Source: a virus. Taken from it: DNA of 38,085 bases. Position 1 is the stretch's first letter. Every line of letters starts with the position of its first letter. Both the position numbers and the translations under genes were made by a program. Shown piece by piece: positions 1-38,085 of the stretch. The stretch lies in the IMG/VR virus record IMGVR_UViG_3300027710_000064, positions 1 to 38,085 of that record; one strand, given 5' to 3'. Under the pieces are notes generated by a model that was not told where the DNA came from, made no database searches, and saw only the letters and a program-made list of their open reading frames with translations.

Positions 1-36
1 TTTAAAACATATTATAGATTTTGTAAATAATACATA

Positions 37-675
37 ATGAAAAATAAACTTTGGGTATTTGGATGCTCGTTATCTACTGGATTCGGTGGGCATGATTGCC
101 AAATTAAACTAAATAAAACATGGCCTAAATTATTAGCAGATAAATTAAATTTAGAATTAGATAACTCAGCTCACGCCGGACAATGCAATTGGGTATCTAT
201 ATTACAATTTATAGATAAGAGAGATGAAATACAAAAAGGTGATGTAGTTATATTTGAATTTACATTTTTTGATAGGTATAACATTTATCCAACAAGAGCA
301 CAATTAATAGATTTAGAATCATTTTTTATTCAACATAAACATGAATTGAATGATGTAATGAAACAATATAAAGATATAAATTTTAATTGGTTTAAAAAAC
401 AAATATTAAAATGGTGTAATGATAATGATATAAAATTATGTGTTTGGAGTACCGAAGGACAAACACATCCAGAATTTAAACGATACAATAATATTATACA
501 ATTTATAGCTGCACCTAATTCAACAATTGATAATCCAAACTATTCATTTTATTATAAATGGCAGGATATTACAACTGAGCAACATATAGTTAAACAAAAT
601 GGTGAAATAGATAGACATTTTAATGAATTAGGACATGAACGAATGGCAAATCATATCTATTCTAATATAATTTGA
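37..675 (+). CDS. SGNH/GDSL hydrolase-like protein (copy 1 of 6)
   Basis: A 212-residue protein. Near the N-terminus it has F-G-C-S-L-S-T-G (residues 8-15), which matches block I of SGNH/GDSL esterases with the nucleophilic Ser inside G-x-S. Near the C-terminus, D-R-H-F-N-E-L-G-H (about 192-200) matches the catalytic D-x-x-H block V. Between them is a hydrophobic strand, VVIFEFTFFDRY. Known members of this superfamily deacylate lipids or O-acetylated sugars; the substrate here is unknown. Five similar proteins lie in this window. The gene starts right after an AT-rich leader and ends 22 bases before the next gene. The fold is fairly clear, the activity is inferred. Confidence 0.72.
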   Translation: MKNKLWVFGCSLSTGFGGHDCQIKLNKTWPKLLADKLNLELDNSAHAGQCNWVSILQFIDKRDEIQKGDVVIFEFTFFDRYNIYPTRAQLIDLESFFIQHKHELNDVMKQYKDINFNWFKKQILKWCNDNDIKLCVWSTEGQTHPEFKRYNNIIQFIAAPNSTIDNPNYSFYYKWQDITTEQHIVKQNGEIDRHFNELGHERMANHIYSNII

Positions 676-697
676 TATTTATATAAAACAAAATAAG

Positions 698-952
698 ATG
701 ATAAAATTAGAAGCATTCGAACCATTTATTGCAGCTTATACTGAAATGGTAGCAGAAGGAAAGTATGGTGTATTAGTATTAACAAACGGAGAATGGATAC
801 CAACTGAAATCACAGAAGCTGATTTTGGTTTATATGTTGCAATTCATCCTGAAAACGAAAACCAAAGTGATGAAAACAAAGCATTATTTGATGCAGCATT
901 TGAAGTAAACTCAAATGGACATTCAGCTTGGCCGTTAGTAGAATTAGTATAA
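698..952 (+). CDS. Small protein, tandem paralog of the next gene
   Basis: An 84-residue acidic protein of unknown function. It shares a layout with the next gene: an N-terminal L-x-A-F-E-x-F, a central G-V-L-V-L-T-x-x-x-W-[IV]-P-T-E-I-T-x-x-D-F, and a C-terminal W-P-L-V-[EK]-L. The pair is best explained by tandem duplication. No signal peptide, membrane segment or catalytic motif is visible. It sits between two SGNH-like genes and is probably co-transcribed with them. Start: ATG after an A-rich stretch. Confidence 0.75.
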   Translation: MIKLEAFEPFIAAYTEMVAEGKYGVLVLTNGEWIPTEITEADFGLYVAIHPENENQSDENKALFDAAFEVNSNGHSAWPLVELV

Positions 953-967
953 TTAAACTAAAATAAT

Positions 968-1228
968 ATGTTACAATTAAGTGCCTTTGAACATTTCAAA
1001 GAGCAATTTAGAAATAAATCCTTAGTTGATAGGGATTTATTTGGTGTCCTAGTCTTAACAAAAAATAAATGGGTGCCAACTGAAATAACTACGGAAGACT
1101 TTGTTCGTTATGAACATGTATCGGAGTATGATACTGAACAATTACGTATTAAATTAGAAGATGATGCATACGTATTAGGCAATACAATAGCGCCGATGTG
1201 GCCACTAGTTAAACTAATTGAATGGTAA
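968..1228 (+). CDS. Small protein, tandem paralog of the previous gene
   Basis: An 86-residue protein paralogous to the gene just upstream. Shared features are the A-F-E-x-F start, the G-V-L-V-L-T ... W-V-P-T-E-I-T-x-E-D-F core (about 26-45) and the W-P-L-V-K-L end. The two differ most between residues 47 and 75. Function unknown. It ends 3 bases before the following SGNH-like gene, so translational coupling is likely. Confidence 0.75.
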   Translation: MLQLSAFEHFKEQFRNKSLVDRDLFGVLVLTKNKWVPTEITTEDFVRYEHVSEYDTEQLRIKLEDDAYVLGNTIAPMWPLVKLIEW

Positions 1229-1231
1229 ATT

Positions 1232-1933
1232 ATGGCTAAGTTATGGTGTTTTGGTGATTCATTTACAGCAGGTGATGGTTGTAAAGTATTTAAACCAGGT
1301 GTTCAACCAAATACTATTAAATACAGAGAATATTTAAAAAAACGAGATGATGAAGATATTAAATTATTTAGTGATATCGTTGCCGAGCATTTTGGATTAG
1401 AATGTATAAATTTAGGACAAAGTGGAGCTGGCAATGAAAAAATATTGGATAGATTACTAAGTAATATAGATAAAATATCAAAAGATGATTATGTAATATT
1501 CGGTGTATCTTACTTTCAAAGATTTGATATTGATGGTGCTAATCCAATTGATTTTAGTACTATAAATGTAAATGCACTATCGGGGGCAACTAATATAGTT
1601 AGTGATACATTATCAAAAGAAACATTAATGCAAATCGTAATCAATAGAGCTTCTAAGAAATTTGAGAATAGATTATTAAGACAAGTTAAAGGACTAACAC
1701 ATATACTAAAAGAATTATCTAAAAATGTATATGTTTGGACAAATGATCATTATTTAGATGAACAGCAAACTGGATTATTCAAATTAGTAGATGGGTATCA
1801 CACATTGTCTCAATTTTTTAGTGAAAATGATATAACCGCACATACAAATAAAGTAGTATGTGATGGACATTTAAGTGAAATAGGTCATACAATATTAGCA
1901 AATGATATTATAAAGCATTTTGAAAATGGATAA
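1232..1933 (+). CDS. SGNH/GDSL hydrolase-like protein (copy 2 of 6)
   Basis: A 233-residue protein with block I F-G-D-S-F-T-A-G-D-G (residues 7-16), the most canonical of the six copies because it keeps GDS. A block II-like N-L-G-Q-S-G-A-G-N-E follows at about 68-77 and a strand YVIFGVSYFQRFD next. The C-terminal D-G-H-L-S-E-I-G-H carries the expected catalytic Asp and His. The next gene overlaps its last 8 bases. An esterase or acetyl-hydrolase role is inferred from the family; the substrate is unknown. Confidence 0.78.
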   Translation: MAKLWCFGDSFTAGDGCKVFKPGVQPNTIKYREYLKKRDDEDIKLFSDIVAEHFGLECINLGQSGAGNEKILDRLLSNIDKISKDDYVIFGVSYFQRFDIDGANPIDFSTINVNALSGATNIVSDTLSKETLMQIVINRASKKFENRLLRQVKGLTHILKELSKNVYVWTNDHYLDEQQTGLFKLVDGYHTLSQFFSENDITAHTNKVVCDGHLSEIGHTILANDIIKHFENG

Positions 1934-2681
1934 GTTATACATTTACGGATGTTCACATAGTGCTGGTAATTTATTAGGGTATTCGCATACTGAAAATCCA
2001 CATCAACAAAAATTAGGTGATGGTATTAGATTTATACCAACGGAATATACAAATTGGTTAGGTAATATTGGGAATCCATTTTACGTTCAGTTAGCAAACG
2101 AATTGAACTTAGATTGGCAATTAAGGGCAGAGGGTGGTCATAGTAATCAACAGCAATTCAAAAGATTATTAAGTGATTTACACAAAATAACAAAAGATGA
2201 TACCATACTATTTCAATTTACACATTTTGTTAGATTTGAAGTACCACTATTAGTAAATGGCAAGTGGGTAAGTGATGGATGGCAAAAAGGTGGGGACTTA
2301 GTATTTGAAGATAGTAAGTATCAGCATTTCTATTTAACACATTTAGATTTTGAAGTACCATTCATAGTAGAAACAATAAAACAAATACTTACACTATTAA
2401 AATATATAGAAACTAATATCGGTGCTAAAGTATTTATATGGTCAATGGATGGTATTAGTGATGAAATAAATGAATATACCAAATTAGCAGACCAATCTAA
2501 TTTAATTACATTCGAAATAGATGGTGAAACATATAATCATTTAGCGGGAGTTACTAATTGTATAGATAGAAACGAACATCTAATAATTAAACATGAAACT
2601 AAAAGTGTAGTGGACGATATGCACTTTGGACAATTAGGGCATAATTTTATGTATGAAAATATTTTGAAGTTTATAAAATAA
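1926..2681 (+). CDS. SGNH/GDSL hydrolase-like protein (copy 3 of 6)
   Basis: Read from the ATG at 1926 (an in-frame TTG lies 6 bases earlier), this gives 251 residues. Y-G-C-S-H-S-A-G-N resembles block I, E-G-G-H-S-N-Q-Q resembles block II, a strand FQFTHFVRFE follows, and D-D-M-H-F-G-Q-L-G-H matches block V with Asp and His. It overlaps the previous SGNH gene by 8 bases, so the two are probably made together. Whether it is enzymatically active cannot be judged from sequence alone. Confidence 0.73.
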   Translation: MDKLYIYGCSHSAGNLLGYSHTENPHQQKLGDGIRFIPTEYTNWLGNIGNPFYVQLANELNLDWQLRAEGGHSNQQQFKRLLSDLHKITKDDTILFQFTHFVRFEVPLLVNGKWVSDGWQKGGDLVFEDSKYQHFYLTHLDFEVPFIVETIKQILTLLKYIETNIGAKVFIWSMDGISDEINEYTKLADQSNLITFEIDGETYNHLAGVTNCIDRNEHLIIKHETKSVVDDMHFGQLGHNFMYENILKFIK

Positions 2682-2693
2682 GTTGTATCTTTA
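2663..2693 (+). promoter_or_regulatory. Bacteroidota-type promoter
   Basis: TTTG (2663-2666), 19 bases, then TATCTTTA (2686-2693). This matches the known Bacteroidota pattern (TTTG near -33, TAnnTTTG near -7). The -7 element ends only 4 bases before the ATG at 2698, which implies a leaderless or nearly leaderless message. Confidence 0.6.
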
Positions 2694-2697
2694 CATT

Positions 2698-2895
2698 ATG
2701 AATATATTTAGAAAAATAAAACAATTCTTTATACCTGAGTGGCATTTCTTTATGTTAAAAAATGGTGAGGATATGGAATTAAGAGTATATCGTAATGGCG
2801 TACCTGTTTCACAAAAAGAATTACTTACAACTAAAAAGGGAAGTAAAATACTTGGTGAATATTTAGCAGAACAAAAGAAAAAAGAAACGAAATGA
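2698..2895 (+). CDS. Small basic protein, unknown
   Basis: A 65-residue protein beginning M-N-I-F-R-K-I-K-Q-F-F, an amphipathic, possibly membrane-associated start, and ending in a Lys-rich tail. The ATG at 2698 is preferred over an upstream in-frame TTG at 2683 because the promoter -7 box lies between them. The stop overlaps the next start (ATGA). Function unknown. Confidence 0.7.
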   Translation: MNIFRKIKQFFIPEWHFFMLKNGEDMELRVYRNGVPVSQKELLTTKKGSKILGEYLAEQKKKETK

Positions 2896-3089
2896 TAATA
2901 AAAGAGTTTCTAAGGTATGGTGATAAACTATGTATCGTTACGAAACGCATTAATGCAGACCGTATTAATGATGTACAAGCTGCAAAAGAGTTATATCAAG
3001 CGGAACATTGTGTAAAAAATCCACAAAATCCATATGAATACATTTTTCTACAAATAATACCCGATATAGAATATGAGCAAATCACTTAG
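2892..3089 (+). CDS. Small protein, unknown
   Basis: A 65-residue protein overlapping the previous gene by 4 bases (ATGA), typical of coupled phage genes. It has mixed charge and one central Cys, with no recognisable motif or membrane segment. A further small gene begins inside its 3' end. Confidence 0.65.
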   Translation: MIIKEFLRYGDKLCIVTKRINADRINDVQAAKELYQAEHCVKNPQNPYEYIFLQIIPDIEYEQIT

Positions 3090-3228
3090 TCAAAAGGATA
3101 TGTTATTACAAAACATAATCAAATCTGACAAAAAGAAACAAAATAAAGTGGCAACTAGTAATTCAGTAGGTAAAACCAACACAAAAGGTACTATTGATGT
3201 AAAGGCTAAGAATAGAAAATCTCAGTAA
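3073..3228 (+). CDS. Small Lys-rich protein, unknown
   Basis: A 51-residue open frame starting M-S-K-S-L-S-Q-K and ending R-K-S-Q, with a hydrophilic, strongly basic central stretch (K-S-D-K-K-K-Q-N-K). It overlaps the end of the preceding gene by 17 bases and stops just before the promoter at 3231. Its even composition and position fit a real small gene, possibly nucleic-acid binding, but no homology is visible. Confidence 0.55.
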   Translation: MSKSLSQKDMLLQNIIKSDKKKQNKVATSNSVGKTNTKGTIDVKAKNRKSQ

Positions 3229-3230
3229 GA

Positions 3231-3262
3231 TTTGGTAATTTAAATAATTTATCGTATCTTTA
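3231..3262 (+). promoter_or_regulatory. Bacteroidota-type promoter for the band 7 gene
   Basis: TTTG (3231-3234), exactly 20 bases, then TATCTTTA (3255-3262). It lies in the gap between the Lys-rich small gene and the SPFH gene at 3277 and should give a leader of roughly 10 bases. Confidence 0.65.
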
Positions 3263-3276
3263 TAAAAATAAAGGTT

Positions 3277-3831
3277 ATGTTTGATAAATTAATAGCAGTA
3301 ATACAACAATTTGGACATTCAATAATGCCCGTATTCGTAGTGGATATGTGGGAAAAAGCATTAGTGTTAAGATTTGGTAAGTTTGAAGATATAAAAGATC
3401 CAGGTCTACATTGGAAAATCCCATTCGTAGATTCAGTATGGCATCAAACCATTGTAACACAATCTATACACTTACATCCACAATCAATCACATCATTAGA
3501 TTATAGAAACATAGTAGTAAGAGCAATTGTAAGATATGATATTGCAAACGCATATTTATTCTTAACTAAGTTAGCACATCCGACTGATGTATTAGTAGAT
3601 ACAACGGGTGCAATGATTAGAGAAATTATTGAGGAAAGGAATTGGGAAGACCTGGTTGATATTGAAGTTGAACTAACACAAACAATTGGTGCTAAAGTTA
3701 AAGAGTGGGGTATTAATATAGAAAAGGTCACTTTAACGGATTTAGCTGAAATTAATTCTATTAGAGTTATAACCGATGGTGACCCCAATAGACAATCAAT
3801 AGTTCCGTTAACCGATACAACCAATAATTAA
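3277..3831 (+). CDS. SPFH/band 7 (stomatin/prohibitin-like) protein
   Basis: A 184-residue protein. The part from VVDMWEKALVLRFGKF through DPGLHWKIPFVDSV is a classic band 7 opening, followed by the R-A-I-V-R-Y-D-I strand and a helical region ending W-G-I-N-I-E-K-V-T-L-T-D-L. Band 7 proteins form membrane-bound rings and often chaperone membrane proteases such as FtsH. The N-terminal 25 residues are hydrophobic enough to sit at the membrane. It lacks the long C-terminal coiled coil of full-length stomatins. Phage copies are thought to act on host membrane proteases or on lysis; that role is inferred. Confidence 0.9.
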   Translation: MFDKLIAVIQQFGHSIMPVFVVDMWEKALVLRFGKFEDIKDPGLHWKIPFVDSVWHQTIVTQSIHLHPQSITSLDYRNIVVRAIVRYDIANAYLFLTKLAHPTDVLVDTTGAMIREIIEERNWEDLVDIEVELTQTIGAKVKEWGINIEKVTLTDLAEINSIRVITDGDPNRQSIVPLTDTTNN

Positions 3832-3832
3832 T

Positions 3833-4114
3833 ATGAAAAACAGACGTAACAAACATAAAGGGGATGGTGAAATACGAAAGTTATTTATGCAGCAACTAAT
3901 AAATACTATTAAAGATAGTGAGTTTATGGAAGGTGTAATGAATGAATTGATTGAATTGTATTCACAAAATACGGATGAACAAAATGAATTAGAGTTTGAT
4001 GAAACAATGCTGCCGGATTTATTAAAAATATGTGTAGAGAATGAATGGTATGAGGTAGCGGCAAGAATACATAAACAAATAACTAAATTAGAAACAAATG
4101 TTAAAGCAGGATAG
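3833..4114 (+). CDS. Small protein with a C-terminal UVR-like motif
   Basis: A 93-residue protein with a basic N-terminus, an acidic helical middle and a C-terminal segment (about 64-88) with Y-E-V-A-A-R-I-H-K-Q-I-T-K-L. That resembles the short UVR motif of UvrB, UvrC and McsA-type proteins (E-x-A-A-x-[LI]-R-x-x-I-x-x-L), which mediates helical pairing between partners. Similar C-terminal segments occur in the genes at 9986 and 18102. It starts 1 base after the band 7 stop. The function is not established. Confidence 0.7.
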   Translation: MKNRRNKHKGDGEIRKLFMQQLINTIKDSEFMEGVMNELIELYSQNTDEQNELEFDETMLPDLLKICVENEWYEVAARIHKQITKLETNVKAG

Positions 4115-4310
4115 TGAGGGTTGTTATATAGTTGAATCAGCATTAGATTTAAAACAATATCATAGAATGACGGATTTAACAATGAGAGAGAAAATTCAGT
4201 TAAAAGCAGAATTGAATCCACCAACACAAAAGAAAAATAAAACGCCAAAGAAAACAACAAAGAAAGTAGATAGACCTGAGCCTACTGAATTTGATAAATG
4301 GTTTAATTAA
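4098..4310 (+). CDS. Small protein with a Lys-rich C-terminus, unknown
   Basis: A 70-residue protein overlapping the upstream gene by 17 bases. The first half is mixed in charge. The second half has a Lys/Thr/Pro-rich linker (P-T-Q-K-K-N-K-T-P-K-K-T-T-K-K), then a short F-D-K-W-F-N end. The disordered basic linker suggests nucleic-acid or acidic-partner binding, but nothing more specific can be said. Confidence 0.65.
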   Translation: MLKQDSEGCYIVESALDLKQYHRMTDLTMREKIQLKAELNPPTQKKNKTPKKTTKKVDRPEPTEFDKWFN

Positions 4311-4311
4311 T

Positions 4312-4503
4312 ATGGAAAAAAGATACGCACAGCAAATAATAGAATGGGCAGAGTTAGCTAAACAAACATTGAGTGTTCGTAAAGAAATTATACTTGATGA
4401 TAGTTTAACCGATGAACAATTGGGAATTATCATTAGACAAATGTATAGAGCAAAAGCGGAAGCAGAAACCGAATCCATAGAACGTTGTAAACAATATTTA
4501 TAA
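4312..4503 (+). CDS. Small helical protein, unknown
   Basis: A 63-residue protein read from the ATG at 4312; an in-frame ATG at 4291 lies inside the preceding gene and is less likely. The sequence looks all-helical, with many Ala, Glu and Gln residues and no hydrophobic segment. The stop overlaps the next start (TAATG). Unknown function. Confidence 0.65.
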   Translation: MEKRYAQQIIEWAELAKQTLSVRKEIILDDSLTDEQLGIIIRQMYRAKAEAETESIERCKQYL

Positions 4504-5159
4504 TGAGTTGGATATGTAAATATTGTGGCAAAGATACTAAATGGATTGATATGGATTATTTGGTAGGTACTGACCACTTACAATGTGTATTAGAAGCAAT
4601 AGATGAAGTAAAACAATCAAAAGTTATGAAAATTAAGAATTGGGATAAGATAAGTGGTTATACTTACAAAGGTTATACAATAGTTAATCCAATACATAAT
4701 GCGGGTGGCACAATGTATTACGCAGATGTGTTAAATTTAAACTTACCACAAAAACCAAAGTGGCATTTAGAATTAATGATTGAAGCCGGCGGAATTGATG
4801 AGCACTTACTTAGATTATTAGATGGCAATGGCTTGAATATAAAACATAAAATAGAATTAGTTGATATTAGAACGGCAGCATTATTTAGAGTAAGGTATGA
4901 GGAAATTATTGATGAAATGTTAAGTAGACAATTAACATCAGCACCAACATATAATAGCCATTCATTAAGTGGGGTAGTAAATATAAATAATGGTTCAAAT
5001 GGTATATTAAACACAATAGCAAGTAGTGGAACTAATGTTGTTTATACTAATGCACTTAATGGTACTACATATACACAGGGTTCAATAATAGATACAATAA
5101 AAGAGTTACAAAGACAAATTGATGAATTAAAATTACACACACCAACAAATCCTTTTTAA
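4503..5159 (+). CDS. Unknown protein with an N-terminal zinc-knuckle-like motif
   Basis: A 218-residue protein. The N-terminus has C-K-Y-C (residues 5-8), then a His and a Cys near residue 27 (D-H-L-Q-C), which could form one zinc site. The middle is a mixed alpha/beta region. A Ser/Asn/Thr/Gly-rich stretch (about 148-190) looks like a flexible linker or beta-rich segment, followed by a short coiled coil (I-K-E-L-Q-R-Q-I-D-E-L). It is translationally coupled to the gene upstream. No family is recognised. Confidence 0.7.
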   Translation: MSWICKYCGKDTKWIDMDYLVGTDHLQCVLEAIDEVKQSKVMKIKNWDKISGYTYKGYTIVNPIHNAGGTMYYADVLNLNLPQKPKWHLELMIEAGGIDEHLLRLLDGNGLNIKHKIELVDIRTAALFRVRYEEIIDEMLSRQLTSAPTYNSHSLSGVVNINNGSNGILNTIASSGTNVVYTNALNGTTYTQGSIIDTIKELQRQIDELKLHTPTNPF

Positions 5160-5160
5160 T

Positions 5161-5469
5161 ATGAGATTCAAATATAAAATTAACTTAGAAATTGATGTAG
5201 ACTTCGATGCACCTTTATTGGGTACTGATACTACAAAAGGCAAACGAAGCAGAACTGATATGATTGCTAAAGCAGCATTAGCTGAAATGATTAAATTAAA
5301 AACTACGTCATATGTGGGATTAGATAGGACAATTGATGAAGATAATTTAACGGGTACAATCAAAGGTAGTGTTATGTTACGTTCACACAAAATGTTAGAG
5401 GAAGATGAAAAGAACAAACGAGATCCGGATTTTATGTATAAGTGGATTAGAGAAAAAAGTGGAAAATAA
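5161..5469 (+). CDS. Conserved-looking small protein, unknown
   Basis: A 102-residue protein starting M-R-F-K-Y-K-I-N-L-E-I-D-V-D-F, an edge-strand-like opening, followed by a helical middle and a charged C-terminus with D-P-D-F-M-Y-K-W-I. No catalytic motif and no membrane segment are visible. It starts 1 base after the preceding stop. Confidence 0.7.
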   Translation: MRFKYKINLEIDVDFDAPLLGTDTTKGKRSRTDMIAKAALAEMIKLKTTSYVGLDRTIDEDNLTGTIKGSVMLRSHKMLEEDEKNKRDPDFMYKWIREKSGK

Positions 5470-5482
5470 AAATAAATAAGTT

Positions 5483-5803
5483 ATGATAGTATTATTAATC
5501 GCAGCATTTATTATCGGTTGGTTAGTAGGTGCAAAGCAAGAACAAAAACGTATATTGAATCCAAAAGAGTATATACCTGAACCAGAAGTTGTAGAAAAAT
5601 TACAAACGTTAGCGGGTATCAAAGAGCACGATACACAAAAAGGTGTAGAAATATTAATGAATGCACCGGCAAGTGAAAAGTTTGTAGAATTATTTAAACA
5701 AAATAGAGCAGAGATTGAATCTAATGAAGCAGCATCAGTTCAGTTGACCGGTGAAAGTGATTCGCATTACTATTACAAAACAACAAAAGATAAAAAGAAA
5801 TAG
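5483..5803 (+). CDS. Single-pass membrane protein, unknown
   Basis: A 106-residue protein. The N-terminal 17 residues (IVLLIAAFIIGWLVGA) form one membrane segment, followed directly by a charged stretch (K-Q-E-Q-K-R), so the soluble part should face the cytoplasm. The remainder is helical and ends Lys-rich. Its TAG stop shares a base with the GTG start of the next gene. Confidence 0.7.
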   Translation: MIVLLIAAFIIGWLVGAKQEQKRILNPKEYIPEPEVVEKLQTLAGIKEHDTQKGVEILMNAPASEKFVELFKQNRAEIESNEAASVQLTGESDSHYYYKTTKDKKK

Positions 5804-6102
5804 TGCTAACTATTAAAAACATATCAAAGTTAGAAGGGTACGAATCACATCCGTGGAAAATTGAATATATAAACACAATAGATGTTATGTATATTTTTTC
5901 AATAGATAATAAGAATGGAAATTATATTACAAATGTAATTTTAAGTAGAACACCACAAGAAGTTGATGGAAATATTTTATATAGTTTGAATGTAAATAGT
6001 GAGGAGCAATTGATTCCTAAAAGTTTATTACTATCGGCAAAATCATTAGGTAAACATATTATAAATTTACTTAATATGAGTGATTTTAACCCACCTTTTT
6101 AA
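5803..6102 (+). CDS. MLxIxN-family small protein (copy 1 of 12)
   Basis: A 99-residue protein with a GTG start inside the previous stop (TAGTG). It opens M-L-T-I-K-N-I-S-K-L, the signature of a family with twelve copies between here and 11002. The family layout is an N-terminal L-x-I-x-N, a W-K-I-E-Y-like strand near residue 20, a hydrophobic strand near 35, an L-x-R motif (here I-L-S-R, about 48-51), a second strand pair and a C-terminal helix. There is no signal peptide. The function of the family is unknown. Confidence 0.75.
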   Translation: MLTIKNISKLEGYESHPWKIEYINTIDVMYIFSIDNKNGNYITNVILSRTPQEVDGNILYSLNVNSEEQLIPKSLLLSAKSLGKHIINLLNMSDFNPPF

Positions 6103-6115
6103 CATACATAACTGA

Positions 6116-6126
6116 TTGAAACTCAA
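6116..6126 (+). promoter_or_regulatory. TTGA-N3-TCAA operator-like site
   Basis: TTGAAACTCAA followed by TA, lying 50 bases before the -7 box of the next promoter. Similar sites (TTGATTCTCAA at 12398, TTGATTATCAA at 26634) lie at almost the same distance from two other intergenic promoters, which suggests a shared activator site. Confidence 0.45.
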
Positions 6127-6132
6127 TAGATT

Positions 6133-6174
6133 AGCTCTAATATACCCTATTATTTGGTATTTTGGGGCTTTTTT
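6133..6174 (+). terminator. Rho-independent terminator
   Basis: A long stem: AGCTCTAATATACC (6133-6146) pairs with GGTATTTTGGGGCT (6156-6169) with one mismatch and wobble pairs, a 9-base loop, then a run of T. It ends the 2698-6102 transcription unit and overlaps the -33 element of the following promoter. Confidence 0.72.
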
Positions 6175-6184
6175 CGTATCTTTG
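6153..6184 (+). promoter_or_regulatory. Bacteroidota-type promoter overlapping a terminator
   Basis: TTTG (6153-6156), 20 bases, TATCTTTG (6177-6184), an exact match to the TAnnTTTG consensus. The ATG at 6189 follows after 4 bases, so the transcript is probably leaderless. The -33 box sits within the terminator hairpin. Confidence 0.72.
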
Positions 6185-6188
6185 ATAT

Positions 6189-6458
6189 ATGATAACAATA
6201 CAAAATAGCGAGGCAATTATCCGACGAGACCTTATTGATAGTTGGTATGTATTGGGTATAAAGAAAGGTTATAACAAATACTATATTAATCTAACAAAGG
6301 CAGGTGAGCTGTTATTTAAGGGATGTGAATTAAGTAGGGAAATGAATGGAAATGGTTTCTACATACTAAAATGTGGAACTGAATACTGCACGCTAACTAA
6401 GTCACAAATGGGTGATATGAAATATATTTTAGAATGTTTAAGTAGCTTTGTTCAATAA
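6189..6458 (+). CDS. MLxIxN-family small protein (copy 2 of 12)
   Basis: An 89-residue protein, one of the shorter family members. It opens M-I-T-I-Q-N-S-E-A-I, has W-Y-V-L-G-I near residue 19, the strand Y-Y-I-N-L-T, the E-L-S-R motif near 47-50, then F-Y-I-L and a T-K-S-Q-M turn before the C-terminal helix. It is the first gene behind the 6153-6184 promoter. Function unknown. Confidence 0.75.
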   Translation: MITIQNSEAIIRRDLIDSWYVLGIKKGYNKYYINLTKAGELLFKGCELSREMNGNGFYILKCGTEYCTLTKSQMGDMKYILECLSSFVQ

Positions 6459-6551
6459 ATGTATGATAAGCAAACGATAGGGTATGTAGTATGTATAATG
6501 ATTGCATACATTTGGTATTTGTACGATACACATAAAGATAAAAGAAAATAA
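6459..6551 (+). CDS. Micro-membrane protein (30 residues)
   Basis: A 30-residue open frame beginning on the base after the preceding stop. Residues 7-22 (I-G-Y-V-V-C-I-M-I-A-Y-I-W-Y-L-Y) form a short membrane helix and the tail is basic (H-K-D-K-R-K). The compact spacing (stop, 1 base, next ATG) and the basic tail, as in its neighbour, support a real gene, but its size makes this uncertain. Confidence 0.5.
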   Translation: MYDKQTIGYVVCIMIAYIWYLYDTHKDKRK

Positions 6552-6552
6552 T

Positions 6553-6681
6553 ATGAATCCTTTTGTAATAGTATTAATAGCAGCCGGAATAGTTAATGGG
6601 TTGAATGTATGGTATATGATTAGAAGTAGACGATTACACAATTTATGTATCAAAAGACGTAAAGAAAATAAAAAGAAATAA
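6553..6681 (+). CDS. Micro-membrane protein (42 residues)
   Basis: A 42-residue open frame with one hydrophobic segment (about 4-22, FVIVLIAAGIVNGLNVWYM), then a strongly basic tail (R-S-R-R-L ... K-R-R-K-E-N-K-K-K). By the positive-inside rule the tail is cytoplasmic. It is spaced by 1 base from its neighbours on both sides, suggesting a coupled set of three membrane proteins (6459-6940). Function unknown. Confidence 0.55.
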   Translation: MNPFVIVLIAAGIVNGLNVWYMIRSRRLHNLCIKRRKENKKK

Positions 6682-6682
6682 T

Positions 6683-6940
6683 ATGATAACAGGTTACTTA
6701 ATAATGATAATATATCCAATAGGATTTTTATTGACATTAACATTCTTTAAATTCTTTGGAGTGAAGATTGGATTTGATTATGATAATGAAAAAACATATG
6801 CCGAATATGATGATTGGGATAGTAACGCACAAGCATTTACCACATTCTCTTTGATGTGGCCGGTTATAGTACCTATGTTATTAATAATCGGTATTTTCAA
6901 AATAGTATTCAAATTTAGTAAATGGTATATAAACGAATAA
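6683..6940 (+). CDS. Two-pass membrane protein, unknown
   Basis: An 85-residue protein with two hydrophobic segments (about 3-24 and 55-77) separated by an acidic loop (D-Y-D-N-E-K-T-Y-A-E-Y-D-D-W-D). The loop should be periplasmic or cytoplasmic depending on orientation; the short flanks do not decide it. It follows two micro-membrane genes and precedes copy 3 of the MLxIxN family. Confidence 0.68.
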   Translation: MITGYLIMIIYPIGFLLTLTFFKFFGVKIGFDYDNEKTYAEYDDWDSNAQAFTTFSLMWPVIVPMLLIIGIFKIVFKFSKWYINE

Positions 6941-6943
6941 AGT

Positions 6944-7207
6944 ATGCTTACAATTAGTAATCCACAAAGGTTAGTAGGTGAGGAATATAGTGATTGGTTA
7001 AAAGTAATTGGAGTGAAAGAACATAATAATTGTTATGAATTTACATTAGCCAACAAAGAAATGAGCCAAATAGAAACTATATTACTACATAGAAAACGAA
7101 CTGAAAACAAAATGTATATAATGGAATACAATACTAAAACTTTATGGCTTCATAAAGACGAATTTGACACAACCGAAAAAATTATTCTTTGTATGCAAAC
7201 AATATAG
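6944..7207 (+). CDS. MLxIxN-family small protein (copy 3 of 12)
   Basis: An 87-residue protein opening M-L-T-I-S-N-P-Q-R-L, with W-L-K-V-I-G-V (18-24), Y-E-F-T-L, L-L-H-R (about 48-51) and Y-I-M-E-Y, then a C-terminal helix. It fits the family pattern well. The gene ends immediately before the first G-rich hairpin element. Confidence 0.75.
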   Translation: MLTISNPQRLVGEEYSDWLKVIGVKEHNNCYEFTLANKEMSQIETILLHRKRTENKMYIMEYNTKTLWLHKDEFDTTEKIILCMQTI

Positions 7208-7208
7208 T

Positions 7209-7266
7209 ACACTTTTGGCGGGCGGGGGCCGGGGGTAAAAGTGTCGTTGGGAAAATTTTTTGATAG
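7209..7266 (+). promoter_or_regulatory. G-rich hairpin leader element, copy A
   Basis: ACACTTTT (7209-7216) pairs perfectly with AAAAGTGT (7237-7244). The 20-base loop is almost all G and C, with four G tracts, in a genome that is otherwise AT-rich. GTGTCGTT and then AAAATTTTTTGATAG follow, and the ATG of the next paralog is 17 bases further on. Copy B at 8895 repeats the arrangement. The loop could fold as a G-quadruplex held by a stem. A role in control of the downstream gene is inferred. Confidence 0.6.
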
Positions 7267-7283
7267 CATAAATTATATATACA

Positions 7284-7607
7284 ATGTTAAAAATACAAAA
7301 TGTAAATAGAATAATAGGAATGACCGCAAATGGTTGTAGAGTGGTGAGTGTAGAATATAGTACTGAAAAACGTGGTTACTTTTTTAATTTGACAGATAAT
7401 CATGGATTAAATTCGGAAGATAATGGATATTTTCAAATTCGTTTATTAGAAACGGATGAAGTGGATAGCTATAGCTTATTTGTTATGGGCTGGCATATAT
7501 GCACTGTTATATGTGTAACAAAAGATGATATGAAAGGACCACCGGAGTTGGCATCCTTAATGTACAAAATAATAGATAAAGCAATAGAAAGTAAAAATCA
7601 ATATTAG
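7284..7607 (+). CDS. MLxIxN-family small protein (copy 4 of 12)
   Basis: A 107-residue protein opening M-L-K-I-Q-N-V-N-R-I-I. It keeps the V-V-S-V-E-Y strand, Y-F-F-N-L and the C-terminal helix, but the L-x-R motif is altered (I-R-L-L-E-T), the only copy without it. It has the second-longest product of the family and is preceded by G-rich leader A. Its start region closely matches copy 9, which has leader B. Confidence 0.75.
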   Translation: MLKIQNVNRIIGMTANGCRVVSVEYSTEKRGYFFNLTDNHGLNSEDNGYFQIRLLETDEVDSYSLFVMGWHICTVICVTKDDMKGPPELASLMYKIIDKAIESKNQY

Positions 7608-7611
7608 TAAT

Positions 7612-7917
7612 ATGCTAACGATAACAAATATAGAGGCGTTACAAAATGAAATGGTTGCGTATGATGGTAGTAATTGGATGGTAACTAAAATCAATATCAA
7701 TGAGGATGGTGATTACTATGGTATCGTTATACGAAAACAAACAAATGCTGCAAATGATTATGTAGTATTGTATCTAATGAGGGCTGGTATTGGTAATGGT
7801 GAGTATGAATTAAAGAATAGTAAACAATCAGCAAAGAGAATAATACACATATCGAATATACAAAACATAAATTTATTCAAATATATAATTCAAAGAGAAC
7901 TTACTAGATTATGCTAA
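7612..7917 (+). CDS. MLxIxN-family small protein (copy 5 of 12)
   Basis: A 101-residue protein: M-L-T-I-T-N-I-E-A-L, W-M-V-T-K-I near residues 23-28, Y-Y-G-I-V-I, L-Y-L-M-R for the L-x-R motif, then Y-E-L and a C-terminal helix. Its end overlaps the start of copy 6 by 7 bases. No membrane segment. Unknown function. Confidence 0.75.
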   Translation: MLTITNIEALQNEMVAYDGSNWMVTKININEDGDYYGIVIRKQTNAANDYVVLYLMRAGIGNGEYELKNSKQSAKRIIHISNIQNINLFKYIIQRELTRLC

Positions 7918-8255
7918 ACATACAAAATATACATAAAATAAGGCATGAGACAATACAAATTAAAGGTGAGGTGTGGACGATTGGTAATATTAAGGCGGTA
8001 GATTTATTAGATGGTAATTACTATCAATTTGATATACATTCATTTTTTAGTGATAGGTTGGTGCATATATTTTTGAATAGGGAAACAAAAGGTGAAAAAC
8101 AAAAAGAACAAACCTATTATCATTTTCAAAGCAGAGGTGAATACTATGAAATGATAAATAATTGGAATGAAGATAAGATTACAATCAATAGAGACTTGGT
8201 AATAAAAGATGGGCTGTTAATGTTTATGCAAAAAATGTTAGAAACTATAAAATAG
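7911..8255 (+). CDS. MLxIxN-family small protein (copy 6 of 12)
   Basis: A 114-residue protein, the longest copy: M-L-N-I-Q-N-I-H-K-I, W-T-I-G-N-I (22-27), Y-Y-Q-F-D-I, I-F-L-N-R-E (L-x-R), then a Lys/Glu-rich loop and Y-Y-H-F. It overlaps copy 5 by 7 bases. The longer central loop accounts for the extra length. Confidence 0.75.
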   Translation: MLNIQNIHKIRHETIQIKGEVWTIGNIKAVDLLDGNYYQFDIHSFFSDRLVHIFLNRETKGEKQKEQTYYHFQSRGEYYEMINNWNEDKITINRDLVIKDGLLMFMQKMLETIK

Positions 8256-8261
8256 AATAGA

Positions 8262-8579
8262 ATGTTAAACATAGAAAATGTGGATAAGGCATTGGGAAGA
8301 TCGGTGAACATTAATAGCTTAGTGTATATGATAACCGAAATAAACAAATTAAAAGATTGTTATATTTTTCATTTACAATCCACTACATTGGTGGGTGCTA
8401 AAGTTATACAAAGAATAATGATGAGTAGAGAGCGGGTTAAGGGTATAGATAAATATACACTTACAGCATTTGGTTTTACAAATCATAATGTATGGGGTGT
8501 TGATTATCCGAGTTTACATGGAGTGGATAGTTTTCTAAAAGAGTTACAATTATTTTTATACAATGTAAAGAATGTATAA
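8262..8579 (+). CDS. MLxIxN-family small protein (copy 7 of 12)
   Basis: A 105-residue protein: M-L-N-I-E-N-V-D-K-A-L, V-Y-M-I-T-E-I (21-27), C-Y-I-F-H-L, R-I-M-M-S-R-E-R, Y-T-L-T-A-F, then a C-terminal helix. The stop overlaps the next start (TAATG). Its N-terminus is close to copies 4, 6 and 9. Confidence 0.75.
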   Translation: MLNIENVDKALGRSVNINSLVYMITEINKLKDCYIFHLQSTTLVGAKVIQRIMMSRERVKGIDKYTLTAFGFTNHNVWGVDYPSLHGVDSFLKELQLFLYNVKNV

Positions 8580-8893
8580 TGTATAGCAGAAGATTGGTTA
8601 TAAAAAATAAAGAGGCGTTGGTATATAAGATAGTACATTCAAATAGTTTAAGTAATTACTATTATATACATAACATAACGGAGTATGAGCACCACTATCT
8701 ATTTCATATACTACATAATAACAATGATAAAACATATACAATACGATTAAGTAGAAATTCAGTAGAGGGTATGTATGTTATGTATGATACAGCACAATCA
8801 AACAATGCTGATTTATTAACAAAGGATAAGTTAGAGGATAAGGATAGGGTATTAAGATCAATATCAACAATAATCAAAATGGATTTTTTGTAA
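8579..8893 (+). CDS. MLxIxN-family small protein (copy 8 of 12, divergent start)
   Basis: A 104-residue protein whose N-terminus is extended by four residues (M-Y-S-R-R-L-V-I-K-N-K-E), so the L-x-I-x-N motif begins at residue 6. It keeps the family core: Y-Y-I-H-N-I, Y-L-F-H-I-L, I-R-L-S-R and Y-V-M-Y, then T-K-D-K-L and a C-terminal helix. It ends just before G-rich leader B. Confidence 0.72.
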   Translation: MYSRRLVIKNKEALVYKIVHSNSLSNYYYIHNITEYEHHYLFHILHNNNDKTYTIRLSRNSVEGMYVMYDTAQSNNADLLTKDKLEDKDRVLRSISTIIKMDFL

Positions 8894-8894
8894 A

Positions 8895-8948
8895 ATCGGT
8901 GGCGGGGGCTGGGGGAACCGGTGTCGTTACCCAAATTTTTTTGATAGT
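8895..8948 (+). promoter_or_regulatory. G-rich hairpin leader element, copy B
   Basis: ATCGGT (8895-8900) pairs with ACCGGT (8917-8922; one wobble). The 16-base loop is dominated by two runs of five G. GTGTCGTT (8921-8928) and AAATTTTTTTGATAG follow, then TATATATA and the ATG at 8965. The flanks match copy A almost base for base while the stem arms differ but still pair. That is what one expects if the folded structure, not only the sequence, is kept. Confidence 0.6.
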
Positions 8949-8964
8949 AGAAAATGTATATATA

Positions 8965-9270
8965 ATGTTAAAAATAGAAAATAGAGGAAAGTTATTAGAT
9001 GAAATTATTACTATAAATGGTGACAAACAATATAGGATATACAATATAGTTGAGAAAGATGACCACTATGCAATATACTTAACTCAACACTCACCTGTGA
9101 TGTTAATACTAAACCGAAATAAGGTAGTAAATGAAAATGGGCATACATACGATTACTATACAATGTACGATAGTGACATACCGAATAACGCATTTAATTT
9201 AAGTAAGGGTGTAATTAGTGGAATGGATACTTTTATGAATGCAATAAGACAGATATTAGAAATGAAATAA
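8965..9270 (+). CDS. MLxIxN-family small protein (copy 9 of 12)
   Basis: A 101-residue protein from the ATG at 8965. The frame is open back to 8899, but that extension would translate the G-rich leader and is blocked by a stop in the matching copy A, so the shorter start is chosen. M-L-K-I-E-N-R-G-K-L, Y-R-I-Y-N-I, Y-A-I-Y-L, L-I-L-N-R, Y-Y-T-M-Y and a C-terminal helix follow the family pattern. Confidence 0.75.
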   Translation: MLKIENRGKLLDEIITINGDKQYRIYNIVEKDDHYAIYLTQHSPVMLILNRNKVVNENGHTYDYYTMYDSDIPNNAFNLSKGVISGMDTFMNAIRQILEMK

Positions 9271-9271
9271 T

Positions 9272-9589
9272 ATGAAACTAACAATACACAATATAACTAA
9301 CATAGTCAATACAAAGATTAACACTACACACGCTCAATGGGTAATAGAGTATGTAATGTCTAATGAGAACTATTATACAATCAAAGTCACTTTTGTATTT
9401 GGTAAAACAATGGGTAAGGTACATCCTAAGCATATCTATTTCCAATTATATAGGGATAAGGATAAGGATGGGTATTGGATAATGGATAGCACTGAAACGG
9501 CGCTACATAGGTGGGGAGTGTTTAGAGCACATATGGAAACGAGTAAAGATTTCATAGATACCTTAAAGCGACAATTAGATACATTATGA
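9272..9589 (+). CDS. MLxIxN-family small protein (copy 10 of 12)
   Basis: A 105-residue protein: M-K-L-T-I-H-N-I-T-N-I, W-V-I-E-Y-V (23-28), Y-Y-T-I-K-V, Y-F-Q-L-Y-R-D, Y-W-I-M, then a C-terminal helix. The N-terminus has one extra residue relative to most copies. Its TGA overlaps the next ATG (ATGA). Confidence 0.75.
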   Translation: MKLTIHNITNIVNTKINTTHAQWVIEYVMSNENYYTIKVTFVFGKTMGKVHPKHIYFQLYRDKDKDGYWIMDSTETALHRWGVFRAHMETSKDFIDTLKRQLDTL

Positions 9590-9816
9590 TAGTAGGTGCA
9601 TTGATAGGAATAATGGCGGTATGTATCGTAATGGGTATAAGGATAGTACAAAACATACTGAAACATAATAAGAGAATGAGGGAATTGGAAAGGGAGTTGG
9701 ATATAAAATTAGAAAGGCGGGAAATAAGATTACAAAGGTATGAAAGGGAACGACATAACCAATGGATAAATAGTACACAAAACCATAATACAATCTATAA
9801 AGGAATAAATAAATAA
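9586..9816 (+). CDS. Single-pass membrane protein with a coiled-coil tail
   Basis: A 76-residue protein. Residues 1-24 form one membrane helix (IVGALIGIMAVCIVMGIRIV), followed by a highly charged Arg/Glu/Lys helix (about 28-60, with R-E-L-E-R-E-L) predicted to be coiled coil, then a polar tail. The plan resembles small phage spanin or holin-accessory proteins, but no motif confirms this. It is coupled to copy 10 by an ATGA overlap. Confidence 0.65.
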   Translation: MIVGALIGIMAVCIVMGIRIVQNILKHNKRMRELERELDIKLERREIRLQRYERERHNQWINSTQNHNTIYKGINK

Positions 9817-9827
9817 AACAAAAGTAT

Positions 9828-9980
9828 ATGAATAAGAAAATAACAAAGGGTGAAATAATAGAGGCGGTAACCTTTATACTAATGACGGTGGGAATAATAG
9901 TAATGATAATGTCACTACATCAGCTAAACGAAGTGGGTAAGGAAGTAAAGGCAATAAAAGAATTAAGAATAAGTAAATAG
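9828..9980 (+). CDS. Single-pass membrane micro-protein (50 residues)
   Basis: A 50-residue open frame: a basic start (M-N-K-K-I-T-K-G), one hydrophobic segment (about 13-30, AVTFILMTVGIIVMIMSL), then a charged helix ending I-S-K. Spacing of 11 and 5 bases to its neighbours and the codon style of the block support it. Unknown function. Confidence 0.6.
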   Translation: MNKKITKGEIIEAVTFILMTVGIIVMIMSLHQLNEVGKEVKAIKELRISK

Positions 9981-9985
9981 AGTAT

Positions 9986-10192
9986 ATGGATAGTGGAATG
10001 ATTGATAATACAAAGGTAATGGATATAGTATTTAGAAAACAATTCCATTTAGCTAAACATAATAATTGGGAAATGGAAGGATTGAATAGCGAACAAAAGA
10101 AACTAATGTTGGAATACCTAATGAAATACTTCCTTAAGATTGAGGAATATGAAGTGTGTAACGAAATACAAATACAAATAGATAAGATATGA
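9986..10192 (+). CDS. Small helical protein with a UVR-like C-terminus
   Basis: A 68-residue protein. The C-terminal part (about 43-68), Y-L-M-K-Y-F-L-K-I-E-E-Y-E-V-C-N-E-I-Q-I-Q-I, resembles the C-terminal segments of the genes at 3833 and 18102 and the short UVR pairing motif. The N-terminal half is polar. The stop overlaps the next start (ATGA). Function unknown. Confidence 0.65.
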   Translation: MDSGMIDNTKVMDIVFRKQFHLAKHNNWEMEGLNSEQKKLMLEYLMKYFLKIEEYEVCNEIQIQIDKI

Positions 10193-10368
10193 TACATAGA
10201 ATAAAGAACATATACAAAATACATAGGTTAATACATAGGAATACTAACTATTATGATAGAGGCAGAATAAGTAGAAGGGCAAAGATATACTTACAACGAA
10301 TCGATGAGTATTTTAAAGAAAGAAAACAAAACAAAAGGGAATATGCTAACAATAAAGAATGTAGGTAA
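10189..10368 (+). CDS. Small Arg/Lys-rich protein (59 residues)
   Basis: A 59-residue open frame starting in an ATGA overlap with the gene upstream: M-I-H-R-I-K-N-I-Y-K-I-H-R, strongly basic with many Tyr, suggesting nucleic-acid binding. Its last 26 bases overlap the start of MLxIxN copy 11, which is unusually long for this window and lowers confidence. Confidence 0.5.
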   Translation: MIHRIKNIYKIHRLIHRNTNYYDRGRISRRAKIYLQRIDEYFKERKQNKREYANNKECR

Positions 10369-10669
10369 ATTACTAAACAATACCTTTAAGGATAAAATAG
10401 GTATGGAATGGTATGTGGATAAGATAATAACGGACCCTAAGGAATACTTAATAGTCGTTGAACAAAGGTATGCGTTCAAAAAGGAAGTGGTGGCATTAAG
10501 TAGAGAAGTAGAACATAATAGTAATACATATGTGTTCGGTATATCCAATGGCGGTATCAGTAATCAAAGGATATATAAGAGTAAACGATATATAACAAAG
10601 GTAATAATAGAAGATAAAAAATTATTACTAAATCAAATCACTCACTTAATAGATGAAATAATAAAATAA
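10343..10669 (+). CDS. MLxIxN-family small protein (copy 11 of 12)
   Basis: A 108-residue protein from the ATG at 10343, chosen because it places M-L-T-I-K-N-V-G-K-L exactly at the family start; an in-frame ATG at 10304 would add 13 Lys-rich residues. The core has W-Y-V-D-K-I, Y-L-I-V-V, V-A-L-S-R-E and Y-V-F-G-I, then a C-terminal helix. Confidence 0.75.
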   Translation: MLTIKNVGKLLNNTFKDKIGMEWYVDKIITDPKEYLIVVEQRYAFKKEVVALSREVEHNSNTYVFGISNGGISNQRIYKSKRYITKVIIEDKKLLLNQITHLIDEIIK

Positions 10670-10672
10670 GAT

Positions 10673-11002
10673 ATGATTACAATACATAATAGGGATAAGA
10701 TAATTAATCAATGTATAAAGGGAATACATACAACGACAAGAATGTCTTTAAACTACGATATACATATTATGATTGAAGATATCACTGTATATAGAATAAA
10801 GATAAGAGACCCATTTTTAGGTAAGGATAAGATACTAACACTACATAGAAATCCTACAAATGTATATAGAGGAAGTAGTGATGAATACTATATGTTAGAG
10901 GATAACGAAACGGATAAGCAAATGTATATAACAAAAAAGAACATAAGGAATATGTCTCACTTCGTCCATACGGAATTAAAATTCTTTGTAGAAAATATAT
11001 AA
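10673..11002 (+). CDS. MLxIxN-family small protein (copy 12 of 12)
   Basis: A 109-residue protein, the last copy: M-I-T-I-H-N-R-D-K-I, Y-D-I-H-I-M-I, Y-R-I-K-I, L-T-L-H-R-N and Y-Y-M-L, then I-T-K-K-N and a C-terminal helix. An HNH nuclease gene follows after 5 bases. Confidence 0.75.
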   Translation: MITIHNRDKIINQCIKGIHTTTRMSLNYDIHIMIEDITVYRIKIRDPFLGKDKILTLHRNPTNVYRGSSDEYYMLEDNETDKQMYITKKNIRNMSHFVHTELKFFVENI

Positions 11003-11007
11003 ACGAT

Positions 11008-11388
11008 ATGAAATACAAAACACCTAAAGAAAAAACAATAGCGAGATTGGTAGATAATTGTAAAAGTGCAAGTAATAGGGATAAGAAAAAAAGAAAGGGT
11101 ATAAACCAATGTGACGTTACCTTTGAGAGTATGTTATCCTTAATGGAAAGACAGGATTGGAAATGTGCTATAAGAGGTCAATCATTTGTTATAATGGATA
11201 AAAGATATAAGGTAGAGGAAAGAAAAAAATTAGGTATCAATTCACTCCTTATACCCTCAATAGACAGAATAGATAATAATAAAGGATATACAATGGATAA
11301 CATACGAATAGTCACTAACGGATATAATCAATTAAGGAATAGGTATGAGGAAAGGGAAGTTATGGAATGGATATTATCTAACGAATAA
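11008..11388 (+). CDS. HNH endonuclease
   Basis: A 126-residue protein with a basic N-terminal half (K-K-K-R-K-G) and an HNH-type core. W-K-C-A-I-R-G-Q-S-F (51-60) is the first strand, P-S-I-D-R-I-D (83-89) carries the catalytic-region Asp, and G-Y-T-M-D-N-I-R-I-V (93-102), then N-Q-L-R-N, gives the Asn and the closing helix. The usual C-x-x-C of zinc-binding HNH proteins is reduced to one Cys, and the histidine expected before D-R-I-D is a Ser (S-I-D). This is common in phage free-standing HNH proteins but may weaken activity. It is likely a homing or packaging-type nuclease. Confidence 0.82.
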   Translation: MKYKTPKEKTIARLVDNCKSASNRDKKKRKGINQCDVTFESMLSLMERQDWKCAIRGQSFVIMDKRYKVEERKKLGINSLLIPSIDRIDNNKGYTMDNIRIVTNGYNQLRNRYEEREVMEWILSNE

Positions 11389-11705
11389 CGGGCTTTGATT
11401 AGATAATTTTTAATCATATAGTATCAAAGATTAGAAAGTATCAAATTAATCTAAAAATATATCAAAATATGTATATTCGTATATTGATATATAATAGAGC
11501 AATAATAAGGGTGTCCGTATAAGAATTAAACACTTATACCCACATTCACCCACAATTCAACACACATAAGGGTTACAAAGAGATTAGAATGGGTAATAAG
11601 CGTGTTATACTATGTTTCAGTCTTCGTACACATTAATTGTCGGACCGCAAAATTTTTTAGAGGATATTTTCACACATATAGGGGTATGAAATAATAACCA
11701 TATAA
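11389..11705 (+). other. Intergenic region, no gene seen
   Basis: This is the first part of a 460-base gap with no convincing open frame. It holds a TGATTA/TAATCA hairpin at 11396-11416, a TATAAG/CTTATA hairpin at 11518-11538 next to repeated CCCAC blocks, and GTCGGACCGCAAAATTTTTTAGAGG near 11640, which resembles the tail of the G-rich leaders (GTCG ... AAAATTTTTT). None of these has a proven role. Confidence 0.4.
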
Positions 11706-11737
11706 TTTGGCTGATAAAATATATTTTCGTATCTTTG
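11706..11737 (+). promoter_or_regulatory. Bacteroidota-type promoter for a candidate RNA
   Basis: TTTG (11706-11709), 20 bases, TATCTTTG (11730-11737): an exact consensus match at the preferred spacing. Transcription should start near 11741, at the base of the structured RNA described next. Confidence 0.72.
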
Positions 11738-11740
11738 TAG

Positions 11741-11840
11741 AGTAAACGGGTTAGGACAGAATAATACAATATTCTCAATGGTTACTTAGTTACTCCTTTT
11801 ACACTCCCTCAAATAGTGACCTCCTAACCCGTTTCTTTTT
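11741..11840 (+). ncRNA. Candidate structured small RNA with its own promoter and terminator
   Basis: AAACGGGTTAGGA (11744-11756) pairs over 13 bases with TCCTAACCCGTTT (11822-11834), followed by CTTTTT. Inside are two further helices: AGAATA/TATTCT (11758-11763 with 11770-11775) and GGTTAC/GTGACC (11780-11785 with 11816-11821). This gives a three-way junction of about 95 bases. The consensus promoter lies directly upstream. It could be a free small RNA or a leader controlling the gene at 11852, which starts 11 bases after the T run. No known RNA family is recognised. Confidence 0.65.
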
Positions 11841-11851
11841 AAACTAACTCA

Positions 11852-12211
11852 ATGAATATAAAACAATTTAAAAGACATCACGCCATAAGAGTAATGAATT
11901 GGTGCAAAGTGAATGTGGGCTTGAATTACAGAAGGCACACATTGCCGGTCTTAGAGTGGTCCAATACTGGCGATGATTGTGGTGATTATGATTTTGATGA
12001 TAATATTATTTCAGTTTATAAAAGCAAACATAAATCTGTGATTGATATTATTCATACTATTATTCACGAATGGTGTCACTACAAACAAAGTACAAAGAAA
12101 TACTACGAATACGATAAAATTTTTAATTACCACGACAATCCATATGAAATTCAGGCAAATGAGTTAGCGGATTCAATGAAGTGGAAATGTAAAAAAGATT
12201 TGTTTCGTTAG
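11852..12211 (+). CDS. Zincin-like metalloprotein (HExxH)
   Basis: A 119-residue protein with I-I-H-E-W-C-H-Y-K-Q at about 70-79, a full HExxH zinc motif (His72, Glu73, His76). Downstream, N-P-Y-E-I-Q-A-N-E-L-A (96-106) carries an Asp/Glu-rich helix that can supply the third ligand, as in SprT-like and phage peptidase families. An acidic loop (D-D-C-G-D-Y-D-F-D-D) precedes the motif. It is probably a small metallopeptidase. Its target is unknown; it lies just after the candidate RNA. Confidence 0.75.
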   Translation: MNIKQFKRHHAIRVMNWCKVNVGLNYRRHTLPVLEWSNTGDDCGDYDFDDNIISVYKSKHKSVIDIIHTIIHEWCHYKQSTKKYYEYDKIFNYHDNPYEIQANELADSMKWKCKKDLFR

Positions 12212-12300
12212 AAATTATCTAATAAGTTCCCGGTGTAAGTTAAAAAATATCTAATAAAATCGATTATATTTAGATTTTTTTTAATATGTTAAGGGAAATT

Positions 12301-12358
12301 GCATAAGTCATTGATTTTGAGTGACTTATGTAAGTAGTTGTATGTCAATGACTTATGC
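12301..12358 (+). repeat. 14-base inverted repeat with a third internal copy
   Basis: GCATAAGTCATTGA (12301-12314) is repeated exactly in inverted form as TCAATGACTTATGC (12345-12358). Between them GTGACTTATG (12321-12330) repeats the core TGACTTATG. Three copies of one 9-base core within 58 bases suggest cooperative binding of a protein, for instance a repressor or an origin-binding factor. Confidence 0.65.
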
Positions 12359-12397
12359 CGGTCCTACCATATTACGATAAAACATATACATAACTTG

Positions 12398-12408
12398 TTG
12401 ATTCTCAA
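12398..12408 (+). promoter_or_regulatory. TTGA-N3-TCAA operator-like site
   Basis: TTGATTCTCAA followed by TA, 54 bases before the -7 box at 12463. It matches the sites at 6116 and 26634, all preceded by ATAAC. Confidence 0.45.
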
Positions 12409-12440
12409 TAAAGAATTTTAAAAATAGTTCACTTTAGCTA

Positions 12441-12470
12441 TTGTTAGTCTCAAAAAAAGGGTTATCTTTA
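12441..12470 (+). promoter_or_regulatory. Bacteroidota-type promoter
   Basis: TTG (12441-12443), 19 bases, TATCTTTA (12463-12470). It should give a leader of about 45 bases before the ATG at 12518; GGGT/ACCC in the leader could form a weak hairpin. Confidence 0.6.
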
Positions 12471-12517
12471 TGTATTGGGTTGAACGAGGGACCCTTCACA
12501 TTAAAAAAAAATTATAT

Positions 12518-12892
12518 ATGAATAACAAAGTAACAAACGAATTTAGAGACATCGCTTATAATACTGCCCGTAATGAGCGACCTGTGTATGTTAATTTTTC
12601 AGCTACTAAAATGAGTAACGCGGTTAAGCCGAATAGTATTGTAATATTTAAAGACTTCTTAGGACGTACACATAAGGTAGTATGTAGAAATAAGCCTGAA
12701 ATTAAAAAGGCGTGTGAGTTTTTTAGTATGTTGAAAAAAGAGTCCGCTCAAATTAATCGTATCATTGCTCAATACCCTATGAGCTACGGACAAGTTACTA
12801 AGAAATTTATACCATCCGTAAAAGCTGAGTTAAAGGCTATGGGTTTAAGTAGTAAGCAGATTCAAAATATCTTAATTATGTATTGGGCTTAA
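12518..12892 (+). CDS. Unknown basic protein
   Basis: A 124-residue protein from the ATG at 12518. The in-frame ATG at 12470 overlaps the -7 box and would lie before the likely transcript start. An N-terminal alpha/beta part with V-Y-V-N-F-S-A-T-K and V-I-F-K-D-F-L-G-R-T-H-K-V-V is followed by a helical C-terminal half ending S-S-K-Q-I-Q-N-I-L. The closing segment looks like a small helix-turn-helix but no family is clear. A-rich bases precede the start. Confidence 0.68.
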   Translation: MNNKVTNEFRDIAYNTARNERPVYVNFSATKMSNAVKPNSIVIFKDFLGRTHKVVCRNKPEIKKACEFFSMLKKESAQINRIIAQYPMSYGQVTKKFIPSVKAELKAMGLSSKQIQNILIMYWA

Positions 12893-12902
12893 TAATAACA
12901 CT

Positions 12903-13010
12903 ATGATAACAATTTTAGAAGCCGTTATAATCGCGGTAGTAACAATTTTAGTTTACACATTAGTATTAACAATCAAACAAACAATAGATGAGAAAAAAGA
13001 GAAACGATAG
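12903..13010 (+). CDS. Single-pass membrane micro-protein (35 residues)
   Basis: A 35-residue open frame with one hydrophobic helix (about 2-23, ITILEAVIIAVVTILVYTLV) and a charged basic tail (D-E-K-K-E-K-R). Its 3' end overlaps the start of the GIY-YIG gene by 23 bases. It resembles the other micro-membrane proteins of the window. Confidence 0.5.
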   Translation: MITILEAVIIAVVTILVYTLVLTIKQTIDEKKEKR

Positions 13011-13302
13011 AAACCACTTAATATACGAAATTATAAACGTTGAGAATGGCAAACGTTATATAGGAGTTACCGCGTGTATTGGTAGAGCATTTAACTATTC
13101 AGCTTATAGACGTTTTCAAAAACATATGAGCAGAGCTAAATGTGAAAACAAAGACTGGGCATTGTATAAGGATATGAAAAAATACGGACCTGATGTATAT
13201 GATGTGTATGTAATAGATGTAGTAAGGGGTAAAGCAGAAGCACATAAATTAGAGACCTTCTACTTACAAAATTTTAAGTATCAATTAAATTCAACACACT
13301 AA
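12988..13302 (+). CDS. GIY-YIG nuclease-domain protein
   Basis: A 104-residue protein with a GIY-YIG domain. L-I-Y-E-I (11-15) stands for GIY and K-R-Y-I-G-V-T (22-28) for YIG. A conserved-type Arg and His (R-R-F-Q-K-H, about 41-46) and the late Glu (H-K-L-E-T-F-Y-L, Glu89) complete the active site. There is no separate DNA-binding domain, so it is a stand-alone nuclease core as in many free-standing phage endonucleases. With the nearby HNH gene it suggests homing or mobile-DNA activity around this interval. Confidence 0.85.
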   Translation: MRKKRNDRNHLIYEIINVENGKRYIGVTACIGRAFNYSAYRRFQKHMSRAKCENKDWALYKDMKKYGPDVYDVYVIDVVRGKAEAHKLETFYLQNFKYQLNSTH

Positions 13303-13313
13303 ATAATAATCGT

Positions 13314-13598
13314 ATGAACGAACTAACAAACGAACAGCAAGCAATGAGTCAATTGTATTCAGTATTATGTGCAGTAGTACAAAGTGACAGGACCCCAAAG
13401 GTAACTGCAGAAGCGGTTGTAGCAACTTTACAAAAATTGTTTGAGGATGAAAATGGTCCCTTTACGGCTAATGAGCATATGATGGGTATGACTATGGCAA
13501 TGGCTGAGGCAATGAATGATATTGTAAAACAACGTAACAAACAAATACAACGAGCAGCTGAGGGCAGTAGTATATTAGCTAACATTAATTGGAACTAA
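13314..13598 (+). CDS. Unknown helical protein
   Basis: A 94-residue protein, mostly helical, rich in Ala, Glu, Met and Gln (M-M-G-M-T-M-A-M-A-E-A-M at about 57-68). No signal peptide or motif. It sits between the GIY-YIG nuclease gene and the H1-like gene with short gaps. Confidence 0.65.
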   Translation: MNELTNEQQAMSQLYSVLCAVVQSDRTPKVTAEAVVATLQKLFEDENGPFTANEHMMGMTMAMAEAMNDIVKQRNKQIQRAAEGSSILANINWN

Positions 13599-13645
13599 TA
13601 CGGGTGGTAACAAAAATAAATTCTTTAAAATATAAACATAACATA

Positions 13646-14095
13646 ATGAGTAAGAAAGTAACTAAAACAATGAAGGCAACTAAAGTAGTAACAAAGAAAG
13701 CGACACCTAAAAAGAAGGTAGTAGCTAAGAAAGCAGTATCAGCAAAGAAGGCGGTAGCTAAGGTAATTAAAAAGCAAGTAGCTAAAAGAGTGGCTAATAA
13801 AGTAGTAGCAAAGAAAGTAGCAAAGAAGGCGGTAGCTAAAAAGAAAGCAACAAAGGTAACACTAAAAGAAAAATATACTAAGTTATATAAGATAGTAAGT
13901 AATTACAGCGACAACCTAATGCAAGACGTATATTCAGTAGTATATAGAACAAAGGAACTAAAAAGGTTTATTAACACTACATTAGCACATAAGTACATAG
14001 AGCAAGAAGTCCTTGTAAGATTAGGTGAGCACAATATTAAAACAGCTAAAAAGAGTAGAGCAGTAGCGAGTGAATTAGCAGCTGAGTTTGAATAG
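13646..14095 (+). CDS. Histone-H1-like Lys/Ala-rich DNA-binding protein
   Basis: A 149-residue protein from the ATG at 13646. An upstream in-frame start at 13589 overlaps the previous gene and adds non-basic residues. Residues 2-75 are a low-complexity run of K-K, A-K-K-A-V and V-A-K-K units, like the C-terminal tail of eukaryotic H1 and the Hc2/AlgP-type bacterial proteins. The C-terminal half (about 76-149) is an ordinary helical domain. It probably coats or condenses DNA. A strong terminator follows, so this ends a transcription unit. Confidence 0.78.
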   Translation: MSKKVTKTMKATKVVTKKATPKKKVVAKKAVSAKKAVAKVIKKQVAKRVANKVVAKKVAKKAVAKKKATKVTLKEKYTKLYKIVSNYSDNLMQDVYSVVYRTKELKRFINTTLAHKYIEQEVLVRLGEHNIKTAKKSRAVASELAAEFE

Positions 14096-14130
14096 ATTTT
14101 TTTGGGGTTAGATTTTTCATATAGATTTAG

Positions 14131-14158
14131 ACCGGGCGTTTCTACGCTCGGTTTTTTT
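14131..14158 (+). terminator. Rho-independent terminator
   Basis: ACCGGGCG (14131-14138) pairs with CGCTCGGT (14145-14152, one G-T wobble) around a 6-base loop, followed by seven T. It lies 35 bases after the H1-like gene. Confidence 0.85.
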
Positions 14159-14193
14159 ATGTCTTTTTTTATTTTTATTCAAATCGATGAAAT

Positions 14194-14277
14194 CCTTTGC
14201 CAGCAAGCGTTTCGTGAATGCGGGTAGTCTCCGCAAACTCAACGAGAGCAGGTGTTTGGCAAAGGTGGAGTTCTCCA
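14194..14277 (+). ncRNA. Candidate structured RNA, GC-rich island
   Basis: About half G+C in an AT-rich surrounding. CCTTTGCCA (14194-14202) pairs perfectly with TGGCAAAGG (14257-14265). Inside, GC-TTTCGT (14207-14215, one bulged G) pairs with ACGAGAGC (14242-14249), and TGCGG (14219-14223) with CCGCA (14231-14235). A short hairpin, TGGAG/CTCCA (14266-14277), follows. These stack as one elongated, nested structure. It begins 42 bases after a terminator and has no open frame. It could be a small RNA or the leader of the gene at 14407. No tRNA or known riboswitch could be assigned. Confidence 0.6.
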
Positions 14278-14309
14278 TTTCTTGTAATTAGAGATATTAA
14301 AAAAAATTT

Positions 14310-14390
14310 ATATATGTCCCTGGTACACATATATTGTGGGGTAAAATTTTTCGGTCTAGGAAAGTGATATACTTATATAGGTAGTACCTA
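14310..14390 (+). promoter_or_regulatory. Two hairpin/palindrome sites upstream of the next gene
   Basis: ATATATGT (14310-14317) pairs with ACATATAT (14327-14334). Further on, TAGGTA-G-TACCTA (14378-14390) is a 13-base palindrome 16 bases before the ATG at 14407. The second looks like an operator. No consensus promoter is clear here. Confidence 0.4.
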
Positions 14391-14406
14391 AACTAATTAT
14401 GTTATA

Positions 14407-15579
14407 ATGAAGATTTCTATTTATCAAAGCACTAAGGAGTGTTACTTTTGGACAAGAGAAGAATTAAATTTTATTGAAGAAAACTATCCAAACTATTTTA
14501 AAATAGATGGACCTGCTACTAATATATTTGATTTTAAAGGATATGAAGTTACATTTTATAAAGGACAATGGTATAGAATGCTGAATGAAGGGTTTAATAA
14601 TTTGGGTGATGTAAATATATTAGTTATTGATCATGGAGCTATACCACCATCAGATATGGAAAGTATCATAGAGGGTATTAAAAAAAATCCAGAAAATAAA
14701 TTTATCATAGTAGGAAAGAATGTAGAGGATTATTGGCTAGTAACTAATACTAGAACATCAGATGATTTATTTAAACAAATAGAACAGCTACCTAATCTAA
14801 AAGTAATATGGGATGTAGATGGTGTGAACTATAACAATATGTTCTTTGAACCAAAGGTTAACTTTCACAATTACTACAACAATAATACTTTTCCTGGATA
14901 CATGTTCATCAATGGTAGTGACATCTTTCATAAACTACCTAAAGAGTATCGTATGGGTATTCATCTTAATAAAATTACAGACAGAGTCCGTAAGTGGTTA
15001 TTCAACACATATAGTGATAATACTAATGCTAATTTATTCTTTACATCTCGCAAACATCGTAATTTAAAAACGTTTATATTTGATAATGAGTTAGGAACGA
15101 GTAGTGGTAATGGAGTGACAACCCAATGGTATAATGCTCAGTTTATAGAATTGACTACTAAATCGGAAATGGAAGTGATATATGAAACCTTTACTACAAC
15201 TGCCGAGCATAGGTGGTTATTAAAGTGGAATGAAAAAACAATCAAACAATTATTTTTATCAAAGCCGTTTATACACGCCGACCCTGCCGCTCATTCACTA
15301 TTCAAAGTAAATGGATTAAAGGCGTATAGAAGTTTATATACGGATGAATTGTGGGATATGTATGAGGGGTACGATAACCAATCCCTTTTATTGACAAATC
15401 GTAGTGAAAGTAAAATTTGGTGGAATGAAGCATTAGAGAGGAATATAGAGTGGTTACTTACAATGAATACGAATGATTGGGAATTAAGAATAAGCGAAGC
15501 CAATAGAGTTGCTATCCACAATAGAGAGATTATAGAGGGATATATATTCAATCAATCTCTTTTTAAGTATGTAATATAA
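14407..15579 (+). CDS. Large unknown protein, possibly glycosyltransferase-related
   Basis: A 390-residue soluble protein. The region W-N-E-K-T-I-K-Q-L-F-L-S-K-P-F-I (about 277-292), then L-F-K-V-N-G-L-K-A-Y and a Y-D/E-G-Y-D segment, resembles by eye a C-terminal module seen in phage fucosyltransferase-like proteins (T-E-K-T ... K-P-F ... L-x-x-L-G-F-x-T-F). The first half has an alpha/beta pattern with I-L-V-I-D-H and K-F-I-I-V-G strands. The resemblance is weak, so the function stays open. It is probably a single-gene unit bounded by the structured region before it and a terminator after it. Confidence 0.6.
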   Translation: MKISIYQSTKECYFWTREELNFIEENYPNYFKIDGPATNIFDFKGYEVTFYKGQWYRMLNEGFNNLGDVNILVIDHGAIPPSDMESIIEGIKKNPENKFIIVGKNVEDYWLVTNTRTSDDLFKQIEQLPNLKVIWDVDGVNYNNMFFEPKVNFHNYYNNNTFPGYMFINGSDIFHKLPKEYRMGIHLNKITDRVRKWLFNTYSDNTNANLFFTSRKHRNLKTFIFDNELGTSSGNGVTTQWYNAQFIELTTKSEMEVIYETFTTTAEHRWLLKWNEKTIKQLFLSKPFIHADPAAHSLFKVNGLKAYRSLYTDELWDMYEGYDNQSLLLTNRSESKIWWNEALERNIEWLLTMNTNDWELRISEANRVAIHNREIIEGYIFNQSLFKYVI

Positions 15580-15613
15580 AAGCGGGTATTTAATTCCACC
15601 TCTTTTATTTTTT
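15578..15613 (+). terminator. Probable rho-independent terminator
   Basis: AAAAGCGGGT (15578-15587) pairs with ACCTCTTTT (15598-15606) with one bulged C and one wobble, loop of 10, followed by a T-rich tract. It overlaps the stop codon of the gene before it. Confidence 0.55.
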
Positions 15614-15631
15614 TATTTCAGTTCTTTGTTG

Positions 15632-15639
15632 TATATTAG
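15632..15639 (+). promoter_or_regulatory. Possible -7 promoter element
   Basis: TATATTAG, 20 bases before the ATG at 15660. No TTTG lies at the expected distance upstream, so only the -7 part is supported. Confidence 0.35.
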
Positions 15640-15659
15640 TATAATAAAACACAACTACT

Positions 15660-16337
15660 ATGAATATAAAAGAATTCTCTCAGCCCACTATTTTAACCGG
15701 CAAACAATATGGTACAACCGTTACAATCGAATTAGACCATAGTGATACTTCTATTGACGAAGTTATGGATGGTATGTTAACGATTGTAAAAGGTTTAGGA
15801 TATTTAGATACTACTATTAATCAATGGATAAAAGATAAGAGTATGGATATCTACGAAGATGAGTATGATATTATGAAAGATTCTTTAGCTGATGATTGGT
15901 TTGATGAGAGTAACGAATGTAATGATGGTGAAGATGTAAGTGTTCGTTGGGATATGAGTGATGAAGAACGTATGGATATTATAGGACAGAATGGTAATGA
16001 GGGTACACATTATGGCATTGCTACCGACGAGGATATCGAAGAATGTGAATTGAATGAAAGACAATTAAAGGATTATAAAGGTGTATATGTAGAAAAACCG
16101 CACTTTGATTGGGATGGTGAAGATTATCAAGGTCAATTCAAAGAATGGGAGAGTGAAACACCACCACTCGAAGATGATGAAAACCAATTTGATGATTATG
16201 GTATGAGAAAAATACCTAACGATAAACTAAAAGCCGCCGTACAACGATATAGTGAGGAAGTGAAGGCAAAACACAAACCAATTAAGTTAGATAAAACCAA
16301 AATCACCAAAGGAAAAATAAAAGATTTAAAAAAATAA
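15660..16337 (+). CDS. Acidic unknown protein
   Basis: A 225-residue protein. The N-terminal part (to about 70) looks folded; the middle (about 68-185) is very rich in Asp and Glu, with several D-x-D-x-E runs that might bind metal ions or mimic DNA. The C-terminus turns basic (K-L-D-K-T-K-I-T-K-G-K-I-K-D-L-K-K). The strong charge switch is notable. Function unknown. Confidence 0.7.
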   Translation: MNIKEFSQPTILTGKQYGTTVTIELDHSDTSIDEVMDGMLTIVKGLGYLDTTINQWIKDKSMDIYEDEYDIMKDSLADDWFDESNECNDGEDVSVRWDMSDEERMDIIGQNGNEGTHYGIATDEDIEECELNERQLKDYKGVYVEKPHFDWDGEDYQGQFKEWESETPPLEDDENQFDDYGMRKIPNDKLKAAVQRYSEEVKAKHKPIKLDKTKITKGKIKDLKK

Positions 16338-16394
16338 TAAAAAAACCCCAAAAAAAGGAACGAAAATGAGGGTGAGTCCATATATATTGGTGAA

Positions 16395-16553
16395 ATGAAA
16401 TGGCTAATTAACATATTTAAGAGATTTTTTACCAAAAAGATAGACACTCACTACGAAGATGAGTTTGAAGATATGTTTTTATACGCCGAATCACACTTAC
16501 CTATTACTCGCACTAAGAGTAAACCAAAGGTAATGGCGTACAAAAAGAAGTAG
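16395..16553 (+). CDS. Small protein (52 residues), unknown
   Basis: A 52-residue open frame: M-K-W-L-I-N-I-F-K-R-F-F, an amphipathic start much like that of the gene at 2698, then an acidic middle (E-D-E-F-E-D) and a basic end (Y-K-K-K). It may associate with the membrane. The start is weakly supported. Confidence 0.5.
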   Translation: MKWLINIFKRFFTKKIDTHYEDEFEDMFLYAESHLPITRTKSKPKVMAYKKK

Positions 16554-16560
16554 TATATAC

Positions 16561-16625
16561 GAAAAGGATTTCAAAATTTCGAAAAACGACATTGACCCTC
16601 CCCATTTCCGCTCCACCCCTCCCTT
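16561..16625 (-). other. C-rich block, possible inverted copy of the G-rich leader
   Basis: On the minus strand this reads GGG-A-GGGG ... GGGG-A-GGG, then AATGTCGTT and GAAATTTTGAAA, resembling leaders A and B (G tracts, GTGTCGTT, AAATTTTTTGATA). The flanking stem arms are not kept. It lies in the gap before the gene at 16641. Confidence 0.4.
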
Positions 16626-16640
16626 AAATTAGTTATATAT

Positions 16641-16901
16641 ATGCCGTACATACCAACACCACCAACTATTAGTGGAAACTATATACCACCTAAACCTATA
16701 TTTGTAATGAGGTTCAGAAATTCAATGGGTGATAGTGAGTTTGCACACGTTAAAGATACGTTGTTCAAATCAGATATTAGTAATGAGTATCATATCATAG
16801 CGGTTAAGAATGATAAGGATAAGGATGAATTTGAAATGTATAATTCATCTAAGGTAGAGAGACAGGAATGGAACAAATTAATAAACAAAATAATAAAATA
16901 A
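16641..16901 (+). CDS. Small unknown protein
   Basis: An 86-residue protein with a Pro-rich start (P-Y-I-P-T-P-P-T-I), F-V-M-R-F-R-N and a Lys/Asp-rich loop (K-N-D-K-D-K-D-E-F). The layout, with V-M-R-F strands and a C-terminal N-K-L-I-N-K-I-I helix, faintly recalls the MLxIxN family but the signature is absent. Unknown. Confidence 0.6.
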   Translation: MPYIPTPPTISGNYIPPKPIFVMRFRNSMGDSEFAHVKDTLFKSDISNEYHIIAVKNDKDKDEFEMYNSSKVERQEWNKLINKIIK

Positions 16902-16906
16902 AAGTT

Positions 16907-17128
16907 ATGGCAAAGAAAACAAAAGTAGAAGAAACACAGGTTCAAGAACCACAATTACAATTAGAACCAGTTAATTGGTATGAGTTTGATTGGGATAATA
17001 AAATTACTACATTAGAAGATATTAAGGTTATCTTTAAATCTTTAAGAATGACAGTAAGTGATAAAGCAGAAGATTTCGAAACACTAAAGAAATATACTAA
17101 AGAAGAAGTAGCTTACCAAACTAATTAA
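16907..17128 (+). CDS. Small unknown protein
   Basis: A 73-residue protein from the ATG at 16907; an in-frame ATG at 16868 overlaps the preceding gene. A charged start (A-K-K-T-K-V-E-E-T-Q) is followed by W-Y-E-F-D-W-D and L-E-D-I-K-V-I-F-K-S-L. The pattern fits a small helical adaptor. No family recognised. Confidence 0.65.
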   Translation: MAKKTKVEETQVQEPQLQLEPVNWYEFDWDNKITTLEDIKVIFKSLRMTVSDKAEDFETLKKYTKEEVAYQTN

Positions 17129-17138
17129 TACTTTTCCA

Positions 17139-17146
17139 TATATTTA
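17139..17146 (+). promoter_or_regulatory. Possible -7 promoter element
   Basis: TATATTTA in the gap before the gene at 17172, without a clear -33 partner. AAAGGAG at 17156-17162 lies 9 bases before that ATG, one of the few Shine-Dalgarno-like sites in the window. Confidence 0.35.
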
Positions 17147-17171
17147 TTCCTAAACAAAGGAGTAACAATTT

Positions 17172-17297
17172 ATGGCAAAGAAAGGTTCATTAACATCAAC
17201 TAAGGTTTCATTTGGTTCCCGTAAAACAGGTTCAGCTAAGAAATCTTATAACAAACACAGTCCCCGCCCAAAGGCATACAAAGGACAAGGAAGATAA
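17172..17297 (+). CDS. Small basic protein (41 residues)
   Basis: A 41-residue open frame: M-A-K-K-G-S-L-T-S-T-K-V, with many Lys, Ser and Gly residues and ending K-G-Q-G-R. It resembles a small structural or nucleic-acid-binding protein. Uniquely here, AAAGGAG gives a good Shine-Dalgarno match at 9 bases. The stop overlaps the next start (TAATG). Confidence 0.65.
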   Translation: MAKKGSLTSTKVSFGSRKTGSAKKSYNKHSPRPKAYKGQGR

Positions 17298-18091
17298 TGT
17301 TTAGTAGAGAAATCATAAACGATTATGGTGATTACCAAATTAAGAGCAAAGACTCTGTATTATTAAAAGGTAGGTTTGATAAAAACTTTTTAGAAGTTAA
17401 AACAATTGACCCTACACAAATACAATACAAAGTCTTTGACTCTACTAATGTTAATTTTGCAATTCGTATAGGAACATCTACCTATATACCATCTAATATC
17501 TTTACTAAATTACAAACAGCTTATAAAGAAGGTAATCCTTATTTTACGGCAAAAGATGTAATTACAATTGAAATGGATTTATCCAAAACACTTTCTTTTA
17601 TAGATAGTAAGTACAATGTTAAGGTTGCAACTAAACAGGTAACATATGCAGGTAGTGAAACTAAGTACACTACAACGGAAACTAAAACTACCACATCTAC
17701 AATTACTACAAAAAGTGGTTCATCGGATGTACAACAGTCGGCAGTAATAACATCAAACGAACCCGTTGAAAAAACAATTAGTTCAGTTTCAGCATCATTT
17801 ACCGATAGCTTTGCAACACGATTAGAACTATCCGGTGTTAAAAGTGTTTCATATCCATTCTATGTTGATAACAATCCAAATCAATTAAATGATGATAATG
17901 TGATACGTTACATTCAATTTTTGTTTGAAGATATAACAATTGCACCAAAGGGAAGTAATTCTATTGTTCCATATGAATATGAAGATGGAACGGTAATTGT
18001 ACAAAACCTACCGGCATCAACGGATGTAGTTAGACCTGTAACACAAAGAGTAACTAATTTAGATGGATACTTAAGAGATGTAGAAAGATAA
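17297..18091 (+). CDS. Unknown beta-rich protein, possibly virion-associated
   Basis: A 264-residue protein with strand-rich flanks and a central Thr/Ser/Lys-rich stretch (about 125-150, T-T-T-E-T-K-T-T-T-S-T-I-T-T-K) resembling a flexible linker. No catalytic motif or signal peptide. Such two-domain, Thr-linked proteins are common among phage tail or decoration components, so a virion role is suggested but not shown. Confidence 0.65.
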   Translation: MFSREIINDYGDYQIKSKDSVLLKGRFDKNFLEVKTIDPTQIQYKVFDSTNVNFAIRIGTSTYIPSNIFTKLQTAYKEGNPYFTAKDVITIEMDLSKTLSFIDSKYNVKVATKQVTYAGSETKYTTTETKTTTSTITTKSGSSDVQQSAVITSNEPVEKTISSVSASFTDSFATRLELSGVKSVSYPFYVDNNPNQLNDDNVIRYIQFLFEDITIAPKGSNSIVPYEYEDGTVIVQNLPASTDVVRPVTQRVTNLDGYLRDVER

Positions 18092-18101
18092 TATTTATAT
18101 T

Positions 18102-18494
18102 ATGGATACCAATAAGTTATTAAAACTAACAAATATGTACGTTAAAACCAATTGGAGAAAATATTTTGATGAAGATGCCTCACCGGCTGTTCAAGAATAT
18201 TTGTCACAAAATGGTGATAAAGTATATCCGTGGATTTTACAAATACTAAAAGCTGCAATAGAAGAAAATTTAGAAGAAGTTGCTATCATTAAGTTTACCG
18301 ATAGTAAAATGTTTGCTACAATTGATAAGAGTGAATATAAGGACCTATTGAATAAGATGATGGAATACTTTATAGAAAAAGAACAATACGAACAATGTGG
18401 AGCTATTAGGGATTTAATCATATCTATTGATAATCCACCCTCACCTAAACCAAAAAGAAAATATACAAAAAGAAAGACTAAATTACAAAGTTAG
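18102..18494 (+). CDS. Small protein with a UVR-like motif and basic tail
   Basis: A 130-residue protein. Residues 84-110 (M-M-E-Y-F-I-E-K-E-Q-Y-E-Q-C-G-A-I-R-D-L-I-I-S-I) are the best UVR-type match of the three proteins of this kind in the window. A Pro/Lys-rich basic tail (P-K-P-K-R-K-Y-T-K-R-K) may bind nucleic acid. It ends where the -7 box of the next gene begins. Confidence 0.7.
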   Translation: MDTNKLLKLTNMYVKTNWRKYFDEDASPAVQEYLSQNGDKVYPWILQILKAAIEENLEEVAIIKFTDSKMFATIDKSEYKDLLNKMMEYFIEKEQYEQCGAIRDLIISIDNPPSPKPKRKYTKRKTKLQS

Positions 18495-18502
18495 TATATT
18501 TA
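18495..18502 (+). promoter_or_regulatory. Possible -7 promoter element
   Basis: TATATTTA right after the previous stop and 23 bases before the ATG at 18526; no TTTG at the matching distance. Supports the start at 18526 over an upstream in-frame start. Confidence 0.4.
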
Positions 18503-18525
18503 TAAGAAATAAGAAACAAAAAATT

Positions 18526-19971
18526 ATGAAAGCAGTATTAATAGCTACGGATTACATCAAAACGGCAACAAATGATTATAAGGTATTAGAAATAAATACC
18601 CAAGCAGGTATCATTGCAGATATGAATCTTTTAGACTGGACAGGAATTACTAACTTTATCCAAAGTAATTCATTTGAAAATGTACATTGTATATTACCAA
18701 ATTATGATAAAAGATTCTCAGTAAAATTAAATGAGATTTGTGATTCCATTGGTGGAATTACATTTCAATCATATGAAACAGGCGATAGTTCTATTACCGT
18801 ACCATATATTGAAGATAATGATAACACCCTTATTTTAAGATTATCATATGATACTACTGCAATTATTGATGATGAGTATGCTAAAGATAATTATAATTTT
18901 TTAAGAGCAGTTGGAGAACAATCTTTTAATCCAAAAACATACATACCAAATATTGTTGATGATTTTTCAAATATTGAAGATTTTTCATATACATTAGATG
19001 TACCAAATTTTATTATAAAAAAGAGATATCCAAATTATGATAAAAATTTACATCCTAAATTATATAAAATTCAAAATTTAGAGCAATTAAATGCATTAAA
19101 AACAGAGGTTGAACAAGATACTGATTTTTTACAAGAGGTTGTAAACTCAGAAATTTTATCAGGTAAAAGAACGATTATTAGGGGTATTGATGTTATATAT
19201 GGTGCAGATTTAAGTGTTATTTCTATGGGTGGGTATAAAGTATCGAGTTTTGTTACGGAAGATATTTGGGAAAATACTTTTAGTGAAACTGGTTTACTAT
19301 CTAACAAAGACAGACCTAAATACATAACTTATTATACAAATCCAAACGAATTAGCAACATATATATACGATGCAGACCAATTAGTTTTAATGGCAGATGG
19401 TAGTAGAAAAGAATTTTCACAATTAGAAACGGGTGATACTGTAAAATCAATATCAGTAGCAACTTTACCGTTAGATGAAACTGAATATAAAGTATCTGAA
19501 TGGACAGGTAGTCACACTGCATTTATTGAAAATTTTGAAGTAAGTCAAACGGCCGTGGTAGTAAAAACAACAAAAACTCAAAATACTTTCTTTATTAGAA
19601 TAACCTTAGATAATATGGTAGAGTGGGATGATTTACCTGGAACAGAAATTCTTATTAGAGAAGATGATATTATTAGATTCAAACTGGTTAATGAGTTAGA
19701 AATTGGGGATGTAATGGAATTATTCAGTACCGAAACTGAAACAATTGTAAGTAAAACAATAACAAATTTAGAAGTTACATTTAAAGAAAATGTTGAAGTT
19801 GGTTCAATTGATGTAGAACCAATTGACTTATTTTTACCATTAGTTAGTAATGTATACGCTATTATTCAACACAATGCATGTACTTCTACTTTCTGTAAAC
19901 AATATGGACTGGATTGTACCCTATACTCTAAATGTACTAACTGCACAAAATTACAATGTCCAACTAAATAA
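18526..19971 (+). CDS. Protein with a Hint/intein-like module and Cys-rich tail
   Basis: A 481-residue protein. The first part (about 1-270) has an alpha/beta look with N-F-I-I-K-K-R and F-L-Q-E-V-V ... I-I-R-G segments faintly like an ATP-grasp fold. Residues 282-305 (D-A-D-Q-L-V-L-M-A-D-G-S-R-K ... L-E-T-G-D-T-V) match the opening block of Hint domains, and V-Y-A-I-I-Q-H-N-A-C (443-452) matches the closing block. The expected first Cys/Ser is Asp. The last 30 residues have six Cys (C452, C457, C464, C470, C473, C478). Self-cleavage is uncertain. Confidence 0.65.
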   Translation: MKAVLIATDYIKTATNDYKVLEINTQAGIIADMNLLDWTGITNFIQSNSFENVHCILPNYDKRFSVKLNEICDSIGGITFQSYETGDSSITVPYIEDNDNTLILRLSYDTTAIIDDEYAKDNYNFLRAVGEQSFNPKTYIPNIVDDFSNIEDFSYTLDVPNFIIKKRYPNYDKNLHPKLYKIQNLEQLNALKTEVEQDTDFLQEVVNSEILSGKRTIIRGIDVIYGADLSVISMGGYKVSSFVTEDIWENTFSETGLLSNKDRPKYITYYTNPNELATYIYDADQLVLMADGSRKEFSQLETGDTVKSISVATLPLDETEYKVSEWTGSHTAFIENFEVSQTAVVVKTTKTQNTFFIRITLDNMVEWDDLPGTEILIREDDIIRFKLVNELEIGDVMELFSTETETIVSKTITNLEVTFKENVEVGSIDVEPIDLFLPLVSNVYAIIQHNACTSTFCKQYGLDCTLYSKCTNCTKLQCPTK

Positions 19972-19983
19972 AAACAAACAACT

Positions 19984-20097
19984 ATGGAAATTATAAAAAA
20001 TGATGTAGTAGAAATTACTATTGAAGAAAAAACTGAAATTGCCAATATATTTCAAAATATTATATTGAGTATAAAAAATGATATATTAAATCAATAA
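19984..20097 (+). CDS. Small acidic protein (37 residues)
   Basis: A 37-residue open frame between the Hint-containing gene and a promoter: M-E-I-I-K-N-D-V-V-E-I-T-I-E-E, then a helical end. An A-rich stretch precedes it. Its size keeps confidence moderate. Confidence 0.45.
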   Translation: MEIIKNDVVEITIEEKTEIANIFQNIILSIKNDILNQ

Positions 20098-20101
20098 TTA
20101 T

Positions 20102-20132
20102 TTTGTAATACAAAATAATTTTAGTATATTAG
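20102..20132 (+). promoter_or_regulatory. Promoter of the modification-enzyme cluster
   Basis: TTTG (20102-20105), 19 bases, TATATTAG (20125-20132), 4 bases before the ATG at 20137. No other promoter or terminator was found before 26610, so this may drive the whole 20137-26609 cluster. Confidence 0.6.
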
Positions 20133-20136
20133 TGTT

Positions 20137-20415
20137 ATGGGAATTAATTTTAAAGAAATATCACAAGCCTGGTTTGACTCATTTTGGGGATCTAAAGAAC
20201 AAAATCTACTAGCTAAAGATAGATTAAATATCTGTCTTGAATGTCCATCGAAAGGTGAGATATTTAAAGATAAAGAATGGTCACTTTATTGTAAAGAATG
20301 TGGTTGTCCATTAAAGAAAAAAATATACTCAAATTTAAGAAATTCATGTCCATTGGATAAATGGGAAGAGGCCGCAAAAAAACATGAAAGTATTTTTGTG
20401 AAAAAATTGTTATAA
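20137..20415 (+). CDS. Cys-rich zinc-binding-like protein (DUF6171-like)
   Basis: A 92-residue protein with C-L-E-C-P (33-37), C-K-E-C-G-C-P-L-K-K-K (52-62) and C-P-L-D-K-W (71-76). This pattern of paired Cys followed by C-P-x-x-K-W resembles the DUF6171 group of small phage proteins, which probably bind zinc. It is the first gene of the modification cluster and ends V-K-K-L-L, a tail shared in style with its neighbours. Confidence 0.7.
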   Translation: MGINFKEISQAWFDSFWGSKEQNLLAKDRLNICLECPSKGEIFKDKEWSLYCKECGCPLKKKIYSNLRNSCPLDKWEEAAKKHESIFVKKLL

Positions 20416-20417
20416 TT

Positions 20418-20939
20418 ATGAATGCATATATAATAGAATCTGTATATGGATTTCTAAATGAAGAGGATTTAAATTTATTAGATACGCTCTGTATTGATTT
20501 CAATATTGATGATTTATATAAAACAACTCCACAAAACGGAAATTTCTATTATAGAATGTTCATAGATAAAGAAACAAACTTTATCGATTATCAGAATACT
20601 ATTAAAACCCACATACATAACAAATATAAAGTAAATGTAGAAATAAATAATATTTGGATAAATAAAATTACTACTGAAACAAACAAAGAAGATAAGTTAC
20701 ATTTTGATGCTTGTAATTTTACAGTTGTATCATATATTAATGATAATTTTGAAGGTGGAGAATTTGAATTTCAAACAAATGGTGGACCCCCCATCGAAAA
20801 AATAAAACCAAAACGAAATTTAAGTTTAATTACAAATGCTAGATTACCACATAAAGTATCACCTGTAACGTCCGGTGAAAGGTATTCGTTAGTGGTTTTT
20901 TGTGATATACCCAAAAAAAACAAAAAAACAATGTTATGA
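20418..20939 (+). CDS. 2OG-Fe(II) oxygenase, prolyl-hydroxylase type (1 of 5)
   Basis: A 173-residue protein. H95-F-D97 is the iron-binding HxD, H145 (L-P-H-K-V) the second His, and R155 (G-E-R-Y-S-L) the 2-oxoglutarate anchor. F-E-G-G-E-F between them is typical of P4H-type enzymes. The family hydroxylates proteins, nucleic acids or small molecules using iron and 2-oxoglutarate. It ends K-K-T-M-L and overlaps the next gene by 4 bases. Confidence 0.88.
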   Translation: MNAYIIESVYGFLNEEDLNLLDTLCIDFNIDDLYKTTPQNGNFYYRMFIDKETNFIDYQNTIKTHIHNKYKVNVEINNIWINKITTETNKEDKLHFDACNFTVVSYINDNFEGGEFEFQTNGGPPIEKIKPKRNLSLITNARLPHKVSPVTSGERYSLVVFCDIPKKNKKTML

Positions 20940-21562
20940 TTGAAATGAATTTAAATAATGAAGTTATAGTTTATAAATCAAATTTAAATTTAGAACCCAA
21001 ATTTAACAAACAAACATTTATAGAAAAATTAATAACGGTTGATAGTTTAGTAAAAACGACTAATCAAAAAAATGGTGCTGGTGCACCGGGTAGACAATCA
21101 AGTCTATCTAAAATGTATATACCGGAACTAATCTTTATAAAAGATAACATTTGTAAATTATTATCCGAAACATTTAAAATTAGTAATAATTTCATAATTT
21201 ATGATTGGTTATATTATAGTGATAACGATAATTCTTATACTGGATACCATACACATGAAATGTTAGGACCAATAAAGTCAAATATTAATCACATCGATAA
21301 TTTAAAAACAGATTATACTTTTACTTACTATGTTCAAATACCAAATAATTTAAAAGATAATCAGGGTAAGATATATTTTAAAACAAAATCAGGTTACGAA
21401 TTATCAATATTACCTGAAGATGGTGATATTTTTATTTTTCCAGGGGATTTACAACACAAACCAGAAATTAATCCGAATTCTACAAAACCAAGAATAGTAG
21501 TTGCAGGTAATGTTGCAATTTTTGATAATTATATTGCAAAAAGTAAAAAAACTTTTTTATAA
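20936..21562 (+). CDS. 2OG-Fe(II) oxygenase-like protein, TIGR02466 type (2 of 5)
   Basis: A 208-residue protein of a different subtype. Y-H-T-H-E (H105, H107), then Y-Y-V-Q-I-P-N-N-L-K-D-N-Q-G-K-I-Y-F, D-G-D-I-F-I-F-P-G-D-L-Q-H (H174) and R-I-V-V-A-G-N (R186) follow the TIGR02466 layout (H-x-H ... Y-Y ... G-x-I ... F-P-x-x-L-x-H ... R). It ends K-K-T-F-L. A second in-frame ATG at 20945 is possible; the ATGA overlap favours 20936. Confidence 0.8.
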   Translation: MIEMNLNNEVIVYKSNLNLEPKFNKQTFIEKLITVDSLVKTTNQKNGAGAPGRQSSLSKMYIPELIFIKDNICKLLSETFKISNNFIIYDWLYYSDNDNSYTGYHTHEMLGPIKSNINHIDNLKTDYTFTYYVQIPNNLKDNQGKIYFKTKSGYELSILPEDGDIFIFPGDLQHKPEINPNSTKPRIVVAGNVAIFDNYIAKSKKTFL

Positions 21563-21577
21563 TTAAAAATAAATAAA

Positions 21578-21943
21578 ATGAATGTTATAAATACAAACCC
21601 AAAACTGTATATTAAATATATTGACGATATAAAAGGATTTGGTGTTTTTACTAATCAAACAATTAAAATGGGTGAATTGATTGAAGAATGTTATTCTATT
21701 TGTATTGATAAAACAGTTAAAGAATTTAGCCCATATTGTTTTTATTATAGAGGGGATAGTAGATTATTACCATTAGGATTTGGTATGATTTATAATCATA
21801 GTAATACTGCAAATATTGGATGGAAAATTGTTGATGAAAATAAAAGAATTATAAACTTTTTTGCAATTACCGATATTGATATAGATGATGAACTTTGTCA
21901 TAATTACGGTCCAGCATATTTAAAACATAAACCATTATTATGA
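21578..21943 (+). CDS. Minimal SET-domain protein
   Basis: A 121-residue protein that is almost only a SET domain: G-F-G-V-F-T (20-25), I-K-M-G-E-L-I-E-E, N-H-S-N-T-A-N-I (73-80), then F-A-I-T-D-I-D-I-D-D-E-L (95-106) and N-Y-G (109-111). These are the SAM- and substrate-binding signatures of SET lysine methyltransferases. Length is like the 119-residue viral SET protein of Chlorella virus PBCV-1. The post-SET zinc cluster is absent. Target unknown: a phage or host protein, possibly the H1-like protein at 13646. It ends K-H-K-P-L-L. Confidence 0.85.
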   Translation: MNVINTNPKLYIKYIDDIKGFGVFTNQTIKMGELIEECYSICIDKTVKEFSPYCFYYRGDSRLLPLGFGMIYNHSNTANIGWKIVDENKRIINFFAITDIDIDDELCHNYGPAYLKHKPLL

Positions 21944-22524
21944 TTTATCAAGAAAAAATATTTACAAAAGAAGAGTGTGATAAAATCATATCTTACCAAA
22001 ATGTATATTTAGATTTAAAGTTTAGAAGTGCAGAACCATCTATTGATTTAGAAAATAGAAGAATAGATAGTGGTAAGGTTATAAGGGGTAAAAAAATGGG
22101 TAAATTTTTTAATGTTTGGGATATAGTAAATGATACCGAATCAGAGTGGATGTTTGAAAAACTACTTAATTGGTTTTCTAAGGTTTCAAAGATTGAACGT
22201 AATACTGATAATAAACTATTTGGATGTTCTTTATATAAATATTCAAAAGGTGACTCCTTTTCAAAGCATATAGATTTAGCACCCGGATTTGAAGAAAGGC
22301 GCTATAATTTAGGAATACAATTAAATGAGGATTATATTGGAGGTGAATATATTTGTTACGATAAGGACAATACTGAAATTGTATTAAGTAAAGAAGTAGG
22401 AACCGCAATTGCTTATAATGCCACAACTTTACATGAAATAAGAGAAATACATTCAGGTGAAAGATGGTCAATTGTAATGCCAATTGCAAAATATGATATT
22501 ATTGAAAAAAAACATTTTTTATAA
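21940..22524 (+). CDS. 2OG-Fe(II) oxygenase, prolyl-hydroxylase type (3 of 5)
   Basis: A 194-residue protein with H110-I-D112, I-G-G-E-Y, H165 (T-L-H-E-I) and R175 (G-E-R-W-S-I), all four active-site positions of the P4H-type oxygenases. It overlaps the SET gene by 4 bases and the sulfotransferase-like gene by 1. It ends K-K-H-F-L. Confidence 0.9.
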   Translation: MIYQEKIFTKEECDKIISYQNVYLDLKFRSAEPSIDLENRRIDSGKVIRGKKMGKFFNVWDIVNDTESEWMFEKLLNWFSKVSKIERNTDNKLFGCSLYKYSKGDSFSKHIDLAPGFEERRYNLGIQLNEDYIGGEYICYDKDNTEIVLSKEVGTAIAYNATTLHEIREIHSGERWSIVMPIAKYDIIEKKHFL

Positions 22525-23225
22525 TGTCTTTACTAATTAACAACGAATTAATATGGGTATCTATCCCAAAATGTGCTAGCTTTTCAATTGAAGATGCATT
22601 TTTAAAATCTAATTTAAATATAAAAAGGCATTCAAAAAGTATTATAAATCCAAACGAACATTTGCACATTGGGTTATTTTTATTAAAAAAAGAATTTGGT
22701 GAAAAAGAAAGTATATGTATTAAAAGAGATTGGTTCGAAAGATGGTTGAGTTCTCTACAATATATCTTAGAAAACATGTACATTATACATGGTTCAGAAC
22801 TAATTAGAAAATGGGAAGATGTTGATAATGAATTTATATACAATATATTTACCGATGATGTACTTAATACATTTCATTTAAACGAACTAAAGACGGAAGA
22901 AGTATTTTACTCTAAATTTTTAAAAAATCCAAAAACTGAAATAGAAAAACTTAAAAAAAATCAATCTAAGGAGATGCACAAGATATCAACTCTTTGGTCT
23001 CAAAATCATTGGAAAAAGAATGATAAATGTGATTATGAATTTGATATAAACGAAATAGATAAATTTGTAGATTTCATAGAAGATAGATACGGAGAAAGAT
23101 TGATTGTTAATAAAATAAATGAAAATCCAAAAACAAAAAGTAAATTGGTTTTAAATGATGAATTAAAATCATTTGTTTGGAATAAATTTGAAAAAAAATA
23201 TAATAAAAAAAATTATCTATTATAA
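22524..23225 (+). CDS. Sulfotransferase-like protein
   Basis: A 233-residue protein. W-V-S-I-P-K-C-A-S-F-S-I-E (11-23) resembles the 5'-phosphosulfate loop of PAPS-dependent sulfotransferases (P-K-x-G-T/S-x-S), and I-C-I-K-R-D-W-F-E-R-W-L-S-S (64-77) resembles the 3'-phosphate site (R-D-P-x-x-R-x-x-S). The rest is helical and Lys-rich. It could sulfate a glycan or protein; no phosphosulfate-making enzyme lies nearby. It ends K-K-N-Y-L-L. Confidence 0.75.
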   Translation: MSLLINNELIWVSIPKCASFSIEDAFLKSNLNIKRHSKSIINPNEHLHIGLFLLKKEFGEKESICIKRDWFERWLSSLQYILENMYIIHGSELIRKWEDVDNEFIYNIFTDDVLNTFHLNELKTEEVFYSKFLKNPKTEIEKLKKNQSKEMHKISTLWSQNHWKKNDKCDYEFDINEIDKFVDFIEDRYGERLIVNKINENPKTKSKLVLNDELKSFVWNKFEKKYNKKNYLL

Positions 23226-23719
23226 TGTTTACTAAAGATGAATGTGAAAGAATAATTTTTATTGCAAACTCATCAGTAATGGATGATTCAAAAACATATT
23301 TTAAATACGATGATGATATAAAATATAAAGTATCAAATGTTAAACGAGATGAAACTACCAATTGGATATTTGTTAAAATGTTAGATTTTTTTACAAACAA
23401 AACCGGTATTAAAATAAAAAAACCATTAGATATTTTACATATTCACAAATATAAAGAGGGAGATTATTTTAAAAAACATAAAGATAATTTGTATCCAACA
23501 CAAATACACAATATAGGTGTTTGTTTAAATGATGATTATGTGGGTGGTGAATTTGTTTTATATGAACCAGATGAAGTTTTACCAAAAAAACAAGGTGAAC
23601 TATATACATTTGAAAGTTTAAGATTACATGAAGTAAAAAAAATTGAGAGTGGTGAAAGGTGGAGTATAATTGCATTTTTACATACTGAACATTTACAATT
23701 AAAAAAACGATTATTATGA
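23225..23719 (+). CDS. 2OG-Fe(II) oxygenase, prolyl-hydroxylase type (4 of 5)
   Basis: A 164-residue protein with H85-K-D87, V-G-G-E-F, H135 (R-L-H-E-V) and R145 (G-E-R-W-S-I). It lacks the N-terminal 20-30 residues seen in the other copies, starting straight at the T-K-D-E-C helix. The TAATG overlap with the gene before and ATGA overlap with the gene after make it part of a coupled series. It ends K-K-R-L-L. Confidence 0.9.
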   Translation: MFTKDECERIIFIANSSVMDDSKTYFKYDDDIKYKVSNVKRDETTNWIFVKMLDFFTNKTGIKIKKPLDILHIHKYKEGDYFKKHKDNLYPTQIHNIGVCLNDDYVGGEFVLYEPDEVLPKKQGELYTFESLRLHEVKKIESGERWSIIAFLHTEHLQLKKRLL

Positions 23720-24249
23720 ACATAGGAATAACTGGACATACTAAGGGTTTAGGTAAATCTATTTACGACACATTAACTAAAATACATAATGTGATCGGTT
23801 TTAGTAGAACTAACGGATTTGATGTCCAATCACCAAATAAAATAATAGAAAAATTAAACGATTGTGATGTGTTTATAAATAATGTATACTATGAAACAAG
23901 TCAATCCGATTTATTTTTTAAATTATTTGAAAAGTGGAAAGAATTAGAAAAAACAATAATTAATATAAATAGTAGTTCAATACATCAATCAGGTGCATGG
24001 AACCCCAAGTATGTTTCTAATAAAAAACATTTAAATAATATTACACAATCTTTAATAGACAAATATCCAAATAAGAAAGTTAGAATAATAAACTTAAATT
24101 TGGGAACATTAGAATCACACAGTAATTTTGAAACATTTAATAAAATAGAAAATAATAAAATTTCAGAAATAATTGAATGGTGTATAAATCAACCACATAA
24201 TATTGAAATTCAAGAGTTAACAATATTACCGACAACACAATTGAAATAA
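23716..24249 (+). CDS. Short-chain dehydrogenase/reductase
   Basis: A 177-residue protein. T-G-H-T-K-G-L-G-K-S (6-15) is the NAD(P)-binding T-G-x-x-x-G-x-G, I-N-N (54-56) stands for N-N-A-G, S-S-S (86-88) holds the catalytic Ser, and Y99-V-S-N-K103 is the Y-x-x-x-K. It is short for the family (usually about 250), so part of the substrate-binding end is missing. It may oxidise or reduce the product of a neighbouring oxygenase. It ends T-T-Q-L-K, unlike the other genes here. Confidence 0.82.
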   Translation: MNIGITGHTKGLGKSIYDTLTKIHNVIGFSRTNGFDVQSPNKIIEKLNDCDVFINNVYYETSQSDLFFKLFEKWKELEKTIININSSSIHQSGAWNPKYVSNKKHLNNITQSLIDKYPNKKVRIINLNLGTLESHSNFETFNKIENNKISEIIEWCINQPHNIEIQELTILPTTQLK

Positions 24250-24253
24250 AAAT

Positions 24254-24751
24254 ATGAAAAAAAATATAGAGATAACAAATAATATATTAACTAAAGATGA
24301 GATTTTATATTTATCAGAATTATTAAAAAATAAAAATGATTGGAAGTATAAAACACAGTTCGACCAACCATATGCATATTTTGATTCTTTATATGTGGAT
24401 ATAAATAAATTAAAAAAATATTGTGAACTAATATGTGAAAATGAAAAATATGAAATCAAAGAAATTGGTATTATTGTTATTGAAAAGGATAGACAATTAA
24501 AAAATAGCATACATTCAGATAATTCGGTTGTAAGTTATATTACATATTTAAATGAAGAATTTAAAGGAGGAGAATTTGTTTATTATGATGAGGAAAAAAA
24601 CGAAATTTTAATAACACCCAAACAGAATATGAGTATTATAATTTCAAATAAAACATTACATAAAGTATTAGAAGTTACATCTGGAACTAGATTTAGTTTA
24701 TACACCTTTTTGACAAAATCAGAAATTAAAAAATATAAAAGTATAATATGA
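24254..24751 (+). CDS. 2OG-Fe(II) oxygenase, prolyl-hydroxylase type (5 of 5)
   Basis: A 165-residue protein with H87-S-D89, K-G-G-E-F, H136 (T-L-H-K-V) and R146 (G-T-R-F-S-L). The start, I-T-N-N-I-L-T-K-D-E, resembles the other P4H-type copies. It ends K-K-Y-K-S-I-I. It overlaps the SGNH-like gene by 4 bases. Confidence 0.88.
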   Translation: MKKNIEITNNILTKDEILYLSELLKNKNDWKYKTQFDQPYAYFDSLYVDINKLKKYCELICENEKYEIKEIGIIVIEKDRQLKNSIHSDNSVVSYITYLNEEFKGGEFVYYDEEKNEILITPKQNMSIIISNKTLHKVLEVTSGTRFSLYTFLTKSEIKKYKSII

Positions 24752-25560
24752 AAATTTTAAAATATTGGACTGCAGAGGAGTTTGAAGTTTCATCTTACAA
24801 ATATAATTTATCAAAAAGAAAAAATAGTATATGGAAAGAATCGGGTAGTGATAAAACCCGTAAATGTACTTACACATATAACGAATTAGGTTTTAGAGGT
24901 GATAGTATTAAAAAAGATGGCTTCAAAATCATGTCTTTAGGTTGTTCTCATACCGAAGGTGTTGGTGTAAACGATGATGAATCGTGGCCTGCACAATTCA
25001 CAAAATTAGTACCAAATGGAGTTAATATGAATTTTGGAACGGGTGGAAGAAGTGGAGATTTTGTGGTAAGATGTTTGTTAAGTTATTATGATTTGATTAA
25101 ACCAGATTTGGTATTAATTTTTTATCCAGATAACGCTAGAAAAGACATATATACAATAGAAGGTGGAGTTGAACCATATATGCCATTATCCGCTTGGGGG
25201 TATATGGAAGAAACCGACAATGGTAAACTTATTCAAAAAAATTTACTTGAAATTCAAAATAACAATCATGATTTTGTAAATTGGTACAAAAACCATCTTT
25301 TGATAAAATTATTTTTAGAATCAAAAAAATGTAATTTTATTTGGAATGGTAGTTTAATACGATCTCCTTATAAAGATGAATTTAGATATGATGGTGATTT
25401 TTTTACAAACATAATAGATAAGGGTGTTGATAATAGACATACTGGACCAAACCATCTAAAAAATTATGCAACAAAGTTATACGACCATATCAATACCAAT
25501 TTTCCTCATTTTTTAATAAGTGATAAAACTAAATTAAATATTAAAAAAGAGTTAATATAG
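24748..25560 (+). CDS. SGNH/GDSL hydrolase-like protein (copy 4 of 6)
   Basis: A 270-residue protein. L-G-C-S-H-T-E-G-V-G-V (about 68-78) is block I and D-E-S-W-P-A-Q-F resembles the W-x-x-x-L helix of phage SGNH proteins; G-T-G-G-R-S-G-D follows, then Y-P-D-N-A-R. The C-terminal D-N-R-H-T-G-P-N-H matches block V. The N-terminal extension of about 60 residues is not in copies 1-3. Its place among the oxygenases suggests removal or transfer of an acyl group in the same pathway. Confidence 0.7.
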   Translation: MKILKYWTAEEFEVSSYKYNLSKRKNSIWKESGSDKTRKCTYTYNELGFRGDSIKKDGFKIMSLGCSHTEGVGVNDDESWPAQFTKLVPNGVNMNFGTGGRSGDFVVRCLLSYYDLIKPDLVLIFYPDNARKDIYTIEGGVEPYMPLSAWGYMEETDNGKLIQKNLLEIQNNNHDFVNWYKNHLLIKLFLESKKCNFIWNGSLIRSPYKDEFRYDGDFFTNIIDKGVDNRHTGPNHLKNYATKLYDHINTNFPHFLISDKTKLNIKKELI

Positions 25561-26609
25561 TGAAATACGACGATAAATTAAAGCAGTATATATGTACAAC
25601 ACCGTTTGTTTATTTAGAAGTACATAAAGGTGGAGTACACAGTTGTTGTCCATCTTGGTTACCAAATAGAATTTCTAGTTTAGAAAACATTGATACAGCT
25701 TGGGAAAGTGAAGAATTAAAAAAAGTACAAGAATCAATGTTAGATGGATCATACAAATATTGTTCAAAAACACAATGTCCTTATTTGTCGGAATTACTTA
25801 TGACGGGTAATAAACCAAAAGGATTTATTGATAAAAGTGATTTTAATATTAATGATTATAAAATAGGTCCTACTAATATAAATTTTGCATTCGATAGAAG
25901 TTGTAATCTAACATGTCCAAGTTGTAGAAATATAGCTGTTATGGCAGATGGAACTGAATTAGAATTTATAGATAATACAATAAATAAAATAGTAGATGTG
26001 TACGGAAAAAATATGACTATGTTATACCTTTCTGGTACCGCTGACCCATTTGCATCAAAATCAATTAGAAAATTATTACTAAATTTTGATAGAAATAAAT
26101 TTCCAAATGTAAATCATATCCATCTACATACCAACGCATTATTGTTAACTGAAAAAATGTGGAATAGTTTAAGTCACATACATGATTTAATAAAAACCAT
26201 CGAAATTAGTATTGATGCTGCTAATGAAGAAACTTATAAAATTGTTAGAAGAGGTGGTGATTGGCAAACATTATTAAAGAATTTAGATTTTATATCAACT
26301 ATAAAACTCCGTAATAAAAATGTTTCATTTGTTACACAAGATACAAATTATTTAGAAATGGAAGATTTTTATATCTTAATGAATAAAATTTTTAAAAACA
26401 ATATAAATGTATTTTTTAATAAAATAACAAATTGGGGAACATACACACCTGCGGAATATGCTATTAAACAAATATGGAACGAATCACATCCAGAATTTCA
26501 AATGTTTTTGCAACAACTTAACAAAATTAATAAAAAACATAAGTGTACCCACAATATGCACGATATAATTGAAAAACATCTACCTAAAAAAATAAATGGT
26601 TTAATATAA
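25560..26609 (+). CDS. Radical SAM enzyme with an N-terminal SPASM-like Cys region
   Basis: A 349-residue protein, GTG start overlapping the previous stop. C115-N-L-T-C119-P-S-C122 is the radical SAM 4Fe-4S cluster motif. The N-terminal 80 residues have C12, C29, C30, C68 and C73 arranged like the auxiliary-cluster (SPASM) region, which in many phage enzymes precedes the radical SAM core. It probably modifies a peptide or protein. It depends on Fe-S clusters, which links it to the IscU and IscA genes downstream. It is the last gene of the cluster. Confidence 0.88.
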   Translation: MKYDDKLKQYICTTPFVYLEVHKGGVHSCCPSWLPNRISSLENIDTAWESEELKKVQESMLDGSYKYCSKTQCPYLSELLMTGNKPKGFIDKSDFNINDYKIGPTNINFAFDRSCNLTCPSCRNIAVMADGTELEFIDNTINKIVDVYGKNMTMLYLSGTADPFASKSIRKLLLNFDRNKFPNVNHIHLHTNALLLTEKMWNSLSHIHDLIKTIEISIDAANEETYKIVRRGGDWQTLLKNLDFISTIKLRNKNVSFVTQDTNYLEMEDFYILMNKIFKNNINVFFNKITNWGTYTPAEYAIKQIWNESHPEFQMFLQQLNKINKKHKCTHNMHDIIEKHLPKKINGLI

Positions 26610-26633
26610 AACATATTTATAACATATAATTGA

Positions 26634-26644
26634 TTGATTATCAA
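26634..26644 (+). promoter_or_regulatory. TTGA-N3-TCAA operator-like site
   Basis: TTGATTATCAA followed by TA, 50 bases before the -7 box at 26695. Third copy of the site seen at 6116 and 12398. Confidence 0.45.
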
Positions 26645-26671
26645 TAAGTTATAAAAAATACCTTAAAATAG

Positions 26672-26702
26672 TTGAAAAAATAAGAAAAAAGTCGTATCTT
26701 TA
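26672..26702 (+). promoter_or_regulatory. Bacteroidota-type promoter for the lipoprotein gene
   Basis: TTG (26672-26674), 20 bases, TATCTTTA (26695-26702), 24 bases before the ATG at 26727. Confidence 0.65.
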
Positions 26703-26726
26703 AGTATAAACATTAAACTCTAAGAT

Positions 26727-27335
26727 ATGAAGATTTTACCTATTATTGGTATTGTACTATTATGTGCATGTGAAAAAGAAGTCACTAAACCAATACCACC
26801 GCAACATACTATCCAATTTACAATTGATTCGGCATTGACATCAAATGGTACACATAGTTTACCTATTGATAAAAATGGATTTTACCATTTAACAATGGAT
26901 AATTCTAAAAATCAAACACTAAGTAGAATTACCGGCACACTATTAGTAAATGGTAACCCTATTAAAATTCCGTCACCTATTGATGCAAAAATTGAATGGA
27001 GTGGTTCACATTTTTGGGTACTAAAAAAAGGTGATATTATAGGTAGTATTATAAAGACATATTTCAACCCATATACTGGTCAATTACAAAATATTCAGTT
27101 ACCAAATTTAATATCACAATCGGATGTAATAATTCCAATTGTTAATTCAGTATCTTATTCGGATTTTGAAACGGGCAAAGTTAATACAATGATAGCACCA
27201 ATATATCCAATGAAAGGTGACACAATTACAATTTTAGGTAAGTTACGATATACAATTGAAATACCAAAAGATAAATTATTTTCTACAATAAAAACAGATT
27301 CAATTCAAAAATCAATTAGAATTATTTGTGATTAA
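26727..27335 (+). CDS. Predicted lipoprotein, unknown
   Basis: A 202-residue protein with a short signal peptide ending L-C-A-C (residues 12-15), so Cys15 should be lipidated. K-E-V-T-K-P-I-P-P is the post-signal linker. The rest is beta-rich. A secreted lipoprotein in a phage may act in superinfection exclusion or alter the host surface; this is inferred. The -33 box of the next promoter sits within the end of this gene. Confidence 0.7.
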   Translation: MKILPIIGIVLLCACEKEVTKPIPPQHTIQFTIDSALTSNGTHSLPIDKNGFYHLTMDNSKNQTLSRITGTLLVNGNPIKIPSPIDAKIEWSGSHFWVLKKGDIIGSIIKTYFNPYTGQLQNIQLPNLISQSDVIIPIVNSVSYSDFETGKVNTMIAPIYPMKGDTITILGKLRYTIEIPKDKLFSTIKTDSIQKSIRIICD

Positions 27336-27355
27336 CAAAAAAAGTTGTATATTTG
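27325..27355 (+). promoter_or_regulatory. Bacteroidota-type promoter
   Basis: TTTG (27325-27328), 19 bases, TATATTTG (27348-27355), only 3 bases before the ATG at 27359, implying a leaderless transcript. An in-frame TTG at 27353 is part of the promoter and is rejected as a start. Confidence 0.65.
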
Positions 27356-27358
27356 AAT

Positions 27359-27658
27359 ATGATTACAATTCCACAAACACCAATTACTGATTATTCATTT
27401 AAAAAGTGGGGTGCTATTAAAATAGAGGAAAGTGATGGTTTGTCCGAATACTATTATTGGATATTACCAATGCCTAAAGATGAAGATGTGGCAGATAGGC
27501 CTACACTTATATCAATTGCAAATGATGAGTGGAAAACTATGGATTTAAATGAAGGAGAATATTTGGTAACCCTATTTGATAATTTACCAATGTTAGAAAC
27601 CGAAGAAGACGTAGAATTATTATATAAAATATTAACAAAAGAAAACTTAACAAAATGA
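27359..27658 (+). CDS. Unknown protein
   Basis: A 99-residue acidic protein: M-I-T-I-P-Q-T-P-I, W-G-A-I-K-I-E-E and Y-Y-Y-W-I-L-P-M-P, then E-W-K-T-M-D-L-N-E-G-E. The C-terminus is helical. The stop overlaps the methylase start (ATGA), so the two are co-translated. Confidence 0.68.
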   Translation: MITIPQTPITDYSFKKWGAIKIEESDGLSEYYYWILPMPKDEDVADRPTLISIANDEWKTMDLNEGEYLVTLFDNLPMLETEEDVELLYKILTKENLTK

Positions 27659-28296
27659 TTTATAATGAAGACTGTTTAGATACACTTAATCGTAATTTAG
27701 AGTATGATTATATTATAACCTCACCACCGGATTTTGATGAAATTGGTGCAGATACACAAAATATACAACCATACATTGATTTCCTAAAAAATAGATTTGA
27801 AAAATTCAATCCAAATGGTAATGTTGTTACTATATTTGTTTCGGATAGAAAAGCAGAAGGAACGGTCATACAAAAACATATGATTATTTGTGATTTAATG
27901 AAAGAATATGGGTGGAAACTTAAATCACAAAAATTATGGGTAAAAAAAGAAGATACAATCGACATGTATCGACATGGTTATACATTTATTCTTACATTCA
28001 GTAGAGGGGGTGTAACTCATCCACTATTACCGGATGTATTTAGTGAAAAATTTGTACCCGCAACACCTGAATACACTTATAACTTTTCACCAAATATTGT
28101 AAAGCAATTTGTAGAAAAATATACAAAAAAGAACCAAATTATATTTGACCCGTTTATGGGTAGTGGTACTACCGCAATTGTGTGTGTTGAAACTAATAGA
28201 AATTATATTGGAAGTGAAATAATTGAAAGTACCTGTAAAATTGCAGAAAATAGAATAAACAAAATAAAAAACGCAGATAAATTTTTTAAACTATAA
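27655..28296 (+). CDS. DNA methyltransferase, beta-type (motif IV before I)
   Basis: A 213-residue protein. T-S-P-P-D-F (22-27) is the catalytic motif IV, F-D-P-F-M-G-S-G-T-T (164-173) the SAM-binding motif I, and I-G-S-E-I (185-189) the end of motif II. The order IV then I fits the beta class of N4-cytosine/N6-adenine methylases. In motif IV the usual aromatic residue (S-P-P-Y/F/W) is Asp, which may lower activity. No restriction nuclease partner lies next to it. Confidence 0.8.
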   Translation: MIYNEDCLDTLNRNLEYDYIITSPPDFDEIGADTQNIQPYIDFLKNRFEKFNPNGNVVTIFVSDRKAEGTVIQKHMIICDLMKEYGWKLKSQKLWVKKEDTIDMYRHGYTFILTFSRGGVTHPLLPDVFSEKFVPATPEYTYNFSPNIVKQFVEKYTKKNQIIFDPFMGSGTTAIVCVETNRNYIGSEIIESTCKIAENRINKIKNADKFFKL

Positions 28297-28299
28297 ATT

Positions 28300-28998
28300 A
28301 TGATACAAAGAAAAAAGACAGCAGAAGAAATTAAAGCAAATTACGATAAGTTTATTGCTATACTTAAAAAGTACTTTAAAGGTGAAAGGTTAGATAAATT
28401 ACTACATATGTATTCCGAAGATGAATTGGGTATAAATTTAGCAATGTCTCCGGCGAGTGGTAGATTATTATATCACAATTGTTATGATGGTGGATATATT
28501 GACCATATTTTTAATGTATGTAAGAACGCATTGAAAATGAAAGAATTATTTGCTACGCAAGGTGGTACAATTGATTTTACTGATGAAGAATTAATGTTTG
28601 CAGCATTACATCATGATTTGGGTAAATTGGGTATTAAAGGACAAGTACACTATGTTCCAAATACTAATAAGTGGGAAATAGAAAATAGAATGGATTATTA
28701 TAAAAGAAATGATGAAATACCATTTATGTCTATTACCGATAGAACGTTCTTTACATTAAACCACTATGGTATTCAGTATTCTGAAAATGAATATTTTGGT
28801 ATTAAGCTTACCGATGGTTTGTATGATGAAGATAATGAAAAGTATTTAAAAACATTTAATGTTAAAAATACACTACGTTCCTCTATTCAGTATATTTTAC
28901 ATTGGGGAGATTTTATGAGTACTATTATAGAAAGACAAGAAGAATTGAAATTACAAAAACCAACTGACAAATTTTCACTAAATGTTGGACAATTCTAA
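28300..28998 (+). CDS. HD-domain phosphohydrolase
   Basis: A 232-residue protein. H69 (I-D-H-I-F), then L-H104-H-D106-L-G-K is the H ... HD metal-binding signature; a late D (L-H-W-G-D-F) can be the fourth ligand. HD proteins hydrolyse nucleotides, cyclic dinucleotides or (p)ppGpp. The family alone does not give the substrate. It sits between the methylase and Hsp20 genes. Confidence 0.85.
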   Translation: MIQRKKTAEEIKANYDKFIAILKKYFKGERLDKLLHMYSEDELGINLAMSPASGRLLYHNCYDGGYIDHIFNVCKNALKMKELFATQGGTIDFTDEELMFAALHHDLGKLGIKGQVHYVPNTNKWEIENRMDYYKRNDEIPFMSITDRTFFTLNHYGIQYSENEYFGIKLTDGLYDEDNEKYLKTFNVKNTLRSSIQYILHWGDFMSTIIERQEELKLQKPTDKFSLNVGQF

Positions 28999-29011
28999 CA
29001 AAGTGTCAGTT

Positions 29012-29025
29012 TACCATTAATGGTA
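29012..29025 (+). promoter_or_regulatory. Palindromic operator-like site
   Basis: TACCATTAATGGTA, a perfect 14-base palindrome 45 bases before the Hsp20 start. It could bind a dimeric regulator; no matching site was found in the rest of the window. Confidence 0.45.
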
Positions 29026-29070
29026 TAGATATTGTACTATATAGAGTATTATTAACCAAAAAATTAAATT

Positions 29071-29460
29071 ATGTATTTAGTAGATTACAACAAATTATTT
29101 GAAGATTTCTTTGAAGTTTCTAAACCAGGAACAAGACGTTACAAAGAAACAGCACAAAGATTGGCAATTGACATTACTGATGACACATTGCAAATCGGAT
29201 TAGTAGTACCGGGTCATTCGGTAGAAACATTAACATTAGATTATGACTCTGATAAGATTAGAGTTAAATCCAATCCAACTGATACCACTCCTTCTAAAAT
29301 TGAAAGTGAATTAGTATCATCAATCGATGAAACACTAAGCATCGGTAAAGATTGGGATGGTGCAAAGGCGGAAGCCACAATTACAAACGGCGTTCTTTAT
29401 ATATCTATTCCAAAGTTTGAGGAAAGAAAGCCAAAAAAACTATCTATTAAAGTTGGATAG
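29071..29460 (+). CDS. Hsp20/alpha-crystallin small heat-shock protein
   Basis: A 129-residue protein. The crystallin core is seen from L-A-I-D-I-T-D-D-T-L-Q-I-G-L-V-V-P-G to the closing signature A-T-I-T-N-G-V-L-Y-I-S-I-P-K (about 106-119), followed by the C-terminal I-x-V. Small heat-shock proteins hold unfolding proteins; phage copies are known, for example in T4-like cyanophages, and may aid virion assembly or host takeover. A terminator follows. Confidence 0.9.
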   Translation: MYLVDYNKLFEDFFEVSKPGTRRYKETAQRLAIDITDDTLQIGLVVPGHSVETLTLDYDSDKIRVKSNPTDTTPSKIESELVSSIDETLSIGKDWDGAKAEATITNGVLYISIPKFEERKPKKLSIKVG

Positions 29461-29483
29461 TTCGGTTATATTTAGTATCTTTA
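29453..29483 (+). promoter_or_regulatory. Promoter embedded in the Hsp20 terminator
   Basis: TTG (29453-29455), 20 bases, TATCTTTA (29476-29483). The -7 box ends where the terminator stem begins, so a transcript starting here would lack part of the left arm and escape termination. Confidence 0.55.
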
Positions 29484-29513
29484 AGGGTAGTCACAAAAGA
29501 CTACCCTTTTTTT
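29483..29513 (+). terminator. Rho-independent terminator
   Basis: AAGGGTAGTC (29483-29492) pairs perfectly with GACTACCCTT (29499-29508), loop ACAAAA, followed by seven T. It ends the unit containing Hsp20 and lies 3 bases before the next ATG. Confidence 0.88.
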
Positions 29514-29516
29514 ATT

Positions 29517-30407
29517 ATGGCAGAATACTCACAAATATTACCACTTAGAACCGATATAAAGGTTGTAGACCAATTTGGATTCCTACCTCTATCAATTAAT
29601 AGACCTACCAAAGAATCGAAGCTAAAGTGGCACGATGCCTATTTAAATGATGGTTTAGATGAACAAAGACGAAGTGACACATCGGAATATTTACCTGGAT
29701 ATACTTTCTCTGAATTCCACGCTGGCTTAGCTGAACAAGTTTATAAGTTTTGGAGTATGAAGGGTAGTAAGGTAGTAGACCCGTTTGCAGGTAGAGTAAC
29801 GAGAGGATTTGTGGCAACTAAATTAGGTAGAGATTATACCGGATTTGAAATATCGCCTAAAACATATGAAAGAGTACAAACACACTTTGAAGGACACGGT
29901 GTTAAACCACATATCATTAATAGTGATGGATTGAATATGGAGGAAATATCGGATAAGAGTGCAGATTTGATATTCACTTGCCCACCTTACTTTAACTTAG
30001 AACGATATGAATCGGTTCCTGGTCAATTAAGTGATGAGAATAAATACGAATCATTTATGAGTAAGATTGATGTTTGTATTTCAAACTGTTTTAGAGTATT
30101 AAAAAGTGGAGCATTTGCATGTTGGGTTGTGGGTGATTTAAGAACGGGTGGTGGATTTCAAAACTTTCATGGTGATGTTATTAATTCATTTAAAAAGCAC
30201 GGATTTAATCAGCACGATATAGTTATACTAGAAAATATTTCACCATTCGCAGCATTACAAATAGGTAAGACAGCGGCAAAACGTTACACATCAAAGGTAC
30301 ATGAGTATCTTTTAGTTTTCAGAAAGCCAGGAGATTATGAAATTCCTAAGTATTGCTCACCTGATGAATTAGAACAAGAAACCAAATTAGCAGAATTTTT
30401 TAGTTAA
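29517..30407 (+). CDS. DNA methyltransferase (motif I before IV)
   Basis: A 296-residue protein. V-D-P-F-A-G-R-V-T-R-G (87-97) is motif I, G-F-E-I-S-P (109-114) motif II, and F-T-C-P-P-Y-F (153-159) the catalytic motif IV, with Cys in place of the usual Asp/Asn/Ser. A strand A-C-W-V-V-G-D follows. The order differs from the methylase at 27655, so the two are not duplicates. It may protect phage DNA. It starts 3 bases after a terminator run. Confidence 0.82.
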   Translation: MAEYSQILPLRTDIKVVDQFGFLPLSINRPTKESKLKWHDAYLNDGLDEQRRSDTSEYLPGYTFSEFHAGLAEQVYKFWSMKGSKVVDPFAGRVTRGFVATKLGRDYTGFEISPKTYERVQTHFEGHGVKPHIINSDGLNMEEISDKSADLIFTCPPYFNLERYESVPGQLSDENKYESFMSKIDVCISNCFRVLKSGAFACWVVGDLRTGGGFQNFHGDVINSFKKHGFNQHDIVILENISPFAALQIGKTAAKRYTSKVHEYLLVFRKPGDYEIPKYCSPDELEQETKLAEFFS

Positions 30408-31253
30408 ATGAATTTAAATAATTACGATACTATATATTTCAATGGATGTTCCTTTACCGAAGGTGGTGGATTTGAAGCAGGTAAACATCATATTCATAAA
30501 GCCTATAAAGAAAAATATGGATTTGAATATAAGAATGAAAAAGAAGTTTGTTATCCTACCATAGTTCAAAATTTATTACCAAATATAAAAGTAATTAACG
30601 AAGCTAAAAGTGGTAGTGGTACTGACCGGGTTATAAGAAAGACTTGGGAATATATTTTTAAAAACCGATTAGATAAAGTTAAAAAAACAATATTCATTTT
30701 AGAATTACCAGGATCGGTAGCTAGATTAGATTTATTTTCAAACAAAGAATTTAAACCTTTAGTTGGAAATGTTTCGTATAATGATAACGGAAAAATAAAT
30801 GATACACAAGTAGTATTAAATTGGATATATGGACCACAATTAGATGAAGAATATAGAAATAAACTTCGTAGAATAATAAAAGAATATTCGGAAGAATTTA
30901 TACATCCTGGATTTAAAGAAAAGCAAGTTGCATATTCATTATTTGGATTGGCTAATTTTATGTTATTACACAATATAAAATTTTATATTACAGGAGATAC
31001 AAGTTATACTGAATCTCATTTAAATTTACAATATGATTACCCTAAGTTTAATAATGAACATATTTTACGATTAAAAATCGGTAGTGAATATTACAACAAT
31101 ATAGTAAGATTTGCAGGTGAAACAAAAACCCAAATTGTAGATGAAATAGGTGCAGATGTTACAACCGATGGACATCCAGGATATCAAGCACACAAACAAT
31201 GGGCTGAAGCAATTGTTGAATTTTTAAAAGAACCAAAAAATTATAAAAAATAA
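30408..31253 (+). CDS. SGNH/GDSL hydrolase-like protein (copy 5 of 6)
   Basis: A 281-residue protein: F-N-G-C-S-F-T-E-G-G-G (10-20) as block I, A-K-S-G-S-G-T-D-R as block II, F-I-L-E-L-P-G-S strand and T-D-G-H-P-G-Y-Q-A-H as block V with Asp and His. The longest of copies 1-5. It follows the methylase without a gap and ends just before a small gene. Confidence 0.75.
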   Translation: MNLNNYDTIYFNGCSFTEGGGFEAGKHHIHKAYKEKYGFEYKNEKEVCYPTIVQNLLPNIKVINEAKSGSGTDRVIRKTWEYIFKNRLDKVKKTIFILELPGSVARLDLFSNKEFKPLVGNVSYNDNGKINDTQVVLNWIYGPQLDEEYRNKLRRIIKEYSEEFIHPGFKEKQVAYSLFGLANFMLLHNIKFYITGDTSYTESHLNLQYDYPKFNNEHILRLKIGSEYYNNIVRFAGETKTQIVDEIGADVTTDGHPGYQAHKQWAEAIVEFLKEPKNYKK

Positions 31254-31259
31254 TATAAT

Positions 31260-31442
31260 ATGAGATACAAAGTACAAATTAGACAAAACTTAGAAGCAAT
31301 TGAAATTAGAGCAAACTTCTTAAAACAGGCGGCAGAAGGTAGTAAACAAATTACAAACGTAGATGCAGTAAAAATGTTTGATGAATTATTGTTTGCATTA
31401 GGTAAAGCTAATGATTTAATTGATTTAGAAAGAGAGGGATAA
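31260..31442 (+). CDS. Small helical protein, unknown
   Basis: A 60-residue helical protein with A-E-G-S-K-Q-I-T-N and D-L-I-D-L-E-R-E-G. The stop overlaps the start of the coiled-coil membrane protein, suggesting that the two work together. Confidence 0.7.
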   Translation: MRYKVQIRQNLEAIEIRANFLKQAAEGSKQITNVDAVKMFDELLFALGKANDLIDLEREG

Positions 31443-32551
31443 TGAATTGGTTAAAATGGTTGGTAGGAATATCAGCAATAATCGTAGCAAGTTGTGCAGC
31501 ATTCTTCTCCGTAACAGGATTAGGTGTCTTATTTAGTGGTGCAGCAGCATCCGTTATGGTAATGGCGGGTGCATTAGAATTTGCCAAATTAGTAGCCGCA
31601 ACCTATTTGAAACAAGAATGGGAAAATATTAAGGGATTTAATAAGTGGTATTTAACATCGGCAGTTGGTTTATTGATGTTAATTACCTCAGCGGGTATAT
31701 TTGGTTATCTTTCTAACGCATTCCAACAACAAAATCTTAAATTACAACAGGTAGATAGAGAAATTGCAGTATATTCTACTAAAATTACAACTAATGATGC
31801 TCAGATTGCACAACTTAATACTCAACTAGGTCAATTATCATCAACGCAATCCACAATCTTAGATAAGGGTAAGGTAAATAGTAGACTTTTACGTTCAATT
31901 GATAACAAAGATAAACAAACTGCAACAATTAACAAAAAAATTGGTAGTTTACAAGACGACAATGCTAAAAATAACGATGAAATCAATAAAATTAAGATTG
32001 CAAACTTAGATTTAGAGAAAGAAGTAGGTGGATTCCGATTTGTTGCCGAAGCATTTGGTATGGAATTGAAAAATGTAGTAAAATTCTTCATATTTTTGAT
32101 TGTAATAGTATTTGACCCGTTAGCAGTAGCACTTATTATAGCATTCAATGGTATGATTGGTGAAAAAAAACGTAAACAAAGGGAGATTTTAACCGAAATG
32201 ATGGAAAATGATGAAAAATTGGGATTATACGAAGTCTATGGTGATAAAAAAGAAGATATAGTAGAAAATATTCCCCAAAATAATGATTATAATAAAAAAT
32301 ATCCAACATTAGCAGAACAAATTGGGGTTAAAGTGGAAAATATTCCCCAAAATGAACCCGTAGAACCCTTACCAACACCATATTACGAAGACCCTGCATT
32401 TGATTGGAATAATAAGAATTTGTGGATAAATAACCCTTCTGCAGTAAAATATTGGATGAATAGTGGTAATTCTATCAATAATTTCAAAAAATTATATAAA
32501 CAACACTTAGACGAATTAGATAATAACGATACAACAACAAAAACCTACTAA
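31442..32551 (+). CDS. Membrane protein with a coiled-coil loop (DUF4407-like)
   Basis: A 369-residue protein. Two to three membrane helices lie in residues 5-90, followed by a long coiled coil (about 92-205, rich in Gln, Lys, Asn and Leu), then another membrane helix with F-D-P-L-A-V-A-L-I-I-A-F-N (about 222-236) and a cytoplasmic Pro/Asn-rich tail. The D-P-L-A-V-A-L end resembles DUF4407-like phage proteins. The tail has a short duplication (V-E-N-I-P-Q-N twice). It may sense or span the envelope; the function is unknown. Confidence 0.72.
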   Translation: MNWLKWLVGISAIIVASCAAFFSVTGLGVLFSGAAASVMVMAGALEFAKLVAATYLKQEWENIKGFNKWYLTSAVGLLMLITSAGIFGYLSNAFQQQNLKLQQVDREIAVYSTKITTNDAQIAQLNTQLGQLSSTQSTILDKGKVNSRLLRSIDNKDKQTATINKKIGSLQDDNAKNNDEINKIKIANLDLEKEVGGFRFVAEAFGMELKNVVKFFIFLIVIVFDPLAVALIIAFNGMIGEKKRKQREILTEMMENDEKLGLYEVYGDKKEDIVENIPQNNDYNKKYPTLAEQIGVKVENIPQNEPVEPLPTPYYEDPAFDWNNKNLWINNPSAVKYWMNSGNSINNFKKLYKQHLDELDNNDTTTKTY

Positions 32552-32565
32552 AAAGTAGGTTTTTT
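32541..32565 (+). terminator. Rho-independent terminator
   Basis: AAACCTAC (32541-32548) pairs with GTAGGTTT (32555-32562) around the loop TAAAAA, followed by T. The stop codon TAA of the gene before lies in the loop. Confidence 0.75.
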
Positions 32566-32578
32566 CGTTTATTTATCG

Positions 32579-32586
32579 TATCTTTA
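32579..32586 (+). promoter_or_regulatory. Promoter -7 element for the uvsE operon
   Basis: TATCTTTA, 13 bases before the ATG at 32600; the -33 region overlaps the terminator and lacks TTTG. Confidence 0.5.
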
Positions 32587-32599
32587 TAAAAATAACACT

Positions 32600-33493
32600 A
32601 TGAATTTAGGATATGCTTGTATTAATCTTTCTTTAGGTAAGAAAGTTACAACAAACCGAACAATGATTAAAAAAACCTTTATAGATAAGGGTTTAGATTA
32701 TGTGTCTGATTTGGTTTTATTAAATGTAACTGATTTAGCTAAGATTATAGATTGGAATTACCAAACTGGTATTAATATGTACCGAATGAGTAGTGATATG
32801 GTACCATGGGCTACTGAATACCAATTTGATGAACTTAAAGATTGGAAATTAATAAAAGCTATATTGGAAAGTTGTGGTAAAAAAGCAAAAGCATACAATC
32901 AACGTTTATCATTTCATCCAGGACCTTTTAATGTATTAGTTTCACCAAAAGAAAGTGTTGTACTTAATACTATTAACGATTTAGAAGTACATGGTAGACT
33001 TATGGATGCTATGGGATTATCACAAACACCATACAATAAGATTAATATCCATTGTAATGGGGTATATGGGGATAAACAAAGTGCAATGGATAGATTCATT
33101 GACAACTTTGGAAGACTCTCTAAATCGGTGCAAAATCGGTTAACAATAGAGAATGATGATAAGGCTAGTATGTATTCGGTTAAAGATTTAATGTATATAC
33201 ACCAAAAGATAGGTATTCCTATTGTATTTGATTATCATCACCATAAATTTAATACAGGTGACCTAAGTGAAGAACAAGCATTGAAATTAGCAATGAGTAC
33301 ATGGCCAGATGGTATTACTCCGGCTGTACACTATTCCGAATCAGCTATTGGTAAAAAACCACAAGCACATTCCGATTATATTTCTGAAAGAATTAATACT
33401 TATGGTAATGAGATAGATATTATGGTAGAAGCAAAAGCAAAAGATTTAGCAATTTTAAAATATAAAAACGAAAATTATGGCATACTCAGATAA
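32600..33493 (+). CDS. uvsE: UV DNA-damage endonuclease (UvsE/UvdE)
   Basis: A 297-residue protein with the whole UvsE signature: L-G-Y-A-C-I-N (3-9), Y-R-M-S-S-D (61-66), L-S-F-H-P-G-P-F (103-110), N-I-H-C-N-G-V-Y-G-D-K, T-I-E-N-D-D, F-D-Y-H-H-H, H-Y-S-E-S, H-S-D-Y-I and M-V-E-A-K-A-K-D. The His, Glu and Asp residues are those that bind the metal cluster. The enzyme nicks DNA 5' of UV photoproducts. It ends overlapping iscU by 17 bases. Confidence 0.95.
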   Translation: MNLGYACINLSLGKKVTTNRTMIKKTFIDKGLDYVSDLVLLNVTDLAKIIDWNYQTGINMYRMSSDMVPWATEYQFDELKDWKLIKAILESCGKKAKAYNQRLSFHPGPFNVLVSPKESVVLNTINDLEVHGRLMDAMGLSQTPYNKINIHCNGVYGDKQSAMDRFIDNFGRLSKSVQNRLTIENDDKASMYSVKDLMYIHQKIGIPIVFDYHHHKFNTGDLSEEQALKLAMSTWPDGITPAVHYSESAIGKKPQAHSDYISERINTYGNEIDIMVEAKAKDLAILKYKNENYGILR

Positions 33494-33878
33494 AGTAATT
33501 GACCATTACCAGAACCCAAAAAATGTAGGAACTTTGGACAAATCAAAATCCAATGTAGGTACAGGTTTAGTCGGAGCACCAGAATGTGGTGATGTAATGA
33601 GACTACAAATAGAAGTTGAAGATAATAGAATTATTGATGCAAAATTCAAAACATTTGGTTGTGGTTCGGCAATAGCAGCATCTTCATTAGCAACGGAGTG
33701 GTTGAAAGGTATGACATTAGATGAAGCAGTTAAATTAGACAATATGGAATTGGTAGAAGAACTAAATCTACCGCCAGTTAAAATACATTGTTCAGTATTA
33801 GCCGAAGATGCTATAAAATCAGCTATAAACGATTATAGAACTAAAAATAATTTAGAAATATTAACATTTGAAAACTAA
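33477..33878 (+). CDS. iscU: Fe-S scaffold protein IscU
   Basis: A 133-residue protein. C37-G-D39, F-G-C62-G and K-I-H104-C105-S line up with the four cluster ligands of Escherichia coli IscU (C37, D39, C63, H105 and C106) almost position for position. The L-P-P-V-K loop that recruits HscA is also present. It builds 2Fe-2S and 4Fe-4S clusters. No cysteine desulfurase (IscS) is present in the window, so sulfur must come from the host. Confidence 0.95.
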   Translation: MAYSDKVIDHYQNPKNVGTLDKSKSNVGTGLVGAPECGDVMRLQIEVEDNRIIDAKFKTFGCGSAIAASSLATEWLKGMTLDEAVKLDNMELVEELNLPPVKIHCSVLAEDAIKSAINDYRTKNNLEILTFEN

Positions 33879-34417
33879 TGAATCAGTTACAACAAACTTA
33901 CGAAGAACTATGTAATAGACCTTCTGATATCAATGAACATTTACCTATATTAAAAAAATATGCAGATGAATGTGAGCATATTACCGAGATGGGTGTAAGA
34001 TGGGTAGTATCAACCTACGCATTATTAATGGGTAAGCCTAACAAAATGATTTCATATGACATCAATGGTATTAACTGGCAGCCAATTGCAGAGATGGTTA
34101 AGGGTGATACTGAGTTTGAATTTAAGGTAGCAGACACTACTAATTTAGAAATAGAAACTACGGATTTGTTATTTATTGATACTTTACACAATTATAATCA
34201 AATAAAAATAGAATTATCATTACATGGTAACAAATCAAATAAATACATTATATTCCATGACACAACTACCTTTGAATTAATTGGTGAATCATATGAGGGT
34301 AAGTATGAAAAAGGTATATGGTATGCAATTGAAGAATTTTTGGAAGAAAATCCACATTGGGAAATATTAGAAAGATATACAAACAATAATGGTTTAACAA
34401 TATTAAAAAGAAAATAA
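33878..34417 (+). CDS. Class I SAM methyltransferase-like protein
   Basis: A 179-residue protein. I-T-E-M-G-V-R-W-V-V-S-T (36-47) replaces motif I, S-Y-D-I-N (59-63) is the strand 2 acidic region and L-L-F-I-D-T-L-H-N-Y (97-106) motif IV. F-H-D-T-T (126-130) and the end N-N-G-L-T-I-L resemble Methyltransf_24 and cephalosporin hydroxylase-like proteins. It stands before an epimerase and a glycosyltransferase, suggesting sugar methylation. The start overlaps the iscU stop. Confidence 0.72.
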   Translation: MNQLQQTYEELCNRPSDINEHLPILKKYADECEHITEMGVRWVVSTYALLMGKPNKMISYDINGINWQPIAEMVKGDTEFEFKVADTTNLEIETTDLLFIDTLHNYNQIKIELSLHGNKSNKYIIFHDTTTFELIGESYEGKYEKGIWYAIEEFLEENPHWEILERYTNNNGLTILKRK

Positions 34418-35409
34418 TGAAAATTTTAATAACAGGTGTTGCAGGTTTATTAGGTAGTAGATTAGCAGATTATATAATTGAAAATGTTCCTAATGCAGAA
34501 GTGATTGGAATAGATGATTTATCGGGTGGTTACAAAGAAAATGTAAATCCAAAAGTTACATTTTGGGAAATGAACTTAGTAGAACATCCAATTGAAAATT
34601 GTTTTGAAAATCATAAATTTGATTATGTATTTCATTTAGCCGCATATGCAGCTGAAGGATTATCTCCTTTTATTCGTCAATACAATTATGAGAATAATTT
34701 AGTTGCAACGGCAAGAGTGGTTAATCAATGTATTAAACATAATGTTAAGAGATTGATATTCACATCTACATTAGCAGTTTATGGACATGGTGAAGGTGGA
34801 ATCTTTGATGAGAACCAACAACAGGCACCAATTGATCCATATGGTGTTGCAAAGTATGGATGTGAAATGGATATACAGATTGCGGGTGAACAACATGGTT
34901 TAGATTGGTGTATTATTAGACCTCATAATGTTTATGGTAGAAATCAAAACATTTGGGATAAATATCGTAATGTATTGGGTATTTGGATGTATCAACACTT
35001 AAACGGATTACCAATGACAATATTTGGTGATGGGGAACAAACAAGAGCATTTAGTTGTATTGATGATATTGTTGAACCATTATGGAAATCAGCTATACTA
35101 CCTACGGCATCGAAGCAAATTATTAATTTAGGTGGTGTAGAGGAGTGGACGGTTAATAAAGCATGTGAAGTATTACGAAATGTGATTGGAGGTGGTGAAG
35201 TAGTTTATAAAGAAGGTAGACATGAAGTTAAACACGCTATTCCAACCTGGCAAAAATCAATTGATATCTTAGGATTTCAACATAAAACAAACTTTGAGGA
35301 TGGCTTGAAAGATATGTGGGAATGGGCACAAAAACAACCTAAGAGAGAACAATTCGTTTGGGATACTTACGAATTAGATAATGGTATTTATTCATTTTGG
35401 AAAAAATAA
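34417..35409 (+). CDS. NAD-dependent nucleotide-sugar epimerase
   Basis: A 330-residue protein. G-V-A-G-L-L-G (7-13) is the NAD-binding G-x-x-G-x-x-G, F-T-S-T-L-A-V-Y-G (115-123) holds the Ser, and Y142-G-V-A-K146 the Y-x-x-x-K of extended short-chain dehydrogenases. R-P-H-N-V-Y-G (about 167-173) is typical of UDP-glucose/galactose epimerases. It makes a nucleotide-sugar, probably for the glycosyltransferase downstream. The start overlaps the previous stop. Confidence 0.93.
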   Translation: MKILITGVAGLLGSRLADYIIENVPNAEVIGIDDLSGGYKENVNPKVTFWEMNLVEHPIENCFENHKFDYVFHLAAYAAEGLSPFIRQYNYENNLVATARVVNQCIKHNVKRLIFTSTLAVYGHGEGGIFDENQQQAPIDPYGVAKYGCEMDIQIAGEQHGLDWCIIRPHNVYGRNQNIWDKYRNVLGIWMYQHLNGLPMTIFGDGEQTRAFSCIDDIVEPLWKSAILPTASKQIINLGGVEEWTVNKACEVLRNVIGGGEVVYKEGRHEVKHAIPTWQKSIDILGFQHKTNFEDGLKDMWEWAQKQPKREQFVWDTYELDNGIYSFWKK

Positions 35410-35416
35410 AAAAAAT

Positions 35417-36046
35417 ATGTATTCAGTTGTAGCATTAACAATGTGGAAATGTAATAGATTTCAACAAACTCTAAGAGAATTAAGTAAACACCCTTTAGTT
35501 GGTGAAATTATCCTAATAGATAATACATCAAATGATTTAAAAATAGAATTGCCAAAATTAGTTCATATTTTAGAAGGAAAAAATACATATATTAATCCTG
35601 CTTGGAATAAAGGAGTATCATTAGCAAAATATGATAAGTTATTAGTATTAAATGATGATTTATGGTTTGATTGGGATATTTTTTCTATATTAGAAGAACA
35701 CATAACTGACGAAGTAGGATTGATTGGTATGGCCGAAGAAAACTTTGATAATCCATCTAATGAATTTGGATTAGAACCTGTTAATCATAGAAATGGTGGA
35801 TTTGCATGTGCATTCTTTATACATAAAAACAATTGGATTGATATTCCGTTTGAAATGAAATTATGGGGTGGAGATGATTGGTTATTTGTAAAAAATAGAG
35901 ACAACGGAAAACAAAACTATAAAATAGTAGGATTTAAATTAGAAGGAGAAGTTTCTGGTACATTAGAAAATGCAGATTTAACACCTACATTGAATCCTAT
36001 AAAATTAAAGGATTTAGAATATAAACAATTATACAATTTATTTTAA
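35417..36046 (+). CDS. Glycosyltransferase, GT-A type
   Basis: A 209-residue protein from the ATG at 35417; an in-frame ATG at 35381 overlaps the epimerase. V-V-A-L-T-M-W (4-10) opens the fold, I-D-N-T-S-N-D is strand 2, L-N-D-D (78-81) the metal-binding DxD-like motif and L-W-G-G-D-D-W (149-155) the later acidic motif. With the epimerase it forms a small glycan pathway. The acceptor is unknown; it may be virion protein or phage DNA. Confidence 0.82.
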   Translation: MYSVVALTMWKCNRFQQTLRELSKHPLVGEIILIDNTSNDLKIELPKLVHILEGKNTYINPAWNKGVSLAKYDKLLVLNDDLWFDWDIFSILEEHITDEVGLIGMAEENFDNPSNEFGLEPVNHRNGGFACAFFIHKNNWIDIPFEMKLWGGDDWLFVKNRDNGKQNYKIVGFKLEGEVSGTLENADLTPTLNPIKLKDLEYKQLYNLF

Positions 36047-36370
36047 GTGATAACAGTAACAGAATCAGCAGCTAAGAAACTAAATTCACTTATTGAAGAA
36101 AGTGGGTTTACAACACCATATGTTAGAGTATCGGTTAAAGGAGGAGGATGTAGTGGATTATCATATGACCTTTCATTTGATACTGAACAACAACCATCAG
36201 ATACGTTGGCAGAAGATAAAGGAGTAAAAATTTTAGTAGATAATAAATCTTTACTTTATTTGTTTGGCACAGAACTAGAATTTTCAGATGGATTAAATGG
36301 TAAAGGATTTCAATTTATAAATCCTAATGCATCGCGTACATGTGGATGTGGTGAATCATTTGCATTATAA
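36047..36370 (+). CDS. iscA: A-type Fe-S carrier, IscA/HesB family
   Basis: A 107-residue protein, GTG start directly after the previous stop. The three cluster-binding Cys are C35 (G-G-G-C-S-G), C99 and C101 (R-T-C-G-C-G-E-S-F), the same numbers and the same length as Escherichia coli IscA. It carries Fe-S clusters to target proteins. Together with iscU it suggests the phage supports cluster supply, plausibly for the radical SAM enzyme. Confidence 0.95.
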   Translation: MITVTESAAKKLNSLIEESGFTTPYVRVSVKGGGCSGLSYDLSFDTEQQPSDTLAEDKGVKILVDNKSLLYLFGTELEFSDGLNGKGFQFINPNASRTCGCGESFAL

Positions 36371-36373
36371 TAT

Positions 36374-37408
36374 ATGAAAGATATAATTTGTGTTGGTGGA
36401 TCAAATACATCATTTAGGAGACCGGAAAAAGAAAGATTTAAAGATGCGTATTGTCCTATTGGTACACATCCAAACGCAAACATAGGTTCATATCCAGAAG
36501 CAATTAATAGAAATTTTGGTAATAAAGTATATAACTTAGGTGTAGCAAGTAATACAGTCCAAGCATCAGTATTATCAACCATATCATTAGCAACCAAATT
36601 ATTAAATGAAGGAAATAATAATTTTTCAATAATTTTTAATTGTCCCGAATTTTATAGACAATCGTTTTATTTTTCCGATACAATGAGAAAGATAAAAAAT
36701 ATAAAAGATGATTTAGTTAATCCAATTAATAACAATTATTTATTTACGGATAATCAATCTGGATTTTTATTATTTGGTGGTGTACAAAATGTTGCAAAAG
36801 AAGCATATTCCGATGATAACGCATTTAAAGTTGCAAAAGCATATTCTGAACATTTATTTTCATTTGAAGAAGCTGAGATTAAAGCTATTACACATTTGTT
36901 ATTATTGCAAAGTTTTTGTAAAACAAACAATATACAATATAAAATATTTTTTGATTTTGATGTATTGTCATTACCTGATATGAATTATTTTGAATTAGAT
37001 AAAACAAATGAAGAAACATATTTTAAATCATATTTTATAGATAAACAATTAACAAAAAAAGAACCATTGGGTTATATTAAAAAAGATGAATATGTTTATG
37101 ATTTATTTAAAATGTTAGATTTAAATAATTTTTGGTTTTATAAAGATGATAATGTACAATATGGTGGTATTCATGAGTGGATATTTAAAAATAATGAATA
37201 TAAAGAAGGTGATGATGAGTATATCGCATTTTTCTTTGAAGATACTGAAATGACTCCTCAAGAATTACAAGATAAACCTACAAAATTAAAAATTAGTAGA
37301 GCAAAAGAAAAAATGAAAAATAATACATTTTTTAATACTGCACATCCTACTTACTACTATTGGGAAAAATTTGTTAAAGAAGTAATGGTTGATTGGAATT
37401 TATTTTAG
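36374..37408 (+). CDS. SGNH/GDSL hydrolase-like protein (copy 6 of 6, longest)
   Basis: A 344-residue protein: C-V-G-G-S-N-T-S-F-R-R-P-E-K-E (5-19) as block I, L-G-V-A-S-N-T-V-Q-A as block II, strand I-I-F-N-C-P-E-F-Y and F-N-T-A-H-P-T-Y-Y-Y as block V, where Asn/Thr stand instead of the usual Asp. A long insert (about 120-300) separates them. It is the most diverged copy and may be inactive. Confidence 0.65.
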   Translation: MKDIICVGGSNTSFRRPEKERFKDAYCPIGTHPNANIGSYPEAINRNFGNKVYNLGVASNTVQASVLSTISLATKLLNEGNNNFSIIFNCPEFYRQSFYFSDTMRKIKNIKDDLVNPINNNYLFTDNQSGFLLFGGVQNVAKEAYSDDNAFKVAKAYSEHLFSFEEAEIKAITHLLLLQSFCKTNNIQYKIFFDFDVLSLPDMNYFELDKTNEETYFKSYFIDKQLTKKEPLGYIKKDEYVYDLFKMLDLNNFWFYKDDNVQYGGIHEWIFKNNEYKEGDDEYIAFFFEDTEMTPQELQDKPTKLKISRAKEKMKNNTFFNTAHPTYYYWEKFVKEVMVDWNLF

Positions 37409-37414
37409 ATATTA

Positions 37415-37446
37415 TTTGGAAATTAAATTAATAAAGTGTATATTTG
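37415..37446 (+). promoter_or_regulatory. Bacteroidota-type promoter for the deformylase gene
   Basis: TTTG (37415-37418), 20 bases, TATATTTG (37439-37446), 18 bases before the ATG at 37465. Confidence 0.7.
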
Positions 37447-37464
37447 AATAATAAACATTTACAT

Positions 37465-38082
37465 ATGATAAAATTAGTAACAGACAATTCGGTGTTAAGA
37501 AAACCAATACCAACCACAAAATTTACAAAAGAAGAACAAGATTTAGCAACAGCTGTATTATTAACAGCCGTAACTCAACACCAAGGATTGGGTATGAGTG
37601 CAAATCAGGTAGGATTAAATAAAAGAATTTGTGTAATTAATGTTAAAGAACAACCTTTAGTATTAGTTAATCCTGAAATCATCGATGAAGGTACTGAAAA
37701 ATTAATTTATTTTGAAGGATGTTTATCATTACCCAAAACAATGAAAAAACCAATTAAAACGGTTCGTTCTTATAATGTTAAGGTAAAAGCTGATAATTTT
37801 CCAGAAGTATTAGAATTTGGTACGGAAGAAAGAAAACATGAAGATATTAATGCATTATTTAGTGATGTAAATTTATTAGAATCAGTTTGTGTTCAACATG
37901 AGATTGACCATTTAAATGGATTAACAATTAGAGATAGACAATATACTGAAACCATTAGATTAACTACGTTTGCTAAATTAGGTAGAAATGAAAAACTTTT
38001 ATTAAAGAAAGATAAAGAAACACTTTCAGTTAAGAAAAAGAATTTATCAACTTACTTAGAACAAGGATGGGAGGTAGCATAA
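37465..38082 (+). CDS. def: Peptide deformylase
   Basis: A 205-residue protein from the ATG at 37465; an upstream in-frame TTG lies in the -7 box. G-L-G-M-S-A-N-Q-V-G (41-50), E-G-C-L-S-L-P (84-90) and Q-H-E-I-D-H-L (144-150) are the three deformylase motifs, with Cys86, His145 and His149 as metal ligands and Glu146 catalytic. It removes the N-formyl group from new proteins; phage deformylases are known from cyanophages. The C-terminus has a longer Lys-rich extension than usual. It ends near the window edge. Confidence 0.95.
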   Translation: MIKLVTDNSVLRKPIPTTKFTKEEQDLATAVLLTAVTQHQGLGMSANQVGLNKRICVINVKEQPLVLVNPEIIDEGTEKLIYFEGCLSLPKTMKKPIKTVRSYNVKVKADNFPEVLEFGTEERKHEDINALFSDVNLLESVCVQHEIDHLNGLTIRDRQYTETIRLTTFAKLGRNEKLLLKKDKETLSVKKKNLSTYLEQGWEVA

Positions 38083-38085
38083 TAT

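What the first reader, a model, noticed from the sequence alone, without database searches (positions are those of the whole stretch)
5803..11002. Twelve-copy tandem family of about 100-residue proteins with no known relatives recognised
Twelve genes at 5803, 6189, 6944, 7284, 7612, 7911, 8262, 8579, 8965, 9272, 10343 and 10673 share an opening M-[LI]-x-I-x-N, a W/Y-x-[VI]-x-x-I strand, Y-[YF]-x-[FI]-x-[LI], an L-[SHNY]-R-like motif (11 of 12) and a C-terminal helix. The pattern is seen directly. Such an expansion, diversified and packed with micro-membrane proteins, suggests a set of anti-host or anti-defence proteins, but no function can be assigned.
Basis: partly seen in the sequence, partly recalled or inferred. 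Interest (0 to 1): 0.85.

Follow-up and report, generated by a model that had tools for sequence, protein, structure and literature searches.

The report
Shuffled array of small phage proteins
This virus of bacteria carries twelve very different copies of one previously undescribed small protein in a row, in a gene block that related viruses keep rebuilding by swapping whole genes, most likely to supply a changing set of proteins that act on the host cell.

Summary
All twelve genes belong to one protein family: a profile built only from other phages' copies finds each of them at E 1e-11 to 1e-22, and no decoy scores better than E 0.67. The family is absent from Pfam, PHROGs, NCBIfam, PADLOC and PDB. 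It occurs in at least 26 IMG/VR records of T4-like phages, with up to about 20 copies each. A divergent thirteenth copy, fused to a zinc finger, probably lies just upstream (4503-5159). The predicted fold (pLDDT 95) is a five-stranded sheet plus C-terminal helix, with no confident structural match.

The array behaves as a cassette block. Genes share an idiosyncratic start motif (ATGCTAACAATA), often overlap by 7 nt, and homology between related arrays breaks at gene starts about six times more often than random. One whole-gene insertion has its left junction inside the motif. One or two copies of a G-rich ~50-bp element accompany the array in 21 of 23 family-bearing records and in none of seven without it.

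Function is inferred: most likely a changing battery of soluble proteins acting on host targets, possibly defences. Nothing here tests that. New family; new variant of phage hypervariable accessory-gene arrays.

The parts
4503..5159 (+). Upstream gene: N-terminal zinc finger (CxxC...HxxC) + probable divergent 13th family domain (residues ~42-145) + C-terminal extension
   Evidence: relatives-only HMM E 0.0028 against best decoy 0.67; profile-profile E 2e-4, probability 46%; other phages' zinc-finger fusions E ~1e-4; AF2 from 13 orthologs gives the same order H-E-E-E-E-E-H
5803..6102 (+). family member p1 (GTG start, 99 aa)
   Evidence: relatives-only HMM E 1.6e-15
6153..6184 (+). Bacteroidota-type promoter TTTG-N20-TATCTTTG, 4 nt before the start codon of p2
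   Evidence: pattern match; sequence read directly
6189..6458 (+). family member p2 (89 aa)
   Evidence: E 6e-16
6944..7207 (+). family member p3 (87 aa), the most conserved anchor member; structure predicted
   Evidence: E 1.2e-22; AF2 pLDDT 95.3
7217..7266 (+). G-rich array-linked element, copy 1 (GGCGGGCGGGGGCCGGGGG...GTCGTTGGGAAAATTTTTTGATAG)
7284..7607 (+). family member p4 (107 aa)
   Evidence: E 2.6e-11
7612..7917 (+). family member p5 (101 aa); its stop codon lies inside the start motif of p6 (7-nt overlap)
   Evidence: E 2.1e-16; sequence
7911..8255 (+). family member p6 (114 aa)
   Evidence: E 7.9e-12
8262..8579 (+). family member p7 (105 aa)
   Evidence: E 5.7e-13
8579..8893 (+). 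family member p8 (104 aa)
   Evidence: E 7.6e-16
8899..8947 (+). G-rich array-linked element, copy 2 (GGCGGGGGCTGGGGG...GTCGTTACCCAAATTTTTTTGATAG)
8965..9270 (+). family member p9 (101 aa)
   Evidence: E 5.9e-14
9272..9589 (+). family member p10 (105 aa)
   Evidence: E 8.1e-17
10343..10669 (+). family member p11 (108 aa)
   Evidence: E 7.5e-15
10673..11002 (+). family member p12 (109 aa)
   Evidence: E 3e-14

Best explanation
SHOWN: the twelve genes are paralogues of one undescribed, soluble ~100-residue single-domain family carried by T4-like phages (host probably Bacteroidota), in tandem arrays whose gene content differs between related phages. SUPPORTED, NOT PROVEN: array genes are gained, lost and exchanged as whole cassettes by recombination at the shared gene-start motif; because the stop codon of the upstream gene often lies inside that motif (ATGCTAA), an exchange leaves both neighbours readable. 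INFERRED: the products are a battery of small cytoplasmic binding proteins, each recognising a different host (possibly defence) protein, expressed together from coupled operons; arms-race selection keeps the shared core fold while surfaces and gene content turn over. The G-rich element probably regulates expression of the variable part, but its role is unresolved.
For: Homology of all 12. Spread, 3-20 copies in most records. Predicted fold starting at residue 1, pLDDT 95. Purifying selection, median dN/dS 0.32 over 117 ortholog pairs. Start motif conserved at nucleotide level: Leu2 is CTA in 73 of 114 members against 14% of leucines elsewhere in the family and 9 of 176 leucines at codons 2-5 of non-family ORFs. 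Right ends of homologous blocks lie 0-25 nt after a start in 27 of 93 cases (4.5% expected), left ends 1-25 nt before one in 20 of 73 (3.9% expected). A 331-bp one-gene insertion between G016 and G017 diverges immediately after ATGCTAACAATAAAAAAC. Exact 7-nt overlaps in 26 of 85 adjacent pairs. Element in 21 of 23 family-bearing records, 0 of 7 without. T4-like: Gp23 in 4 of 4 and S77 protease in 4 of 4 of the largest family-bearing records.
Against: No functional data of any kind; no member matches a known inhibitor by sequence or fold. dN/dS below 1 shows no positive selection at gene level. Synteny breaks at gene starts are expected for any whole-gene replacement, and G016 and G017 also differ heavily outside the array, so array-specific hyper-recombination is not shown. 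The start motif could instead be a translation signal. The zinc-finger fusion would also fit nucleic-acid binding.
Confidence: 0.45

Rival explanations
1. Internal (injected) proteins like T4 Ip1-3: packaged in the head, injected with the DNA, inhibiting restriction enzymes.
For: T4-like phages with an S77 prohead protease; T4 Ips are several small variable proteins with non-overlapping targets (PMC12373910).
Against: The most conserved N-terminus is part of the predicted fold from residue 1 with pLDDT above 90, not a removable signal. A prohead-protease-like [ILM]xE[AGS] site in the first 35 residues occurs in only 13 of 140 members and at scattered positions.
Confidence: 0.12
2. A set of phage nucleic-acid-binding or transcription/translation regulators; the zinc-finger fusion upstream is the parent gene and the array diversified from it.
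For: CxxC...HxxC zinc finger fused to the family domain just upstream of arrays in several phages; median pI 7.9, 67 of 139 members above pI 8.
Against: Charge varies widely (21 of 139 below pI 6); no invariant basic patch beyond a single Arg; no match to nucleic-acid-binding folds stands out.
Confidence: 0.17
3. Virion surface or structural accessory proteins that vary among relatives.
For: Beta-rich small domains; copy-number variation.
Against: Located among very small ORFs, not with head or tail genes; no PHROG structural match beyond single noise hits.
Confidence: 0.06
4. Mostly selfish or neutral expansion produced by recombination at the start motif, without a battery function.
For: Cassette-like breakpoints; HNH (11008) and GIY-YIG (12988) endonuclease genes nearby.
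Against: Coding frames intact and purifying selection (median dN/dS 0.32); the predicted core fold is kept while paralogues share 15-32% identity.
Confidence: 0.1

Closest known systems
T4 internal proteins Ip1-Ip3 (inhibitors of GmrSD type IV restriction)
   Same: T4-like phages; several small, variable accessory proteins per genome (PMC12373910)
   Different: No separate N-terminal packaging signal or consistent protease site; far more copies, all of one family; no sequence relation found
Early anti-defence gene sets of archaeal viruses such as SIRV2 (shared regulatory sequence upstream of diverse small genes)
   Same: Many small early-type accessory genes tied together by a conserved upstream DNA sequence, with Acr paralogues in one genome (PMC11065993)
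   Different: Here the genes are one family, coupled in operons; the G-rich element occurs only once or twice per genome; function untested
Neisseria pilE/pilS antigenic variation with a guanine quartet next to the expressed locus
   Same: G-rich sequence beside an array of diversified paralogues; gene-conversion-like tracts between close relatives
   Different: Array genes look translatable rather than silent donors; elements lack four GGG tracts; no donor tract identified within the genome
Immutovirus immuto (Flavobacterium phage) and other Gp23 phages of Bacteroidota
   Same: Nearest cultured major capsid protein from a Bacteroidota phage (50% identity)
   Different: Lacks the family (no match at E<=1)

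Membership tests
T4 internal proteins (Ip) | N-terminal packaging signal cut by the prohead protease | tested here: not met
   Site-like motif in 13 of 140 members at varying positions; N-terminus folded with pLDDT above 90
T4 internal proteins (Ip) | Present in the virion and injected | not testable with these tools
   Needs proteomics
Known Pfam/PHROGs/NCBIfam/PADLOC family | Reproducible profile match over the curated cut-off | tested here: not met
   Of 104 members no model matches more than 2, best E about 1e-3
Frataxin-like, CapZ/PI31-like or Mediator-tail-like folds | Clear structural match | tested here: inconclusive
   p3 best Z 4.8; 4503 model best Z 8.0 to actin-capping protein, low-confidence model; no Foldseek PDB hit below E 0.5 for p3
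Anti-defence regulon (SIRV2 type) | Shared strong promoter sequence upstream of each gene | tested here: not met
   Element in 1-2 copies per record, not before each gene
Anti-defence proteins generally | Inhibits a host defence | not testable with these tools
   No known inhibitor is similar
Guanine-quartet gene conversion (pilE type) | Four runs of three or more G able to form a quadruplex | tested here: not met
   At most 3 GGG tracts in any copy; G4Hunter 1.2-2.5
Diversity-generating retroelement | Reverse transcriptase with template and variable repeats | not tested
   No dedicated search was run; differences seen were clustered tracts and a whole-gene insertion
The new family itself | Profile match with motif M-[LI]-x-I-x-N ... 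Y ... L-x-R ... C-terminal helix | tested here: met
   12 of 12 at E<=3e-11, no decoys

The most novel reading that the evidence does not exclude
The array is a dedicated protein-diversification device of lytic T4-like phages: the conserved start motif and the G-rich direct-repeat element act in cis to recombine whole-gene cassettes between co-infecting phages, giving each phage its own repertoire of host-binding proteins.
Probability: 0.17. Interest if true: 0.87.

Novelty: new variant of a known kind. Interest (0 to 1): 0.6.

Why it matters
It adds an uncharacterised protein family with hundreds of natural variants, packaged as an exchangeable array in phages of what are probably environmental Bacteroidota, a group whose phage counter-defences are poorly known. 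If the inference is right, the arrays are a ready-made library of host-directed inhibitors, and the start motif plus G-rich element give a simple sequence handle for finding more of them. It also gives a concrete, testable model of how a lytic phage can add or swap a gene without disturbing its neighbours (the upstream stop codon lies inside the recombining start motif).

Tried and rejected
Single-protein search of viral contigs with p9 found nothing, and the full A1 alignment was too diverse to scan with; relatives came through two neighbouring genes instead. A first DNA pattern for the G-rich element was too strict. Blastn and tblastn against cultured phages and plasmids gave nothing. No Rfam match in the array. 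A conserved RNA hairpin in the G-rich element was considered: only some copies fold better than shuffled sequence (z -2.2 to +0.9), so neither an intrinsic terminator nor a structured RNA is supported for all copies. Canonical G-quadruplex: not met. Replication origin: no GC-skew change at the element in the window, weak evidence against. An early thought that G016 and G017 differ only in the array was wrong: they also differ by about 20% in a stretch some 7 kb upstream. Frataxin-like fold (recurring Z about 4 with p3) was set aside as too weak, although the window carries NifU/IscU-like and IscA-like genes. Family-lacking relatives are mostly fragments, so absence there is not proven.

Full report
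WHAT IS THERE. The twelve ORFs are present as described. They share on average 23% identity (range 15-32%) and several pairs are homologous on their own (p8-p9 9e-10, p2-p3 4e-8, p1-p5 2e-6, p9-p12 7e-5). To avoid circularity I built a profile only from copies in other phages and scanned every window ORF plus reversed decoys: all twelve score E 2.6e-11 to 1.2e-22, the next ORF is 4491-5156 at 0.0028, and the best decoy is 0.67. Starting from p3 alone, jackhmmer converges in five rounds on 140 sequences including all twelve and no decoy. The family is real.

WHERE ELSE. The window is a 38-kb IMG/VR virus record. Related phages were reached through the UV-endonuclease gene (32600) and the SPFH gene (3277). 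The family profile finds 3-20 copies in each of ten of these, and further family-bearing records came from two ortholog scans, making at least 26 records with the window. About fifty sampled relatives show none, but most are fragments. Two ortholog groups found nothing in 84,980 prokaryote genomes (this method reaches close relatives only), and nothing was found in cultured phages or plasmids. The four large family-bearing records (209-245 kb) carry a T4-type major capsid protein and prohead protease. By capsid protein the nearest cultured phage of a Bacteroidota host is Flavobacterium phage immuto (50%; a Microcystis phage and an uncultured phage score slightly higher), and immuto lacks the family. 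A Bacteroidota host is also suggested by TTTG-N20-TAnnTTTG promoters such as the one 4 nt before p2 (five matches on the + strand against 0.5 expected, though four also on the minus strand) and by the lack of Shine-Dalgarno sequences, as in Flavobacterium (PMC6847099). Host assignment remains an inference.

WHAT THE PROTEINS LOOK LIKE. AlphaFold2 on p3 with 104 relatives gives pLDDT 95.3: a short N-terminal helix, five antiparallel strands and a C-terminal helix. Foldseek finds no PDB hit below E 0.5 and no BFVD hit below 0.05; the best BFVD hit is an uncharacterised phage protein, E 0.057. The second-look aligner peaks at Z 4.8. This does not show that the fold is new. Median length is 104 residues and pI varies from acidic to basic. 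Sequence libraries give only single noise hits.

A THIRTEENTH COPY WITH A ZINC FINGER. The gene at 4503-5159 has an N-terminal CxxC...HxxC motif and then a domain beginning MKIKNWDKISG, in register with the family motif. Its orthologs are conserved just upstream of the array in many relatives. Its profile matches the family at E 2e-4 with probability 46%, other phages' zinc-finger fusions reach E ~1e-4, and a model made from its own 13 orthologs, without any array member, shows the same order of elements (H47-50, five strands 58-117, H125-145; pLDDT about 60-90 over residues 41-150) although the whole model is of modest quality (mean 63.9). I regard homology as probable, not certain.

HOW THE ARRAY CHANGES. 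Related phages share some ortholog groups and lack others. The first codons are conserved at nucleotide level beyond what the protein needs: consensus ATGcTAACAATA; Leu2 is CTA in 73 of 114 members, against 14% of leucines elsewhere in the same genes and 9 of 176 leucines in codons 2-5 of 435 non-family ORFs. In 26 of 85 adjacent pairs the upstream stop codon lies inside this motif, a 7-nt overlap. Comparing seven phages, right ends of homologous blocks fall 0-25 nt after a gene start in 27 of 93 cases (4.5% expected) and left ends 1-25 nt before one in 20 of 73 (3.9% expected). In the nearly identical stretch of records G016 and G017 the array differs by one whole extra gene of 331 bp, whose left junction follows ATGCTAACAATAAAAAAC, and by clusters of 42 and 12 substitutions inside two genes. 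These two records also differ strongly outside the array, so general mosaicism contributes, and block ends at gene starts are partly expected for any gene replacement. Orthologs are under purifying selection (median dN/dS 0.32).

THE G-RICH ELEMENT. Two copies in the window (7217-7266, 8899-8947) consist of a G-rich run, GTCGTT, a T tract and GATAG. A core pattern is found in 21 of 23 family-bearing records, once or twice each even in ~237-kb records, and in none of seven relatives without the family (the reversed control pattern found none). It often ends just before a family start codon; in G005-G008 and G041 one copy is instead followed 20 nt later by a Bacteroidota -7 box. A regulatory role is the simplest reading; recombination site and replication origin are not excluded. 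Stable hairpins and canonical quadruplexes are not consistently present.

INTERPRETATION. Anatomy (soluble, small, intact, selected, diversified, exchangeable, next to small hydrophobic ORFs) resembles known sets of phage accessory genes. T4 Ip1-3 inhibit different GmrSD variants (PMC12373910), and archaeal viruses group anti-defence genes under shared regulatory sequences (PMC11065993). I therefore think a battery of host-directed binding proteins most likely (0.45), with nucleic-acid binding, injected proteins, neutral expansion and structural roles as rivals. None of the functional steps was tested here.

Noticed in passing
7217-7266 and 8899-8947; also L109, L111, L112, L114, L116, L118, L124, L143-L154: G-rich ~50-bp element restricted to family-bearing phages, 1-2 copies per record, same strand as the genes; function unknown.
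   Followed up: partly
32600-33493 vs L018, L006-L009: In several relatives the UV-damage endonuclease gene sits inside the array region, whereas in the window it lies about 25 kb away; the window genes at 3277 and 32600 share an upstream TTTATCGTATCTTTATAAAAATAA sequence.
   Followed up: no
37-675, 1232-1933, 1920-2681, 24748-25560, 30408-31253, 36374-37408: Six proteins share an SGNH-hydrolase-like GCSxTxG/GDSxTxG start by eye; a second paralogous group in this phage.
   Followed up: no
33477-33878, 36047-36370, 37444-38082, 25560-26609: NifU/IscU-like and IscA-like Fe-S assembly genes, a peptide deformylase and a radical SAM protein in a phage.
   Followed up: partly
11008-11388 and 12988-13302: HNH (endonuclease VII-like) gene directly after the array and a GIY-YIG gene further on; the HNH domain also matches the PHROG annotated 'decoy of host sigma70'.
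   Followed up: partly
6553-6681, 6683-6940, 9586-9816, 9828-9980: Small hydrophobic ORFs interspersed with the array, membrane-like by eye; no transmembrane predictor was run.
   Followed up: no
L126 (G028), L120 (G015): Family domains with N-terminal extensions other than the zinc finger (172, 175 and 149 aa frames).
   Followed up: no
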